Origin: Pleionea litopenaei
Lineage (GTDB): Bacteria; Pseudomonadota; Gammaproteobacteria; Enterobacterales; Kangiellaceae
Direction of reading: 5' to 3'
Assembly (NCBI RefSeq): GCF_031198435.1
Contig: NZ_CP133548.1
Location: forward strand, 2,266,001-2,330,000
DNA: 64,000 nucleotides
The position numbers and the translations under genes are program-made. The first letter of the stretch is position 1; each line of letters opens with the position of its first letter. Positions 1-64,000 of this stretch are shown piece after piece. Below the pieces are notes generated by a model. The model saw only the letters and a program-made list of their open reading frames with translations. It was not told where the DNA came from and did no database searches.

Positions 1-2
1 TC

Positions 3-875
3 GCTTATCACGACGCCCTAGAAATGATTGCGGAAGATGTTATTCGTTGCCAAAACAAATTATTACACATCGAAGAAGATACCAACCTTTCAATTGCTGA
101 GTTTAAAGAAACCAACCGCCGCATGAGCATTGGTGAAGCCAAAGCTCGTCGTGCGAAAAAAGAAATGGTTGAAGCAAACTTACGATTGGTAATTTCGATT
201 GCCAAAAAATACACCAATCGCGGCCTACAATTCCTCGACTTAATTCAAGAAGGTAACATTGGCTTGATGAAAGCGGTTGATAAATTCGAATATCGACGCG
301 GCTACAAATTCTCGACTTATGCAACTTGGTGGATCCGTCAAGCGATTACGCGCTCGATTGCCGACCAAGCTCGCACCATTCGTATTCCAGTTCATATGAT
401 CGAAACCATCAATAAACTGAATCGAATTTCGCGTCAAATGCTACAAGAAATGGGACGTGAGCCACAGCCCGAAGAATTGGCTGTTCGCATGGAAATGCCC
501 GAAGATAAAATTCGTAAAGTGCTGAAAATTGCAAAAGAGCCAATCTCCATGGAAACACCGATTGGTGATGATGAAGATTCGCATTTAGGTGACTTCATTG
601 AAGACTCAACTCAAGAGTCTCCAGTAGATTCGGCAACGGCTACCAGTTTGGGAGAAGCGACCAAGGATGTTCTTGCAGGATTAACCGCAAGAGAAGCAAA
701 AGTTTTACGTATGCGCTTCGGAATTGATATGAATACCGACCACACGCTTGAAGAAGTGGGTAAGCAGTTCGATGTAACTCGTGAGCGAATTCGACAAATT
801 GAAGCGAAAGCTTTACGTAAACTTCGTCATCCATCTCGCTCTGAAAAATTACGCAGCTTTCTTGACGAGCAGTAA
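3..875 (+). CDS. rpoD: RNA polymerase sigma-70 factor RpoD, C-terminal part (5' end outside window)
   Basis: This is the C-terminal portion of the housekeeping sigma factor that directs RNA polymerase to -10/-35 promoters. The frame is open to the window edge before the first ATG at 24, so the gene is cut by the window. Visible parts are region 2 (motifs [22 protein letters not shown] and [10 protein letters not shown]), region 3, and region 4 with the [23 protein letters not shown] helix-turn-helix. The ending [11 protein letters not shown] is typical of RpoD rather than RpoS or RpoH. A rho-independent terminator follows directly. The family assignment is very secure; only the missing N-terminus is unknown. 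Confidence 0.97.
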
Positions 876-883
876 TCATTAAA

Positions 884-909
884 AACTCCGCTCTTGCGGA
901 GTTTTTTTT
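884..909 (+). terminator. Rho-independent terminator of rpoD
   Basis: An 8-bp perfect stem AACTCCGC/GCGGAGTT with a TCTT loop is followed by a run of eight T. It begins nine bases after the rpoD stop codon. It overlaps the first possible start (894) of the next open frame, which argues that the next gene starts downstream, at 936 or 939. Confidence 0.93.
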
Positions 910-935
910 CGTCTCGATCACACAGACTCGACGCT

Positions 936-3494
936 ATGATGCGATTATGGATTTTTTTACTCTGTCTAGGGATTCTCAGCAGCTTTTCAAGCTCGCTGCA
1001 TGCCACTTATGATTACAAGCCCCTGCCGCCAACGAAAATCCAGTTAAATGATGATACATTAAGAGTTCAACTCAGCGATCCTTTGCCAACTAAAAAGTCG
1101 TCGTTAGATATTTCACCACAAGAAGCCTTTTATTCAGACCGCTATTCATTTGAACAGTTTTCTGAATCAACGGGAGCAAGCCCCAATACGTTTTGGCATA
1201 AATTGACACTTGCCGGTAGTTTCTCAGACAATCGACCACATACCTTTGTAATTAACTTCGATACTTACTATCTACGTCACCTCGACGTTTTTATTTTTGA
1301 TGGTGAAGAGTTAGTGGGTCATCATTCGTTAGGTTTATTAGCAACTAAAGAAGCGCAAATAGATTACAAGGGAGTCTCAGCGCCCTTTTCGATTCGCAAT
1401 GGCCAAGAACTTACCTTACTCATTCGTAAACAGAATGATGGTCCTGGTGTAGCGCCTATAACGATCTACTCTGAAAGCCAATTTGATTTAAATTTAAAAC
1501 GAAACTTTTTGTTCTGGGGCGGCGCTATCGCTCTTCTCATAGCCCTCGCGCTTTACAATGTTTTTGTTTATTCATTAAACCCCGGACGAACCTATCTTTG
1601 GTATCTAGTATTTCACACCCTTACATTTATTTATTTCTCAGCGTTACATGGGTTTGGCTTTCTTATTTGGCCAATCGAAATGCAAGTTTGGTTAGCCCAA
1701 AACATTATGCCAATGAATGTATTATTGATCTGGTCGGCGATTCAGTTTGCACGAGTATTTTTAACCACGGAGGTTCACGCACCTCAACTGCATCGCTTTA
1801 TTATTGTTATTAACATTGTAACGCCCATTGCACTCATACTCACTTATTGGCTGCCCGAGTATTACACCTTGCCACTGTTTTTTGTGTACCAAGTGGCCGC
1901 CTCTATTTTTGGGCTTGCATTAGGCGCTTCGGCTTTAATCAATGGTTTCCGACCAGCTCGGTACTTCTTTATCAGTTGGATGTGCGTTATTGTTGGTGCC
2001 GCTTTAGGTATTTCAGCGCATAATCATTGGATTCCGGTCAACTTCTTTACTCTCCATGCATTTTTTATTGGCGCGGTTGCTGAGCTTATGTTGTTTTCGG
2101 TTGCTATGGCTGATCGACTTCGTTATGCCGAAAAGAAAGCCATTTCAAAAGCCTACATCGACCCGCAACGTAAGTTGCCTAACTATTCATTTTTGGTCAA
2201 CGAATTTGCTATTCAATTATCACACTTAAAAAGTCAATTTGATAACTTATCACTCGTCGTTGTCCAAACGGTCAACTATCGCGAACTTGTCGCACTGTTA
2301 GGACCAAATATCCTAGAGCCAATCTATCGAGCGCATATCGAACGACTGCAACGCTTTGTTAAAAGCCAAGATTGGTCGGTTTACTTTCATCAGCCGTCTG
2401 GATTAGAAGAATATTTTATTACCTTGCCTGGCGATCAGTTAATGTTTCTAGTCAAAACAAAAGATCAATCAGAAGAAGAACTAGAAGGGATACTACAGAA
2501 AATTATTCAAACGACACTAGAGCCGATCACGCTTAAGAACTTCGAGGTTTCTTTAGAGACGAATGCTGGAGCCACCCCCATTCAAAAAGGCTCTTCATCC
2601 TTATTAGAAAACTATCGTAAGATTCAAATTGCCTTGTTGAATTGTAAGAAACACCATAGCCATTGGAATATCTACACCGACGAACAAGAGGAGTCTCTCA
2701 AGCAGCAAGCGGGTTTGTTGCATGATATTAAGTATGCGATTAATCAAAATCAGTTTGATATTATGATACAGCCTCAAATGGATTTGTTTACTCAAGAAGT
2801 CGTCGGTGGCGAAGTACTCATTCGTTGGCAGCACCCGGTTCGTGGGACAGTTCCACCACAAGAATTTATTGAACTCGCTGAGCAAACAGGGCTCATCAGT
2901 CAAATCACTCAACAAGTTATCGATATAGCGTTTCATTGGATAAGCTTACAAAAAGCTATTCCAAATAAATTTTTACTCGCAATCAATTTGTCCGCTCAAG
3001 AGCTGTACGATAATGAGTTGCTACCCTTTATCGAGCAACGCATTCAAGTTTACAACGTGCATCCGCATCATATCGCCTTTGAAATTACCGAGTCATCAAT
3101 GATGCGCAATGCAGAGCAATCGCTTAGAACTATTCATCAGTTGCAACAATATGGGTTTAGTATTGCTATCGATGATTTTGGAACGGGCTATTCGTCTTTA
3201 TCTTATTTACAAAAGATCAACGCTGATAAGATTAAAATTGATTTATCTTTTGTTAAACACATTCATCAAAACAAAACCAATCAAGCAATTATTCGAACCA
3301 TTTCTCAATTGGCTAAGTCGATTAATACGAAAACCATCGCCGAAGGAATTGAGTCAGCCGACGAACTCGTGACGATAAAAGAACTCGCTTGTGATTATGG
3401 GCAAGGGCACTTTTGGAGCGAGCCGCTTGCTCCAGAGAAATTTGCTCAACAATATTTTAAACGCGAAAGTGTCACTCAAGAAGTTGACGAATAA
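936..3494 (+). CDS. 7TM-DISM membrane protein with degenerate GGDEF and C-terminal EAL (c-di-GMP phosphodiesterase)
   Basis: A membrane sensor predicted to hydrolyse cyclic di-GMP. The start is placed at 936 (or the adjacent ATG at 939), because the upstream start at 894 lies inside the rpoD terminator. Order: signal peptide, periplasmic 7TMR-DISM extracellular type 2-like domain (about residues 30-180), seven hydrophobic helices (about 190-390), a degraded GGDEF domain (about 410-560) in which GGDEF reads PGDQL, then EAL (about 600-840). The EAL domain keeps the metal and catalytic signatures: E of EVL near residue 626, NLSAQE, EITES, DDFGTGYSSL near 746, KIKID and IAEGIES. It is therefore probably an active phosphodiesterase with an inactive cyclase domain. 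It appears monocistronic, with a hairpin terminator downstream. The signal it senses cannot be read from sequence. Confidence 0.9.
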   Translation: MMRLWIFLLCLGILSSFSSSLHATYDYKPLPPTKIQLNDDTLRVQLSDPLPTKKSSLDISPQEAFYSDRYSFEQFSESTGASPNTFWHKLTLAGSFSDNRPHTFVINFDTYYLRHLDVFIFDGEELVGHHSLGLLATKEAQIDYKGVSAPFSIRNGQELTLLIRKQNDGPGVAPITIYSESQFDLNLKRNFLFWGGAIALLIALALYNVFVYSLNPGRTYLWYLVFHTLTFIYFSALHGFGFLIWPIEMQVWLAQNIMPMNVLLIWSAIQFARVFLTTEVHAPQLHRFIIVINIVTPIALILTYWLPEYYTLPLFFVYQVAASIFGLALGASALINGFRPARYFFISWMCVIVGAALGISAHNHWIPVNFFTLHAFFIGAVAELMLFSVAMADRLRYAEKKAISKAYIDPQRKLPNYSFLVNEFAIQLSHLKSQFDNLSLVVVQTVNYRELVALLGPNILEPIYRAHIERLQRFVKSQDWSVYFHQPSGLEEYFITLPGDQLMFLVKTKDQSEEELEGILQKIIQTTLEPITLKNFEVSLETNAGATPIQKGSSSLLENYRKIQIALLNCKKHHSHWNIYTDEQEESLKQQAGLLHDIKYAINQNQFDIMIQPQMDLFTQEVVGGEVLIRWQHPVRGTVPPQEFIELAEQTGLISQITQQVIDIAFHWISLQKAIPNKFLLAINLSAQELYDNELLPFIEQRIQVYNVHPHHIAFEITESSMMRNAEQSLRTIHQLQQYGFSIAIDDFGTGYSSLSYLQKINADKIKIDLSFVKHIHQNKTNQAIIRTISQLAKSINTKTIAEGIESADELVTIKELACDYGQGHFWSEPLAPEKFAQQYFKRESVTQEVDE

Positions 3495-3576
3495 CCTTGT
3501 AAATTGAAAGATTTATATCCTGCGTTTTTTATAACACCGAACAGCGGAAATATATTCAATAAAAATATACCGAATA

Positions 3577-3602
3577 AAAAAGGGAGCCCTAGCTCCCTTT
3601 TT
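3577..3602. terminator. Bidirectional rho-independent terminator
   Basis: An 11-bp stem AAAAAGGGAGC/GCTCCCTTTTT with a CCTA loop lies between the convergent EAL gene and RND gene. The A tract on the left and T tract on the right would let it work in both directions. Confidence 0.9.
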
Positions 3603-3619
3603 TATTTCATTTAAAGACC

Positions 3620-6600
3620 TCAACGTGTTTCGCTTTCAAACAGTCCCCATACATCATTCGCATAGCGTTTTAAATAACGCTTGATATCAACTAGTATCAA
3701 GTAATTGATAGGTACAATAAATAATGTAATAAGCGTCGCAAACAAAATACCAAAACCTAAACTCACCGCCATGGGAATTAGAAATTGAGCTTGTGTGGAC
3801 TTTTCAAATAGCAGAGGCATCAGTCCAGCAAAAGTCGTCAACGAAGTAAGCAAGACAGGTCTAAAGCGTCGTCCTCCAGCAGAGTAAACAGCATCTAATA
3901 CCGCCACTCCCTTTTTCCTTTGTGAATTAATATAATCAACAAGCACTAGTGAATCGTTCACCACGACTCCAGATAATGCCAGCATCCCCATAAAACTGAG
4001 TAATGTTAAATCCATGCCCATTATCCAATGTCCAATGACCGCACCGATCAAGCCAAATGGAATAACTAGCATAACGATAAGTGGTTGAGTGTAAGACTTG
4101 AAAGGAATCGCTAACAAAATGTAAATGACGATCAATAAAGCTAAAGCGCCCACTAATAATCCTCGTGAAGACTCTTCTTGATCGCGAGCTTCACCAGCTA
4201 ATTCAAAGCTCGCTCCTGGATAACTAGCGACCTGTTCTGCTAAAAATTCAGATACTTCCGATAACGCCGCCGACAAGTTTCCATTCTCTTTATCGAAATC
4301 TGCCGTCACAGATAGAGTTCTTTGGCGATCGATACGAAGTATGGATGTAGGAGAGAGCCCCGGAAAAACATTGGCAACTTGCCACAACGGAACTTCTTGA
4401 TTTGCGCCAACGCGAATCATCATCTGCTCTAACGTTTCTATCGATTGTCGTGCCGACAGTGGGTAGCGAACCATGACTCGAACTTCTTCTCGGCCACGCT
4501 GAACTCGTTGAACCTCAAATCCATACACAGCTTGTCGAACTTGACGAGCCACGGTATTTAGGTCGAGTCCGAGTAAGCTTGCTTCTGGCTTTAACTCTAA
4601 CTGGAGCTCTTCTTTCCCGTCAGACAAGGAGTCCTCGATATCAGAAACCGCTGAGAACTTAGCTAATTTGTCTTTTAACTTCTCGCCTAGCTCAGATAAT
4701 GCTTGACTATCTTTTCCTCGCAACTCGATATTAATCGGAGGCCGATCCCATCCAATTTCAGCGCGGTAATTCAATTGCTCAGCACCTGCGACTTGTCCTA
4801 CTCGCTTTCGCCACTCATTTACAATTTCACGCGTTGTTATTTCTGAACTGCGTTGCTCCGGAGGTACAGTTTCAACACGAACTCGACCGGTACTTGAATT
4901 ACGACCGCCACTGATGGAATAAATATTTCGAATCACAGACTCCCCAGTCTCTGGATCACGATACTTTTCTTTTAAAGCTCGCGCTTGTTCTGTCATAAAT
5001 GACACAACACGGTCCGTTGTTTCAAATGCCGTACCGGTTGGCATAACTAAGGTCGCGGTTGCGACTTCACTCTGTACTCTCGGGAAAAATACAAATTTAG
5101 TTAGTCCACTAAACATCGATCCAGAAACAATTAGGAACATTGCAAGCATTAAAGCCAATGAGATGTAGCGCCACTTCATCGCTCTGGCCAGCACTGGTTG
5201 ATAAACTCGTTCAATAAAGCGTTCCAATGAATTGGAAATCGCTTGTTGTACTCGAGTTAACATCGAGGTATTTCCTACTCGGCGTTTAACATGTTTAAGA
5301 TGCGCAGGCAGTACCAGTTTTGATTCTATTAATGAAAAAAGTAAAACCGGTATAACAACATAAGGAATTGCTGCATACCAACTACCTCGACCCGTTTGAA
5401 AGGCTAAAGGCAAAAATGCTGCTATCGTCGTTAATATACCAAAGGTAACCGGCACAGCCACTTCTTGCGTGCCTTTAATGGCTGCATCCAATGGGTCTGC
5501 GCCATTTTGCAAATGCGAATAAACGTTCTCTCCAGTAACAATCGCGTCGTCGACGACAATTCCTAACACTAGAATAAATGCGAAGAGACTCATTAAATTT
5601 AATGTCACGTCGAAGACGGGCATCAACAAAAAAGCCCCCATAAAACTCATTGGGATGCCAACACAAACCCATACGGCAACTGCTGGACGTAAGAATAAAG
5701 CCAATAAAATTATTACTAAAAGCGCACCTTGCCATGCACTGGTAGTGAGTGTTTGTAAGCGCGCTTTTATAGGTTCACTGCGGTCTCGCCAAAAATCTAA
5801 GCTTAAACCCTGAGGAATTTGTGACTGCTTTTCAACGATGTAATTTTTAACTGCTTGTGTTACCTCAATTATGCTCTCAGCTCCAGTACGAAACACCTCG
5901 ACTTCTACGGCGGGAACACCATTAAAGCGAGTTCGCAATGGCGTCTCTTCAAATTCATCTCGAATCATCGCGATATCGCCCAGCGTAATCATCGAACCAT
6001 CACGAGTCGTCACGATCGGAATTGCTGCAAAGTCATTGGCTCGATAAGCCTGACCTCGACTTCGAATAAATATTTCGCCACCTTCAGTTTTCAAATTACC
6101 GGCTGAGACATCTCTTGAGTTTTGACTAAGAGCTTGAGCCACTTGCTCCAAGGTTAAATCGTATTTCCGCAACGCCCACTCAGGTACTTCAATTGAAATT
6201 TCAAACCGCAAAGTGTTATCCACTTCTGCTTGAGAAACCTCTTTTAAATTCGCTATTTCATCGCGAATATCTTCCGCCATGCGACGTAAGGTTAATGCAT
6301 CATAGTCTCCGTAAAGCACCACTCCAATCGCATCACGACGCCAGGTAGGGATCTGCACTAGAGGACGCTCAGCGTCAACCGGAAAATTATTGATTGCATC
6401 GACTTTAATTTTTGTTTCATCAAGCACTTCACGAACATCGAAACCCTCTTCAACTTCGATGGTTACCGAAGTACTTCCCTCGCTACTGCGAGAGGTCATT
6501 TGACGAATGCCTTCAATATCTTGAATCGCTTCTTCGATTTTGATCGTAAGTCCTTCTTCTACCTCTTGCGGAGAAGCGCCGGGTAGTGTCATGGATATTT

Positions 6601-6742
6601 GAACTTCACGGTTTTCCATTTCTGGAAATAGGTCAACAGGGATTTTCGCTGACAGTGTGTATAGACCTGCTACTATGATGGTGATCATTAGCAAGTTAGC
6701 AGCTACGTCATTTTTAGTGAACCACTCGATCATCTTATGCAT
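3620..6742 (-). CDS. RND-family efflux transporter, inner-membrane permease (HAE1/AcrB-like)
   Basis: The proton-driven inner-membrane pump of a tripartite efflux system. At 1040 aa it has the usual AcrB/MexB length. The internal duplication is visible: two large periplasmic loops, with TM clusters at about 340-480 and 860-1020. The proton-relay aspartate pair sits in TM4 (VLGIVVDDAIVTGENVY). The N-terminus (MIEWFTKNDVAANLLM) resembles the less-studied AcrB-like group found with YknX/MexA-type adaptors. It lies nine bases after the adaptor gene, so the two form an operon read on the minus strand. No outer-membrane channel gene is adjacent, so a TolC encoded elsewhere is presumably used. The substrate cannot be told from sequence. 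Confidence 0.95.
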   Translation of the reverse strand: MHKMIEWFTKNDVAANLLMITIIVAGLYTLSAKIPVDLFPEMENREVQISMTLPGASPQEVEEGLTIKIEEAIQDIEGIRQMTSRSSEGSTSVTIEVEEGFDVREVLDETKIKVDAINNFPVDAERPLVQIPTWRRDAIGVVLYGDYDALTLRRMAEDIRDEIANLKEVSQAEVDNTLRFEISIEVPEWALRKYDLTLEQVAQALSQNSRDVSAGNLKTEGGEIFIRSRGQAYRANDFAAIPIVTTRDGSMITLGDIAMIRDEFEETPLRTRFNGVPAVEVEVFRTGAESIIEVTQAVKNYIVEKQSQIPQGLSLDFWRDRSEPIKARLQTLTTSAWQGALLVIILLALFLRPAVAVWVCVGIPMSFMGAFLLMPVFDVTLNLMSLFAFILVLGIVVDDAIVTGENVYSHLQNGADPLDAAIKGTQEVAVPVTFGILTTIAAFLPLAFQTGRGSWYAAIPYVVIPVLLFSLIESKLVLPAHLKHVKRRVGNTSMLTRVQQAISNSLERFIERVYQPVLARAMKWRYISLALMLAMFLIVSGSMFSGLTKFVFFPRVQSEVATATLVMPTGTAFETTDRVVSFMTEQARALKEKYRDPETGESVIRNIYSISGGRNSSTGRVRVETVPPEQRSSEITTREIVNEWRKRVGQVAGAEQLNYRAEIGWDRPPINIELRGKDSQALSELGEKLKDKLAKFSAVSDIEDSLSDGKEELQLELKPEASLLGLDLNTVARQVRQAVYGFEVQRVQRGREEVRVMVRYPLSARQSIETLEQMMIRVGANQEVPLWQVANVFPGLSPTSILRIDRQRTLSVTADFDKENGNLSAALSEVSEFLAEQVASYPGASFELAGEARDQEESSRGLLVGALALLIVIYILLAIPFKSYTQPLIVMLVIPFGLIGAVIGHWIMGMDLTLLSFMGMLALSGVVVNDSLVLVDYINSQRKKGVAVLDAVYSAGGRRFRPVLLTSLTTFAGLMPLLFEKSTQAQFLIPMAVSLGFGILFATLITLFIVPINYLILVDIKRYLKRYANDVWGLFESETR

Positions 6743-6751
6743 GATTCGCTC

Positions 6752-8116
6752 CTACTGATTCGCTGAAGCAGTGCTGGAAGTTGGCTTTGTGGTTTTAGAC
6801 GAGTCAGACTTGTCGTTTCCTTTGCCCTTGTTATCGTTTTGAGACGGCTTACCAAAGCTTTCTGAAGTTTGCTCAGCAGAATCGCCAAGGGGCTTCACCT
6901 TTGTACCGCTCGGCAGATTAGCGGTTGGAGTAAGAATCAACTTGTCGCTGACGGTTAAACTCGAAGCCAACGATAACTCACTGGTCATAGCATCAAGTTT
7001 AGAAACAGCCGATATTACTACTGCTTGCTTGTCGGTCCAAAGAGGCTCCACTTTTCGCTTCTTCAATACGCCTTCTTGAGCGATGCTCACTTGAAAATCT
7101 TGTGACACCGCGCGTCGAGGAATAACAAAAACATTATCAAGTCGGTCACCAGCAACCTTGGCTCGTAGAAATTGTCCGATTCGAATCGCTGGTCGTTCTT
7201 CAGTGGTAACAAAAGGTTGATCCATCTCTGCAACGACATAAAGCATTCGAGTCGCAGTATCGAACGCTCCTTCACTGCGCACTAGCTCGCCATGCCATTG
7301 GTAGGTTCGATTACCAATTTCGCCTTCAAAAATTACTTTAGGTGGTTCAATTTGAGCATTCGACTCATCAGGTAGCTGTAGGTGAGTTAAATCAGCCATT
7401 TTAACTGGGAGGCGCACTTCAACTTTATCGGTAGAATAAATTTCAGCGATAGTCTGCGAGCGATTAATTACCTGACCAAGGTCAACCGCCTGACTCAATA
7501 CTTTACCATCGAAAGGCGCTCGAACTTTGGTACGCTCAAGATTTAGTTTAGCCTTTGCCAGTTGTGCTTTAGCAGCCTCTAAAGCGGCTAAAGCAGCCGC
7601 TACCTGAGGCTTTCTCAATGCTAACTCACGGGCAGCCTCGTTTTGTGGACGAACATTCCACTCTTTTTCCGCCAACTCCGCTTGCGCCAGCTCTTGTAAA
7701 TACTTTACTTCTGCATCAGCGACATTGGATGCAGCAATATCGACTTCAATTTTAAAGTCACGATCATCTAATTGAACCAGCACGTCACCCTTTTTAAAAC
7801 TTCCTCCAGCACGAATGTTCGGAGAAACTTCAATCACTCGACCACTAACATCGGAGACCAACTGCGTTCGAGTTAATGCTTCCACTGTTCCATAGGACTC
7901 AATCCACACCTGATAATCAGAGGGAGTCAGATCTGCAACCTCAACAGCAACGCTAGGCGCCGGCCTGCCCCCCCACTTTCGAGCTTCAGGCTTACTACTG
8001 AACATTCCTGCTACGATAAAGAACGCCACAATAAGTATTAATAATGTAAACAGCAAATGAGCCACCCAAGGCGTTTTTGATTGGTAGATTTCGCGGTCAG
8101 TTACTGGTTCGTTCAT
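6752..8116 (-). CDS. RND efflux periplasmic adaptor subunit (membrane fusion protein)
   Basis: The periplasmic adaptor linking the RND pump to an outer-membrane channel. It has one N-terminal TM anchor (about residues 18-40) instead of a lipoprotein signal. A biotinyl-lipoyl half-motif follows (VSPNIRAGGSFKKGDVLVQLDDRDF), then an alanine-rich alpha-helical hairpin (about 125-200), the second lipoyl half (RTKVRAPFDGKVLSQAVDLGQ) and beta-barrel domains. The last 45 residues are a low-complexity Lys/Ser/Thr/Asn tail unlike the family core. It is the first gene of the pair with the pump 3620-6742. Confidence 0.95.
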   Translation of the reverse strand: MNEPVTDREIYQSKTPWVAHLLFTLLILIVAFFIVAGMFSSKPEARKWGGRPAPSVAVEVADLTPSDYQVWIESYGTVEALTRTQLVSDVSGRVIEVSPNIRAGGSFKKGDVLVQLDDRDFKIEVDIAASNVADAEVKYLQELAQAELAEKEWNVRPQNEAARELALRKPQVAAALAALEAAKAQLAKAKLNLERTKVRAPFDGKVLSQAVDLGQVINRSQTIAEIYSTDKVEVRLPVKMADLTHLQLPDESNAQIEPPKVIFEGEIGNRTYQWHGELVRSEGAFDTATRMLYVVAEMDQPFVTTEERPAIRIGQFLRAKVAGDRLDNVFVIPRRAVSQDFQVSIAQEGVLKKRKVEPLWTDKQAVVISAVSKLDAMTSELSLASSLTVSDKLILTPTANLPSGTKVKPLGDSAEQTSESFGKPSQNDNKGKGNDKSDSSKTTKPTSSTASANQ

Positions 8117-8349
8117 AGTCTAAAATCTCAGTCTTTCTGTAAGCCTTAAGGATAATGGATTTAGTGTCATGAGACAGTCTGTTTTACATTTCATTACAAA
8201 CTAGCGGTAGGGAGACACAAGAGGATTGAATCAAGGGTCGATTTACCGTAAACTTCGCACCTCGCTTGGGCTAGGTATACGTCTCAAAAGCACTGATAGA
8301 GCGCCGCCTGAGGCAATAAAGCACTCGCCAAAGCAAAAGATGTAAAAAT

Positions 8350-8390
8350 GGGCCCTTAGCTCAGTTGGTTAGAGCATCCGACTCATAATC
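8350..8390 (+). pseudogene. 5' half of a disrupted CAT-anticodon tRNA gene (left target fragment)
   Basis: The fragment has the acceptor strand GGGCCCT, the D-arm TAGCTCAGTTGGTTAGAGCA and the anticodon arm up to GACTCATAATC, then similarity stops. No T-arm or 3' acceptor follows. The missing half is at 33983-34029, whose acceptor AGGGCCC pairs perfectly with this 5' strand. The flanks also match: TGTAAAAAT lies before it and ATTTTTACA after the distant half. I read this as one tRNA gene split by insertion of island 1 at the anticodon loop. Confidence 0.75.
8380..8390 (+). repeat. Left attachment core (11-bp direct repeat) of island 1
   Basis: GACTCATAATC is repeated exactly at 33983-33993. 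It covers the anticodon loop and 3' stem of the tRNA, a common crossover site for tyrosine integrases. The same word also occurs within the intact tRNA at 8459-8469. Confidence 0.7.
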
Positions 8391-8428
8391 AATAGGGCTG
8401 GGGTGAGAAAGTTTAAAAAAGTGAAAAT

Positions 8429-8505
8429 GGGCCTTTAGCTCAGTTGGTTAGAGCACCCGACTCATAATCGGTAGGTCCCCAGTTCAAGTCTGGGAAGGCC
8501 CACCA
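8429..8505 (+). tRNA. Intact tRNA with CAT anticodon (tRNA-Ile2-like; could be annotated tRNA-Met)
   Basis: A 77-nt cloverleaf including encoded CCA. The acceptor GGGCCTT (8429-8435) pairs with AAGGCCC (8495-8501). The anticodon loop is CTCATAA with anticodon CAT, and the T-loop is TTCAAGT. The GA-loop-TC anticodon stem and TTCAAGT T-loop resemble tRNA-Ile2 (C34 modified to lysidine) more than elongator tRNA-Met, but the anticodon alone cannot separate the two. The T-stem half CCCAG pairs with CTGGG. It lies 38 bp after the disrupted copy and is the only complete copy in the window. Confidence 0.9.
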
Positions 8506-8833
8506 TTTTCACCTTATATTTCATACATTTAGCAAACTTCCATCGTATTTTCGATAGTCTCTCAGGGTTTCAAAACACGTAACCCCGCCGCCCAGTCTCA
8601 GTACTCAACGATAGATTACAGCCATCAGTCGATTTTCTCTTTTTTGCTGGGGTTACACTGGGGTTACATTTTTTGAAATGTCTTTCCACTTCTTTCACAG
8701 CACAACTCTTCAGTAGCACCCGAAACCACACCGTTGAGAGAAATGACATTATGTAATTTCAGATCACATAATGTCACTTTGTATGATATCCTTCAGAAGC
8801 GATTAAGACCTTAAATAATAAGAGGCAAAAGCA
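8506..8833. other. Left-end non-coding region of island 1
   Basis: It holds the promoter and operator of the downstream XRE gene in its last 90 bases. The remainder contains no open frame or RNA that I can support. Confidence 0.5.
8744..8787 (+). promoter_or_regulatory. 11-bp inverted-repeat operator and promoter of the XRE-hsdRMS genes
   Basis: TGACATTATGT (8744-8754) and ACATAATGTCA (8766-8776) form a perfect 11-bp inverted repeat. Between the arms lies a possible -35 box TTCAGA (8758-8763). A -10 box TATGAT (8782-8787) follows at an 18-bp spacing. A repressor on the repeat would cover the -35, so the downstream XRE protein is the obvious candidate. Confidence 0.65.
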
Positions 8834-9052
8834 ATGATCCGCTGTCATTTAGCCCGACTCATGGGTGAACATAAAATGCGAGTAGCCGATGTTGCCAGAG
8901 AAACAGGCTTAAGCAGAGCAACAGTTACTTTGCTTTATAAAGAGACCGCTCAAAAAGTAGATTTGGAAGCACTGGATAAGATCTGTTTACTGTTCGATTG
9001 TGAAGTGGGTGAATTATTGGAACGTACTGAGAATAGTCAGATATCTAGATAA
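8834..9052 (+). CDS. Small XRE/Cro-CI family HTH regulator of the R-M operon
   Basis: A 72-aa protein that is almost entirely one helix-turn-helix domain (MRVADVARETGLSRATVT as helices 2-3), in the single-domain YozG-like class. It lies 14 bp before hsdR and behind a perfect inverted repeat, so it probably autoregulates and times expression of the restriction genes. This is inferred from context, as with controller proteins of other R-M systems. It may equally affect kwaAB and the reverse transcriptase downstream, because there is no obvious terminator between them. Confidence 0.85.
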   Translation: MIRCHLARLMGEHKMRVADVARETGLSRATVTLLYKETAQKVDLEALDKICLLFDCEVGELLERTENSQISR

Positions 9053-9066
9053 GCAAAGGAGTGAGC

Positions 9067-11454
9067 ATGACTAATAAAAAGAACTTATCCGAGCGAGATA
9101 TCTGCACAAAATTCATCACTCCCGCGTTAGAAAAATCTGGTTGGGATCTGCAAAAGCAAGTGCGCGAAGAGGTCGGCTTTACCGATGGCCGTATCTATGT
9201 GAAAGGCAATCTGACGACCCGTGGCAAGCGCAAGCGGGCGGATTACATTCTTTACTACAAGCCGAATATTCCGGTCGCCATCATCGAGGCCAAGGATAAT
9301 AAGCACTCGGTCATGGCAGGCATTCAGCAAGGGCTGGAATATGCCAGCATTCTAGATATCCCCACGGTATTCAGCAGTAACGGCGACGGCTTTTTTGAGC
9401 ACGACCGTACCGCCGCCAGTGGTAACATTGAGCGTGAAATCCAACTGCACGAATTTCCCACCCCGGAACAGCTTTGGGAACGCTATAAACGCTACAAAGG
9501 CATTACCACGCCGGAAGCCGAGCGCATCAGCGCCCAGGACTATTTCTTTGACGGCACCAGTCGTAGCCCTCGTTATTACCAGCAAATTGCCATTAACCGA
9601 ACGGTAGAAGCCATTGCCAGTGGCCAGCAACGCATTTTACTGACAATGGCTACCGGCACCGGTAAAACCTACACCGCTTTTCAAATCATTCACCGCTTGT
9701 GGAAGGCCGGTGCCAAAAAACGAATCCTGTTTTTGGCTGATCGCAACGCCCTTATCGATCAAACCAGGCGTGGAGATTTTCGTCATTTCAAAGACAAAAT
9801 GACGGTGATAAAACATAAGAAAATCGATAAGTCCTATGAAATTTATTTGGCGCTGTACCAAGGATTGACCAATTATGACGAAGACAAAGATGCCTACCGT
9901 GAGTTCAGTCGGGATTTTTTTGATCTGATCGTCATCGATGAGTGCCATCGAGGCAGCGCATCGGAAGATAGTGCTTGGCGCGAAATTTTGGATTATTTTG
10001 GATCTGCGACTCATGTGGGTTTAACAGCAACACCTAAAGAAACCGAAACCGTTTCCAGTACCGAATATTTTGGCGATCCGATTTACACCTACTCACTCAA
10101 GCAAGGTATACAAGACGGATTCCTAGCCCCCTATAAAGTGCTGCGTGTCGGCCTTAATGTCGATCTGGAAGGATGGCGGCCAGAGGCGGGAAAAACCGAC
10201 AAAAATGGCCAGCAAGTGGATGACCGAATCTACAACCGCAGAGATTACGACAAGAACCTGGTAATCGACGAACGCACAGAAGCAGTAGCCAACAAAATCA
10301 CCGAATACCTGAAAAAAACCAACCGTTTTGACAAAGCGATTGTGTTCTGCGTAGACATAGACCATGCCCAGCGAATGCGCTCTTCACTCGCCAATGCAAA
10401 CACCGATCTGATGGCACAAAACCCCAAGTACATCATGCAAATCACTGGCGATAATGACGAAGGTAAACGCGAGTTAGATAACTTCATTAATCCAGAAGAA
10501 ATCTATCCAGTGATTGCTACTACTTCCAAACTGATGACCACAGGCGTTGATGCGCAAACCTGCAAATTGATTGTACTCGACAGTAACATTGGTTCCATGA
10601 CTGAATTTAAACAGATCATTGGCCGTGGCACACGCATCAACGAAGAGTTCGGCAAAACCTTTTTTACCATTCTCGATTTTCGCAATGTCACCGACTTGTT
10701 TGCTGACCCGGATTTCGACGGCGACCCAGTGCGGGTTAAAGTGCTTGGTGAAGACGAAGAATTTGAAACGCCAGAAGAAGAACTAGAAGAAGAAAGCACT
10801 ATCGCAGGCGATGAAGGCGAAGAAATCATCTTCGAGCCACCCCAGGAAACACCGCCCATTATTGATGGCGGCGAAATCATCAGCGAACCACGCCCCAAGT
10901 ATTACGTGAATGGCGTCAATGTCGCCGTGCTAAATGAGCGTATTCAGTACATGGATGGCGACGGCAAGCTGATCACTGGAAGCCTGAAAGATTACACCCG
11001 ACAAAAAGTACGCGAGCAATATCAAACGCTGAACGACTTCCTGAATAAATGGCACAGCACCGATAAAAAGCAGGCCATTATCGACGAGCTAACCGAGCAA
11101 GGAATTGTACTTGAGAACTTGAAGGAAGCGATTGGCAAGGAGATGGACATCTTCGACATGATCTGCCACACCGCATTCGATCAGCCGCCGTTAACTCGTG
11201 CCGAACGCGCAAAGCAAGTGAAAAAACGTGATGTTTTTACTCAGTATGGTGAACAAGCACGGAAGGTGCTCGAAGCCCTTCTGGATAAATATGCCGACGA
11301 AGGCATTGAAAATATTGAAGACATCAAGGTGCTTAAGGTCAACCCCTTCGACCAGTTCGGCACCCCGACTGAAATCATCAAGTTATTCGGCGGAAAGTCT
11401 CAATATTTGCAGGCGTTAACCCAATTAGAAAAAGCCTTATATCAAGCGGCTTGA
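9067..11454 (+). CDS. hsdR: Type I restriction enzyme, R (endonuclease/translocase) subunit
   Basis: The motor and nuclease of a type I restriction complex. The N-terminal PD-(D/E)XK nuclease shows E-A-K in VAIIEAKDNKHS (near residue 75) with the usual QGLEYA after it. Superfamily 2 helicase motifs follow: Walker A ATGTGKT near residue 200, DECH near 297, GLTATP, and motif VI-like IIGRGTRINEEFGK. An acidic linker (residues about 560-600) precedes the C-terminal HsdM-binding region. The ATG at 9067 is chosen over the GTG at 9061 because the AAAGGAG ribosome site ends at 9061. The domain order resembles the EcoEI-type subfamily. First enzyme gene of hsdRMS. Confidence 0.95.
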   Translation: MTNKKNLSERDICTKFITPALEKSGWDLQKQVREEVGFTDGRIYVKGNLTTRGKRKRADYILYYKPNIPVAIIEAKDNKHSVMAGIQQGLEYASILDIPTVFSSNGDGFFEHDRTAASGNIEREIQLHEFPTPEQLWERYKRYKGITTPEAERISAQDYFFDGTSRSPRYYQQIAINRTVEAIASGQQRILLTMATGTGKTYTAFQIIHRLWKAGAKKRILFLADRNALIDQTRRGDFRHFKDKMTVIKHKKIDKSYEIYLALYQGLTNYDEDKDAYREFSRDFFDLIVIDECHRGSASEDSAWREILDYFGSATHVGLTATPKETETVSSTEYFGDPIYTYSLKQGIQDGFLAPYKVLRVGLNVDLEGWRPEAGKTDKNGQQVDDRIYNRRDYDKNLVIDERTEAVANKITEYLKKTNRFDKAIVFCVDIDHAQRMRSSLANANTDLMAQNPKYIMQITGDNDEGKRELDNFINPEEIYPVIATTSKLMTTGVDAQTCKLIVLDSNIGSMTEFKQIIGRGTRINEEFGKTFFTILDFRNVTDLFADPDFDGDPVRVKVLGEDEEFETPEEELEEESTIAGDEGEEIIFEPPQETPPIIDGGEIISEPRPKYYVNGVNVAVLNERIQYMDGDGKLITGSLKDYTRQKVREQYQTLNDFLNKWHSTDKKQAIIDELTEQGIVLENLKEAIGKEMDIFDMICHTAFDQPPLTRAERAKQVKKRDVFTQYGEQARKVLEALLDKYADEGIENIEDIKVLKVNPFDQFGTPTEIIKLFGGKSQYLQALTQLEKALYQAA

Positions 11455-11488
11455 AGCTTTAAAAATTTAAAAAGAGAGAATTAATTTA

Positions 11489-12913
11489 ATGGCAAATGTA
11501 TCAGGCATCGTAAAATCCGCCCGCAATATCATGCGGCAAGACACAGGCACCGGCAGTGATGAGCTACGCATTCTGCAATTGGGCTGGATGCTGTTCCTGA
11601 AAATATTCAGCGACAAAGACAAAGAGCTGGAACTGATGGACGACAACTACACCTCGCCCATCCCCGCTGAATTGCACTGGGATGAATGGGCCGGTGACGA
11701 CGAAGGTATGACCGGCGATGAACTATTACTGTTTGTGGATCGCAAGTTATTCCCGACTTTGTCCGAGATAGACCTGTCTACAGCCAAGCGTCGTGCCGTA
11801 TTGGTACATGAAGTGTTCGCCAATAACTACAATTACATGAAATCCGGCATTCACCTGCGCCAGGTGATTAACAAGCTTAACGAGATTGATTTCAATAACA
11901 GTAAAGACCTTCACTTATTCGGGCAGATCTACGAAACTTTTTTGAGTGAGCTGCAAAGTGCCGGTACCTTGGGTGAGTTCTATACCCCGCGAGCCATTAC
12001 CCAGTTTATGACTGAGATGGTCAACCCTGCACACGGTGAAACCGTGCTTGATCCCGCTTGCGGCACCGGCGGCTTCTTAACGGCGGTGATCGAACACCTA
12101 AAAGCCACGGCCAGTAATGTGGCTGAACGTGAAGCCATTGGCCACAATGTGCGTGGCTGGGAATACAAACCACTGCCCTATATGCTGGCGAATACTAATC
12201 TAGTGTTGCATGACATTACCACGCCCGATATCCAGTTTGGCGACTCCCTGCAACGGCCCTTGAGCGAATACACACGTAAAGATCGAGTGGATGTGATCGT
12301 CGCCAACCCACCTTTTGGCGGCGTGGTTTCCAATAATAACGAGAACAACTTTCCGCAAACCTACCGCACTAAGGAATCGGCAGACCTGTTTTTGATATTG
12401 ATGATCCACCTGCTAAAAGAGGGTGGCCGCGCCGCAATCGTATTGCCCGACGGATCACTTACTGGCGATGGTGTGAAGCAACGTGTTCGTCAAAAACTTC
12501 TAGAAGACTGCAACCTGCACACCATCGTGCGCCTGCCCAATTCGGTGTTCCAGCCCTATGCCTCAGTGGCGACAAACCTGCTGTTCTTTACCAAGGGCAA
12601 GCCAACGCAAAGCATATGGTATTACGAACAAAAACTACCAGAAGGCTACAAGGCTTATTCTAAAACCAAGCCCATCCAGTTGGCTGAGTTCGATACGCTA
12701 AAAAATTGGTGGGAGAGTCGCGAAGCCACCGAGCAGGCCTGGCAAGTTGATATCGATTCCATCAGAGCCAACAGTTACAACCTTGACATCAAAAACCCGC
12801 ACCGTGCCGAGGAAGAAAAGCAGCACAGTAGCACCGAATTGCTGGATCTGTTGCATCAATCTTTTGCCAAGGGTGATCAACTGCTGGAACAACTGCGTAG
12901 GGAGTTGGTGTAG
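11489..12913 (+). CDS. hsdM: Type I restriction-modification N6-adenine methyltransferase, M subunit
   Basis: Methylates adenine in the recognition site to protect host DNA and forms the core of the HsdM2S complex. An N-terminal HsdM helical domain precedes the catalytic domain. SAM motif I is DPACGTGGF near residue 190 and catalytic motif IV is NPPF near 272. At 474 aa it is of normal length. The stop codon overlaps the GTG start of hsdS by one base, so M and S are translationally coupled. Confidence 0.96.
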   Translation: MANVSGIVKSARNIMRQDTGTGSDELRILQLGWMLFLKIFSDKDKELELMDDNYTSPIPAELHWDEWAGDDEGMTGDELLLFVDRKLFPTLSEIDLSTAKRRAVLVHEVFANNYNYMKSGIHLRQVINKLNEIDFNNSKDLHLFGQIYETFLSELQSAGTLGEFYTPRAITQFMTEMVNPAHGETVLDPACGTGGFLTAVIEHLKATASNVAEREAIGHNVRGWEYKPLPYMLANTNLVLHDITTPDIQFGDSLQRPLSEYTRKDRVDVIVANPPFGGVVSNNNENNFPQTYRTKESADLFLILMIHLLKEGGRAAIVLPDGSLTGDGVKQRVRQKLLEDCNLHTIVRLPNSVFQPYASVATNLLFFTKGKPTQSIWYYEQKLPEGYKAYSKTKPIQLAEFDTLKNWWESREATEQAWQVDIDSIRANSYNLDIKNPHRAEEEKQHSSTELLDLLHQSFAKGDQLLEQLRRELV

Positions 12914-14292
12914 TGGCAATTTGGAAGAGAGTAAAAGTTGGCGACTTTCTATTTGAGCGCGAAGGGCGCTATAAGCCTGATGCACAAGAAATCGAGGGGT
13001 TACAACGAATCGACAAGATCGACTTTTCAGGCAATTTTCACATTGCAAATAAGCCCAGTAAAACCGACATGATATTAATTAAATCCGGCGATCTCGTTAT
13101 ATCCGGCATCAACGTTGCCAAGGGTGCGTTAGGCGTTTATCACGGACAGAATGATGTTACGGCTACAATTCACTATTCGTCGTACACCTTCGATGAAAGC
13201 AAAGTCAGTGTTGAGTATTTCAAGCGGTTCCTAAAATCTCCGCTGTTTATCCAATTACTTAAAGAACAGGTAAAAGGCGGTATTAAAACAGAGATAAAAC
13301 CAAAGCATCTTTTACCGCTTGAAATATTGATGCCGGAAAAGGAAGAGCAATTAACTATCCTCAAACAATTTCAATGCATCGAGAATGAAGATTCTGAACT
13401 TAAATCCGAACTCACTCATCAACAAAGCCTCCTGAAGAAGCTGCGTCAGCAGATATTACAGGAAGCCATCGAAGGGAAACTCACGGCAAACTGGCGAGCG
13501 AAAAATCCCGACGCAGAGCCAGCCCGCGAACTGCTGAAACGAATTTTTGACGAAAAAGAAAAATTGTTCAACGCTAATCAAATAAAAGCACAAAAACGAC
13601 TACCGCCAATTAGCGAAGAAGAAAAGCCTTTTGAGCTTCCGCATGGGTGGGAGTGGTGTCAACTAAATGATGTTATCTACGAAAACCCTAGAAATGGATA
13701 CTCGCCAAAAACGGTAGATTTTCCAACACAAACAAAGACATTAAAATTAGGAGCTACTACAACCGGAAAATTTATTGACTCAGAAATAAAATATATCAAT
13801 GAAGAAATCCCGAAAGATTCATTTTTGTGGCTCAAGGATAGAGATATTTTAATTCAAAGAGGAAACTCCATGGATTTTGTTGGTGTTTCAGCGATTTACC
13901 ATGGTGAAGAATCCAGCTTTATTTATCCAGATTTAATGATGAAGTTAAAACCGGTCTCCTCAATTTCGGAAGTTTATTTGCACCATGTGCTTATGAGCAT
14001 CTATTGTCGTGAGTATTTTCGCAAGAATGCTACTGGTGCTCAGAAGAGTATGCCAAAAATAAATCAAGCAACTGTATCTGGTGCAAAGATTCCATTATGT
14101 AGCAAGGCAGAGCAGGACGTTATTGTGGGTAAAGTTAAAAACCTGTTAGCGCTTTGCGATCAACTAGAAAATCAGATTCGCCAAAATCAGAGCCATGCCG
14201 AGCAATTTATGCAGGCGGTGTTAAAAGAAGCTTTCAGCCAAAGAACCGAGACACCACCGGCCAGCGAACTGAAGAAGGCAGCCCATGCTTAA
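12913..14292 (+). CDS. hsdS: Type I restriction-modification specificity subunit
   Basis: Determines which bipartite DNA site the complex reads. Two target recognition domains are separated by a central conserved helical region (LRQQILQEAIEGKLTANWR, about residues 177-195) that matches the HsdS repeat found in EcoEI-like enzymes. A second helical region closes the protein. The second recognition domain, about 13640-14110, looks clearly more A+T rich than the surrounding operon, consistent with domain exchange. The start is GTG. The last eight bases overlap the start of kwaA, an unusual coupling of R-M to another defence system. Confidence 0.94.
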   Translation: MAIWKRVKVGDFLFEREGRYKPDAQEIEGLQRIDKIDFSGNFHIANKPSKTDMILIKSGDLVISGINVAKGALGVYHGQNDVTATIHYSSYTFDESKVSVEYFKRFLKSPLFIQLLKEQVKGGIKTEIKPKHLLPLEILMPEKEEQLTILKQFQCIENEDSELKSELTHQQSLLKKLRQQILQEAIEGKLTANWRAKNPDAEPARELLKRIFDEKEKLFNANQIKAQKRLPPISEEEKPFELPHGWEWCQLNDVIYENPRNGYSPKTVDFPTQTKTLKLGATTTGKFIDSEIKYINEEIPKDSFLWLKDRDILIQRGNSMDFVGVSAIYHGEESSFIYPDLMMKLKPVSSISEVYLHHVLMSIYCREYFRKNATGAQKSMPKINQATVSGAKIPLCSKAEQDVIVGKVKNLLALCDQLENQIRQNQSHAEQFMQAVLKEAFSQRTETPPASELKKAAHA

Positions 14293-14851
14293 CAAGGCTG
14301 CCAAACTCGCACTGGTGGCCACCTCGCTGGCACCGATTTTCCTCACCCTCTGGTTTGTTGAGCTGAGCGGCGTTTGGGAAGCGGCATTGCCCTGGTCACA
14401 CAATCTCACTAATCACTGGCAGACAGGCAGCGTCTATCTACTTACTGCATTGATACTGAGCGGCCTGTGTTTTGCGCTGGTATGGCTTTCAGCCTCGCGC
14501 CACGGGCTGGAGCGCCTGCCGGTGAGAATCAAGGCGGTAAAAACAGTGGATAAGGAGATTGTCGGCTTTCTGTTGGTCTACTTGCTACCGCTGATCAACC
14601 AGAGCCAAAGCACCATCAGCGTACCGGTGCTAGTGTTTATCGCGGTGATTTTCTTTTTTATCGTCTACAACTCCCATGCCTACCACTTCAACCCTTTGTT
14701 GGGGTTTTTCGGTTACCACTTTTATGAGGTAACTATCGAGGGCGATATCACTTATGTGCTGATCACTCGCCAGAATATTACCGACTGCAAGAATGTTTCG
14801 CAGGTGGTGCAATTGACTGAATACATGATCCTGGATGCCAACCATGCCTGA
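14285..14851 (+). CDS. kwaA: Kiwa defence membrane protein KwaA
   Basis: A 188-aa protein with four hydrophobic segments (about residues 7-27, 45-68, 90-105, 114-128) and a short cytoplasmic tail. Size, topology and immediate pairing with a KwaB-like gene fit KwaA, the membrane component of the Kiwa antiphage system. In the literature KwaA sits in the inner membrane and acts with KwaB against phage after attachment. It overlaps hsdS by 8 bp and kwaB by 8 bp, with the same pattern of an ATG placed just before the upstream stop. The call rests on recognition of the pair; on its own the protein would be 'four-TM hypothetical'. Confidence 0.82.
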   Translation: MLNKAAKLALVATSLAPIFLTLWFVELSGVWEAALPWSHNLTNHWQTGSVYLLTALILSGLCFALVWLSASRHGLERLPVRIKAVKTVDKEIVGFLLVYLLPLINQSQSTISVPVLVFIAVIFFFIVYNSHAYHFNPLLGFFGYHFYEVTIEGDITYVLITRQNITDCKNVSQVVQLTEYMILDANHA

Positions 14852-15746
14852 TAACAATAATAACCAAGCCGCCAACCTGTTCGCCTTAGTCGATGATACC
14901 AATACCCCAGTGCGACGCATCCCGCTGACTAATACACTCAGCACCGAACTTGCAAAACTGTTCGAGGAACAACAACAGAGCCTGCTAAGTGACAAACAGG
15001 CCATTGAATTTACCGGTAGCTACAACGTCGATGGCGGTGAGATTTTCACTATTACCAACTACCCGCTACCCGAAGCGATCAGCCAGGCGCTCGGAAATCC
15101 GCTAACTTGTCAAATGCTCAACCTCAATACAGAAACTCACAGGATAAAGTCGCTATTCAGCGGCCAATGGAATGCTGCCAATCAAGTCGTGGACTTTCAG
15201 GTTTTCGACACAGGAAAACTGCTCAGCCGTGGCTTCACCCTAATCGGTTCTGGAGACACCTACAAAAAATTGGAAGAGCCTGGCTTGATCTTACAAGATA
15301 AGCTCACGGCTCATTACAACAATGGCACTTTGCATTTCACTTCTTATCACAACACCAAGCGATTTCTAGACTTGGCTGAGTATTATCGTGAAGCCACCGA
15401 TACCGACCTCGACGCTTTCGCCGACACCGAACTATTTGCCTTTGAGGACGAGGCCAGCTTTAAAGGCCATGCCGATTCCATCATTCGCAAGAAAATCGCC
15501 TTGCTGCAAAAAAATGAGGTGTTAAAAGACATTACAGTCGCCGATATACAAACTGTTGCCAACAACTTTAACGCAGAGCTGCCAGAAGAACACCACATCA
15601 GCATAACCATCACTGACGACGGCAAACTACTGATACCTGACGATAAGAAACAACTAAAAGAGCTAATCCGGTTTTTAGATGAAGACTATGTCACGGCACC
15701 ATTGACGAAGCGAAAGTGCCTGACAAATTCAAAAAAATACCTTTGA
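14844..15746 (+). CDS. kwaB: Kiwa defence protein KwaB (DUF4868-type)
   Basis: A 300-aa soluble protein with the DUF4868/KwaB layout: a mixed alpha-beta N-terminal half, then a helical C-terminal half ending in the family-like signature FLDEDYVTAPLTKRKCLTNSK. KwaB partners KwaA in Kiwa and is reported to act on phage DNA replication and transcription. The ATG at 14844 is preferred because it reproduces the 8-bp overlap seen at the hsdS-kwaA junction; an ATG at 14835 is also possible. Only 55 bp separate its end from the reverse transcriptase gene. Confidence 0.85.
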   Translation: MPDNNNNQAANLFALVDDTNTPVRRIPLTNTLSTELAKLFEEQQQSLLSDKQAIEFTGSYNVDGGEIFTITNYPLPEAISQALGNPLTCQMLNLNTETHRIKSLFSGQWNAANQVVDFQVFDTGKLLSRGFTLIGSGDTYKKLEEPGLILQDKLTAHYNNGTLHFTSYHNTKRFLDLAEYYREATDTDLDAFADTELFAFEDEASFKGHADSIIRKKIALLQKNEVLKDITVADIQTVANNFNAELPEEHHISITITDDGKLLIPDDKKQLKELIRFLDEDYVTAPLTKRKCLTNSKKYL

Positions 15747-15801
15747 TATTAAAGCGTTGGACACCAACTCTGTGCAAGTTTTAAATTAGGGAAAATCACA
15801 T

Positions 15802-18800
15802 ATGTCGTATGAAGCAACATTTGAAGGGTGGGATTTGCTAACCATAGAAGATCTGCTCATAGCCTATCGCAAGGCCAAGGCAGACTGCTTCTTTGAAAAC
15901 ACTTTCCCGACCGCCATTAAATTTGCGGAATATGAGCAGGACTTACTGGTCAACTTAAAGAAATTGCTAAAGTGCTTGAAGAGTGACTCGGGCTTTGAAT
16001 CCAATGATGACTTGCTGGGCGATTATCGCCTGCTTCCGAAGAAGCTCTCTACAGAAAAGAATGCTGACAGCGCAGATAATGGCCACGTACACTTTTCCAG
16101 ACCCGAACGAGCGGTTGAGAGCTTATTCAAAAACTACAGCATCACGCCAGAATTCAGAATTGTTGGCGACTTCCCGATAGATAGCCATGTGATATCCGCC
16201 CTTTGGATCAACATGGTTGGCCACAAATTAGATGCGAAGCTTGATAAATGTTGTTACGGTGCAAGACTAAAGCGAATTAGAAATGACGAGCTTTTCAGTG
16301 CTGAAGATGAAAAGCCATTTCATATCAGCTCCATTGGATCATTCGTTCCCTATTTCCAGCCGTACCAAAAGTGGCGCAATGATGGCCTAAAATCCATACG
16401 TGATGAATTGGATAAAGACCGCGATATTATTGCCGTCTCATTGGACCTCAAAAGTTATTATCATTTCATTGATCCAACCGCTTTGAATGGCGAAGCCCTA
16501 CTGAAATCACTTGAGTTGGAACTCGACGAAACTGAAATTGAATTCACAACTCAACTCGCCCGTTTCCTTAATAAATGGGCTGAAGGCGCTTCTGAGTTCG
16601 GCAAAGCCGTTGGAGGAAAGAAAGCCAATATCAGTGGTGGCCTGGTTATTGGCTTGACATGTAGTCGAATCGTTTCCAATGCCTTACTCCATAAGTGGGA
16701 TAGGCTGGTTCTTGAAAACCTCTCACCCATTCATTACGGCCGCTACGTCGATGATATGTTCCTCGTGCTACGCGACACGGGCACCATCACCAGTAGCTTT
16801 GACCTAATGCAAATGCTTCAAGCGCGAATGGGCAAAGACTGTGTTTCACAGAACTCCAAAAATGAAAAGGTTTGGGAGATCAATCAGGGAGCTGATATTC
16901 AGGGCGATACCAAAATATCGCTACAGTCTGACAAACAGAAGTTGTTTGTATTGCAAGGGCGAGCTGGTCTGGACCTTCTGGATAGCATTGAGAAGGAAAT
17001 CTACGAACTCTCCAGCGAGCATCGCCTCATGCCATCGCCGGACCAATTAGAGCATTCAACGGCTGCGAAGGTGCTCTCTGCTGCCGGTAGCGTGGGAGAA
17101 AGTGCAGACACATTAAGAAGAGCCGATGGCCTGACCATTCGCCGTTTAGGTTGGTCACTTCAACTCCGTCACGTAGAAACACTCGCTAGAGATTTACCAC
17201 CCAATCAATGGAAAGAACAGCGCGAGGAGTTTTATCAATTTGCGCACAACCATATATTGCGGGCAGATAATCTGTTTGCGCACTTTAACTACCTTCCACG
17301 ACTGCTGGGTTTTGCGATCAGCATGAACGAATGGGAACAAGCTGAGCGAATCGCGGTGAAGTCCTACCAGGCCATTGATACTTTGGCCTCTGAAGTTGGC
17401 AAGGGAAAAAAGGTTAAAATTAACGGGTGTGACGCTAAAGTTCTGAAAGACCTTTGGGGCTATATCAAGGGAACACTGACTTGGTTATTTATTGACGCTG
17501 CGACTCGATACTACGATCCGAACAAACTATTTCTGGGTGAGCGTTCAACGAAGAAGAAGCGGCTAGCCGATCTGTTTCTCAATCAAATCGTTGCAAATCT
17601 GACCGACTTTGAGGCGTTGCTTGACCTTCGCTTTGACGTGGCAGACTTCGAGACCAAAGCTCCGCTTGTCGCATTGGCTGATCTTGCAAAAGAAGCATAC
17701 AAATACATAGTTAGCAGCCACTCTGCTGAGAAATTGGTTGGCAAACGTGACACTAAGAAGGAGAAGCAGATACTGAAGCTGCTTGGCAGTTCTGGACTGC
17801 TCGACATAGATACATTTGAACAGTTTATCAACTCTACCCGTAACACAAGACTGGGTAAGGTAGTCAAGGGACCTCGAAAGAATGACAGTTACCTACCATA
17901 TCTCTTTCCCACCCGACCGTTGTCGCCGGCTGAAATATCAGAGTTAGCGCCAGAGTGCGTGGGCTTACCTTCGGCATCTGGGAAGGCTCCGATTTATGGA
18001 CCAGCAGTAACTTGGGCAAAATACACACAAGTGTTACGTGGGGTTTGGATAAAGCCTACACTGCTCGCTACTGCACAAGATGCCAATGACAAGCCATCGG
18101 GAAAAAGAAAGAAATACCTGAATATCGGCACCGACAACAAAGACAAGGTAGTTGTAGCTTTGACTAATCTTCGCACCGAAGACAGCGACTGGGCAGCTAC
18201 TGCGTGTGATAAACCAAATTTAAGTCGCAAGCGTTATCAAAAGATATCAAATCTGGTTAACGATACCCTGAAACTCAGCCCAAGACCGGATTATGTCCTC
18301 TTCCCAGAGCTCTCCATTCCTCTGCGATGGCTCAACAGTATCGCAGCCAGACTGAGTGCTGCGGGTGTTAGTCTAATAGCAGGAACCGAGTATCGGCATA
18401 GTGATGGCAACAAAATTCTTAGTGAGGCTGCACTAGTTCTTGCAGATAATCGCCTCGGTTACCCGACTTTTGTAAAGATCTGGCAGCCTAAGCTTGAGCC
18501 TGCTGTTGGCGAGGACAAGGACCTCACTGTGAAATACGGCAAGGAGTGGGATAAATCCAAAAAAGCGCTTAAACCGATCTATATTCATAACGGTGTAAAT
18601 TTTGGTGTCATGGTTTGTTCGGAACTCCAAAACAGCAAAGCGAGAATTCGTTTTCAGGGTGCCGTTGATGCCCTTATGGTTCTGAGTTGGAACAGGGATC
18701 TGGATACTTTTGCCTCTTTAATCGAATCAGCTGCATTGGACGTTCACGCTTATACCATCTTGGTTAATAATCGAAAATACGGGGATAGCCGAGTCCGCTC

Positions 18801-19005
18801 ACCAGCAAAAGAATCTTTCCTTCGAGATATCGCCCGCTTAAGGGGTGGTGACAATGACTTCGTTGTGGCAGCCACGTTGGATATTGCAGCACTGCGAGCT
18901 TTCCAAAGCCGAGCAAAACGCTGGCCTGAAGAAGGTGATAAATTCAAGCCAGTGCCTGAAGGTTTTAAACTACTGGGTGACCGAAAAAAGCTACCACCCA
19001 AATAG
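15802..19005 (+). CDS. drt1: DRT type 1 (UG1) antiphage reverse transcriptase with C-terminal nitrilase domain
   Basis: A 1067-aa fusion. The N-terminal half is a group II-intron-like reverse transcriptase: palm motif A SLDLKSYYHFID (near 213-224) and catalytic YVDDMFLVL near 315. A long helical linker follows. The C-terminal 270 residues form a carbon-nitrogen hydrolase with the Glu-Lys-Cys triad candidates FPELSIP (E), a lysine in WQPKLEP, and VMVCSEL (C). This RT plus nitrilase order defines the UG1/DRT1 antiviral class. An open frame follows kwaAB at 55 bp on the same strand, with a weak ribosome site, so it may share the hsd-kwa transcript. The biochemical role of the nitrilase in defence is not established from sequence. 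Confidence 0.93.
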   Translation: MSYEATFEGWDLLTIEDLLIAYRKAKADCFFENTFPTAIKFAEYEQDLLVNLKKLLKCLKSDSGFESNDDLLGDYRLLPKKLSTEKNADSADNGHVHFSRPERAVESLFKNYSITPEFRIVGDFPIDSHVISALWINMVGHKLDAKLDKCCYGARLKRIRNDELFSAEDEKPFHISSIGSFVPYFQPYQKWRNDGLKSIRDELDKDRDIIAVSLDLKSYYHFIDPTALNGEALLKSLELELDETEIEFTTQLARFLNKWAEGASEFGKAVGGKKANISGGLVIGLTCSRIVSNALLHKWDRLVLENLSPIHYGRYVDDMFLVLRDTGTITSSFDLMQMLQARMGKDCVSQNSKNEKVWEINQGADIQGDTKISLQSDKQKLFVLQGRAGLDLLDSIEKEIYELSSEHRLMPSPDQLEHSTAAKVLSAAGSVGESADTLRRADGLTIRRLGWSLQLRHVETLARDLPPNQWKEQREEFYQFAHNHILRADNLFAHFNYLPRLLGFAISMNEWEQAERIAVKSYQAIDTLASEVGKGKKVKINGCDAKVLKDLWGYIKGTLTWLFIDAATRYYDPNKLFLGERSTKKKRLADLFLNQIVANLTDFEALLDLRFDVADFETKAPLVALADLAKEAYKYIVSSHSAEKLVGKRDTKKEKQILKLLGSSGLLDIDTFEQFINSTRNTRLGKVVKGPRKNDSYLPYLFPTRPLSPAEISELAPECVGLPSASGKAPIYGPAVTWAKYTQVLRGVWIKPTLLATAQDANDKPSGKRKKYLNIGTDNKDKVVVALTNLRTEDSDWAATACDKPNLSRKRYQKISNLVNDTLKLSPRPDYVLFPELSIPLRWLNSIAARLSAAGVSLIAGTEYRHSDGNKILSEAALVLADNRLGYPTFVKIWQPKLEPAVGEDKDLTVKYGKEWDKSKKALKPIYIHNGVNFGVMVCSELQNSKARIRFQGAVDALMVLSWNRDLDTFASLIESAALDVHAYTILVNNRKYGDSRVRSPAKESFLRDIARLRGGDNDFVVAATLDIAALRAFQSRAKRWPEEGDKFKPVPEGFKLLGDRKKLPPK

Positions 19006-19009
19006 CACT

Positions 19010-20053
19010 CTATACACACCACCATTGCGAAATGTCGGCACTACGATCCGGATTTACCGGATCGATCAACGCCGCAAATTCAGTGGAAAATAAGCCCGAT
19101 TTCTCTATGAAACCCTGGAACAATTCAATCAATCCACCAAGTCTTGCTATCAATTCATCGGCTTCAACCGAAAACTCCGGAAAACGGTTATAGAATACCT
19201 CCCTCACCAGTTCAGCTCCTTTCGCACTAACGTCGGTTTCAGCCAGAAAAAGCCGATGAACGAGCCGGTATAAATCGACCACTAGGCCGCCCGTTTGGAG
19301 TTCTGAAGGGTTCCGGTGAAGCATCACAATATAGGCAGCTATTACGCCGCTGATAACATCCAATAGTAGCGCTTGTGCGAGACCATACGGCAGATGCGTT
19401 TGATTGTTGGGTTTAACCAAGTACATCAATGACGCACAAAGAGGGCTGACCGAATCATAGGGATTGATTCGTTCTGCAATGAATGGATAAGCCACAGGCC
19501 GCTTTTTCGACCACTCTACATAACGGCTGGATTTGCGATTTACTGATGAAGCCAGTGACTTGCTACCTCGGTAGGAAGTGAACTTTGGCCTCTCCAGGTT
19601 CGGAATTCTTGGAATGAGGGCACATACAGCGGAGCTAACCGCGCCTAAAATTTCGTCAGCCTCTTTCAGCACTTCCGAACAATTTGGCTGATTGTTACGG
19701 CTTATCAAATCCAATGCGCACAGAAACGTTTGTTCTGGAGAATCGACTCCACGACTTCGCCATTTCCCCGTTAAGTCCTCCCCAAATAGACCACCCATCA
19801 AATCTGTCGTGGTACTACTGGGCAAAGCTTTACCCTTTCGCCAATTAAAAAACGGATTACGTGGGACATCAAATCGTTTTTTAGCGTCTTTGAAAGTGGA
19901 TGTGTATTTATTTATATGGTCGTGACGGTTGTATTTTCCTTCAGATAAAGGCGGTCGCGCCTCCAGACACTTCCGCTCGAACTCCCTGGCCAGAATCCGG
20001 GCGCGTAGCGGATTGGCGGGAAATTCAGATACTCCTTTGCCCTGGGCTCTCAT
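19010..20053 (-). CDS. Unrecognised 347-aa protein, convergent with DRT1 and divergent from the rep genes
   Basis: I do not recognise this family. The N-terminus is basic (many Arg/Lys in residues 1-65), followed by a possible helix-turn-helix-like patch (VPRNPFFNWRKGKALP). The C-terminal two thirds look helical, without transmembrane segments. It ends 4 bp from the DRT1 stop. It is read away from the AlpA-repA-repC operon, with 105 bp between the two starts and a palindrome over its own start. The position suggests a regulator of the replication operon or a stability function; this is inference only. Confidence 0.6.
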   Translation of the reverse strand: MRAQGKGVSEFPANPLRARILAREFERKCLEARPPLSEGKYNRHDHINKYTSTFKDAKKRFDVPRNPFFNWRKGKALPSSTTTDLMGGLFGEDLTGKWRSRGVDSPEQTFLCALDLISRNNQPNCSEVLKEADEILGAVSSAVCALIPRIPNLERPKFTSYRGSKSLASSVNRKSSRYVEWSKKRPVAYPFIAERINPYDSVSPLCASLMYLVKPNNQTHLPYGLAQALLLDVISGVIAAYIVMLHRNPSELQTGGLVVDLYRLVHRLFLAETDVSAKGAELVREVFYNRFPEFSVEADELIARLGGLIELFQGFIEKSGLFSTEFAALIDPVNPDRSADISQWWCV

Positions 20054-20070
20054 TAAAAGTACTCTTTTAA
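20053..20070. promoter_or_regulatory. Palindrome at the start of the 347-aa gene
   Basis: TTAAAAG (20053-20059) and CTTTTAA (20064-20070) form a 7-bp inverted repeat with TACT between. It lies in the divergent promoter region facing the rep operon and touches the ATG of the minus-strand gene, so a bound protein could block both that gene and the rep promoter. Confidence 0.45.
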
Positions 20071-20158
20071 CTATATTAAAAGGTATTTTAGCAGTGCCCT
20101 GCGATAAAACAAATCATTAATCATCATATCTCGTAATCAGTCTTCACGCGGGGTAACG

Positions 20159-20365
20159 ATGAATACTCAAACAAACACCGAACGATATTTAACTTACGAG
20201 CAGGCGGCATCCTTGCTTTGTATGTCAACTGGCGGCCTCAGAAACCGAATGTGTCGGGGCGAACCTATGCCGCCATCCGTCAAGATTGGTCGTCGCAGAC
20301 TGTTTCCTGAATCAGCTCTCCATACCTGGCTTGCGGAAAGACGGGAAAGCGGGGAGGAAATATGA
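20159..20365 (+). CDS. AlpA/excisionase-type helix-turn-helix protein
   Basis: A 68-aa single-domain MerR-like HTH (YLTYEQAASLLCMSTGGLRNRMCRGEPMPPSVKIGRRRLF split by a wing) of the AlpA/Xis class. Such proteins act as excision directionality factors or as activators in integrative elements. Its stop overlaps the repA ATG, so it leads the replication operon. It could control excision by the distant integrase, repA transcription, or both. Confidence 0.82.
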   Translation: MNTQTNTERYLTYEQAASLLCMSTGGLRNRMCRGEPMPPSVKIGRRRLFPESALHTWLAERRESGEEI

Positions 20366-21198
20366 ACCATTCCGACTACATCAATATCCGTCACGCTTTT
20401 GAGGTAGAGCCCCCTCAACTCGACTACGTAATGCCCAACATGGTCGCAGGAACGGTGGGGTCGCTGGTTTCACCAGGAGGTGCAGGGAAATCCATGCTGG
20501 CCCTGCAATTGGCCGCACAAGTTGCTGGCGGTACTGATTTGCTGGACATCGGTGAAATCACTACTGGCAATGTTGCATATCTCCCCGCAGAAGATCCGCC
20601 AATAGCAATCCATCATCGTCTCCACGCATTAGGCAAACACATGTCTGCAGAGCTGCAACAGATCGTGGCAGATAGATTGTTGATTCGCCCCTGGATCGGC
20701 CATTGCCTCGACATAATGAGCAAAGGACTCCTGGATCAACTACAGCAACTTGCAGAAGGTCGTCGCCTGATGGTGCTGGATACGCTTCGGCGATTCCATA
20801 TCGAGGAAGAGAATTCCAGCGGCCCTATGAGTCAAGTGATCAGCCGCATGGAATATATCGCGGCTCAAACCGGTTGCTCCGTGGTATTTCTCCATCACAC
20901 CAATAAAAGCGTTGCCATATCTGGCACTGGTGACCAGCAACAGGCCAGCAGAGGGTCGAGCGTGTTGGTTGATAACATTCGTTGGCAATCCTATCTCACC
21001 TGCATGAGTCAGGCAGAAGCCGAAAATTACGGGGTTGACCAGTCACAGCGTGGCTACTTCGTGCGGTTTGGGGTGAGCAAAGCCAACTACGGCGCACCGT
21101 TTAAAGAACGTTGGTTTCGTCGAAATGAAGGCGGTGTACTAACACCCGCAGTACTGGAGCCTAGCAAAAACAGAGGGGCTCGCCGTGACGAAATTTGA
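20362..21198 (+). CDS. repA: IncQ-type replicative helicase RepA (RecA-fold AAA ATPase)
   Basis: A 278-aa hexameric helicase of the RSF1010 RepA/DnaB-like fold. Walker A is SPGGAGKS near residue 38, Walker B-like VLDTLRRF near 138, and an SVVFLHHTNK strand follows at 172. The length matches RSF1010 RepA (about 279 aa). RepA would unwind DNA at an iteron origin bound by RepC. It overlaps the HTH gene by 4 bp and repC by 14 bp. No RepB primase is encoded nearby, unlike in IncQ plasmids. Confidence 0.88.
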   Translation: MNHSDYINIRHAFEVEPPQLDYVMPNMVAGTVGSLVSPGGAGKSMLALQLAAQVAGGTDLLDIGEITTGNVAYLPAEDPPIAIHHRLHALGKHMSAELQQIVADRLLIRPWIGHCLDIMSKGLLDQLQQLAEGRRLMVLDTLRRFHIEEENSSGPMSQVISRMEYIAAQTGCSVVFLHHTNKSVAISGTGDQQQASRGSSVLVDNIRWQSYLTCMSQAEAENYGVDQSQRGYFVRFGVSKANYGAPFKERWFRRNEGGVLTPAVLEPSKNRGARRDEI

Positions 21199-22132
21199 TC
21201 TTACACACGCACGGCACGACCCCGCGCATTGCTTAGCCCCAGGTCTGTTCCGTAGCCTAAAAAAGTGCGGCGGACGAAAAAACGGCAAGCTGGACGTTAT
21301 CTATGAGTTTGGCAAAGGTCAGCGAATTGAATTTAGTGGCCCTGAACCTTTGGGGGTTGATGATCTCCGAGTTCTGCAAGGCTTGGTGGCGATGGCTGGC
21401 CCAGCGGGCTTGGTTCTTTCCCCTGAGCCCGTAACTGACACCGGATTGCAACTACGTTTGTTGATGGAACCCAAATGGGAAGCCATGCAGCAAAATGCAA
21501 TGGTAGTTAAAGGGAGCTACCGATCCCTTGCCAGGGAAATTGGCAAAGCCAACATTGACGACACTTTATCAATACGCGACTGCATAGAACGCCTTTGGAA
21601 GGTTTCTATTATCGCTCTTTCTGATGGTAAGCGCCGAGGTTTCAGACTGCTTGCCGAATACGCCAGCGATGATACGGCAGGCAAATTGTTTGTTGCGCTG
21701 AATCCTATGATCGCACAAGCAATTATGGGTGGAAACCAGCATGTGCGCATCAACATGTGGGAAGTGCGCTCACTAAAAAGTGATGCGGCCAGGCTCATGC
21801 ATCAACGCCTTTGCGGCTGGATTGATCCAGGGAAAACACGACGCGTGGAGCTTGACACGCTTTGCTCCTATATTTGGCCCGATATGGCAAGCGCATCAAC
21901 AATGCGGAAACGCCGTCAACGTGCCAAAGCTAGCCTAGCTGAACTGATGGCGATTCAGTGGACGGTAACCGAATACGCAAAGGGCAAATTCTTAATCACC
22001 CGACCAACCCACGATAACGGTCACGCCTCCCACGATATCAGTCACGAATCCCCCCGAAAACGGTCACGCACAGGTAACGTCAACCTCACGGATGACAAAG
22101 GCTTGGGAGCAGTTGAAGGATGCCATCCATGA
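21185..22132 (+). CDS. repC: IncQ-type replication initiator RepC
   Basis: A 315-aa iteron-binding initiator. Two winged-helix domains are expected (about residues 90-160 and 190-275), with the family stretch NMWEVRSLKSDAARLMHQRLCGWIDPG visible near 200-226. The start is GTG within the end of repA. The C-terminal tail after about residue 275 is encoded by three 21-bp direct repeats and looks like overlaid DNA signal rather than a folded domain. It gives the element potential for autonomous copying after excision. Confidence 0.86.
   Translation: MTKFDLTHARHDPAHCLAPGLFRSLKKCGGRKNGKLDVIYEFGKGQRIEFSGPEPLGVDDLRVLQGLVAMAGPAGLVLSPEPVTDTGLQLRLLMEPKWEAMQQNAMVVKGSYRSLAREIGKANIDDTLSIRDCIERLWKVSIIALSDGKRRGFRLLAEYASDDTAGKLFVALNPMIAQAIMGGNQHVRINMWEVRSLKSDAARLMHQRLCGWIDPGKTRRVELDTLCSYIWPDMASASTMRKRRQRAKASLAELMAIQWTVTEYAKGKFLITRPTHDNGHASHDISHESPRKRSRTGNVNLTDDKGLGAVEGCHP
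22008..22070 (+). repeat. Three tandem 21-bp repeats (iterons) inside the 3' end of repC
   Basis: Units at 22008-22028, 22029-22049 and 22050-22070 align without gaps. Positions 1-3 are CCC in all, positions 7 and 9 G and A, and the GTCACG core recurs in every unit, preceded by ACG in the first and third. RepC-type initiators bind 20-22-bp iterons, so this is the likely RepC binding site, placed unusually in coding sequence. Confidence 0.7.
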
Positions 22133-22265
22133 TTATCCAAGATAATCCACTAGGCGCAGCAAACTGCCGTGTCCTCGTTTGCCTTACCCAAAAAGGAAAC
22201 GTTTTTGAAAAAAAAAAATTAAGTGGGAATAGTCCCGCACCCAGTCACTCAAAAGGGAAAATGTT
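22071..22265. other. Probable remainder of the replication origin (oriV) of island 1
   Basis: After the iterons comes the repC stop, an A-rich tract (11 A within 22206-22220) and a short imperfect hairpin around 22223-22243. An A+T-rich segment beside iterons is the usual layout of IncQ-like origins. The last 15 bp contain the ribosome site of the next gene. Confidence 0.45.
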
Positions 22266-22610
22266 ATGACTAAAGACAATATGAAACCCTCAAATGAAAA
22301 GGAAATTCCAGCCCGCAGTTTTACAAGAGTCCTATCCCTGGTGATTGCTCTTGAAAAGATCGAAAGGCCAGACTTGAAAAAGCTGATGGACGATACAGGC
22401 ATACCAGAACGCTCAATTCATGCAATGTTTGGCCGCCTGCATCGCGAATATTTTATGGTAATTGAAAGGGTCGATGGTCGCCGCCACGGTTTTTACAAAG
22501 TAGCCAACTGGGGGATGCTCAATAGAGAAAGAATTTTAGATCTGGCTCAGACCGAAACCGCCGAAGCGCCACTTGAAGACGAACCAGAGCTGGATTTCCA
22601 GCCAATTTGA
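22266..22610 (+). CDS. Winged-helix-like DNA-binding protein of the replication region
   Basis: A 114-aa protein whose residues 18-85 look like a winged helix: three helices (RVLSLVIALEKI, LKKLMDDTG, RSIHAMFGRLHRE), then a hairpin (MVIERVDGRRHGFYKV). It has an acidic C-terminus. It is the first gene after the presumed oriV and possibly controls the following small-gene cluster. The exact family was not recognised. Confidence 0.6.
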   Translation: MTKDNMKPSNEKEIPARSFTRVLSLVIALEKIERPDLKKLMDDTGIPERSIHAMFGRLHREYFMVIERVDGRRHGFYKVANWGMLNRERILDLAQTETAEAPLEDEPELDFQPI

Positions 22611-22663
22611 CGCACCTAAAAATCCCAGTACGTTCAAGAGTCAAACAATAAATGGAGGTCGAT

Positions 22664-22843
22664 ATGGTTATTCAACTTGAGCTAACAAATACCGAGGCAA
22701 TGGCTCTGGCGCAGTTTCTAAAGCGAGCCTGCTTTTCAGATTACCGAAGCAATGCTGTCGATGAAGAAGAGGCATATCAGATCAGAGATGCAGCTTCACA
22801 CCTACAGGATGCACTGGCTTTAAAGGGCTTTGCGCCCCGCTAA
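22664..22843 (+). CDS. Small hypothetical protein (59 aa)
   Basis: Starts at ATG 22664 behind a good GGAGG site at 22654-22658. The short frame begins MVIQLELTNTEAMALAQFLK and is helical and acidic. It reads as a real conserved-type plasmid gene because of the ribosome site and tight packing with neighbours. Function unknown. Confidence 0.6.
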   Translation: MVIQLELTNTEAMALAQFLKRACFSDYRSNAVDEEEAYQIRDAASHLQDALALKGFAPR

Positions 22844-22863
22844 TTTCAATGGAGATTTACTAT

Positions 22864-23145
22864 ATGACAGTTTATTCAGTACAGCGTTGTAACACCCAAG
22901 ACGAGCAAATCATTCTCGATGTAGATCATTGGTTGATTCGAATATATGGTCGTCAAACATCCTTAAGCGCGCCACTTCATCACGCAGAACTAACGCACGC
23001 TGAAATATGTGATTATGAAGGAGGTTTATTAAGCATCAGTTCAGGCGGTTGTTGTACAAATGTCACATTAACGTTAGCGGAATTTATACAAGTATTTCAT
23101 TATTTCGGACTGATTAAAGAATTCATAGTGGAGCAAAGCGCATGA
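22864..23145 (+). CDS. Hypothetical protein (93 aa)
   Basis: ATG at 22864 follows GGAG at 22852; the upstream ATG at 22849 sits on that ribosome site and is less likely. Mostly beta-type sequence with two adjacent cysteines (SGGCCTN). It overlaps the next gene by 4 bp (ATGA). No family recognised. Confidence 0.55.
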   Translation: MTVYSVQRCNTQDEQIILDVDHWLIRIYGRQTSLSAPLHHAELTHAEICDYEGGLLSISSGGCCTNVTLTLAEFIQVFHYFGLIKEFIVEQSA

Positions 23146-23432
23146 GCATTTCAAATCGATATAGCTATGCTCTTTTCTGTGAAAGACTCGATCGCCAGGG
23201 AGTATCCAGAAAAGCCGAATACTTGGACAATTTTAAGAAATCTGTGGTTGTTCACGCGTTGCAAAACTGCGCTTTTATTACATTGCTACTTTTACTTTGT
23301 GCGGTTTTTATTCCTGAGATCAATAACATCAGCTTCCCAGGGGGGCTATTTCTGATGTTTATTTTTGGGCACACTGCGTGGATTTCTCGGTCATGGGCGG
23401 AAAAATTAAAGAAGGAAAGATTTCATGAGTGA
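23142..23432 (+). CDS. Small membrane protein (96 aa)
   Basis: Two hydrophobic segments (about residues 35-55 and 60-80) between a basic N-terminus and a charged tail. It overlaps the genes on both sides, so it is part of the small-gene run 22266-23814. Its proximity to the TraY/DotA homologue allows a link to transfer or exclusion, but nothing in the sequence proves it. Confidence 0.55.
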   Translation: MSISNRYSYALFCERLDRQGVSRKAEYLDNFKKSVVVHALQNCAFITLLLLLCAVFIPEINNISFPGGLFLMFIFGHTAWISRSWAEKLKKERFHE

Positions 23433-23814
23433 TCTACTGATGAACCAACGTGAAACCCTTAAATGGGCTGAACGACTTGCCAGTGATGACTGGGGCAGCC
23501 AAGTCTGGGAGTCTCTTGGGCTTGGCGTAGGCTGCGGCCTATTGTGGTTGTTTGGGCTGTTCGTTCTAATGACATGCCTCGTGCCACCCATGCGCCGCAA
23601 GGTTCATGCTTGGACAAACATCTACTTGCCATGGAATAGTTGTGTTGGCATTTTTCTATTACAAGGAATCGCCGGGATAATGGGGCATCCAGCGCTTTTT
23701 TCTGTAGGGGTGTTAGCTTATTGGATCAACAGCGCGATTCCAGTATGGCTACTGGAACCTATCGCTGAGTTTTCTAACCGGTTAACTGTCATTGGCTGGT
23801 TAACCTGGGCATGA
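23425..23814 (+). CDS. Small membrane protein (129 aa)
   Basis: Three hydrophobic helices (about residues 25-52, 70-90, 92-110). It overlaps the previous gene by 8 bp and ends one base before the stop of the convergent TraY/DotA gene. Family not recognised. Confidence 0.55.
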   Translation: MSDLLMNQRETLKWAERLASDDWGSQVWESLGLGVGCGLLWLFGLFVLMTCLVPPMRRKVHAWTNIYLPWNSCVGIFLLQGIAGIMGHPALFSVGVLAYWINSAIPVWLLEPIAEFSNRLTVIGWLTWA

Positions 23815-26136
23815 TCATTTTGGACTTAACATCTTACTCATTTTTGACATGCCCGCTTTAGCCGCTCCGGCAGCATTTTTTAATCCGCCTCCAGCAGCGT
23901 CAAACATGTTTTTCGCTCCGCTACGAGTCTTATCACGCATAGAGTGACCAGCACCGCTCACGACTTTTGCAGCGCCGCCAACAAATATGGATCGCCCTTG
24001 CTGTTCTTGGCTGGCTTCGCCCAGATTCTCTTGACCACCGCCTATATAGCGCAAGACTTTATCAGGGATCTCATGAATAAGGCCAAACGACCGGTGCGCA
24101 ATCTGCATGAGGACTGTTGTAAAAATGGCCAGCATGGCAAAAAGCGTGACCACTCCACTTAATGAATCTGCAAGCATTCCAGACATCGCCGGTAAAAAGA
24201 TGAGCATCAGTACCTTGGCCATTACAATAACCAGCAACATGCCTGCAATGAATCCAAAGATCGCTAGGGTTGGCCTCAGAAAAAGACTCAGGGCAACCAT
24301 GTAACCTGCTTTGGCCCTTTCGCCAACAAACCCATTACCTTCCGGAAAAACATGACTGGCAGCCCAAACCGGAGCCGCTATCACTGCCTCAATAAGTAAT
24401 ACAAACCACCCTGCTACCCCCATGATCCAAAGAATCATCGGTGTTGCTGGAATATAGAATGCGAGCATTAAAGCAATGGGGATCAATAGCATTCCCGCGC
24501 CGACGAGAGACCAAAGGGTCTTATTAGTAATTCTGCAGAGTGAACTGGTCACAGGCCGAGCTGCGCCGCCTATCAAACCGCCCACAGCCTCACTCGTATC
24601 GTCAGCCACACAGGCCGCCAGATCAGTTAAAAATGCCCCTGCTAATGCGACTTCAAATGAGCCGATGATCATGTGACCAACATTAGCCATACCGGTAATC
24701 GGGTCAGGTTCGGACAGCGCGAAGTTGAGAACGCTCTCGGTGCGATTCATAACGAAATTCAGGCTATCATTATTTTCAGCATAGCTGGATCGTTCCATCG
24801 CGTTAACAGTGGCACCGTTGCTGTTTGTGACAAGCATATTTTGTCGGTAGCCACTCAAAGCATCGATAAACATTGAATAATCATCATGCTCAATAGCATC
24901 TGACGTTGGGCCTGCCAACTCGGCTTTTACCGAGGTCATTTTTTGTGTTTCAGCGTTGATACGCTGAAAATCCCAATACCAAGCACCAACTGTTATCCAG
25001 CCAGCATCTCGTGCACCGACTGTAGTACCCGCGACATCAGGATTGCCGTTTGCCCACTTATTGATTCGCAGAGTCGCAATTTCTGACATTGCCTCATTGA
25101 CGGCTTTTTCATACTCAAACTTAAATTGTTTAACTGCGTCGTTATACGCGAGCGGGTCAGGATCAGGGGCAGAGTCATCAACGGCTTTTTGCACTATTTG
25201 ACGAGCCAGAGGGTCAAGATCCGCATCAAGATCGGCATAGATACCGACGACCTTGGTTTGAAAATTTACCACTGCTGAGTCAATAGCGGTGCCTTCGTCG
25301 ATTTCAGCAAATTCTAACTTGACCGAACCGCAGGGATTTGAACCATAGTAGCGAGGTACTCCGGCTGAAAAATCCGACAGCCAGGCTGCAGTATATGCGC
25401 CTGCCGCACTGACAAGGTTGTAATAACTATTGTACCTCTGCATCACGATATGCTGAGGGGCAATTTCAATCGACGATGCCACACCAGGTGTACGCAAATC
25501 GGTCGATGATACACCTTCAACAATTTCAATGGGTTCATCCACGACATTAACGTGTCTGTCCGCGGTGTTGATGCCGTGCATACATACACGCGAATTGAGC
25601 ACCTGCATCGCGGTACTTTCATAATTCACACTGATTTGCGCAGGGTATAAAGTACCCGTTCCAGACATATGATCGAGCGCGGCATTCCAGGTAGTATTCG
25701 CCAGCCCAATTCCGTGACCCGCTAACCATAAAACGCCAATTTGCATTACCGAGTATCCGCCTGCAAACGGCATCACGAATGACAAGGCAATTACCACTCT
25801 AATTGGCACCCACATACTATTGTAAAGTTTGCCAAGTGGTACGCCTTCGTGAGCCGAGTTCAGGAGGCCCGTTAGAAAAATGTAACTAACAATCAGCCCG
25901 GTAAATACAAGCATTCCAGTATTCAAAATCAGAGACATTGCACCCAAAATTGAATCTGGACTGGAAGGGCCAGTTCCACCGGTAATAATATCAACCGTAC
26001 TGCCGAAAATATAACGTAAGTACTCTACGCTTTTGTCGTCAGCGGCAACGTCTGTTATTGATGTTGTTTGAGCGAAAACCCCATCACTCAGGAGTAGCGG
26101 GAGAAGTACATACGCTAGCGTTTTCAATATCTTCAT
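23815..26136 (-). CDS. DotA/TraY family type IVB secretion inner-membrane protein, isolated
   Basis: A 773-aa polytopic protein with a signal peptide (cleavage near GVFA-QT), an N-terminal TM cluster (about residues 65-145), a large periplasmic domain (about 150-470) and a second TM group (about 480-690). The C-terminal tail is Gly/Ala-rich. Size and layout match TraY of IncI plasmids (about 745 aa) and DotA of Legionella. No other Dot/Icm or Tra secretion gene is present in the window, so it cannot form a transfer channel alone. In IncI1 plasmids TraY is the protein recognised by entry exclusion, suggesting that it modifies a helper apparatus. Its start overlaps the TraD/MobC-like gene by 53 bp. 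Confidence 0.85.
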   Translation of the reverse strand: MKILKTLAYVLLPLLLSDGVFAQTTSITDVAADDKSVEYLRYIFGSTVDIITGGTGPSSPDSILGAMSLILNTGMLVFTGLIVSYIFLTGLLNSAHEGVPLGKLYNSMWVPIRVVIALSFVMPFAGGYSVMQIGVLWLAGHGIGLANTTWNAALDHMSGTGTLYPAQISVNYESTAMQVLNSRVCMHGINTADRHVNVVDEPIEIVEGVSSTDLRTPGVASSIEIAPQHIVMQRYNSYYNLVSAAGAYTAAWLSDFSAGVPRYYGSNPCGSVKLEFAEIDEGTAIDSAVVNFQTKVVGIYADLDADLDPLARQIVQKAVDDSAPDPDPLAYNDAVKQFKFEYEKAVNEAMSEIATLRINKWANGNPDVAGTTVGARDAGWITVGAWYWDFQRINAETQKMTSVKAELAGPTSDAIEHDDYSMFIDALSGYRQNMLVTNSNGATVNAMERSSYAENNDSLNFVMNRTESVLNFALSEPDPITGMANVGHMIIGSFEVALAGAFLTDLAACVADDTSEAVGGLIGGAARPVTSSLCRITNKTLWSLVGAGMLLIPIALMLAFYIPATPMILWIMGVAGWFVLLIEAVIAAPVWAASHVFPEGNGFVGERAKAGYMVALSLFLRPTLAIFGFIAGMLLVIVMAKVLMLIFLPAMSGMLADSLSGVVTLFAMLAIFTTVLMQIAHRSFGLIHEIPDKVLRYIGGGQENLGEASQEQQGRSIFVGGAAKVVSGAGHSMRDKTRSGAKNMFDAAGGGLKNAAGAAKAGMSKMSKMLSPK

Positions 26137-26443
26137 TTTCTATAATCTCCCAGCTACGTGAAGCCAAAAATTTTCGGTCGGTTTGTCGAGTTGCGTGTCG
26201 GTTAAGTAATTCAGTCAGACCAGCCTTGAAGCGTTCATTGATTTCTGCTTCTGCCCAAATACAAGATCCAATAATCATTAGTTCTCTATTTCTGTTTTTA
26301 CGACTTTGTGCTTTTTGTTGATGTAAAAAATCGGAGAGTTGTGCAGTCAATTGATCGTGCTTTTTAAGTTGCTCAGCAACTTTAGAATCAATCGATGCTA
26401 ACGCCCGCAATTTTTTATCGTCGCTTGGTTTGAGTCTCGCCAT
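26084..26443 (-). CDS. TraD/MobC-like mobilization accessory protein
   Basis: A 119-aa helical protein. A coiled-coil-like N-terminal half precedes the segment RNRELMIIGSCIWAEAEINERF and a basic stretch LLNRHATRQTDRKFL. This pattern resembles the small TraD/MobC proteins that help relaxases melt oriT. ATG 26443 is chosen because GGAGGA lies six bases upstream. It is divergent from the relaxase, as mobC and mobA are in RSF1010, with the oriT candidate between. Confidence 0.65.
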   Translation of the reverse strand: MARLKPSDDKKLRALASIDSKVAEQLKKHDQLTAQLSDFLHQQKAQSRKNRNRELMIIGSCIWAEAEINERFKAGLTELLNRHATRQTDRKFLASRSWEIIENEDIENASVCTSPATPE

Positions 26444-26824
26444 CGGTATTCCTCCAAATATTTCATCCACTTAATTCTTTCAGTGAAGGCAAAAGATCGA
26501 AAGGAAAAAGTGTACTTTTCGGAACTTTTTTGCTGATTGGGTAGTTGACATACCTTAGTCTTAATTGCAGGCGACATCAGTTAAAAGCTATTGCGCAGTT
26601 CAAGTGCATGTAGGGGCGCACGTTAGCGAGTATTGCACGTTGGTTAGGGATGGCACGGACTAAGGCCCTCTGCCGATGAAGAGCGCAATTACGAGAAGTG
26701 TTCCACTTCTCCTTGCGGCAGGGGAATCCCCTGCACCCCAAAAACACAAAACTGAAAATCAACTGATGTCGATTTTTTATAAAAACATTTAAGCCTAATT
26801 GACTGATGGGAGGTGGTTTATTCG
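26444..26824. other. Divergent intergenic region with candidate oriT
   Basis: On the minus strand, 26609-26626 reads TAACGTGCGCCCCTACAT, close to the IncQ/MobQ nick region consensus TAAGTGCGCCCT. Nearby are two perfect hairpins: GAGAAGTG/CACTTCTC (about 26692-26710) and GCAGGGG/CCCCTGC (about 26717-26733). Position between a MobC-like and a MobA-like gene read apart from each other matches RSF1010 oriT. The exact nick site is a prediction; the plus-strand hairpins could instead be the relaxase-binding repeat. Confidence 0.55.
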
Positions 26825-28264
26825 ATGGCAATTTTCTATCTAAAAACCATTCCTGTGTCGCGCTCAAAAGGCCAATCTGCAACGGCAGGATCTGCCTACA
26901 GGGCAGGTGAAAAGATCACAGATCAACGCACAGGTCAGGTGCACGATTACACCAATAAAAGCGGCATTGTAGAAACAATGCTGTTTAACAATTTCGATTT
27001 AACCAGAGAAGAACTTTGGAACATGAGTGAGCTATCAAACACTAGAAAAAACTCTCGTGTAGCTCGTGAATTTCAAGTCGCCTTACCACACGAATTGGGG
27101 CGTGAAAACCATAAAAAAATACTCGAACAATACGCAAATATGCTTGTACGCCGGTACGGCGTTGCTGTTGACATAGCAATACATTCTCCTGGCAGGGAAG
27201 GTGATCACAGGAACGTTCACGCTCACATTTATTGCACGACCAAGGTAATGCAAAACGGCCAACTTAAAACCAAATCCTTACTTGAGTTAAGTGATACAGA
27301 TTTAAGGAAAATGGGGCATATGGTGGGAAAGAAACAAGTTAAGTTCTGCAGGGCCTATTGGCAACGCTGCGTTAACTCTGAATTTAGAAAATTAGGAATG
27401 AGTGAGCGCATTTATCACCGCTCAAATGAAGACAGGAAATTGTCTCGCATTCCACAGGTTCACGTCGGGCCTCACGGTACATTATTGGCCAGACGAGGAA
27501 AGGGCCACTTATCAGATGAGTGGCAAATTAACCAAGCGATTATCGCTTACAACAACGTCATCTCGATTGATGACGCGAGGAAAAATACGATGCAAAACAC
27601 ACCAACACAAGCAACAAAAAATACGGCGCAAACAACTAAGGCTGCTGCACAAATTAGCGGTCTAGCGGCCTCACTCGACGCAGCAGAAGAGGCCCGGATT
27701 CTGGCCCATAAAAGTGCTGACTTTCAGCAAAAGCAAAAGGCCACTGATGTTGATAGTGCACGCTGGAAACCTGCAAACATAGACCCTCAAAAGGGCGCTG
27801 TAATTGACATGTTTCAGCAAGATAGCCAAGGCGTATATCGCTGGACAAAAGGCAAGAGTGAGGGTCAAGAGGCTTTCCGAGATACAGGGAAATCAATCCA
27901 TAGCCAGACAATCAACTCATGGGCATTAGCGGCAGAATTAGAATTGGCTAAACAGAAAAAAGATGCTGGAGAATGGAAAGAAATCCGAGCGTTTGGATCG
28001 GAGGAATACCGCCGTGCAGTATGGATACAGGGTCAGACTATGGGCATTCAAGTAGAAGGTTACAAACCGACTACGCAAGAGTTGGCCAAGTATGCCCTAC
28101 AGCCATCACAAGGACTGGCAGGCGATCAAAAATCTATTCCGAAAAACACTTTTTCGGCAGAGGCGAAATTCCAGAACAAATTCGATAACCAGGAGCCAGA
28201 ACAAACAAACAGCAGTATGGCTGAGGCAAATACTCAACGACATTCTCGTTCACCAAAAGTTTAA
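26825..28264 (+). CDS. mobA: MobQ-family relaxase (MobA/MobL)
   Basis: Nicks the element at oriT and pilots the strand into a recipient. It starts at ATG 26825 with the family N-terminus MAIFYLKTIPVSRSKGQSATAGSAYRAGE (split here by the catalytic region). The histidine motif HRNVHAHIYCTT near residue 125 corresponds to motif III. The relaxase domain covers about residues 1-210; the 270-residue tail is polar and lacks a primase domain, unlike RSF1010 MobA-RepB. The GTG at 26813 is a poorer start because it overlaps the GGGAGG site. Confidence 0.9.
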   Translation: MAIFYLKTIPVSRSKGQSATAGSAYRAGEKITDQRTGQVHDYTNKSGIVETMLFNNFDLTREELWNMSELSNTRKNSRVAREFQVALPHELGRENHKKILEQYANMLVRRYGVAVDIAIHSPGREGDHRNVHAHIYCTTKVMQNGQLKTKSLLELSDTDLRKMGHMVGKKQVKFCRAYWQRCVNSEFRKLGMSERIYHRSNEDRKLSRIPQVHVGPHGTLLARRGKGHLSDEWQINQAIIAYNNVISIDDARKNTMQNTPTQATKNTAQTTKAAAQISGLAASLDAAEEARILAHKSADFQQKQKATDVDSARWKPANIDPQKGAVIDMFQQDSQGVYRWTKGKSEGQEAFRDTGKSIHSQTINSWALAAELELAKQKKDAGEWKEIRAFGSEEYRRAVWIQGQTMGIQVEGYKPTTQELAKYALQPSQGLAGDQKSIPKNTFSAEAKFQNKFDNQEPEQTNSSMAEANTQRHSRSPKV

Positions 28265-28281
28265 AATCGGAGCACACCATT

Positions 28282-28758
28282 ATGAGCAGAGATCAAATTG
28301 ATGAAGTTAAAAATCGAGTAATGCAATTACAGGAAAAGCTTGGCTGTAAAATCCAGGCGTCCATTTATAGTGGGGCAAATTATGACGATGATTTTAAGGC
28401 ACTGGCTCATTCAAGCCGAATGTCTGTCATCGCCTTTCAGAAGGACGCTGAAGTTAAAGACGCCTATGGTGGAATCCCCGAAGATTTATACGCAGTTCGC
28501 ATAGCGGCTGAGGACATTGGCGAAATTCCCTTTCCGTTGTTATGTGAGGCTGTCTATGAGCTTGGTAACGGTGAGAATAGCAAACCAGCCTTTAGCGATC
28601 ACACTCTGGCAATGGCCTCGCTGGTAACGGCAGTTACAAGCAGTCTTGACCCTGACCAACTCTATAATTTCCTAGTGGCCGCTAAGGAGCAAGACAAAAT
28701 TACTGATGACCAGTTCCTATTGGCAACCAAGCACTTTTTAACTACCGAGGAGGAGTAA
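28282..28758 (+). CDS. Hypothetical protein downstream of relaxase (158 aa)
   Basis: A soluble acidic helical protein, codirectional with mobA (17 bp) and the next gene (3 bp). No motif recognised. Operon position suggests an accessory gene of mobilization. Confidence 0.55.
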   Translation: MSRDQIDEVKNRVMQLQEKLGCKIQASIYSGANYDDDFKALAHSSRMSVIAFQKDAEVKDAYGGIPEDLYAVRIAAEDIGEIPFPLLCEAVYELGNGENSKPAFSDHTLAMASLVTAVTSSLDPDQLYNFLVAAKEQDKITDDQFLLATKHFLTTEEE

Positions 28759-28761
28759 TCC

Positions 28762-29013
28762 ATGAAACCAAGTGAAAGAGTCGGCGACATGGATGTAGCC
28801 GCCTGGCGTGCTTACAGAGAGCAACTGGAGATGGAGCGTTCACTCAATGATGAGGCTGAACAAATCAGCAGAATACTCAATTCAGATAACGACAGCAGGA
28901 AAAGTAAGGCGGGCGATCTAGCCCGCTATTTTGATGTCGAAAATCGCACGAATGCGGATTCCGGCACAATACCGCCAGAGATAGAGGATTTATCAAAGCT
29001 ATTTGATAACTGA
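28762..29013 (+). CDS. Hypothetical protein (83 aa)
   Basis: Short charged helical protein that ends the mobA operon. An AGGAGG-like site in the end of the upstream gene supports the ATG at 28762. A hairpin with a TTCG tetraloop follows the stop. Function unknown. Confidence 0.55.
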   Translation: MKPSERVGDMDVAAWRAYREQLEMERSLNDEAEQISRILNSDNDSRKSKAGDLARYFDVENRTNADSGTIPPEIEDLSKLFDN

Positions 29014-29034
29014 AAACGCATTCGTGCGGTTTTC
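29012..29034 (+). terminator. Hairpin at the end of the mobilization operon
   Basis: GAAAAC-GCA, loop TTCG, TGC-(G)-GTTTTC forms a 9-bp stem with one bulged G, starting inside the stop codon of the preceding gene. It lacks a clear T tract, so termination is plausible but not certain. Confidence 0.5.
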
Positions 29035-29037
29035 GGC
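29025..29037 (+). repeat. Left copy of 13-bp direct repeat around the right cargo cassette
   Basis: TGCGGTTTTCGGC occurs here and again, in the same orientation, at 32440-32452. The two copies enclose the GNAT/ImmA/beta/sce7726 genes and may mark the ends of a cassette insertion. Confidence 0.55.
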
Positions 29038-29149
29038 TCTATCGAACGAGGTGGATTCTCGATTTTATGCGTTTTTCGACATTTAGTGTAGAATTATGAT
29101 CACCGCACACTTCACTTTAGTTCCCAGCTTATGGAGGAAAAGGGTAATC

Positions 29150-29830
29150 GTGACTTTGGATGACGTAAAACAATTAATAAAAGACGGGCGAATCAAATCG
29201 GATACGGCGGTCATAGATGAAGGGGCTTTGACGCTTACCAAAGGAGGCACAAGCCCCTACAAGGTATATCATGGCTGGGATATAGCCTCATCCCTTGAGT
29301 GTGATGAACGGTGGGGGCGTTCGAATCTCGAACTTTTTGAATATATAGAACAGCAAAATTTCGATGATAGTAAATTAGAAGAAGTTTTAGCTAGCGTTCA
29401 AACGGAAGACCACCATTGGAATTGGTTTAAAAAATCAGTTGGCACTACTGGAGATGAATATGAGTGGTTCTACTTATATGCTGGTAGCGAGCCTCAAGCG
29501 GCGTGCTTGATTTATCATCCCAAGGACAGTGCTCTAGGGAATTCAAATATATTTTATGTAGAATTTTTAGCAGTAGCCCCTTGGAACAGAAGTTGTTTAG
29601 TGAGGGAACGAAAATATTTGGGAGTAGGGTCGGCTCTTCTTAAAACAGCACTTAGCTTCTCCGTTAATAAACTAGGCCTCTCACCAGGTTTTTCTTTGCA
29701 CTCTTTACCCCAAGCGAGCGGTTATTATTCAAAATTAAAAATGGTGAATATCGAGAACAGAAACAAGGACACATTGCTGTATTTTGAGCTACCTCAGCTT
29801 GAAGCCAACAAATTATTGGGGGTTGCATGA
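29150..29830 (+). CDS. GNAT-fold N-acetyltransferase-like protein, first gene of the right cargo cassette
   Basis: A 226-aa protein. The C-terminal half looks like a GNAT fold: a strand FYVEFLAVAPWN, then an acetyl-CoA loop-like RKYLGVGSALLKTALSFS, then SGYYSKLKM near the end, as in GNAT motif B. The N-terminal 100 residues are unrecognised. GTG 29150 behind AAGGG is preferred; an ATG at 29096 lies in a likely -10 box (TATGAT 29095-29100). It overlaps the next gene by 4 bp. It may modify a target, or be the toxin-like partner of the peptidase; both are inference. Confidence 0.65.
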   Translation: MTLDDVKQLIKDGRIKSDTAVIDEGALTLTKGGTSPYKVYHGWDIASSLECDERWGRSNLELFEYIEQQNFDDSKLEEVLASVQTEDHHWNWFKKSVGTTGDEYEWFYLYAGSEPQAACLIYHPKDSALGNSNIFYVEFLAVAPWNRSCLVRERKYLGVGSALLKTALSFSVNKLGLSPGFSLHSLPQASGYYSKLKMVNIENRNKDTLLYFELPQLEANKLLGVA

Positions 29831-30720
29831 GTAACAAGAATGAAAATGACACCCTTAACGATTGGCGTGATTTTTCAGTTATTGGGGATACCTCAGTCTC
29901 TACGGCAGCCGACCTTTATAAAAGCTATAAGGTATATAAAGAGCGTTTCAAATCTCTTCCCAAATCAGAATTGGTAAAACGCGGATGGATATCTTCTAAA
30001 GAGGATACATCGTCTTTGGTCAGTTACTTCCGAGATATACATGCGGAACAAGGCTCAGCCTTATATAGGAAGGCCAACACTGCCAATACCTCGTTAATTT
30101 CACTGTGGCTATCGAAAGTTAAATCCCAGGCTGAAATGGAAATCATATTGAGACCCGTTCCTCGATTTGAAGGTATAAGCAGAGAAAAACTACGAGAAAT
30201 AGCCCAATTAAGCGTTGATGTAAATGTCTTAACCGAGTTACCTCGCATACTTTCCGAAATCGGTATCGTTCTTGTTTATATCCGCGCTTTGCCTTCTATG
30301 AAGCTAGATGGCGCTGTCTTTAAAGTTGCTTCTGAAAAACCTGTAATTGGATTAAGCCTTAGGTATTCACGCCTTGATTATTTTTGGTTTACATTACTAC
30401 ACGAGCTTTCGCACCTCCATTTACATATGGATATTTTAGATACTCCTATTCTTGAAGATTTTGACTTGGAATCCAATAGTGAAATCGAAGTCTCTGCCAA
30501 CAGATTGGCCAAGAGTACTTTTGTAGAGCGTAGAGTATGGCGAAATTGCGAACCGAAATACAACAAAAGTTTTGATGCAATAGATAAGTTTGCAGATCAG
30601 ATCGGCATACATAGAAGCATTATTGCTGGGATGTTGCGAAAAGAATTTGGAAACTATGCTTCTTATAGCAAGATTGTAAATGAATATGATGTCAGGGAGA
30701 TTATCTTTAATGGAAGTTGA
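29827..30720 (+). CDS. ImmA/IrrE family metallo-endopeptidase
   Basis: A 297-aa zinc peptidase of the DUF955 type. The active site helix is LLHELSHLHLH near residue 195, giving HExxH (HELSH), with downstream acidic SEIEVSANRLAK supplying the third ligand glutamate (E-x3-N/A pattern). ImmA/IrrE proteases cleave repressors or antitoxins in response to stress or phage. There is no fused XRE domain. It overlaps the GNAT-like gene by 4 bp and the beta-family gene by 11 bp, so the three are coupled. Confidence 0.88.
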   Translation: MSNKNENDTLNDWRDFSVIGDTSVSTAADLYKSYKVYKERFKSLPKSELVKRGWISSKEDTSSLVSYFRDIHAEQGSALYRKANTANTSLISLWLSKVKSQAEMEIILRPVPRFEGISREKLREIAQLSVDVNVLTELPRILSEIGIVLVYIRALPSMKLDGAVFKVASEKPVIGLSLRYSRLDYFWFTLLHELSHLHLHMDILDTPILEDFDLESNSEIEVSANRLAKSTFVERRVWRNCEPKYNKSFDAIDKFADQIGIHRSIIAGMLRKEFGNYASYSKIVNEYDVREIIFNGS

Positions 30721-31789
30721 ATATGTGCCATTTCTAAAGAGTAAACAAAACGAAATCCATGCTCTTGCTGAACTGGATAAAGATATATTGATCAAGATAG
30801 CTCCTTTTTTTGATTACCCCAAAAAGCAGGGAGGAGATTCGGCTCTAGATATTGGTGCTGCCATTGCTCGACTTGCAAAGAAGTTTAAGAAGCACCTTGG
30901 CGGCATCAAGGAGTTTTATTTTGATATATATGATCTTGATGATAGTTTAGAAATTGACGGTAGACATTTGTATGGATTCCTTCTGGAACAATTCACAGGA
31001 TTACCTCTCGTACCGGTAGTCTCCATTGATCGAAGTAACGAACATCAGGAAAGTGTAATTCAATCGAAAGGTTTGAAACATGTATCTTCGAGCACGGTGG
31101 CTTTTCGAGTTACACCAGAAGATTTTCAGAGTTTTGGGGTCGTTAGTGAAGATATCAAGGATATGCTCAGACCAGTTTTTTCCGTTTTTGAATCAGTTGA
31201 CCTAATTTTCGATTGTAGAATCTGCTCTAATTTAGATGCTGAAACAATATCTAAGCAAATAGACGATTTCACGAGAAATTTTACTTCTTCTTACCAGGTT
31301 CGAAAAGTTGTGATTGCTGGCTCATCCATTCCCGCTTCTGCCGCAGAAATTCTTTCATCAAATAGCGAAGAGTATGTCGATCGTATTGAAATTGATATTT
31401 ATGGTAACGCTAGAAGCTTGGGTGCCGTAGATTATGTGTTCGGTGACTACACTACTATTAGCCCCGATTACTCTGATGCTGATATTCCTGGGGAACAGAT
31501 GCAGGGGCGAATTACAGCTAAATTTATTTATTCTTTCGATGGACAGCACTATTTTATTAGAGGAGGCTCTTTGAAGACGAAAGGCCGAGACCAATACTAC
31601 GATTTAGCGGCCGTACTTTGTTCCAAAGAGTTTTTTCGAGGACCAAAATATTCTCCTGGTGATGCTTATTTTTATGAAAAAAGTCGTAGAGAGGGGGATC
31701 AGTGCTGGGTAAATACTGTAATTCGGCCAGCAATTAATGCACATATAACATATGCAGTTAAAGATCTATTAACAGACAATCTTCTCTAG
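30710..31789 (+). CDS. 'Beta family' protein (sce7725-like), function unknown
   Basis: A 359-aa protein whose opening EVEYVPFLKSKQNEIHALAEL and the IKIAPFFDYPKK segment are characteristic of the Beta_protein (sce7725) family. That family commonly sits beside sce7726-family genes in accessory DNA. ATG 30710 is chosen, because the upstream codons overlap deep into the peptidase gene. The last 21 bp overlap the convergent sce7726 gene. A TIM-barrel-like alternation of strands and helices is suggested by the spacing, but this is not proved. Confidence 0.8.
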   Translation: MEVEYVPFLKSKQNEIHALAELDKDILIKIAPFFDYPKKQGGDSALDIGAAIARLAKKFKKHLGGIKEFYFDIYDLDDSLEIDGRHLYGFLLEQFTGLPLVPVVSIDRSNEHQESVIQSKGLKHVSSSTVAFRVTPEDFQSFGVVSEDIKDMLRPVFSVFESVDLIFDCRICSNLDAETISKQIDDFTRNFTSSYQVRKVVIAGSSIPASAAEILSSNSEEYVDRIEIDIYGNARSLGAVDYVFGDYTTISPDYSDADIPGEQMQGRITAKFIYSFDGQHYFIRGGSLKTKGRDQYYDLAAVLCSKEFFRGPKYSPGDAYFYEKSRREGDQCWVNTVIRPAINAHITYAVKDLLTDNLL

Positions 31790-32329
31790 TTCTCTGCTCA
31801 CCAATAAGTCACAGATGCTATTGCTTAGCTCAATTTTTTTCTTATTACTCGAAATCAGTTGAGCTAAAAAGTCTCTGGGTTTTCTTTTGTGTTTTTGTTC
31901 ATCGAGAATTGAGAGCATCTCGCTTTTCCAGAGAGTTAATAAAGCCAATTCCTTACAAAACTCAGGGTTTGTCTTTGCTCCACGAACATGCCTAAGTCTT
32001 AGATTGTTTGCACCATCATCGACTGCAACCATAATTCCCCAGAAGATCGGGCAAATAGAAAGTGCTTTCTCTAAGTGGTTTTCAGTTGTTACAAGAGTAA
32101 TTTTTCTAAAAGAAGAATTGTAGTACCTGCCTTGTGTAAGTACGCGCTCTACTTTGTCTCCACTTCCCTTTATTTCGTAGCAATGAGCCTCTGTGTAAAG
32201 TGCAACCACATCAGCTATGGCATTACCATTACATACTTGCAACTCTTCAATAATTGCCTTTGGCTTGGAGGATTGGCCTTGTAATTTTATTTTTAGAGCG
32301 GCTCTAATTTCTTGATCGTTTAGTTTCAT
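31769..32329 (-). CDS. sce7726 family protein (putative PD-(D/E)XK-like nuclease)
   Basis: A 186-aa protein with the family pattern IRAALK near the start, a conserved NGNAIADVVALY, then YEIKGSGDKVERVLTQGRYYN. The order D...(E)IK followed by a Q-x3-Y helix resembles PD-(D/E)XK nucleases. GGGGGAGG lies just upstream of the ATG. It is convergent with, and overlaps by 21 bp, the beta-family gene that usually accompanies it. Confidence 0.8.
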   Translation of the reverse strand: MKLNDQEIRAALKIKLQGQSSKPKAIIEELQVCNGNAIADVVALYTEAHCYEIKGSGDKVERVLTQGRYYNSSFRKITLVTTENHLEKALSICPIFWGIMVAVDDGANNLRLRHVRGAKTNPEFCKELALLTLWKSEMLSILDEQKHKRKPRDFLAQLISSNKKKIELSNSICDLLVSRELEKIVC

Positions 32330-32341
32330 GCCTCCCCCTTT

Positions 32342-32608
32342 TCATAATAGTGATATACATAATTCAGTACTGATTATACGTGATCCATCCTGATTTATCG
32401 ATGTTGCAATTCTGAAAATGCCTCGACTAACCCCGCTCATGCGGTTTTCGGCACCTTCCTGCTCATTTGAAAGCATGCAGCAGATATGCGCGGGCAGAGG
32501 AATTGGCCCGTCTTCAACCACGACATAATTGTAACGGCTTCGCTCAGCGGGCAAAGCGGCATCATATTTAGCTTGAGTTACCAAAAAACGTGGAACATAC
32601 ATTTCCAT
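32342..32608 (-). CDS. Hypothetical protein coupled to the integrase (88 aa)
   Basis: Its ATG overlaps the integrase stop codon (TAATG arrangement), so it is translated from the integrase transcript. It contains three cysteines and a beta-rich N-terminus (YVPRFLVTQAKY). No family recognised; a role with the integrase is possible. The right copy of the 13-bp repeat (32440-32452) falls inside it, so its C-terminus may have been altered by cassette insertion. Confidence 0.55.
   Translation of the reverse strand: MEMYVPRFLVTQAKYDAALPAERSRYNYVVVEDGPIPLPAHICCMLSNEQEGAENRMSGVSRGIFRIATSINQDGSRIISTELCISLL
32440..32452 (+). repeat. Right copy of 13-bp direct repeat around the right cargo cassette
   Basis: TGCGGTTTTCGGC, identical to 29025-29037. 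It lies in the 88-aa gene next to the integrase. Confidence 0.55.
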
Positions 32609-33837
32609 TATTTCCTTGCTGCGCGTTTAATATCCACAATATTCGAATTTTTCATTCTCTGGAATAGGAAGTTTTGAATTTTCTCAGCTGACTGGCGTAA
32701 TGTCTCAGCAGTTAATATAGTGTAGCCCGCCGTCACATCATCCCGTCCGGTGGAGTGATTCATCAACCGCTTGAGCTTATATGTACCAACGTCTAGGTGC
32801 TCTGCAGTGGTTGCGAATGTGCGTCTCAAATCATGGAAATCACAATGGGTCTCAGAGAGGATTTTGACCTTAGCGACTACCTTCTTCGGCTCCCTAACCT
32901 GACCATATTCGTTTTCCGCAGCAAAAACGTATTCCGATTGAATGCCCCCTTTCTGCTGTCTAAATAACCCATCGATTTGCTGAGTTATAGGTAGCTCTAA
33001 AGGTAGGTCGTTTTTTGTGTCATAAACAGTGAAAATGGCTGCCCGTAGGTTTACATCAGCCCATTTCAGGCCAAATATTTCCCCTCGACGAAGCCCTGTT
33101 AAGAGAGCAAACAACATAGCATCGCAGATGGATTTACCTGTTGGCGTTTCTTCCGCTCTTACTTCCAGCAGTTTCTTGTAGAATTCCGGTAGCTCACTGG
33201 GCCGTAGATGTGTTTGCCTGCGTCTGACGTTATTCCACTGCTTGCGGTGAGACAATATCTCCACCGGATTTTCAGGAAAAATCGAGGAGCCATCTTGATG
33301 GCAGTATTCATACTTGGCGAAATTAAATATGGCGCGCAGTACTCGCATCGTCAGATCAGCCTGTGCTTTGGAAGAAATACCTGCGTGAATTTCAACAATG
33401 GCCTTGCGATCTATTAGCTTTAACGATTTATCAGCATATTTTCTCAAGTGGTTTCTAATCACCCCATCGTAGCCTCTCAATGTAGTCACCCTCAGCTTTC
33501 GAGAACGCTTATAGGCTTTATACACCTCTGACAGCGTAACGGCAGACATCGCTTCAACGCGCCGCTGCTCATTTGGGTTCACTCCATCGCACAAATCAGC
33601 CAGTTGTTTCAACGCCATTGTCCTGGCTCGCACTGGCGACATACCTGGATGCTTACCCAGAGTGATCCGCACTGGACGCCCCCCGGATACCCGCTTGTAA
33701 ACCGAGAAGCTTTTCGCTCCGGTTGACGCGACTCGTAAACGTAGCTCAGGAAGTTTTAGATCCCGGTACTCAACTCGGGTCTCAGGCAGCGGCAGGTCAT
33801 CTATCGCCTGCTTGGTGAAGTTAAATTGTCGTTCCAC
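32608..33837 (-). CDS. int: Tyrosine recombinase (site-specific integrase) of island 1
   Basis: A 409-aa phage/P4-type integrase with an N-terminal DUF4102-like arm-binding region, a core-binding domain (about 110-200) and the catalytic domain. Catalytic residues: R in TGLRRGEIFGLKW (near 246), the HxxR box HDLRR (near 338), H in LMNHSTG, and the nucleophile Y in TAGYTIL (near 377). It lies 145 bp from the right attachment core and would catalyse recombination in the tRNA anticodon region. Confidence 0.95.
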   Translation of the reverse strand: MERQFNFTKQAIDDLPLPETRVEYRDLKLPELRLRVASTGAKSFSVYKRVSGGRPVRITLGKHPGMSPVRARTMALKQLADLCDGVNPNEQRRVEAMSAVTLSEVYKAYKRSRKLRVTTLRGYDGVIRNHLRKYADKSLKLIDRKAIVEIHAGISSKAQADLTMRVLRAIFNFAKYEYCHQDGSSIFPENPVEILSHRKQWNNVRRRQTHLRPSELPEFYKKLLEVRAEETPTGKSICDAMLFALLTGLRRGEIFGLKWADVNLRAAIFTVYDTKNDLPLELPITQQIDGLFRQQKGGIQSEYVFAAENEYGQVREPKKVVAKVKILSETHCDFHDLRRTFATTAEHLDVGTYKLKRLMNHSTGRDDVTAGYTILTAETLRQSAEKIQNFLFQRMKNSNIVDIKRAARK

Positions 33838-33982
33838 ATACTCTCCGGGGTTACACTGGGGTTACATCACAATAAGATTTAATATTACTTAGAGTTATCT
33901 ATATGTATATAAATATCTTTAGAAACAACAAGTTAGTTATATATTGTGATGTTGTGTGATACCGGATTATATAAATAAAAGA

Positions 33983-34029
33983 GACTCATAATCGGCAGGT
34001 CCCCAGTTCAAGTCTGGGAGGGCCCACCA
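33983..34029 (+). pseudogene. 3' half of the split CAT-anticodon tRNA (right attachment site)
   Basis: It begins with the 11-bp core GACTCATAATC (33983-33993). It continues through the variable loop, T-arm CCCCAGTTCAAGTCTGGGA, acceptor AGGGCCC and CCA. It pairs with the 5' half at 8350-8390, not with the intact copy. No D-arm or 5' acceptor precedes it, so it cannot be a functional tRNA. Confidence 0.8.
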
Positions 34030-34056
34030 TTTTTACACTTTCACTGTGATCCCTAC
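34007..34056 (+). repeat. Left copy of the ~50-bp repeat flanking island 2
   Basis: The stretch from TTCAAGTCTGG through CCACCATTTTTACAC to GTGATCCCTAC recurs with four differences at 51162-51210. It includes the tRNA 3' end and 27 bp of downstream flank. Confidence 0.8.
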
Positions 34057-34424
34057 TGTTATTGTGACTATTAGATGGCCGAATCTGCCAATATATGGTT
34101 CCATAGGTTAGCAAATGTAGCCGCAACCTAATCCCCCTAGCGTGATACGAACTTCCGAACTCGACTTTAGTGGATAACCTAGCTAACACTAGGATCAGTC
34201 GCTATTTGACAACTGATACCTATCTAGACCATGATTTCGGGATGAAAAGTCCAGAATTCGAAAAACGAAAAGCCAAGAAACGCGCAAAAAGAAAGCGCGA
34301 GGAGCAGCTTTGAATTGTTCTAAATTTTGACTGCGATTTTAAAATATTAATCGTCCATAAAATGTTTAATTGAAGAGCTTCTTGAACGGATATAAATAAG
34401 AACTTTATTTTGGGAGGATTCAAG
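34057..34424. other. Non-coding left end of island 2
   Basis: No supported gene or RNA. The final bases hold the GGGAGG ribosome site (34412-34417) for the methyltransferase. Confidence 0.4.
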
Positions 34425-36302
34425 TTGGATTTTGACTCATACAAAGCACTTATTATGAGAGTTAAAACTGGAAAACAACTACCAGACTCCGTATATATCC
34501 ACATTAGCGCAATTAACACAATACCTGAAAATATAGTTAAAGTAATCGAAAGAATCACAAACGCGCTAAAGATTCCTTCAGCAGACTGGAATATTTTGAA
34601 GCTCTACAAGCGTGACTTTAAAGTTGCATTTTTACACTATCCAGATTTCGAAACGCATGGTTACCCTGCATTAAGACATAGCTTCACTGTCGACTTGTCA
34701 AAGCTATCCGTCAGAAAAGCCTCGTATGAAAAATCTGATAACCCTCCGATTCTTCATCGGAAAGACACCTTTGTTAAATCTGATTTTGAGTTACATTCTT
34801 TGTTCAAAGAGATAACCGCTGAAGGAGAAGAGATAGGATTGTATGAAAGTCCCAGATCCATAGGCTTCAAAAAGAACTGGGAGCGGCTTATATCTAATAA
34901 AGGGTACTACCTTGATGAAGCTGGACGGCTTCATCCTAAAGCGAACCGCGATAAGAATAAAATTGTAGTAAGCATTACAAATGAAGTTGAGATTGAGAGG
35001 CATAAAACAGCCATAGACCGCAACCAACTATCTCAACCAATGCAGATATTGGCTAAACACAATTATTTTAATGGCGACTATTCAGTTTTAGATTACGGTT
35101 GTGGCAAAGGTGATGATATGCGTGAGCTGGAAGCTCACGGTATTGATATATCAGGATGGGACCCGGTGCATTGCCTTGATGGGGACTTATTGAATGCCGA
35201 CATCGTAAATCTTGGGTTTGTCATCAATGTCATTGAAGATAAGGATGAGCGCCTAGAAACACTAAAACGGGCTTGGGAATACGCTGATAAGCTCCTGATA
35301 GTTTCAGTTATGATTGCAGGAGAATCGTTAATCCGGCAATTCACTCCTTACAAAGATGGCGTAATAACCAGCAGAAATACTTTTCAACGTTACTTCACCC
35401 AGTCAGAATTCAGGTCTTATATTGAATCATCACTAGATGAGTCTGCTATCGCTGTCGGGCAAGGCATATTCATTGTTTTCAAAGATAAAATTGAAGAACA
35501 AAACTTCCTATTAGAAAGACAACACGTACGGCGTGACTGGCAACAAAAAACACAAAGACAAATTCAATCTCGCCAACCCTCAATCAGAAAAGATCTTATT
35601 GATAAGCATCTTGCTCTGTTCACGGACTTTTGGGAAACATCACTAGAGCTTGGGCGCATTCCCGCAAACAATGAATTTGAGTTTTCAGACCAGATTCGTC
35701 GGGTAGCAGGATCTCACATCAAGGCGCATAAGGCGCTTATTGAACATTTTGGCAATGACCTCTTTGAAGAAGCTCAAAGCAAACGTAAAGACGATCTACT
35801 GGTCTATTTCGCGCTGGGCTTATTCGGAAAGAGAAAGCCTCAGACAAAAATGCCAGATGGGCTGAAGCGTGACATTAAAACCTTCTACAACAGCTACAAT
35901 GATGCCATTGAGCAAGCCAGGGAAGTGTTGTTTTCTATGGGAAACTCTGACCTAATCGAAGAGTCGTGCAACAAGGCATTTGACCTTCTGAAAAGTGGAT
36001 ACTTAGAAGACGGCCATAGCTACACTTTCCATACTCGCCACTTGGGCGACTTACCGCCAGAGCTCAGAATTTATATTGGTTGTGCCACGCAGCTCTATGG
36101 AGACTTGGATAATTTTCATCTTGTTAAGGCGCACATGACTTCAGGCAAAGTTAGCCTAATGCGCTATGACGATTGGAATAAAGATACACCGCTGTTGGTC
36201 GAGCGCATCAAAATCAAAATGAGGGAGCAAGATGTTGATTTCTTTGATTACAGTGGAAAGTTTACCCCTCCACCGCTCGAAAATAAGAAACTATTTATCT
36301 AG
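34425..36302 (+). CDS. DNA phosphorothioation-associated putative methyltransferase
   Basis: A 625-aa protein of the dnd-related methyltransferase family that travels with phosphorothioation gene clusters. The SAM-binding motif I is LDYGCGKGDDMREL near residue 225, followed by ISGWDP; INVIEDKDERLETL lies further on. The start is taken as TTG 34425, seven bases after GGGAGG, because the frame upstream would include the ribosome site. It is convergent with sspH, 1 bp between stops. Its target and role are not known; modification of DNA near phosphorothioate sites or regulation of restriction are possibilities. Confidence 0.85.
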   Translation: MDFDSYKALIMRVKTGKQLPDSVYIHISAINTIPENIVKVIERITNALKIPSADWNILKLYKRDFKVAFLHYPDFETHGYPALRHSFTVDLSKLSVRKASYEKSDNPPILHRKDTFVKSDFELHSLFKEITAEGEEIGLYESPRSIGFKKNWERLISNKGYYLDEAGRLHPKANRDKNKIVVSITNEVEIERHKTAIDRNQLSQPMQILAKHNYFNGDYSVLDYGCGKGDDMRELEAHGIDISGWDPVHCLDGDLLNADIVNLGFVINVIEDKDERLETLKRAWEYADKLLIVSVMIAGESLIRQFTPYKDGVITSRNTFQRYFTQSEFRSYIESSLDESAIAVGQGIFIVFKDKIEEQNFLLERQHVRRDWQQKTQRQIQSRQPSIRKDLIDKHLALFTDFWETSLELGRIPANNEFEFSDQIRRVAGSHIKAHKALIEHFGNDLFEEAQSKRKDDLLVYFALGLFGKRKPQTKMPDGLKRDIKTFYNSYNDAIEQAREVLFSMGNSDLIEESCNKAFDLLKSGYLEDGHSYTFHTRHLGDLPPELRIYIGCATQLYGDLDNFHLVKAHMTSGKVSLMRYDDWNKDTPLLVERIKIKMREQDVDFFDYSGKFTPPPLENKKLFI

Positions 36303-36303
36303 C

Positions 36304-39300
36304 CTAGTTAATCCAAGCCAATCGAACTTTTTCTGCAAGATCAAATATTTCATCTTCATGAATGAAAGGAACCTGAGCCAGAATTATTTTGCCTTCGCCG
36401 GATAATTTCGCAGCGAGATGTCCTCGACCTAACAGGCGCTCAGCCCCCGGCTCATCGAGAACCAAAATAGAGTTTCGTTTATCAGCAACTTTTAAAACCA
36501 ACCTGTTGGTCAGATTGGCTCTTAGCTGCATCGGAAGAGCGTCTTTATCAGGTCTTTGGGTTACAAGAATCAAATTAATTCCAGCCGCTCTTGCTTTGAC
36601 CCCCAAGCGATTAGCATTCAATTCTACTGCATCACGATAGTCACTTATCATCATCCAGTCGGCCAGTTCATCATGAAATAGCCAGATGCGTGGCAGGCGT
36701 TCTTCTGGAGGAACTTTTTTATTAAATTGATCTAACTTAGTAACTCCCGCTTCGGCTAGTAAATGGTTTCTTCTTTCCATTTCGGCCACTAGTTCTTCAA
36801 GTGCAGTAACCGCCTGATCACGATCAGTAATTAGCTCGCCATCTAAATGAGGCATATTTCTAAGCCAAGGAAAATCAATACCGGCTTTCGGGTCTATCAT
36901 ACGAATTCTCGCGTTCTCTGGTGAATTCGTGGCGCAAATATCAAGAAGCAAAGACTGAACGAGGACGCCTTTACCACTTCCAGTTTCACCAGCAATAAGC
37001 GTATGAGGGCCGTGATGTTGAAATCCACCAAAATCATTTCCCACATTAAGATAAAGAATTTGTCCGTCAGACTCACATGCACCCAAGAGTAAACTCATAT
37101 TGCTGAATGGAGCGGACTCTGGAAGTTCTCGCTGTTTCCATAGATCCTTCAATCCAAGAATTGTACGACGTGGGCGCTTGACCATGATGATGACTTCCAT
37201 CGGTGCGGCCAGCACATTGATTACATCAATAGCGTGTGAGGTTAGAAGCTCCTGCCGTTTCTTTTCGACTTTAGGAACGGTTAAATCATCAGACCCTCTT
37301 AAACGTACAAGAGCAGCATTCGGTGTTAGCCTTGCATCAACAAACTCTGCGGTCATGTCATAACCGCGTAATGCTTTTTGAAGCTGACTAACAGTGTGTT
37401 TCAGCCATTGTTGCGACTCTGGATCATTTTCATCTAAATCTCGCCCGGAATTAACCCAGTTAGCTACTGCATCAGAAGGCCATTGATGGTTAGAAATGTT
37501 GACTTCAGTAGATTCTTCAGGAGTTTCGGGGTCACCCTGGGCGCTGGTAGTGGTTGTATTATTGCCTAAATCCTCACTAACTTCGGTTTGCCCTGAATTG
37601 GACTCTACTACTTCAGGATTAGTATTTGATTTGACATCATCACTTTGGGTTTTTAAATCTGTTTTCTGATTTTCATGCGCCACATTGATTTTGGAAGACA
37701 AGTGAACAACAGGATCTTTACTTGAATTTGATTCTCCATTTGTGCCTTGTACTAAAGCACGAAATGCAGCTGCTACTCGCGGTTTATCAAATACTTTTTG
37801 TTGGCAATGTTCCATACCTTTCAATGGAACATAGTCACCAGCATCAACGTATTCCAAATCATCATGCACAAACACATGCGAAAATCCGGAAACTCTTATC
37901 TGTACGTTATCCTGTCTAACTTCATCAGACCAACGATGAAGATCCCATCCTCCAGTAACATGTGAACTGAATGGCTCCATGCCTTCAAGCATAAAATCAC
38001 CCAAACGATGTAACCAAATATCTCTGTCTATTCTGTTTCGGTCAGGATCTAAAGCTCGGCTAATACGGGCAACTGTTTCTTCAAGTTGTTTAGCAGACTT
38101 CTTAGCATGTGATTTATATCCATTTGATGTGACATACTTAGCTTCTGAAACACACACTAACAAACAGTGTTCGCCATCGATAATTTTCGGCGATATAGCC
38201 ATTATGTCGGCAATCTGCTCTTCTTTTTGACCAAACCAGGAAGCAAAATCGTCAAGAAAGTACCAGCCAGTAGGAAATTCTGAGTCGCCTAAACTATTTT
38301 CTATTTCTCGCATAGACAGGACTATGCCGAGTAATTCATTTGCGTAATGACCATATCTGGCTGCACGCATTACTACCTGACCTGATAATTTGTTCGCACG
38401 ATTTATTAAGTCATTTAAGACTGTATCAGGATCTGAACCTAGTATATCTGGATCGAGCCGATTTAACCTTTCATTTAGCAATGCACGAAGTAAGCGAGGC
38501 TGTGATGTAGTGGAGACAATAATGTTTCGATTAATCGTTCGTTCATGAATATGACGTATAACATGAATATCATTGTTACTAAGTAAACGACGATCTACCA
38601 ACTCATCAAAATTAACAACCCATTCACCAATTTTATGGGTCTCATCGAATATATTGGCTACTTCCCCATCTCTGAAGTTAACTTCACGAGCTGGTATGAC
38701 ATCACCAGACAACGCATTGTCACCATATAGATAAGAATGAAGAGCGTTGAGATAAAGCTGTCCCGCTCTTGGTTGTGATGGTGCTGCTAAATAAACGGAT
38801 GTGGATGTGTCAGCAGGCCCTACGGGACGCCTTCTTGACCAGCGTACCGGAGTATTTTCAAGAAAAGTGGGAGATCTATCACCCGGCGCAGGTTTCCATA
38901 CAAGTTTTGCGTTTCTGGATACTACATCCTGTAAAGCTACGATATCAGTAAGTCTCGCGGTTTCATCCTGATTTTCAACTAGAGCCGCATCCAGAAAGCC
39001 AACCCTGAGACGTGACAGGAAGTTTCTGGCTGCTTCACTCGCCATAACCGATCCGGATTCTTCACTTACGGCAACATTTTGTTGTTCATAGATCCTACGC
39101 ATTTGCTTTGGTCGTGAGTGCGTCAACAATAGATCACACTGTAGTTCGTTTTCTTTTTCTACTTTACTCGATAATTCGGACGCGAGCGCTCCGGGAAGAG
39201 CTTTTGACTCAGCGTTATAGAGAACCAGAGAAAAATTACTCCTCTCGTGAGGGAGTAGATTTAAATACTGCTCGCCAACTTTTCCAAATGCTTTGGCGGC

Positions 39301-41619
39301 AATATCCGGATCTACATCAAGACTAGTATTACCATTATTATCAACACCCGTTACAGGCGATTCACAGAGCGTATAATCAAAAACCGTATCAGCAGATGAT
39401 AGGAGTATGGATTGCTCATTACAAAATCCAAGACAGACCTCCGGATAGTAATCTTCTGACAGTTCCAGCTGAACCTGACCAAATAGTAAATCTGCGCGTT
39501 CAATAGCTGATTCATCTGCTTGCAACACTTGTTTTAACAGGCTACTACATTGATGCGCTTTGACACTGATCTCAGCGAGCCTGAGTGGATGCCAAGGTGT
39601 AATAATCGAGGCTGGTGAACCAGCACCTATGTCCGCCACGCCGATTCTAAATAATTCTTTCCACAGCCTTTCACGGGCCATGTCTTTATTAGCTTCTGAA
39701 AGTAGCTTATTTAGTAATTCACCAAATGTTTCAGCTTGCGTTACTAGCGATTCCGAGCCAATGCCATCTTCTGATATCCAACTACGTATCGCAGTAGTAT
39801 ATTGCATTCGAAATGTATCAAAGGCTGCGACAATGGAGTCTACTTGCTGCTTTGAAAGCCAAGCATTAAGTGCGTTAATTTCATTTATTATCGTTTCCGC
39901 CCGATTGCCACTTTCCCGGTTAGGAGCAACCAGTCTACCATCGTTACTGTTATTGACATCTCTAATAGTATTTATGTCCTCAAGAGAAATTCTTTGCACG
40001 TTTCCTTTTGTGCTTACAGTTTGTCTGGTAATGTCAGCGGTCGCGAGCAAACCGGATTCATCATTGTTATTTGCCAGGCTAATTAGATCGTCAGGAAGCG
40101 CGGTTGCTATAGCATCTACTGGCATTTCCCAATAAAAAACCAGTTTAGAGGCAATACCATCAGGATCTAGTACAGCTTCGAACTTTAGGGTGCGAGCATC
40201 TTTAGAACCTGAAGTGACTTTTGCCAATCCTTCATCGCTAATTTCGGGAAAGTAAAACTGATCAAGTTTCCCAAAGTCCAGTTCGATATTGGGAGCTAAT
40301 AAGTTAGATAACCCGTGATATCTAAATGCAAAATACCGTGCTACTTTTGGATTCTTTCCTTTCCAAAAACTCTTTTTTTCACTATTTGGGATACTAAGTT
40401 TTAAGGTCGGAGCACTAAGTTTGACATCCCGGTTTTTTTCACGTAACCGATGAGTGGTATCTATCAGACCAGTGAGGAAATTCGAATAGGTCTGGGGATT
40501 GCGGTATATATATTTTTCCCACGAGCTTGAAAGGTTTTTATCCCGACTTAAATGTTCACGATAGGATTCGTAAAACTCCTGAAGATCATCTGAAGGAATT
40601 TTCGGAAATGTAGCAGAAAGAAGATCAATTTCCTCTGCTTGCAAAGGATCATCAAATTCGTCTTCAAAAAACTGTTTCGTTTTATCACCCAGAGGCAAGG
40701 CTTGTGTTCGCGTAACACCATCAAATAGATCGGAGATTGAAAGCCAATCTAGAGCAACCAAATTTTGTTGGGTATCAAGCCACTCATCAGGGGTTAAATC
40801 AGCTGCGATGAAATCGCTAATAATTTGTTGTTCATCTGGACTAAACCGGTCCTTTATTTCTTCAAAATTCTTTGATAGCTGATCAGAAATTGCTTCCCCT
40901 TTTTCGTTTTCATGGACAAGAAGCGGACGGATTCGAGTGTGCAATCTCCTAAATATTTTGTTCCATTCTATTAAATGGTCTCGTTTTGCATCTGAGATAC
41001 GATCAAAGTAACCAGAGTTGCGGGGCAACTTCAAGCTAGGAAGCGCATTGTCAACGGCTTTTTGTAAAGGAAGTCCCTGATCTAATATCCCGATTGAAAT
41101 AGATAGGACAAAATCAGCATACGTTTCAATCGTTCTTGCTGCATGTGTTTCATTAGCCGAAATGAGGGCCGTTTTTAAATGTGCTCTTTTACGGTCATTA
41201 AGTATTTGGCTTGTAATACCTGATTTTTCAATCCAGGAATCATATTCTGAACGAAGGGTGTCAGTTTCGATTTTGGTAATTTTCTCTACACTCTTATCAT
41301 TGCGCTGTAACTCCTCTTGTGAAGCTGCAAATAGTACACCTCGTTTCCCGTCAGGTAATTTGCAGTGTCTCCAATGAGTAATAGATTCATTACTTAGTAA
41401 CTCAGCTGGTAACGTAGAATTACGGTCAAATACCTCAGATACTTTAATTTCAATCAAACTAGCTAATTGTTGATTATTATTAGCTGCTTCAGCAATAGCC
41501 GTTACTAGCGAATCCTCCAGTCCAACCATGCAAAATCTAACTGTTCCTTCCGCATCCCTTGAAAGCTGCTCACTTATATAGGACAGGGCAACAGCAGAAA
41601 TTAAATTATTTCTGTTCAT
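36304..41619 (-). CDS. Phosphorothioate-dependent restriction protein SspH/DptH (FtsK-HerA-like ATPase)
   Basis: A 1771-aa protein, the largest in the island. The C-terminal 350 residues carry an FtsK/HerA-type motor: Walker A GETGSGKGVL, Walker B IWLFHDELADWM, and an arginine-rich VTQRPDKDALP strand. The N-terminal 1300 residues are a large helical and beta region seen in DptH/DndH. DptFGH-type complexes damage DNA that lacks phosphorothioate. ATG 41619 overlaps the sspG stop as ATGA and follows GGGGGA, so it is preferred over the in-frame ATG at 41655. It is the last gene of the operon. Confidence 0.9.
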   Translation of the reverse strand: MNRNNLISAVALSYISEQLSRDAEGTVRFCMVGLEDSLVTAIAEAANNNQQLASLIEIKVSEVFDRNSTLPAELLSNESITHWRHCKLPDGKRGVLFAASQEELQRNDKSVEKITKIETDTLRSEYDSWIEKSGITSQILNDRKRAHLKTALISANETHAARTIETYADFVLSISIGILDQGLPLQKAVDNALPSLKLPRNSGYFDRISDAKRDHLIEWNKIFRRLHTRIRPLLVHENEKGEAISDQLSKNFEEIKDRFSPDEQQIISDFIAADLTPDEWLDTQQNLVALDWLSISDLFDGVTRTQALPLGDKTKQFFEDEFDDPLQAEEIDLLSATFPKIPSDDLQEFYESYREHLSRDKNLSSSWEKYIYRNPQTYSNFLTGLIDTTHRLREKNRDVKLSAPTLKLSIPNSEKKSFWKGKNPKVARYFAFRYHGLSNLLAPNIELDFGKLDQFYFPEISDEGLAKVTSGSKDARTLKFEAVLDPDGIASKLVFYWEMPVDAIATALPDDLISLANNNDESGLLATADITRQTVSTKGNVQRISLEDINTIRDVNNSNDGRLVAPNRESGNRAETIINEINALNAWLSKQQVDSIVAAFDTFRMQYTTAIRSWISEDGIGSESLVTQAETFGELLNKLLSEANKDMARERLWKELFRIGVADIGAGSPASIITPWHPLRLAEISVKAHQCSSLLKQVLQADESAIERADLLFGQVQLELSEDYYPEVCLGFCNEQSILLSSADTVFDYTLCESPVTGVDNNGNTSLDVDPDIAAKAFGKVGEQYLNLLPHERSNFSLVLYNAESKALPGALASELSSKVEKENELQCDLLLTHSRPKQMRRIYEQQNVAVSEESGSVMASEAARNFLSRLRVGFLDAALVENQDETARLTDIVALQDVVSRNAKLVWKPAPGDRSPTFLENTPVRWSRRRPVGPADTSTSVYLAAPSQPRAGQLYLNALHSYLYGDNALSGDVIPAREVNFRDGEVANIFDETHKIGEWVVNFDELVDRRLLSNNDIHVIRHIHERTINRNIIVSTTSQPRLLRALLNERLNRLDPDILGSDPDTVLNDLINRANKLSGQVVMRAARYGHYANELLGIVLSMREIENSLGDSEFPTGWYFLDDFASWFGQKEEQIADIMAISPKIIDGEHCLLVCVSEAKYVTSNGYKSHAKKSAKQLEETVARISRALDPDRNRIDRDIWLHRLGDFMLEGMEPFSSHVTGGWDLHRWSDEVRQDNVQIRVSGFSHVFVHDDLEYVDAGDYVPLKGMEHCQQKVFDKPRVAAAFRALVQGTNGESNSSKDPVVHLSSKINVAHENQKTDLKTQSDDVKSNTNPEVVESNSGQTEVSEDLGNNTTTTSAQGDPETPEESTEVNISNHQWPSDAVANWVNSGRDLDENDPESQQWLKHTVSQLQKALRGYDMTAEFVDARLTPNAALVRLRGSDDLTVPKVEKKRQELLTSHAIDVINVLAAPMEVIIMVKRPRRTILGLKDLWKQRELPESAPFSNMSLLLGACESDGQILYLNVGNDFGGFQHHGPHTLIAGETGSGKGVLVQSLLLDICATNSPENARIRMIDPKAGIDFPWLRNMPHLDGELITDRDQAVTALEELVAEMERRNHLLAEAGVTKLDQFNKKVPPEERLPRIWLFHDELADWMMISDYRDAVELNANRLGVKARAAGINLILVTQRPDKDALPMQLRANLTNRLVLKVADKRNSILVLDEPGAERLLGRGHLAAKLSGEGKIILAQVPFIHEDEIFDLAEKVRLAWIN

Positions 41620-43145
41620 GAGCGTCCCCCAAATGGATTTTCTACATAGGCACAATCATCCGATAGCCTTCGGAGTAATCCGAGTGTTCGTAGCCGTTGC
41701 TCTAACCTCTGGGTATTCTGCATAAAAGCATTTTGATCGGATGGCAGATGGCCAAAAGCTTTTTCTGCTTCCGCTACACCCACGATAAGTCGGAATCTCT
41801 CATATAGTTTGGACAGAAAACGGTGATACTCCTCGCGGCCATCAGTTACAATGCACATAACTAATGCCTTCAACAGTAAGTCGTCAGGAGAATACCAGGT
41901 GCCAGCTCCGCGTCGTGATACGGACAATCCGATCTGTCTTGACCACTCAGAATGAACTTTTGCTACATGTTGCTGATGTCTCTTGTCAGCATAAGATCGA
42001 AGAGAGTTGAATATCGTCTCAGGGTCCCCAGAAGGAGCTCCATCATCAGGATTCCAAAAAAAACGTTCAGTTAAGAAGAGCCTCGCTGCTTCCGGAGGAG
42101 ATACAGCAGAGTGAACGCTAAACCATTCAGGAGCGTTTAGAGCCGATTCAGCGTAAGCCCTAACCGCTCGTGATGATAGAACCCTGTTAGCTGAAAAATT
42201 TTCTTTGGATAGCTCGAATATCGACGTCCTTTTAGGCGATGCGATTTCAAGTACGATTTTAGGTTCCGAATCACTACCAATCTCTTCATTTGAACGGCGG
42301 AGCATATAAAGGAGCATGTGCAATGATGATAGTCTCATCAAAGGATCTAACAACGCTTCACCAGGGACATCTAAATCAAGTAATTGTAACCAGGTACTAG
42401 CCAGCTCGCTATATTCTGGTCTTGTTTCAAAAGGAAGATAACCAATACGGTTGGTTACGGAATTCGAAGATCTATCATAATCCGGTGGCAATAGAGCATT
42501 AATGACATTGTTCCATGATTTATCATCACTGAGTAATATGCTCGATATCTTATTTGAAATCTCCGGACCCGATCCACTACGGTTCAGCATTAAATATAGT
42601 AATTCGCCTCCACGCGCAAAGAACCTCCTATCTGGACTTCCGTTTATATTTGTTGGCAAGTCTGCATAAAGACAATTCGATCCATAAGGAAAAATAAACT
42701 TCGAACTCCAGCGACGCTGGCGATGAGGTTCCACTGAAGTGGTTTGATAAAACTCAACTATGCGTGCAAGCCTGGAAAACGAAACGAACTTCTCTTTAAG
42801 AAAACTAAAATCATAATCATCATTGAATTGTTTTAGCCAGGAATTCCACATTTCCGTATCTGAACGGCCAACGCTTTCAATATATTGCAAGTGTGGATTA
42901 TTAAAGATGAGTTCTCTTAGTGGAATTAATCGTGGAATAGAATATGAAAACTGCTCGTGAGAACCGGTTTGATTATTCTCATTTAATGCGTGACCTGTTG
43001 TTTGTCGGGAAACAAAAATGGATAAAAATTCCAGAAGGACTAACCACGGAGTCTGATCGTTATAAAATCTGTGACCCCAGATTGCTTCATCGATCCAAAT
43101 GTTAACGTCTTTTGTGAATCTGGATGGAGGATCGAGTCTATTCAT
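41616..43145 (-). CDS. Phosphorothioate-dependent restriction protein SspG/DptG
   Basis: A 509-aa protein with the family N-terminus (NIWIDEAIWGHRFYNDQTPWLVLLEFL) and repeated WSRQIGLSVSRRGAGTWYSPDDLLLKALV-like C-terminal elements (shown in part). DptG is a required member of the FGH restriction trio, but its chemistry is not established. Its ATG overlaps the sspF stop and its stop overlaps the sspH start, so all three are made in coupled amounts. Confidence 0.88.
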   Translation of the reverse strand: MNRLDPPSRFTKDVNIWIDEAIWGHRFYNDQTPWLVLLEFLSIFVSRQTTGHALNENNQTGSHEQFSYSIPRLIPLRELIFNNPHLQYIESVGRSDTEMWNSWLKQFNDDYDFSFLKEKFVSFSRLARIVEFYQTTSVEPHRQRRWSSKFIFPYGSNCLYADLPTNINGSPDRRFFARGGELLYLMLNRSGSGPEISNKISSILLSDDKSWNNVINALLPPDYDRSSNSVTNRIGYLPFETRPEYSELASTWLQLLDLDVPGEALLDPLMRLSSLHMLLYMLRRSNEEIGSDSEPKIVLEIASPKRTSIFELSKENFSANRVLSSRAVRAYAESALNAPEWFSVHSAVSPPEAARLFLTERFFWNPDDGAPSGDPETIFNSLRSYADKRHQQHVAKVHSEWSRQIGLSVSRRGAGTWYSPDDLLLKALVMCIVTDGREEYHRFLSKLYERFRLIVGVAEAEKAFGHLPSDQNAFMQNTQRLEQRLRTLGLLRRLSDDCAYVENPFGGRS

Positions 43146-44977
43146 TGTGCAGATATCCTAATTCTTATGTCCTCTGATTGTGCACGCCCTCTCTCATCAA
43201 CCGTAATGGCTTCCAGATTAACTTCATCAGCTGAAGCATCCCGACCAAATACGTCATCGAGTCTTTTTATCAGGCGTAATTTAAAATCAAGAAAGTCTTC
43301 ATGGCATTGCCTTGAGAAACTAGCAGGTAGACTTCCATTTGCCACCCGTACTAAATATTCGAAATGTGTTAGTTGTAGATCCAGGCTGTCAAGATACTCT
43401 GAATCTTTATCCGCTGGATCAATGATTCTAATACTGGGTACGGAGTCATCATTAGAAATAGCAAATTTCAGATATGGATCTCTTCTAGACTTATTAACCG
43501 GCACGTCATGACAAAGGATGGAGGCAATTCTTCCTCTCCCGTCCCCACCAGATGAAGCTAAATGGAGAACGGTGCTATCATCCATCATCATCCCGCAAAA
43601 CGTTCTATTGAGTCCTCGAACAAGTATTTCTGACGTTGAAGTTATTTCCGAGTTGTTGCGCAAGCTTTCAGTAAATGCCAGAAAGTCACCGGAGGATCGG
43701 TAAACAGTTAAATTCCAGTGGTCTAATCCATGTCCACCGGGTAATGAGAAAAAAAGTCGTTGTCGTTGCCTTGAAAGAGCCTGCATAAACTCATCTGTTT
43801 TACTGCGTTCGCCCTCAAGATAATCCGTCAGAAAGTTTTCGTAAGCCCGCGCACCATAATATTGATCACTTGCAACAAAATCTTTGTATTTTCCTGCCCC
43901 ATCGTACTTTCCATAAATCAGTAAATTGTCAAACTTGTTATCGGTTTCTCGTCCTATCCCAAAAGACTCTAGAACGGTGAAAATCTGGTATTGAAGTCTA
44001 TGCCTTGGTTTTAGATTTGCTCCAAATACATTGGCGTAGGGATTTGTAAATCTGAATTCGTCGCGGTTAGCTCTATTCTTAGCTGTAGTACATGTAAGTA
44101 AAATTCTATTCTGCTTACGGTCTCCTAGAATAATGTTTACACACAGAAGTAAAAGATCTCTGATCGGTAAATGCATCCGATTTGCACTGGCCAGTTTAAG
44201 GAGGGCGATAATACGACAACGAAACAATGAATTTCCGTTTGTATTTCTTAGTAGCTGCCTGTTAATTTCAATGGGGCACTTAAGCTCACCATCTTCATTT
44301 AATAAATCCTCTCTCTGGCACTGATCCCATAGAGGATGCTCCACAATTTGTTCGATGAGGTCGTCAAAATGTTTTGATGCATCAAGTCTGCTTAAATTGA
44401 AGAGATTTACTTGAAGACCTTCACTGGAAGCGATATTTTCAACAAGCATATTTTCAATTGTTTTGAAAATATTGATTGCATTACCACCCATTGCTTCCGC
44501 CCAGCCCCGCCAACTCGCAAGCAACTGACCATCATTTGCGGCTATCAGGAAAACTTGTTCAGTATTTTCTCCGGTAAGAGAAGCGGAAACGAGTGGTATC
44601 CAGTGAGCCTTCTCATCTTCGGTTAGTTCACTAAGGTCTTTTATGATGACTAGCTGTATGGATGAGTTCTCTAACTCAATTCCAGCAATTTTCTTTCCTT
44701 GCTGCCATTCATTTACATCACCGCCAAAGTGTTCCCATACTCTTCGGCAATGGTAAGTTTTTCCATCACCTGCCGTACCCGTTAGTATGATGCTATTGGG
44801 TTTGTCTTGCTCAAAGTTTGTAATGACTTCACTGAGTCTTGCAGGCTCGATATGGATAACGGGATCAATACTATGGCGGGCAACTTCAGACTGAATCAAT
44901 TCGTCATACATATTGTCACTAGCCGGTATTGGCCCATAGTGACGCAGAAAATTTACTAAATCATTCCGATTAGCCAC
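43142..44977 (-). CDS. Phosphorothioate-dependent restriction protein SspF/DptF (P-loop ATPase)
   Basis: A 611-aa protein with Walker A LTGTAGDGKT near residue 68 and VVIIKDLSE-like Walker B region, as in DptF/DndF. GTG 44977 is preferred as the start: GGAGAG is eight bases upstream, while the GTG at 44986 almost touches that site. It is the first restriction gene after sspD (29 bp gap, the largest in the operon). It forms the FGH group with the next two genes. Confidence 0.9.
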   Translation of the reverse strand: MANRNDLVNFLRHYGPIPASDNMYDELIQSEVARHSIDPVIHIEPARLSEVITNFEQDKPNSIILTGTAGDGKTYHCRRVWEHFGGDVNEWQQGKKIAGIELENSSIQLVIIKDLSELTEDEKAHWIPLVSASLTGENTEQVFLIAANDGQLLASWRGWAEAMGGNAINIFKTIENMLVENIASSEGLQVNLFNLSRLDASKHFDDLIEQIVEHPLWDQCQREDLLNEDGELKCPIEINRQLLRNTNGNSLFRCRIIALLKLASANRMHLPIRDLLLLCVNIILGDRKQNRILLTCTTAKNRANRDEFRFTNPYANVFGANLKPRHRLQYQIFTVLESFGIGRETDNKFDNLLIYGKYDGAGKYKDFVASDQYYGARAYENFLTDYLEGERSKTDEFMQALSRQRQRLFFSLPGGHGLDHWNLTVYRSSGDFLAFTESLRNNSEITSTSEILVRGLNRTFCGMMMDDSTVLHLASSGGDGRGRIASILCHDVPVNKSRRDPYLKFAISNDDSVPSIRIIDPADKDSEYLDSLDLQLTHFEYLVRVANGSLPASFSRQCHEDFLDFKLRLIKRLDDVFGRDASADEVNLEAITVDERGRAQSEDIRIRISAQ

Positions 44978-45006
44978 TGACCACACTCTCCACTTTATAT
45001 TTTTCT

Positions 45007-45876
45007 CTAGAGGCTACACACTAAACAAGCTTGATCATAAGGATCATCATCCAGCATGTTTTTTAGCGCTTCTTGCCATTTCTCTGAAGAATTTTTATTA
45101 GTTACTATGATACCCAACTCTTTTTCTCGCTTCTCAGCGCGCGCCACTAATTCGTCAATAGTACCCTGTGATGACCAAGTGTAACCATGCCCGTTAACTG
45201 GAATTTCGCCATCCTTCCAATCGTATTTGGTACGCAGCCGAAGTTCGTATTGTCTAGCCTTCTCAAATAACTCAGGATGATTTCTTTTTAAACCAAGCCA
45301 CTCATCCTGACGCTGAAAGAAACAGAAATAACAGCCGGAGCGTGAACGCCATTGATAGTATTCAGGAATGCCTACTGAGTCATCAAGAATCTGAAAAATA
45401 TCATCTCTAACTAGCCCATCTTCGATAAAAGGAAACACAGCTTTAATAGTATCTTTGTGACTGATATAACCCTCACGGTTCTCATCAGCCCTGATTCCTA
45501 TATAGCTGACAACTAGGTCATTTCCTACAAAGTCTTCAAATGGTTTAATTTTCATAGTTCTTGTACACCAACGCTGTTGAGCCGATGGTAAATAACCGCT
45601 ATGCATTTTCAACCAATGATCAAAGTCTTTACCACTGCTTAGACGAATGATTTCTTTACCAAGATAAGCTTCAAGCTTATCTAAATAATCATACACTTCT
45701 TGCAGCTCAGCACCGGTATCACTGAAGAAATATTCTAATTTTTTGTGAATTTCAGGATATTTATCTTTGATATAAACGGCCAATGCAGCGCTATCCTTTC
45801 CACCGGATAACCCTAGCACGTGCCGCGCATTTTCTAGGGAATTAATGGAATCCATTGGAATTCTATTGTTAGCCAT
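45007..45876 (-). CDS. sspD: Phosphorothioation protein SspD (PAPS reductase-family ATP pyrophosphatase)
   Basis: A 289-aa PP-loop ATPase that activates the DNA backbone for sulfur insertion. The PP-loop is LGLSGGKDSAAL near residue 21. Cysteines in RWCTR, SGCYFCFF and the C-terminal ACLVC could bind an Fe-S cluster or carry sulfur. It is much shorter than DndC (about 500 aa) and fits SspD. It overlaps the sspC end by 8 bp. Pairing with a DUF4007 protein and a large ATPase, rather than with DndD/DndE, supports the Ssp class over Dnd. Confidence 0.85.
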   Translation of the reverse strand: MANNRIPMDSINSLENARHVLGLSGGKDSAALAVYIKDKYPEIHKKLEYFFSDTGAELQEVYDYLDKLEAYLGKEIIRLSSGKDFDHWLKMHSGYLPSAQQRWCTRTMKIKPFEDFVGNDLVVSYIGIRADENREGYISHKDTIKAVFPFIEDGLVRDDIFQILDDSVGIPEYYQWRSRSGCYFCFFQRQDEWLGLKRNHPELFEKARQYELRLRTKYDWKDGEIPVNGHGYTWSSQGTIDELVARAEKREKELGIIVTNKNSSEKWQEALKNMLDDDPYDQACLVCSL

Positions 45877-48800
45877 TTTTCACCTCTTTAAGTTTGTTTC
45901 GCACGTTGGAGGATTGAGGTTTCTTAGAGCTGGAATTTCTTCGCTCCGTAAGAAACTCATCTACAACTTCCGCCAGAGCTGCAAGCTGCAATTCATCCGA
46001 ATGTTTCTCTAACGCTTCTCTCAGTAATGCTTTACAGTCTTGAATCGCATCTTTTCTTTTTCGATCAATTGCGACAACTTCATCAATAGGTTCACCGCCT
46101 TTTTTGAGAGACTTAAGCAGAATGACATCAAATTCACCATCCATGCTTTTGCGCGATCTGTCATAGTGAACCCTTAACGCTTCCAAATCTAGGATTCGTT
46201 TTGCGTAGTCACTCAACTTAACATCTACTTCAGAGCGATCCGTATCAGTCCATTTTTTCGTAGGCTTTTGTCCAAGGAACATCAAGACATTCTCAAGCCA
46301 GCTATCATCATCGCCCTGACGCTTCGTGAGACGCTTAATGAAAGCTTTTAAGCCATCGACATCTACCGTATGCTGATCTAAACCTTCACAGCGCCCTGTG
46401 ACCTTCCTGCGAAGTTCCTCAAGTTCATTGTCACTATCCAAATGAAATGCTTCCAGCAGCATTTTGATTTGCTGTTTAAGCATGTTTGGATAGCAATCTT
46501 TAAGTTCTTTCAAGCAGCCTTGTAATGATTGAGATAACCCCTCTAAATTAGGATTATCCTTTGCTAGTTCTTTTTCGTAGCCAAGTGCTTTAGGAATATC
46601 TTCAAAAATAAGAGTTTCTGGCGACTTAGCAAACTTAAACGCATCTCTTACTTTCTTTGTTTTGTTCGATAAATCAGAAGCCCTGGTTTTCTGTGTATAG
46701 TCGGGTAGACCACCAATAAATTGAGCCAATGGTTTAACTAATTGAACAACCGTTTGCTTTGATCCGGTATTGATAATCTTGCAATATTCTTTATAAATCG
46801 AAGAGCGTAATCCGGTAATTCTGAAACGCTGAAAAGTGAACTCAAATGGTCGCTTAACAAAACGCTCTAGCATTTCCTGTGTCATCACAGGCTTATATTG
46901 TCGGTTCTCGTATAGAGCTAGCTCGTGTTGATACACAATATAGGCGGCAATATACAGAATAGGTAAAACCCCAGCTTTAACCCCATAAGGTGGAGCCATT
47001 AATATATTATTGAGTTCTGCCAATGATCTTGGTGACTTTTCTGTTGAATCCAGAAACTGATTGATTTCCTTCCAAACGTGGTAGAAAGGTGATCTTTTAT
47101 GAGGCTCCTGAAATTCTTTAGTCTCTTTATTGTGAAGACCGGTAGCCGCTAACACTGAACGATATATGGCTTTTTCAGGTGGATATTTATCAATGCCCAG
47201 ATCTACTGCGTCAGATGGGTTAACCATCATCGCTTCCAGTAGCTTATTCCTCGCCGCATTCGCTTGTGCTGAAGGCCGATCACGGTTAATCAACTCATTG
47301 TGTAGTTTTGGCGATTTGCTATAAACCGTTTCCAACACCCAAGATAACAGCTCCTGAAAATCACGCTTGGTGTCTATCTCATATTCGTCTGCTTGGTAAT
47401 ACCAAGCGCATTCCTGTGGCTGCTCCTGTAAGCGTTGCAATAGATTACGTTCAGCTAATTCCGCAGCCGTAAGCCTATCTTCAAATTCTCTTTTGGCAAC
47501 AGGATCACTATTGAGTTCTTGGCGTTTGTTTTGCACCTGACGCAACGCTAATACTTCAGCAGTCGCTTCACGCAATTGAGAACCGTTAAGACAAAGAGCA
47601 ACCAAATCTAAATCGGAATAGTGCCGTATAACAGCTTCACTAAACAAAACTTCATCATCCTTTGCCGAAGCAAGGAAGAAAACAATGCGAGGCTCGCTGG
47701 ATTTCTGTTCAGATAATTTGTATGTCTGAGCATCAACAAATTCAGGCGTAAAATAGCGCAATGCGCCACTGTTAATTGTGTAGCGTCTTGCGACGATAGG
47801 CATAAGCGCATTGGCTTTGTTTAACTCATTCGCCAATGAAAACTCGCCTAGATTATTAATCTCTTCTTCTAAAGCTTCTTCAAGATCAAAATCACTGCCT
47901 TGCCATACACGATACTCGCCACTGAATCGACGAAAAGTAATAATTGATTTCTCTGAAAGAGCTTTTAAAGAATTGCCAACGGCAGTTTTAGTCCGTCCAC
48001 ATATTTCAAGTAGTGCTTTCGATGGCTTAAATCCGCCCTTAATGCCAATGATATTCAGCAGACCAATAGTTTTAAGCAAATTGAGCTGATCTTCAGGTGC
48101 ATCCCCAAGGCGCTCAATAGCCGTGACGACTTCGGCCCATCTTCTATGTGTTCTGTAGTCTCCAAGAGCTGCTGGTTGGTTGGTAATAAAGTAATCATAA
48201 ACATGGTGCGGATAGATAAAGTCTTCCGTTGATTCAAAACGGTCAATCATATCCTGCAATCCGAATTCTTCATGACTTCCCAGATAACTAAACAAAGTCC
48301 GTTCGTTCTGCGCAACTTTCTGACAAAGTGCAGGTAACAATATCGCACTGACAGGATGCAATGGATAGCAGTGGGCCATCATATCTGTCATAGCTTTCTT
48401 ATCTACCACGCCTGGTAAGGCTTCATTTTTCTGTAAAATATCTACGAAGCCTTTGATCGTCGCATTAAGCTGTTTTTTTTCTTTTGGTGCAAAGTTGTAG
48501 CTGAACGCAGCACTAACAACACGCAATACCTGTTCAGCAGATTCAAGGAATGGCACATCTTCAAAACGCCCCTGAACTTTAGCCCATTCATTTTTAAGGC
48601 TCTCGCCTAAGCCTTTGGCATATTGCTCAAAAGATTGGTGCAGCAATACAAACAAGAACAGGTTGCACTCATAGCCTTTACAGGCATGTTCTGCCAGTGC
48701 CTGTAACATATAAATATCATTAGCACCGTAATGCCGAGCTTCAAACTCCAGAAACTTTCCAAGTTCGTCAATAACAATATAAACGCCTTTACAGCCTTTG

Positions 48801-49351
48801 TTTGCGAGAGCGCTTTGCAGCTCTTTAATAAGGGCAATAACGTCTGAAACAGTAACGGTCTCTACTTGTGATAGCGCCTCTAAATCAGTAACAACATTGG
48901 GTTTTCGGCCACTAAAGTTAGAAAAATATTGTGCAGATGCCTTAGCAAGCCCTTGTACAATTTTCTTGCCCATTGGTTCGGGAGAGCCAGTAATTAATAC
49001 TTTTAAAAAGCCACTACTTTTTGAAATCTCTTTTCGGAAAGCGCCGGTAATTTCTGGTGCTGATTCCTTTAAGTTTTTTAAAGCTGCTTGTGTCGTTGCG
49101 GCGTCAGGCGATGAAAGTAAATGCGATAAAAAGACAGAAGCAGAAGATTTGCCTGATCCATAAGGCCCGATAAGCGACCATGCGCGAGGAGCTAGATCAC
49201 TACTGAATCCCTCTGCAACTCTGCTAAACAGTTTTAAGGCTCTTGATGTAGGAATATAGGCTTTGACTACATCAAGTGAATCAGCATCACGTTCCAGATT
49301 AATTGAACGAGTGTAATGAGTATTAATATGTACTTTATGTTTTATACTCAT
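45869..49351 (-). CDS. sspC: Phosphorothioation protein SspC (large P-loop ATPase)
   Basis: An 1160-aa ATPase. Walker A is SLIGPYGSGKSSASVFL near residue 66 and Walker B is VYIVIDELGKFLEF near 195. The middle region contains a winged-helix-like segment (LLEICGRTKTAVGNSLKALSEKS, split in two), and the C-terminus is a long helical charged region. Its position between the DUF4007 gene and the PAPS reductase gene identifies it as the ATPase of an SspBCD module. ATG overlaps the sspB stop by 4 bp. The name depends on context as much as on motifs. Confidence 0.8.
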   Translation of the reverse strand: MSIKHKVHINTHYTRSINLERDADSLDVVKAYIPTSRALKLFSRVAEGFSSDLAPRAWSLIGPYGSGKSSASVFLSHLLSSPDAATTQAALKNLKESAPEITGAFRKEISKSSGFLKVLITGSPEPMGKKIVQGLAKASAQYFSNFSGRKPNVVTDLEALSQVETVTVSDVIALIKELQSALANKGCKGVYIVIDELGKFLEFEARHYGANDIYMLQALAEHACKGYECNLFLFVLLHQSFEQYAKGLGESLKNEWAKVQGRFEDVPFLESAEQVLRVVSAAFSYNFAPKEKKQLNATIKGFVDILQKNEALPGVVDKKAMTDMMAHCYPLHPVSAILLPALCQKVAQNERTLFSYLGSHEEFGLQDMIDRFESTEDFIYPHHVYDYFITNQPAALGDYRTHRRWAEVVTAIERLGDAPEDQLNLLKTIGLLNIIGIKGGFKPSKALLEICGRTKTAVGNSLKALSEKSIITFRRFSGEYRVWQGSDFDLEEALEEEINNLGEFSLANELNKANALMPIVARRYTINSGALRYFTPEFVDAQTYKLSEQKSSEPRIVFFLASAKDDEVLFSEAVIRHYSDLDLVALCLNGSQLREATAEVLALRQVQNKRQELNSDPVAKREFEDRLTAAELAERNLLQRLQEQPQECAWYYQADEYEIDTKRDFQELLSWVLETVYSKSPKLHNELINRDRPSAQANAARNKLLEAMMVNPSDAVDLGIDKYPPEKAIYRSVLAATGLHNKETKEFQEPHKRSPFYHVWKEINQFLDSTEKSPRSLAELNNILMAPPYGVKAGVLPILYIAAYIVYQHELALYENRQYKPVMTQEMLERFVKRPFEFTFQRFRITGLRSSIYKEYCKIINTGSKQTVVQLVKPLAQFIGGLPDYTQKTRASDLSNKTKKVRDAFKFAKSPETLIFEDIPKALGYEKELAKDNPNLEGLSQSLQGCLKELKDCYPNMLKQQIKMLLEAFHLDSDNELEELRRKVTGRCEGLDQHTVDVDGLKAFIKRLTKRQGDDDSWLENVLMFLGQKPTKKWTDTDRSEVDVKLSDYAKRILDLEALRVHYDRSRKSMDGEFDVILLKSLKKGGEPIDEVVAIDRKRKDAIQDCKALLREALEKHSDELQLAALAEVVDEFLTERRNSSSKKPQSSNVRNKLKEVKNG

Positions 49352-50274
49352 GCAGCGATTTCCTTACTTGGATTTTCATAATGTTCAATAATGAAAGTCA
49401 TCGCATCCGTTTCTTCTGATAAATAAAGTTGATGCTGGCCGGCAGTATCACGAATGTCAAAGACACCCGGAATGTAGTTCACAAGCCGTTCAAGTTTTGC
49501 GACAAGATCACTTTCCGTTAACCTGAAAACTGAACCGATAGCGGGGTAGTTATCTTTACTATACATAAAATCTTCTATCGGAATCGCACGGGTGTTTTTC
49601 ATTTCAAACATTTCACACACGGCAAAGCCCAAGATGCCTAATGGCAAATCTGGTCGAGCCATAGGACGAGATTGATAGCTTCTCCCTCCGGCACTTTGAG
49701 TAACAAGCTTCAATAAAGAGAATGGAGAGTCTAATGCATCCTCTATTGGGGTGCGGGTATTTCCAGTGGATAAAGTGTACATACGCGGAATAAGTCCGGC
49801 ATCATTTGATAAGGTTGCCAAAGCCGGTTTTTTCCTATTAATAACTTTGTCATTTACAAAATCAGCAAGTGCAGTTCCGAGTTCCTGGCCGGTAAAGTCT
49901 GGCTTATGGAAGCGGTTGAAAAACCAGAACCACGATGTTGCCAGCTCTGCATTAGTTGCTAACAACCAATGCAACAACCAGATGGTTGCCTCATCTTCGA
50001 GATAAGGATCATAACCATCTTCAGAAGAGAGAATGTTATCTCCGAGATCAGTCGATTTGTTTTCAACCGGATCGATCATGCGACATGCACGAAGCCAATA
50101 TTTGATGGCAGAAACCATATTCTTACCAACTCCAAGCTCAACAGTCGCTTCATCAGACTCAAAGATGCCGCTATCCTTCGTCATTGCTTGAAAACCTTTG
50201 GATAACCAGCCATAACGCAAAGCAAAGGTTTCATGGCGGCCAAACGCCATTCTTTCTGGATTAAATATCATCAT
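49348..50274 (-). CDS. sspB: Phosphorothioation protein SspB (DUF4007 family)
   Basis: A 308-aa DUF4007 protein, recognisable from FGRHETFALRYGWLSKG (residues 11-27) and the LGVGKNMVSAIKYWLRA segment near 47. DUF4007/SspB is the DNA-nicking member of the single-strand phosphorothioation machinery. The N-terminal region should contain the winged-helix DNA contact. The ATG overlaps the end of the RHH-like gene and the TGA overlaps the sspC ATG. Confidence 0.87.
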   Translation of the reverse strand: MMIFNPERMAFGRHETFALRYGWLSKGFQAMTKDSGIFESDEATVELGVGKNMVSAIKYWLRACRMIDPVENKSTDLGDNILSSEDGYDPYLEDEATIWLLHWLLATNAELATSWFWFFNRFHKPDFTGQELGTALADFVNDKVINRKKPALATLSNDAGLIPRMYTLSTGNTRTPIEDALDSPFSLLKLVTQSAGGRSYQSRPMARPDLPLGILGFAVCEMFEMKNTRAIPIEDFMYSKDNYPAIGSVFRLTESDLVAKLERLVNYIPGVFDIRDTAGQHQLYLSEETDAMTFIIEHYENPSKEIAA

Positions 50275-50465
50275 TGGAGCTCCCGGTCTTGAGTGCCATG
50301 TTCTAGCGGTAAAGACTTCTGAACTTTCTCAGCGAGTAACTCTTCTACTTGAACAAGAAACCAAGTTTTCAGGTTTGTTCCTTCCAATCGAAGAACTGAA
50401 TGTAACTCTCTTTTTAACTCAGGCTCAATCTCAATGACAATTCGCCCGCTATTTCCAATACTCAT
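50271..50465 (-). CDS. Small RHH-like protein at the head of the ssp operon
   Basis: A 64-aa protein with a strand-helix-helix layout (SGRIVIEIEPELKRELHSVL, then TNLKTWFLVQVEELLAEK), as in CopG/Arc ribbon-helix-helix regulators. ATG 50465 is used; a GTG at 50471 is also possible. It overlaps sspB by 4 bp. It probably represses its own operon through the palindromes immediately upstream; this is inference. Confidence 0.65.
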   Translation of the reverse strand: MSIGNSGRIVIEIEPELKRELHSVLRLEGTNLKTWFLVQVEELLAEKVQKSLPLEHGTQDRELQ

Positions 50466-50500
50466 AACCACAACCTGCCTATAACTTAATCATCAACACT

Positions 50501-50545
50501 ATGGGACATAGCGCTTGTTATGTCACATAAGTAATGTTATGTAAT
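50501..50545 (-). promoter_or_regulatory. Palindromic operator region of the ssp operon
   Basis: Arms at 50501-50510 and 50519-50528 match in 9 of 10 positions with an 8-base spacer. TTATGT-C-ACATAA (50518-50530) is a nested perfect palindrome, and a further TTATGTAAT lies at 50537-50545. They lie 36-80 bases before the first gene, where a repressor would sit. The promoter boxes themselves are not clear. Confidence 0.5.
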
Positions 50546-51161
50546 ATACTAGCATATGTGATCTCAACTCCAACAATATAATCGTTTAATGTATGTTATC
50601 TACTATTCGCAAATGTTTCTTCAGTTGTAGAGTCCATTTGAGTCGGCACTTGCTCCAAATGTTTCCGCACTGAGCCAATATAAATCGGTAGTAGCGGCGT
50701 TGACAAGCCCCCTAGGAAATGGTTAAACATAGATACATGGATTGACAACTATCTTAACGAGAAGCTCACAAACGCGCTGTTCGTAAACGCGAAATCTGGT
50801 TACTTATTGTCTGAAGAAAGAGTGTCAGCAATAGAGCTTGGAGAAATGGACTTCTGCTTGAGCGGCATCAGACTCTCTGGTAATCGAAAGCCTGGTGGTA
50901 GTTTTGCTCTCTTCTATTTGAGCTTATTCAGCTAGTAAAAACTGGTTTCAACAAGCCTCTAGTTAACTTAAATGAGGCACCACTCCTGGTTAGAAGAGTC
51001 TTTAAATTTTACGTCCATTCAAACAGTTTAATGCCCAAAACAGCCCGATTACGTGGAGTTGCCGAATGAAATCTGCAGAAGAACCGTGTTGAATCCGTCC
51101 AATTAGGTCTTCAACATCTCTGCTACCGAATTCAGTTTGGGCATGTTCCAAGGTCACACCC
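50546..51161. other. Right-end non-coding debris of island 2
   Basis: About 600 bp without an intact gene. It holds one open but startless frame (50684-50935, listed separately) and a short minus-strand frame reaching into the tRNA repeat (stop at 51002) that reads HVIGLFWALNCLNGRKI at its end and may be another gene remnant. Confidence 0.45.
50684..50935 (+). pseudogene. Possible gene remnant, 83 open codons without a start
   Basis: An in-frame stretch from a TAA at 50681 to a TAG at 50933 with protein-like composition (KWLNIDTWIDNYLNEKLTN, later GEMDFCLSGIRLSGNRKPGG). There is no start codon or ribosome site near its beginning. It may be the 3' end of a gene cut by recombination. Identity not recognised. 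Confidence 0.35.
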
Positions 51162-51210
51162 TTCAAGTCTGGAAGGGCCACCATTTTTACACTTTCTCTG
51201 TGATCCCTAC
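51162..51210 (+). repeat. Right copy of the ~50-bp tRNA-end repeat (right end of island 2)
   Basis: Matches 34007-34056 from TTCAAGTCTGG to CCCTAC, with a lost C in the acceptor and a few substitutions. It ends on the hutD stop codon (51207-51209). Confidence 0.8.
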
Positions 51211-51827
51211 CGAATAAAAACGCGGGCTACAAATATTTGAGCTTTATCGTCAGAACAATGAACCGATTTTAGCTGATTTGTTCTATTGATCAGGGTATGT
51301 TTAGCAGTAAGTCTCTTAACTCTGCTATCACCATCAAGGGTTTGATATTCGAGGTCACACTCGCCAGAAATAATATAAATTAGATCAATGCATTGAGTTT
51401 GATCTTTACTGCTGAAAAAATCTGGCCATAAAAGGGTTTGATTTTGGAGCGTCAGCACATCAACCACGAAGTCAGCAAGGCGCTGATCAACCATTAAATT
51501 AAAATCCTTGATAGTACCCTTTATTAGCTCACAATCTGTTTGCCATTGACCAGAAAAGATCTGTCTCTGCAAAGGCGCATCAACGGAAATCCACTCCTGC
51601 TGATTAAACCGCAGTCGCATACCAGCGCCTTCGAGTAACATGATGCAACGCTGATAATGTTCAAATAATGAAAATGGCCCATCTTGAGACACCGTTGCAA
51701 TGGATAATCGCCACAGTGGTAATTGGTCGTCTGGATGACACTGCTCCGACACAGCTAGTTGACAGGTCTCTCCACCGCCATTCTTCCATGGCATAGTGAT
51801 GTAATCGACAGGAGAATAAATAAGCAT
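51207..51827 (-). CDS. HutD/Ves family protein
   Basis: A 206-aa cupin-like protein with the family hallmark MPWKNGGGETCQ at residues 12-23 and ISGECDLEY in the second barrel. HutD proteins accompany histidine utilisation genes in some bacteria, and Ves is a cold-related homologue; the biochemical function is uncertain. No other hut gene is nearby. Its 3' end touches the right repeat of island 2, so it is the first backbone gene after the islands. Confidence 0.87.
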   Translation of the reverse strand: MLIYSPVDYITMPWKNGGGETCQLAVSEQCHPDDQLPLWRLSIATVSQDGPFSLFEHYQRCIMLLEGAGMRLRFNQQEWISVDAPLQRQIFSGQWQTDCELIKGTIKDFNLMVDQRLADFVVDVLTLQNQTLLWPDFFSSKDQTQCIDLIYIISGECDLEYQTLDGDSRVKRLTAKHTLINRTNQLKSVHCSDDKAQIFVARVFIR

Positions 51828-51869
51828 CTGTAAATTCCTTCCGATGAATCTTTCAGCTCGTGACCATCC

Positions 51870-52283
51870 TTAACGTAAGTATAGCCACTGGAAAAGTACG
51901 ACCAAAACTAAAATCACATGAGGAAAAGCGACGGTTGGTCGTATTGCTTGAACAGCGTACTCTTTGATCTTTGCCATACCTTTGGATTCAAGCCTTTGAT
52001 ATTCGCTATTGAATTGAAAACCAGCAGCGTCGGGCCCTTCTCTCATATACTTTTCAATATCTAACAACCTTGGCTCTAAACGAGATTGAAAGGTCTTCCA
52101 AATTGAATCCTGTAGCCATAACACCGCTAAAATAAAAATGCATGACACCGAGTCAACCCTCATCATTTCAGAAAGAAAAAGTACAAAAATACTCAGCAGT
52201 TTTATGTACAACGAGTGTTGTTCATAACTTTCGAATTGATTTTGAAGTAGACACCATTCCGTTTCGTGCTTCTCATTACTCAT
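51870..52283 (-). CDS. Hypothetical membrane protein (137 aa)
   Basis: Predicted helical segments near residues 25-60 and 115-136, with a soluble charged loop between (SRLEPRLLDIEKYMREGPD). The pattern fits a small inner-membrane protein. Nothing recognised. It lies on the same strand as the HutD gene, but 42 bp upstream, and no operon can be asserted. Confidence 0.55.
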   Translation of the reverse strand: MSNEKHETEWCLLQNQFESYEQHSLYIKLLSIFVLFLSEMMRVDSVSCIFILAVLWLQDSIWKTFQSRLEPRLLDIEKYMREGPDAAGFQFNSEYQRLESKGMAKIKEYAVQAIRPTVAFPHVILVLVVLFQWLYLR

Positions 52284-52379
52284 AAGATTTCCTAATAATT
52301 CTTGTTAATTAAGTCCTTTGTGTTCTGCCAGGCATTTACACTCGTTGCGATAAGATTGAACAAGATTTCTATCGTTCAG

Positions 52380-52829
52380 TTAATTATGTTCATCATTCTT
52401 ATCATTGCTCGAATTCCATTTAAAGATAACGATTGCTAAAAATATCAGGCCAAAGGGTGTTCCAAACGGAAAGACTAAAGTCCATAAAATAGAGACTATT
52501 ATAAGGTAAATATTAAGATACTTAGAACGATAATATGAAATAAATAATGCAATCGAATTTAAAATAATTCCAGGAGTTGAAATAATCATACATAGATATA
52601 GATACGCAAGCGCAGAACTTAAAGCTCCAGCCATATGTGAATCATCACCTCCGTGAAGAGTAATCGTTTGAAAGGTATCGTAAAGCCTTAAAACAAATAT
52701 GGTCCAACCAAAAATGATGCCTAAATGAAAAATAGCGCCGATAATCGAAAGTACTTTCCCGACTTTTAGACGCTTTTTGATTGGTGTGGACATATCGCTT
52801 TCTGGCGACTGATAGATATTTTGTTCCAT
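52380..52829 (-). CDS. Hypothetical membrane protein with NxYQSP-type N-terminus (149 aa)
   Basis: Starts MEQNIYQSPESD, then four hydrophobic helices (about 22-45, 65-90, 92-115, 117-138). Short proteins that open with N-x-YQSP and continue into TM helices are common in gammaproteobacteria and are of unknown function. The gene at 62694-63068 has a similar opening (SNPYQYSE). Confidence 0.6.
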   Translation of the reverse strand: MEQNIYQSPESDMSTPIKKRLKVGKVLSIIGAIFHLGIIFGWTIFVLRLYDTFQTITLHGGDDSHMAGALSSALAYLYLCMIISTPGIILNSIALFISYYRSKYLNIYLIIVSILWTLVFPFGTPFGLIFLAIVIFKWNSSNDKNDEHN

Positions 52830-53000
52830 ATCTTTAATAATTTATATCCTGTTTATAACTCTCATTCTATTCAACGCTGCTCGTCAGCATTATGCCAGTT
52901 CGGTTCATTGTAAAATTGACTCTTTCTCTCAAGCCAAAACTCACTAGTTATACATTAAGTCAGAGCTTTAAAACTACCTAAAGGCATATCTACCAAGAAC

Positions 53001-53456
53001 TCAAAGCGCTAATTTGAATCCTTCATGAGTTGCTTTAAATCCTAGCTTTTCATAAAAGCGAATGGCGTCGGGTCGCAGTTTGTCACTGGTCAATTGAACA
53101 ATCTTACATCCTTTTTCCTTAGCCATTTCGAAAGCATGAAGAAACATTTTTTCTCCTATTCCTTGACCGCGAAAAGAGTCATCAATACGCACGCCTTCAA
53201 TCAAACAGCGTCAAGTGCCGACATGGGTTACATAAGGAATGAACGTCAATTGCATCATACCGATGACTTGATTCGATATCTCTACAACTAATAGTTGATT
53301 GTTTACATCATTAGAGATCGCATGAAACGCATCGACATAGGCTGAGTTTAATGGCCTCGATATATCTTCGCGCTGACTTCCTAGCTTATCTCTGGCGAGT
53401 AATGAAACCATGGTTTCTAAGTCGGCAATTTTGGCTGTACGAAAATGTATATTCAA
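53001..53456 (-). pseudogene. GNAT N-acetyltransferase interrupted by one in-frame TGA
   Basis: The frame from ATG 53456 reads an acetyltransferase N-terminus (FRTAKIADLETMVSLLA) to VTHVGT, then meets TGA (53211-53213). It continues in the same frame as RCLIEGVRIDDSFRGQGIGEKMF, the acetyl-CoA loop Q/RxxGxG/A, and ends normally with YEKLGFKATHEGF. In related proteins the stretch reads GG-W-R-x-LIEGV, so the stop replaces a probable Trp (TGG to TGA). Together the parts make a full-length 151-codon GNAT gene. Either it is a recent nonsense mutation, a sequence error, or the stop is read through. Confidence 0.85.
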
Positions 53457-53468
53457 AGATAACTCCCG

Positions 53469-54416
53469 CTAAACCGCGTCATTTCGAAATACTTTATTCA
53501 CCTCAGAAACACTGTACCCCATGGTCTTTTTAAAGGCTCTTCGAAACGCAGATTCAGATTGATAACCTAAACTCTCAGACAATGCGTAGTCCACTTTCGC
53601 ACCCTCGCGAATTTTCATGGCGGCCAAATTCATTCTCCAATGGGTCAAGTAATTCAGTACCGTGTCACCCACCAGTTGACTAAAGCGATTAGAAAAGGCG
53701 GTTCTCGATAACCCAACTTCTTTGCCGAGCATTTCAACCGTCCATGCGACTTGTGGTTGCGAGTGCATTTTAGAAAGTGCTTTACCAATTTTTTCATCTC
53801 TTATTGCACTCAACCAAGAGCCTTTGATATCAATGTCTCTTTCAACCCAAGTGCGAATGGCTTGAATTAGCAAAACATCAGCCAACCGCGTAATAACCGT
53901 CTCGCCGCCAATAAATTCTCCCGATGCTTCGCGAATGACCAAGCGAACAATCTCACCTATTACATTGCTAAATACATGTTCTTCTCGACCAATATGAATA
54001 ATATCTGGCATTTCTTTTATCAGTCGTTCACCAGCCGGATGACTGATCCTAACGATGCCACAGAGAATATTCGTTTGTGGCGCTTGCTCGGTATTTATCG
54101 CAATGGTGTCATAATGCTTACTGATTTGCTTAATCGGCAAATCAAAGAGGAATTCAGCTTCATTCTCAGGGTTAGCTTTTAGCTCATGACCACAGGCTCT
54201 ACTGATAAACACTAAGTCACCCGTTTCCATTCGAATGCTCTCACCATTCACCAAAACAAAGCAGCGACCACTGGTGACAATATGAAACATGCTAGTATTT
54301 TCAAAGGGCGGTAACGCAATGCCCCACCGCTCACCACCTAACGTGGACCGGCTGTAGTACATGCTGTCTAACTTTAAGTAATGAAGAATCTGTTGGTAGC
54401 TACTCTCACCGCTCAA
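53469..54416 (-). CDS. AraC family transcriptional regulator (cupin_6 N-terminal domain)
   Basis: About 315 aa. The N-terminal cupin domain (WGIALPPFENTSMFHIVTSG, VNGESIRMETGDLVFI) is the AraC_binding/cupin_6 sensor; two C-terminal HTHs follow (VEMLGKEVGLSRTAFSNRF and YALSESLGYQSESAFRRAFKK). TTG 54416 with GGGAG upstream gives the usual family length; an in-frame ATG at 54497 would add 27 residues that look unrelated. It is divergent from an NAD(P)-binding oxidoreductase, its likely target. Effector unknown. Confidence 0.9.
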   Translation of the reverse strand: MSGESSYQQILHYLKLDSMYYSRSTLGGERWGIALPPFENTSMFHIVTSGRCFVLVNGESIRMETGDLVFISRACGHELKANPENEAEFLFDLPIKQISKHYDTIAINTEQAPQTNILCGIVRISHPAGERLIKEMPDIIHIGREEHVFSNVIGEIVRLVIREASGEFIGGETVITRLADVLLIQAIRTWVERDIDIKGSWLSAIRDEKIGKALSKMHSQPQVAWTVEMLGKEVGLSRTAFSNRFSQLVGDTVLNYLTHWRMNLAAMKIREGAKVDYALSESLGYQSESAFRRAFKKTMGYSVSEVNKVFRNDAV

Positions 54417-54564
54417 AGACGTCTCCCATTTAAATTTGTACGATCTGCACAATATTAAGCACTGACTGCCATAGATAGTACACCACCTTATGTTCAATAA
54501 TCTAGCTTCACACCAAGGGTAGGTGAGATTTCACCATCAAATAGCGCAACCAAGAGGGCATATC

Positions 54565-55230
54565 ATGAAGACGATTAAAAAAGTATTAGTTATTGGTGCC
54601 ACAGGAGGTTCAGGGCGCAGCACCGTTAAGGCGCTAGTAAAGAGCGGATACCAAGTTACCGCACTGTCTCGGCAGGCATCTTTAGAATTTAAACGACCAG
54701 TACTGACCATCGATGGCTCTGTATTAGATTCTGTAACATTAAAGTCAGCGATAGCGGGACAAGATGCTGTTATTGTTACGCTCGGGATCAGCGAGAACCC
54801 TTTTCGCGTGCGCCTAAAAGGACCACAACATACGCCAATGAATATTCGCAGTGCAGGCACCAGAAATATTATTGAGTTAATGAAGGAACACAAGATTAAT
54901 CGCTTGATTGTTCAAACATCGTATGGCTCAGGACCAAGCAAAGATTTACTGCGGCTTCGAGATAAGCTGCTATTTAACTTATTATTGAAGCCACAAATTG
55001 CAGATACCGATACCCAAGACCGTTATGTGCGAGAAAGCGGTCTTAATTGGACCATCGTGCAACCCGTGCATTTAAGTAGTGAACCGAAAGCAAACAACAA
55101 GCTCTTTGCTTCACCAGAACTTGTCGTTTCAAAATGGTCAATTTCAAGGGAATTGGTCGGTGAATTTAATGCAACTTCGCTTTTTGATTCATCAACTTAT
55201 AATCAAACGATGGCGCTTTCATCGATATAG
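54565..55230 (+). CDS. NAD(P)-binding SDR-type oxidoreductase (NmrA/atypical short-chain)
   Basis: A 221-aa Rossmann protein with the dinucleotide motif VIGATGGSGRST near residue 10 and later IVTLGISENP, VQTSYGSG and YVRESGLNWTIVQPVHL. These fit the NmrA/YwnB-like atypical SDR group, which may bind NAD(P) without classical catalysis. ATG 54565 is chosen by a purine-rich GAGGGC site upstream and the family start. Divergent from the AraC regulator, so probably under its control. An 18-bp gap separates it from the next gene. Confidence 0.88.
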   Translation: MKTIKKVLVIGATGGSGRSTVKALVKSGYQVTALSRQASLEFKRPVLTIDGSVLDSVTLKSAIAGQDAVIVTLGISENPFRVRLKGPQHTPMNIRSAGTRNIIELMKEHKINRLIVQTSYGSGPSKDLLRLRDKLLFNLLLKPQIADTDTQDRYVRESGLNWTIVQPVHLSSEPKANNKLFASPELVVSKWSISRELVGEFNATSLFDSSTYNQTMALSSI

Positions 55231-55247
55231 AAGCAGAGGAAAAATGA

Positions 55248-57425
55248 ATGTTTTCAACCAACAATAAGTTCTGTGTATTAATCGTTAGTTTTATATTCTA
55301 CTCAACCATTGCAGAGGCTAATGATAAAGATGAAGAGCTAAAAAATCTCATTAACGCTGCAAATGAGATTTCCTCAAATTACTATGATCTCGGTTGGTTT
55401 TCCGGGAGTATCTTAATTGCTAAAAACAACCAAACGGTATTTGAGCGTTCACTCGGATTACAAAACCAAGAAAGCAAAACAGCTAACCAATCAGCGACAC
55501 GCTACAATCTTGGTTCAATTATGAAAGACTTTACTCGAGTATTAGTGTTGCAACATATTCAGTCTAAAGAACTAAGCCTCGAGTCTACACTTGACGAGTT
55601 TGAGCTTGGGTTTCCAGTGGAGACCGCTAGAAAGATTACGGTTGAACATCTGCTAACACATCGTTCAGGCTTTGCAGATATTTTCAATGCAGAATATCGA
55701 GAAAATCCTTTAAAGTTTGATAGCTTACAGAAAAAGCTCAATCTACTTTTAAAACAGCCTCTACTATTTGAGCCAGGCACAGATTATCGTTACACCAATT
55801 ACGGCTATATTGTTCTTGGAAGCATTCTTGAGAAAATCACACAAAAATCCTTCTCACAATTGCTCAGAGAGAGAATTTTATCTCCATTAGAACTCGTTCA
55901 CTCCACACTTGATCCCAACCAAACACATTCAATGCAGTCTACGCGCTACACCTACTTATACGACAACTCACTTAAAGAAGTTGGAGTCACTGAGCACCCA
56001 GGACCCGATGGTGGTCTCGAGTCTACAACGTCTGATGTACAAACGTTTTATCACTCACTCTTTCATAGTAAAAAACTACTTAACACAGACTCACCAATCT
56101 TTAAGCAAGTTTTTGGATCACAAGAAGACCATTGGGGTTCTTACGGTGGCGGTCTAGGGATCAGTGCCGCAGTAGAAGTCGATTTAAAAAATAATGTTGA
56201 GATTATTGTTCTCGCCAACACTGACAATTTGGTTGCAGAAAGAATCTCGGGGCGAATTTTAAACTACCTTCGCGAGAAAACCTATCAGCCAGTGAAACCT
56301 CGGGCACAAAACCTAGCTTATTCGTATTACAAAAAGTTTGGCAAAGAAAAGTTTTTCAGCAATTTTAAGGCTCATTATCAAGAGCAAGGCTATCAACAAT
56401 TTATTGGTCGCCCCATAAATGATTTAGGTATGCAATTAATTAAAACTCAGTCGTGGTCAGAAGCACTTGATGTATTTAACTACCTTGTGCATTTATTCCC
56501 CAAAGCTCCGCAAGCTTACGATAGTTTAGCGTACGGCTATTTTAAACAAGGTAAGTTTGAGAAAGCTAAAGCCACATTTTTAACGGCTCTTAACATTAGC
56601 CCTGACTTTAAAAGCGACTACTCTAGCAATAACTATGGTGTCGAGAATTATTACTTAGGACAAAGACCGCCGGGTAATACGCCAATCGTATTTGCTCCTG
56701 GCATCGTAACGACCGACAACTACACTTACGGACCTACTTTCACTCCAAGTATGAAAGAGTTTCATTTTTTAAGAATTAAAGGCGATAACGATCACATTGA
56801 ACACGTAACCTATCGGTACAATGACTTCCGCTGGGAGCTCGAGTCCGAGTCTAAACGCTCTGGTCAACCTATGATTTCACCCAGCGGCACCACAATGCAT
56901 TTAGGAAGCCGATACCGAGACAAGCAGGATAACGGTTGGTCCGATGTTAAAGAGCATGGCTTACCCTTTAGCGAAATTAGTATTATGCGAATGACCAGTT
57001 CGCTTAACGGATTGCATGTATTTGATGAAATTGGTTCTGCAAAGGGTGATGGGAAAATTCGTTATTCTCAATTGAATAAAGGAACACTCGACGCTCCTAA
57101 TGTGTTTGGAAAAGAAATCAATGCAGGAACGTTTAATGCGCATCCCTTTATCGCGCCTGACGAAACCTATATGATTTGGGACAGTCGCCGAGAAAGTGGT
57201 TTTGGTCATTCCGATCTGTATATTAGCTTTCGACAAGCTGACGGTTCGTGGGGCAAAGCAATCAATATGGGCGACGATATTAATAGTGAAGGATGGGATG
57301 CTGCCGCCAGTGTAACACCCGATGGAAAATACATTTTCTTTCATCGGCTCAATGATTCTGGGAATGCCAATATATATTGGGTCAAAGCGGATATCATTGA
57401 ACAATTGAAAGCATCCAATAAATAG
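55248..57425 (+). CDS. Secreted serine hydrolase (beta-lactamase class C fold) with TPR and PD40-type repeats
   Basis: A 725-aa exported protein with a signal peptide (cleavage after about EA-N at residue 25). The beta-lactamase/penicillin-binding domain covers residues 30-340: catalytic SxxK is SIMK, the second motif YxN is YTN in DYRYTNYGYIV, and the HTG-like third motif is GGGLGISAAV. Residues 380-460 look like TPRs (YDSLAYGYFKQGKFEKAKATF). The C-terminal 250 residues hold PD40/TolB-like beta-propeller repeats (DETYMIWDSRRESGFGHSDLY, PDGKYIFFHRL). This domain combination suggests a peptidase or esterase attached to a scaffold; the substrate is unknown. Confidence 0.87.
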   Translation: MFSTNNKFCVLIVSFIFYSTIAEANDKDEELKNLINAANEISSNYYDLGWFSGSILIAKNNQTVFERSLGLQNQESKTANQSATRYNLGSIMKDFTRVLVLQHIQSKELSLESTLDEFELGFPVETARKITVEHLLTHRSGFADIFNAEYRENPLKFDSLQKKLNLLLKQPLLFEPGTDYRYTNYGYIVLGSILEKITQKSFSQLLRERILSPLELVHSTLDPNQTHSMQSTRYTYLYDNSLKEVGVTEHPGPDGGLESTTSDVQTFYHSLFHSKKLLNTDSPIFKQVFGSQEDHWGSYGGGLGISAAVEVDLKNNVEIIVLANTDNLVAERISGRILNYLREKTYQPVKPRAQNLAYSYYKKFGKEKFFSNFKAHYQEQGYQQFIGRPINDLGMQLIKTQSWSEALDVFNYLVHLFPKAPQAYDSLAYGYFKQGKFEKAKATFLTALNISPDFKSDYSSNNYGVENYYLGQRPPGNTPIVFAPGIVTTDNYTYGPTFTPSMKEFHFLRIKGDNDHIEHVTYRYNDFRWELESESKRSGQPMISPSGTTMHLGSRYRDKQDNGWSDVKEHGLPFSEISIMRMTSSLNGLHVFDEIGSAKGDGKIRYSQLNKGTLDAPNVFGKEINAGTFNAHPFIAPDETYMIWDSRRESGFGHSDLYISFRQADGSWGKAINMGDDINSEGWDAAASVTPDGKYIFFHRLNDSGNANIYWVKADIIEQLKASNK

Positions 57426-57510
57426 TAAAGCCTTTTCAACCATAAGTGCATAAACAATAAGGGCTTCAACAATAACTGCATTAACGACATGGGCTTACAA
57501 GCTACAGTTA

Positions 57511-57553
57511 AGCTTAAAAAGGATGGAGAGTTACTCAACCAACTCCATCCTTA
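57511..57553 (-). terminator. Rho-independent terminator for the minus-strand TPR gene
   Basis: A 10-bp perfect stem AAGGATGGAG/CTCCATCCTT with a 14-base loop. On the minus strand it is followed by a run of five T, so it terminates the gene at 57599-58507. Confidence 0.72.
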
Positions 57554-57598
57554 GCTAGCGACAAACAGATTAAAGAAGCTAGGTAATCTTTCTGGTAG

Positions 57599-58507
57599 CT
57601 ACTTAAATCGTTTGACTGCACGAAGTAAACTTTCGTCGCTAGAGTCACTAATTAACGCTAAATGAGCACTGGTTTTCTCTTTATTATTTGCGAGTCTATA
57701 TAACTGAGCGATTCTAAAGTTAGCCCACTCATTCGAAGGAACCTTCGAAGAATTTGATGAGTTGTCAATAAAGTATTGTAACGCAGCAATTCCTTTCTCA
57801 AGATTTGTTTCGCTAAATAATGCGGTTCGACCGACCTGATACCAAGCGTTTAATTTGAACTCGAGATCATCATCAATGCCAGCTTTAATGGACAGCTGAA
57901 ATTGTTGACTGGCCTCTTCATATTGTTTGTTTTCTTGCAGAAAAAGACCTAATCGATAATAAAACTCGGCATGATTAGGAAAGGCTTCAACACCTTTTCT
58001 CAATACCACTTCAAAAGATTTTAAGTCTTCTATCTCGCGAAAAAAACGTAACTTTGCTCGAGCGCCTCTGAGTGCATCGAGCTTTTCAATTGCTTGAACC
58101 TGCTCGAACGCTAACTCTTCGTCTCCCCCTGCAATCGACGGAGCGCCTAAGTAAAAAGACATTAATCCGCTGCGATATTCAATATTAGTTGGCGCTAATG
58201 CAACCGCACTTTTAAAACAGTCTAAAGACTTATTCGCGTAACTAAGAGCCGAAAATATGGCATCACTTGCCTGCTTACTCATAATTTGGCCACACGCAAA
58301 TTGGATCTCCGCGCTTTGTGGTGCTAGGTCTAAAGCTTGTTCAATATATTTCTCAGCGTTATCGAGATCAGCGTTAATGAAGCTAACGGCCTTGTCTAAC
58401 GCATGCAAAGCTTCAGGCGAAACATTCCTTTTAAGCAAAGCCTCTGAAGCAGGAATGAATCCCGATATTCCGATTAATATGAGTAAACCGCTCGTAAAAT
58501 GTTTCAT
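57599..58507 (-). CDS. Secreted tetratricopeptide-repeat protein
   Basis: A 302-aa protein with a signal peptide (MKHFTSGLLILIGISGFIPASEA) and TPR units: ALDLAPQSAEIQFACGQIMSKQA, FPNHAEFYYRLGLFLQENKQYEEASQQF and others to residue 290. TPR proteins act as protein-protein scaffolds in the periplasm. No partner is apparent next to it. A hairpin terminator lies downstream. Confidence 0.85.
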   Translation of the reverse strand: MKHFTSGLLILIGISGFIPASEALLKRNVSPEALHALDKAVSFINADLDNAEKYIEQALDLAPQSAEIQFACGQIMSKQASDAIFSALSYANKSLDCFKSAVALAPTNIEYRSGLMSFYLGAPSIAGGDEELAFEQVQAIEKLDALRGARAKLRFFREIEDLKSFEVVLRKGVEAFPNHAEFYYRLGLFLQENKQYEEASQQFQLSIKAGIDDDLEFKLNAWYQVGRTALFSETNLEKGIAALQYFIDNSSNSSKVPSNEWANFRIAQLYRLANNKEKTSAHLALISDSSDESLLRAVKRFK

Positions 58508-58644
58508 TGTAAGTCCTCCCTAATATTACTTTAAGCAAGTCTAACGAGAGGAATTACTAGAAAAGAGTGCCAAAAGTCACTTATTCAAAAAAATAAACGA
58601 GCAGCGTTGCTAAATAGTCAAAGTTAATCTTACTAAAATCGGCA

Positions 58645-60135
58645 CTACCTAAATTTAAATCGCTGTAAACTAAGCTTGTTATCATTCACTATTCTTGCTA
58701 ACTCAGAACCGACATTCGCTAACGAGCGGACTTTATCAACACTCTGGTTCGCACTGGCTTGTAAATCATTGGTTTGCTTAGCGATTTCTTGAGTTGCAGA
58801 GTGCTGTTGTCGAACAGTCTCAGAGGTTTCCTGAATTTCTGCAGCGATACTCCTCACTCGGTCAGCTAATTCAATCAAAGAAGTAAGCGCTTCTTCCGAT
58901 TTACTGGCACTTTGCTGCGCTTGTTCACGACTACGATTCATCGACTCAGATGAGGCAGCACTACCCACTTGTAAACGCTCAATCATTCCTTGAATTTCGT
59001 CGGTCGATTGTTGTGTTTTACTCGCCAAATTTCGAACTTCATCCGCTACTACCGCAAAACCTCGCCCTTGTTCTCCGGCTCTTGCCGCCTCTATGGCTGC
59101 ATTTAACGCTAAGAGATTGGTTTGCTCAGCAATACTTTTAATAACGTCGAGTACAGATTCAATTTGTTTGTGGTCGGAAACAAGCTTATCAATTTCTCGA
59201 GAAAGCGACTCCATATCAGACGATAGCATTTCCATATTCTCTCGATTTTTCTGAACGATTATCCGAGAAGTTTCCGCATGACGGTTTGTCTCTTGCACCG
59301 CACTTTCTGTTGACTCCATTCCATTATTGATAACGCCAATTGAACCGGAAAGCTGTTCCGTTGCCGTTGAGATCAGCTCCACTCGTTGTTGCTGTTCGAC
59401 TGCCGAATTTCCGGAAAACTCTGATAACTCGGCTAAATGAGAACTTTGCTCAGATATCATATTGATATCTGAATGAACTTTACTTAGAACACCACTAAGG
59501 GATTCCAGTAACTCATTAAACTCGCGCGTTGTTGTATTGAGATCGTCACATCGATGTCTTAGGTCAAAGCTGTCGCCGTCGCCTATTATTTGTTGAATCA
59601 CACTTTCTAATTGATCACCCGCCGCAACATCTCGATTCATTCGACTCGCAAAGAACAACAAGAATATTGCTTCAACAATCACATACAATGCATGAATGAT
59701 CACCAGTTCCCAAGATGGACTCACAAATACGTAAACCCCAGCTTGTTGTGTCTGTAAATAATTGAACAGAAAGTGATGAGCGGCTATGACAACAACAGCG
59801 ACAATTATCGGTAGAAAATCTCGATAGGCCAGCAATACGGCGAGAAGAGAAAAGATAATAAAATGTGATTCGATAATACCCTGACTTTGATGAATGTGTA
59901 GCGCTGATAAAACCATTAAGGCAGCACCAAAGGTGACTTGACTGGTTCTCGTTTCAGGAGCTGTTTTCGCTACAAGCGTGCAAACCACCGCGGTAATAAT
60001 ACTTACGGTAATACCTGAGCCCCAGGTGTCAAAGCGCGCGGAATAGAAAATGGAAAATAACGCTATAGCGTAAACAAGATACAATAATAGTTGCGTTGTT
60101 TCTCGGCAAACTTTCGCATTGAACTCCAACGTCAT
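58645..60135 (-). CDS. Methyl-accepting chemotaxis protein with multi-TM N-terminal sensor
   Basis: A 496-aa receptor. Five or six hydrophobic helices (about residues 15-170) replace the usual periplasmic ligand domain. The cytoplasmic part has a HAMP-like linker and the conserved hairpin tip [32 protein letters not shown] near residue 345. ATG 60135 is preferred over an upstream start, since AGGAGC is eight bases before it. It begins one base after the DUF6436 gene ends, so the two are cotranscribed. The stimulus is unknown. Confidence 0.93.
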
Positions 60136-60136
60136 C

Positions 60137-60652
60137 TTATTGCTCCTTAGGATAACAAAAACACCCATTGACGGATGTATTTAACCAAAACTGTTTTAAA
60201 CTCTGATTCGCTTGTTGCTCGGTCCAGTTGACTAGTCCATTGTTGATACAAGCTTGACCGAACCCGAACGCACCAAAGTAAATCAACTCTCCTTCACTAA
60301 CCATTACCAACGTTGGTATCGCAGGCATTGGAACCGGCAAATCATTAGCTTGAATTCGATAAAGTTTCGCACCGTCTATCTTAACCAGTGACATCAAGTG
60401 TCGTTGAACAACTTGATTACATGAGCAATCATCCTCAGTAATGTAGACTATCGAGAGACGCTCGCTAATGCTTCGGTCTCGAATGATCGGCTGCCAAAGT
60501 TCTTGAACATATTGCTCATCAAGAAAGTCTACAAATTGCTGTCGAAGCAAATACTCATCGCTCTCTAGTGTGGAAAATACCCAAAGCGCGAATAAACTTG
60601 TCGGTAGCCAAGCTATAACGAGTAATTTGATATGCCATGGTGCCTTCATCAT
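60137..60652 (-). CDS. DUF6436-type membrane-anchored thioredoxin-like protein
   Basis: About 171 aa: an N-terminal TM helix ([17 protein letters not shown]), then a periplasmic domain with DCSCNQ near residue 78, a CxC-type thiol site in place of CxxC, and a thioredoxin-like cis-proline region [20 protein letters not shown] 60652 (or 60649) is favoured over the upstream in-frame ATG at 60667 because hydrophobic sequence begins there. Cotranscribed with the chemoreceptor downstream, which might link redox sensing to chemotaxis; this is a suggestion from context only. Confidence 0.7.
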
Positions 60653-60667
60653 GTAAATATAGGTCAA

Positions 60668-61039
60668 CCCAGCCGAATTTCAATGCTTCAAGTGATTATC
60701 AATTATTGCAGTGCAATGTAATGAGTGAGGGTAATAAAGAAGGGAAGTTGTCAGTCTAAAACAAGAAGTGTTGGTGATTAATCAAAAAACTATGCGATTC
60801 TCCACCGAGTTTCTCGACAGTGTTTTCTTACACGATTAGCGACCATTCCAAAGTCGGTTACTCGCATTTCTTTGACATTTGATCTTTGACGACTAACAGC
60901 TTTGTGAAATACATGCTGACTATCATATTCAAGTAATTTCAATCTGTATTAAGGGAAATAGGAGCACGAGAGTCGATAAGAGCAACTATTGCCCTTATCG
61001 ATGTAATTACTATCGTCTAGAAAATATTCAAATGCTTAT
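60668..61039. other. Intergenic region with no recognised element
   Basis: I see no gene, RNA or repeat of note. Promoter elements for the DUF6436-MCP pair should lie in its first 100 bases. Confidence 0.4.
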
Positions 61040-61501
61040 TCAATCGAGAATAGTAACGCCTGTTGGATTCAACTGATAGAGAGTCAAAGCTTCGGTGATC
61101 GAGTTAGGGTCGAAAGTCGTACCTTGCTCTTCGGCAATATGTTCGTAGTACTGTCGAGTTTGCTCAAGATCCATTTTTCGTTCAACTAACACGCCAGTTG
61201 CAAGACCTTTCTTGCCCTTCGCAGCGACGGGAAAAACCATATCACCGTCTTTCACTTTTATCTTTAGTGATTGGTTTTCTACATCACTTTTAAAGGTCAT
61301 CCAACAACCACGCTTTTTACATACAGCAGTAATTTCACCACTGACAGTAATGGTTTTATCTTTGAAGTCTGACGCATTACTGAGTAGCTTCGATATAGAT
61401 ACTAGCTTGGTTTTATCGGCCCCTTCGCCGTAGGTAACATCAGCGTATGAAAGAATCGGTAAAAGTAACAAAAGGACCAAAACACGCATAAAAATCTCCA
61501 A
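61040..61501 (-). CDS. DUF4920 domain periplasmic protein
   Basis: A 153-aa secreted protein: signal peptide (MRVLVLLLLLPILSYA, ATG at 61489), then an OB-fold-like DUF4920 region (VSGEITAVCKKRGCWMTFKSD) with two cysteines four residues apart. It may bind metal or haem cofactors; that is unproved. GGAG and ATG at 61489 (codon 5) look a better start than the ATG at 61501. Confidence 0.82.
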   Translation of the reverse strand: MEIFMRVLVLLLLLPILSYADVTYGEGADKTKLVSISKLLSNASDFKDKTITVSGEITAVCKKRGCWMTFKSDVENQSLKIKVKDGDMVFPVAAKGKKGLATGVLVERKMDLEQTRQYYEHIAEEQGTTFDPNSITEALTLYQLNPTGVTILD

Positions 61502-61574
61502 TTTTTTTATTTAAATGTAGTAACTCAATTTAGCTAGATTAACTAAGCCCTTAAACGTCTAAGTTTTATCATGA

Positions 61575-61630
61575 CATTGACCGACAGGTCTATAGTCTTA
61601 AAGTCTATAGGTTATATAGTCTATAGCTTT
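61575..61630 (+). promoter_or_regulatory. Possible operator with GACC/GGTC palindrome and three GTCTATAG repeats
   Basis: GACC-GACA-GGTC (61580-61590 region) resembles a TetR/AcrR operator core. GTCTATAG occurs at 61588-61595, 61603-61610 and 61619-61626, 15 and 16 bp apart. It lies between the divergent DUF4920 gene and the epimerase gene and could regulate either. No TetR gene is present in the window. Confidence 0.45.
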
Positions 61631-61757
61631 AAACCTAAAGAGAACCCAATAGACACCATGCCTATCTTAAATCTCAAATCTCGAATACATTCATTTGACA
61701 ATCATCTAGTAAAAATTTTAGAGTTCTTTTGATTTAATTAAATCAAGAAGCTCCTCT

Positions 61758-62684
61758 ATGCAAACAATCCTTGGTGCTAATGGTCAAATCGGTACGGAAT
61801 TGGCGAGAACACTGCATAATAATTATACCGAGCAAGTTCGTGTCGTCAGTCGCTCTCCGATTAAAATCAATGATAATGATCAAGTAGTCAGTGCCGATCT
61901 GCGGAACCCGATTGATACTTTAAACGCGATAAAGGGTTCAGAGGTGGCCTATCTTACTGCGGGGCTCCCATTGAATACCAGAATGTGGCAAGAGCAGTGG
62001 CCCATAATTATGCAAAATGTAATTGGTGCCTGCATTACTGAACAAGTCAAGCTTGTGTTTTTCGATAACACTTACATGTACCCGCAAACCAATGAACCTC
62101 AAGACGAGACCATGCGTTTTGAGCCTAGTGGTCCTAAAGGAAAGGTAAGAGCTCAGATCGCCACAATGCTGTTAGAGGCTATGCACACCCAGCGACTATC
62201 AGCGATGATTTGCCGTGCACCAGAGTTTTATGGTCCCGGTAGAACACAAAGCATTACCAATGTGTCTATTTTAGAAAAACTAAAAGCGAGACAAAGAGCT
62301 AACGTGTTTTTACGAGACGATACGTTTCGCACCCTCATATTTACACCCGATGCTAGCCGAGCGATGGCTCTTTTAGGCAATACAGAAGATGCTTATCAAC
62401 AAACTTGGCACCTACCTTGTGATGATAATCGGCAAACCTATCGACAATTAATTAAAACATCGGAAGAGATTTTAGGGTTGACGAGTGACTATAGAATCTT
62501 AAGCCAATGGCAACTAAAGCTTGTTGGACTTTTTAATCAAACAATTAAAGAAACCATTGAGTTACTTCCGCGCTACTCCGTCGACAACATTTTTCTTTCA
62601 AGTAAATTCAAAGAACGCTTTCCTGACTTTGCCGTAACGACTTATCAACGTGGGCTGGAACAGTACTTTAATGACGATATTTAA
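61758..62684 (+). CDS. NAD-dependent epimerase/dehydratase family protein
   Basis: A 308-aa extended-SDR Rossmann protein, motif TILGANGQIGTELA at residues 3-16 and acidic/SR pattern after strand 2 (VVSRSP) that favours NADP. The usual YxxxK is altered: the catalytic region reads FFDNTYMYPQTNEP and EPSGPKGKVRAQIA, so K is kept in GKVRA. It stands alone and its substrate is unknown. ATG 61758 follows AGGAG-poor sequence (AAGCTCCTCT), so the start is not certain. Confidence 0.85.
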   Translation: MQTILGANGQIGTELARTLHNNYTEQVRVVSRSPIKINDNDQVVSADLRNPIDTLNAIKGSEVAYLTAGLPLNTRMWQEQWPIIMQNVIGACITEQVKLVFFDNTYMYPQTNEPQDETMRFEPSGPKGKVRAQIATMLLEAMHTQRLSAMICRAPEFYGPGRTQSITNVSILEKLKARQRANVFLRDDTFRTLIFTPDASRAMALLGNTEDAYQQTWHLPCDDNRQTYRQLIKTSEEILGLTSDYRILSQWQLKLVGLFNQTIKETIELLPRYSVDNIFLSSKFKERFPDFAVTTYQRGLEQYFNDDI

Positions 62685-62693
62685 TCTAGATAA

Positions 62694-63068
62694 TCAATCA
62701 ATAAAAAACACGAATGAAAAAGAAGTCAAAACGGTTAATGCAATAGAGAATAGAAGACCCAGATAAAACAGCCATTTAAAAATTATCATTTGACGATTCA
62801 AGTAGACGATATACCAGACATTAAAATAAGGGCCTAAGGAATAAAAAATATTCGCAAAAATCCCATAAATTAATCCGCCAACCAGAAATTGCTTTAAGTT
62901 AGTACCCGGTATAACTGGAAAAGTTATCAATGGTATACTTCCAGCCAAAAGCAAAAGTACATTAAATAATATCCGTTTTTTCTCCCAGTACTTCACGATA
63001 GTCGATGCTCGGCAATCTATTTGAGAGTCCGTTGCTACTTCAGAATATTGATACGGGTTGCTCACCAC
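62694..63068 (-). CDS. Hypothetical membrane protein with SNPYQYSE opening (124 aa)
   Basis: Three or four hydrophobic helices (about 32-52, 62-82, 95-122). The opening motif resembles the protein at 52380-52829. Convergent with the epimerase, 9 bp apart. Function unknown. Confidence 0.6.
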   Translation of the reverse strand: MVSNPYQYSEVATDSQIDCRASTIVKYWEKKRILFNVLLLLAGSIPLITFPVIPGTNLKQFLVGGLIYGIFANIFYSLGPYFNVWYIVYLNRQMIIFKWLFYLGLLFSIALTVLTSFSFVFFID

Positions 63069-63104
63069 TTAATAGTCTCCGCGGTCGGTTACTGTTTAAA
63101 AGAT

Positions 63105-63998
63105 CTAAGTCTTAAATTGAGAAACTAAGGCCGATAATCGACCAGAAAGCCTAGTTAAATTATCACTCACTGATTGAGCACTGCTGACGCCTTCAGCTGA
63201 TTTATCGGCTAACACTGCAATTGAGCTCACATTTTTATTAATATCATTAGCCACCGCGCTTTGTTCCTGTGCCGCAGTTGCAATTTGTGTGTTCATACTA
63301 GAAATGGACGCTATAGCCTGAGTAATAGTAACCAAAGAATCTTCGGCCTCACTTGCTTTGCTGAGAGTAACATCGGCTTCTTTTCTTCCAGACTGCATGG
63401 CTTCCACGGCTGAGTTAGCGCCAGCTTGCAATGACTCAATGATGTCTTGAATTTCTCGAGTTGACTCTTGCGTCCTGCTCGCGAGTGTTCGTACTTCGTC
63501 GGCAACAACTGCAAATCCACGGCCTTGCTCCCCGGCTCTCGCGGCCTCAATCGCAGCGTTAAGTGCCAGCAAATTTGTTTGCTCTGCAATGCCTTTAATT
63601 ACATCTAACACCGTATCGATATTTTGTGTTTGCTTTTGCAGCTCTCCGGTTACATTACCAATTTGTTGAACTTCACCTGCGAGCTTAGACACTGACTGCA
63701 CAGTTTCATCAACAATGACGTTGATTTGCTTAGCTTGCCTATCTGCTTCTAACGCAAAGTCCGCAGCTTCCGTAGTATTGGTTGCAACTTCATGAACCGA
63801 TGCTGACATTTCATTAATTGCCGCAGCAACTTGCTCAACGCCAAGCTTTTGCTCATCAACCGTTGCTCGGGTCGATTGAGCGATCTGTAACATTTCGCTT
63901 GCTGAACCACTCAGCGTCTTTGTCGAATCAGCAACATCAACAATAAGGTTTCGAATTTTTTCAGCAAACTTATTAAACGCTTTTCCGAGCCTAGCAAG
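63105..63998 (-). CDS. Methyl-accepting chemotaxis protein, C-terminal part (5' end outside window)
   Basis: The frame is open to the window edge, so only the signalling half is present. It includes the end of a HAMP region ([22 protein letters not shown]) and the conserved tip [35 protein letters not shown]. It is a different receptor from 58645-60135, as the flanking helices diverge. Sensor domain not visible. Confidence 0.94.
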
Positions 63999-64000
63999 TT

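Follow-up and report, generated by a model that had tools for sequence, protein, structure and literature searches.

TraY and DotA are VirB6-class proteins; in the middle of the machine they form a pentameric gate (PMC12857230, PMC12624023), which is assigned to DotA/IcmX (PMC12857230). In IncI/L/M plasmids, ExcA of the recipient acts on TraY of the donor, and loss of excA from pOXA-48 lowers the exclusion index from ~490 to 2 (PMC12365149). Exclusion specificity of IncI1 and IncL/M plasmids resides in segments of TraY, and the traX-traY-excA block has apparently passed as a whole between IncL and IncM (PMC12365149); recognition by ExcA is reported to involve the central TraY region for R64 and the TraY C-terminus for R621a (PMC12365149). 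Proteins of this class also travel on mobilizable elements. TraG_S of SGI1 cancels the exclusion exerted by IncC plasmids, taking the index from 160 to 1.6 (PMC5389848), and both GIsul2 and an IncP island carry TrbJ-TrbK-TrbL, which have been interpreted likewise as a means of exclusion evasion (PMC5704250).

We analysed a 64,000-nucleotide stretch of the Pleionea litopenaei genome, hereafter the window, in which a 25.5-kb integrative mobilizable element (IME) encloses an open reading frame for a solitary TraY. A 15.9-kb sister element occupies the same tRNA-Met site in Cellvibrio, flanked by a perfect 47-nt tRNA-Met repeat and carrying an integrase with 83% identity, and a 15-kb contig of Hahella ganghwensis keeps the core made of relaxase, accessory gene, traY and membrane gene.

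The element and its lone traY

The features of the element that the following argument draws on are:

8459–8512: left att repeat, within the 3' end of tRNA-Met; 54 nt, 94% identical to the right copy
33983–34036: right att repeat; 54 nt, 94% identical to the left copy
32608–33837 (−): tyrosine integrase of the element, with Phage_integrase and Arm-DNA-bind_3 domains; 83% identical to its counterpart in the same-site Cellvibrio element
20362–21198 (+): RepA-like helicase (AAA_25, Pfam E 4e-31); 68% to the Cellvibrio element
21185–22132 (+): RepC replication protein (Pfam RepC, E 8.5e-137), forming an IncQ-like pair with RepA; 76% to the Cellvibrio element
26813–28264 (+), start maybe at 26825: MobQ-type relaxase (Pfam MobA_MobL, E 5e-47) with a C-terminal LPD7 domain (E 1e-12)
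28282–28758 (+): 158-aa ORF after the relaxase; 41–42% to homologues in the Hahella and Cellvibrio sister elements
26652–26694 (+): putative oriT core GGCACGGACTAAGGCCCTCTGCCGATGAAGAGCGCAATTACGA, the best-conserved block of the relaxase/accessory intergenic regions in the three elements compared
26084–26470 (−): soluble accessory ORF of 118–128 aa upstream of traY, overlapping the traY start by 53 bp; mobilization-accessory-like by position
23815–26136 (−): traY, solitary DotA/TraY (VirB6-class) inner-membrane protein of 773 aa, starting with ATG and free of internal stops

The left att repeat falls in an intact tRNA-Met (8429–8505). A truncated copy of this tRNA gene (8350–8414) lies directly upstream of the intact one, and a similar extra partial copy is present at the Cellvibrio locus (L004, 18359–18399). 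Close to both ends of the element, an identical 21-nt sequence, GGGGTTACACTGGGGTTACAT, occurs at 8649–8669 and 33847–33867, and the Cellvibrio element has it at each end as well; these copies are probably integrase arm sites. The relaxase matched the NCBIfam MobQ model NF041496 at E 4e-55 with 186.6 bits, the equivalog cut-off being 200. Relaxase and accessory ORF diverge from one intergenic region, with traY following the accessory ORF. The conserved block in this region resembles Q-type oriT cores and may be the oriT core of the element. The accessory product has no Pfam family match and aligns at 28–32% with counterparts of the Hahella and Cellvibrio elements, where they likewise stand between relaxase and traY; an assignment to IcmV/TraX was rejected, as it contains no hydrophobic segment. 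With an integrase and flanking att repeats at tRNA-Met, a relaxase of its own, no complete MPF and a putative oriT, the element is structurally an IME.

It is also a defence island. The cargo in 9061–19005 and 29096–32329 comprises a type I restriction system (EcoAI-type HsdR, HsdM and HsdS), Kiwa (KwaA/KwaB), a DRT reverse transcriptase of the UG5-nitrilase kind and PD-Lambda-2-like genes, together with a weak match to 'cll'. A 347-aa protein of no known family (19010–20053) shares 55% identity with a Cellvibrio gene that occupies the corresponding end of the replication block. Immediately beyond the right att site, a phosphorothioation-type Ssp system (36304–49351, with SspG and SspC matches) includes a 1783-aa protein with an FtsK/SpoIIIE domain at 36304–41655.

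A preliminary description of this DNA had proposed that the traY product is a full-length DotA/TraY homologue in an element devoid of any other secretion gene, and both parts of this proposal stood up. The intact protein aligned with positions 2–656 of the 656 in the NCBIfam model TIGR04346 (DotA_TraY) at 403 bits and E 2.3e-120, the curated cut-off being 100 bits, and scored 306.6 bits against the T4SS DotA equivalog NF033886, under its 500-bit cut-off. Its predicted topology consists of an N-terminal signal-like helix and six more hydrophobic segments. No Pfam model matches the window TraY or its immediate membrane neighbours, an IMG/VR scan returned no relative, and Legionella DotA (9ngy) is the only solved relative. 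Whole-genome searches covered DotA, DotH and DotI: the window copy is the only DotA/TraY in the 4.42-Mb genome, and neither DotI (PF11393) nor DotH (PF12293) was found anywhere in it, both profiles having detected their targets in a Teredinibacter plasmid used as positive control. Within the element, the larger ORFs were scanned with Pfam and NCBIfam, which revealed the relaxase and neither a coupling protein nor any other T4SS gene. No helper was found in the own genome of the element.

TraY on sister elements, a conjugative plasmid and small plasmids

The TraY orthologues of Hahella, Cellvibrio and a Teredinibacter conjugative plasmid are 73%, 62% and 62% identical to the window protein. TraY is intact in every sister element and has been kept while size (15.9 to 25.5 kb) and cargo vary. 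This retention in the Cellvibrio and Hahella elements indicates that TraY is a core gene of the IME family and no stray passenger. Solitary TraY was found in four genomes. A further genome, G124, has a lone traY placed immediately behind genes for a MOBF relaxase and a coupling protein, with no small membrane gene or other exclusion candidate beside it. Several of the class-wide TraY matches that we inspected were rejected as solitary on account of other T4BSS genes alongside, as was the TraY of genome G683, which sits in a T4SS gene cluster.

The closest TraY of a conjugative system is that of Teredinibacter purpureus Bs12_MP (NZ_CP060093), a 249-kb plasmid whose transfer genes include a DotB-like ATPase, DotC/DotD-like proteins, two DotI, DotH, a VirB10-like protein and a coupling-protein-like one. 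In the tree, its TraY falls among those of the elements (support 93/84). The helper is likely to be a marine I-type plasmid such as Bs12_MP, rather than an IncI1 plasmid.

Solitary traY recurs on replicons of another kind. The preliminary description had suggested looking for it in related elements. Those of Cellvibrio and Hahella do carry it, and so do, on unrelated mobilizable backbones, seven plasmids of 13.7–38.5 kb, in which traY is directly followed by a small gene and a direct search did not find DotI:

Xanthomonas: X. axonopodis NZ_CP053650, X. fragariae NZ_CP071956, X. vasicola NZ_CP034654
Burkholderia: B. multivorans NZ_CP090752
Pseudomonas: P. viciae NZ_CP035089, P. orientalis NZ_CP094352, P. 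syringae pPT14-32

Carriers were classed by record size and the direct DotI search, the MOB-suite labels being unreliable (they class pEMT1 as mobilizable despite its tra cluster). In the small plasmids, the gene 3' of traY encodes an ExcA homologue (hhalign probability 95.5%, E 1.4e-8 over 101 columns, against R64/pCTX-M3 ExcA), and several of them have, upstream of traY, a gene whose likeness to a TraX-like ORF was judged by eye. The small-plasmid layout therefore equals the traX-traY-excA block of R64.

As a control, we used tra genes of pEMT1 as queries: plasmids below 45 kb, among partly non-independent records, accounted for 8/50 close homologues of TraY versus 0/114 of DotH, TraW and TraU taken together (0/36, 0/42 and 0/36, respectively; Fisher p 5e-5). 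The eighth traY record, beside the seven plasmids, is 40 kb long. TraY is singled out among the T4SS genes compared. Between plasmid pairs its dN/dS is 0.13–0.14, and TraY of the plasmid family is under purifying selection; the same ratio for the window and Hahella traY is saturated and uninformative.

TraY-like sequences were also noted elsewhere. A second TraY, a broken one, is present in each of two Xanthomonas citri plasmids (NZ_CP022264.1, 1982–3925; NZ_CP030165.1, 22102–24008); the former has a full I-type system besides, and the latter an intact TraY at 144108–146231 and no DotI. PP438435.1 and PP438407.1, labelled Dolichospermum phage, contain TraY-like sequence of ~36% identity and are possibly plasmid sequence in assemblies.

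Membrane genes beside traY and a candidate specificity segment

Two small membrane-protein genes neighbour traY, and one segment of TraY stands out in comparisons with its relatives:

23425–23814 (+): 129-aa small membrane protein, candidate exclusion protein; convergent with traY and abutting it
23142–23432 (+): 96-aa small membrane protein; overlaps the start of the 129-aa gene
24496–24648 (−): traY codons 497–547, candidate exclusion-specificity segment, from its identity contrast with the rest of TraY

The 129-aa family adjoins traY in 4/4 cases (window, Hahella, Cellvibrio and Teredinibacter Bs12_MP), and Bs12_MP is the only plasmid match that carries it, in the same convergent arrangement. 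Identities to the window protein are 57% in Hahella, 30% in Cellvibrio and 25% in the Teredinibacter plasmid (E 1e-10), and across the family they range from 24 to 57% versus 62–73% for TraY, which evidences a much faster divergence of the neighbour. The protein has hydrophobic segments and an all-helical predicted model (pLDDT 65). It was rejected as an ExcA (hhalign probability 0.2% against the R64/pCTX-M3 ExcA profile) and also as a relative of the ExcA homologues of the small plasmids (0.6%). The exclusion role that the 129-aa protein may have is suggested by where it is encoded, how small it is, its membrane nature and its rapid divergence, and its gene beside traY is the strongest local clue to a reading of the locus in terms of exclusion. 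The 96-aa protein has a weak Cellvibrio relative (22%, E 1e-6), and in Hahella and Teredinibacter its place is taken by small membrane ORFs of 75 and 161 aa, respectively, that are not homologous to it. The latter, an unannotated ORF of Bs12_MP (L002, 23546–24031, minus strand), lies upstream of the 129-aa family gene.

This comparison covers four TraY sequences, and similarity of the partners goes along with greater overall similarity of the TraYs. The window and Hahella proteins share 86% identity in segment 497–547 (73% elsewhere), whereas all other pairs average 34% (65% elsewhere). None of 10,000 column permutations reached this contrast, and p was 0.0004 with blocks of 10. The 129-aa partners group alike, with 57% identity for the window and Hahella versus 24–39% for the other pairs. 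In the plasmid family, too, the contrast peaks in the homologous segment (X. axonopodis 469–519, corresponding to 492–534 of the window protein), and this segment of the small-plasmid TraY is 29–47% identical to that of the conjugative pEMT1 TraY versus 60–70% elsewhere. Conserved along with a conserved partner and collapsed elsewhere, segment 497–547 behaves in these alignments as a candidate specificity segment. An AlphaFold model of TraY built from three sequences reached a pLDDT of 33 and was unusable for placing the segment on the structure.

Proposed role of the cassette and comparison with known systems

An intact solitary traY, its linkage with mobilization genes and a membrane gene, its recurrence and a covarying segment were observed directly. 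We read the locus, with a probability of about 0.6, as a transfer-retuning TraY plus exclusion cassette of an IME reliant on an I-type (IncI/Dot-like, MPF_I) helper. In the presence of the helper, the element TraY would be expressed with the mobilization genes and would enter the helper machine, either replacing the helper TraY or mixed with it. Given the differing segment (~497–547), the helper exclusion protein would fail to recognize the refitted machine, and the element could thereby get into cells in which the helper is already present. In element-bearing recipients, the 129-aa protein would act as the cognate exclusion protein and stop redundant entry through the refitted machine. Both the incorporation of the element TraY and the escape from helper exclusion are proposed here from sequence comparison. 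The preliminary description had put forward that the element TraY replaces that of the helper and so opens cells already holding it; this idea is well motivated and partly supported by the comparisons above, and the description made no mention of the 129-aa gene. Speaking against the reading are a genome that yielded no helper, the dissimilarity of the 129-aa protein to ExcA, and G124, where traY has no small membrane gene at its side.

The main rival to this reading holds that transfer is improved without any involvement of exclusion, the element TraY adapting the helper machine to the substrate of the element, with improved gating or coupling for the MobQ relaxosome and thereby more transfer. 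The position of traY directly behind the mobilization accessory ORF, which it overlaps, and away from the putative oriT speaks for such an adaptation, as do the placement of the G124 traY directly after a relaxase and a coupling protein with no exclusion candidate, and the observation that SGI1 tra genes also raise the transfer rate (PMC5389848). However, it leaves unexplained the conserved neighbouring membrane gene, the ExcA homologue beside traY in the small plasmids, and a divergence peak confined to one segment that tracks the partner. Moreover, matching to the relaxase is not evident, given that a single TraY family works for Q-, P- and F-type relaxases alike. We consider this explanation unlikely.

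It is distinctly less probable that the element TraY poisons the helper through dominant-negative mixed pentamers, cutting helper transfer or fertility as satellites do. VirB6-class proteins are pentameric and mixed rings are possible (PMC12857230), and SGI1 lowers the transfer of its helper (PMC5704250); yet a poison would not need a full-length and strongly constrained protein (dN/dS 0.13), and it would block the transfer of the element as well. Least credible is that traY and its neighbour are the functionless leftover of a degraded conjugative element: loss of tra genes is indeed a known route from conjugative to mobilizable elements (PMC11389934), but decay of this kind fits neither the persistence of an intact TraY in all sister elements despite their variable size and cargo, nor the purifying selection acting on it in the plasmid family, nor its recurrence across several backbones, each time with traY and in no case with DotH, TraW or TraU.

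If the retuning reading is true, hitch-hiking elements repeatedly beat the exclusion barrier of their helpers by carrying just the donor-side target, and the strategy extends to conjugation machines of a third class and to two or more kinds of carrier, small plasmids as well as integrated elements. This reading would also explain the possible spread of defence-gene islands and small plasmids among helper-occupied cells, predict a new exclusion-protein family, and offer a ready experimental system for the recognition of TraY/DotA by exclusion proteins that points to a 50-residue segment. The TraY cassette probably comes with an exclusion-protein family not recognized before. We put forward more tentatively, and at somewhat less than even odds, a broader view in which the 129-aa protein is a new, ExcA-unrelated type of I-system exclusion protein recognizing TraY around 497–547, TraY and the exclusion gene form a mobile cassette traded and diversified by mobilizable elements and helpers, and capture of a VirB6-class gene plus an exclusion gene is general across F-, P- and I-type systems. 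A literature search, with subscription journals largely outside its coverage, returned no report of a lone TraY on mobilizable elements.

Among known systems, the SGI1 family (islands at trmE/dusA/yicC with IncC helpers; PMC5389848, PMC8409611) resembles the window element in being an integrated mobilizable element with its own VirB6-class protein. SGI1 is, however, F-type (MPF_F), also carries TraN/TraH and has no canonical relaxase, whereas the window element is I-type with a MobQ relaxase and a lone TraY; in addition, no exclusion gene is identified beside traG in the cited work (PMC5389848, PMC8409611), in contrast to the membrane gene that neighbours traY. Membership of the SGI1 family, defined by the core genes MpsA, SgaC, TraN and TraG, the trmE/dusA/yicC site and an IncC helper, was rejected for the window element, which sits at tRNA-Met, has a MobQ relaxase and a TraY, and yielded no F-type tra genes. 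The closest architectural precedent is provided by GIsul2 and the IncP island (PMC5704250): both combine a VirB6-class protein and a small gene for entry exclusion within an IME, and the IncP island has its own relaxase. They differ in being P-type (MPF_T), in including the VirB5 protein TrbJ, and in having TrbK as exclusion protein, the function there being a proposed one.

IncI1 R64 and the IncL/M plasmids, with traX-traY-excA (PMC12365149), share with the window the TraY family and an exclusion gene, here a candidate, beside traY. Their block is nonetheless part of a complete conjugative system, the window TraY is distant from that of R64 in the tree, and the window neighbour is convergent and not ExcA-like. 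Teredinibacter Bs12_MP is set apart from the element by a full I-type transfer region and by a strongly different TraY segment 497–547 and neighbour. Legionella DotA belongs to the same TIGR04346 superfamily, but the window protein scores under the DotA equivalog cut-off and comes without an effector-secretion system. The strategy thus has precedents in F- and P-type systems, and the window element is the first I-type case found in this analysis.
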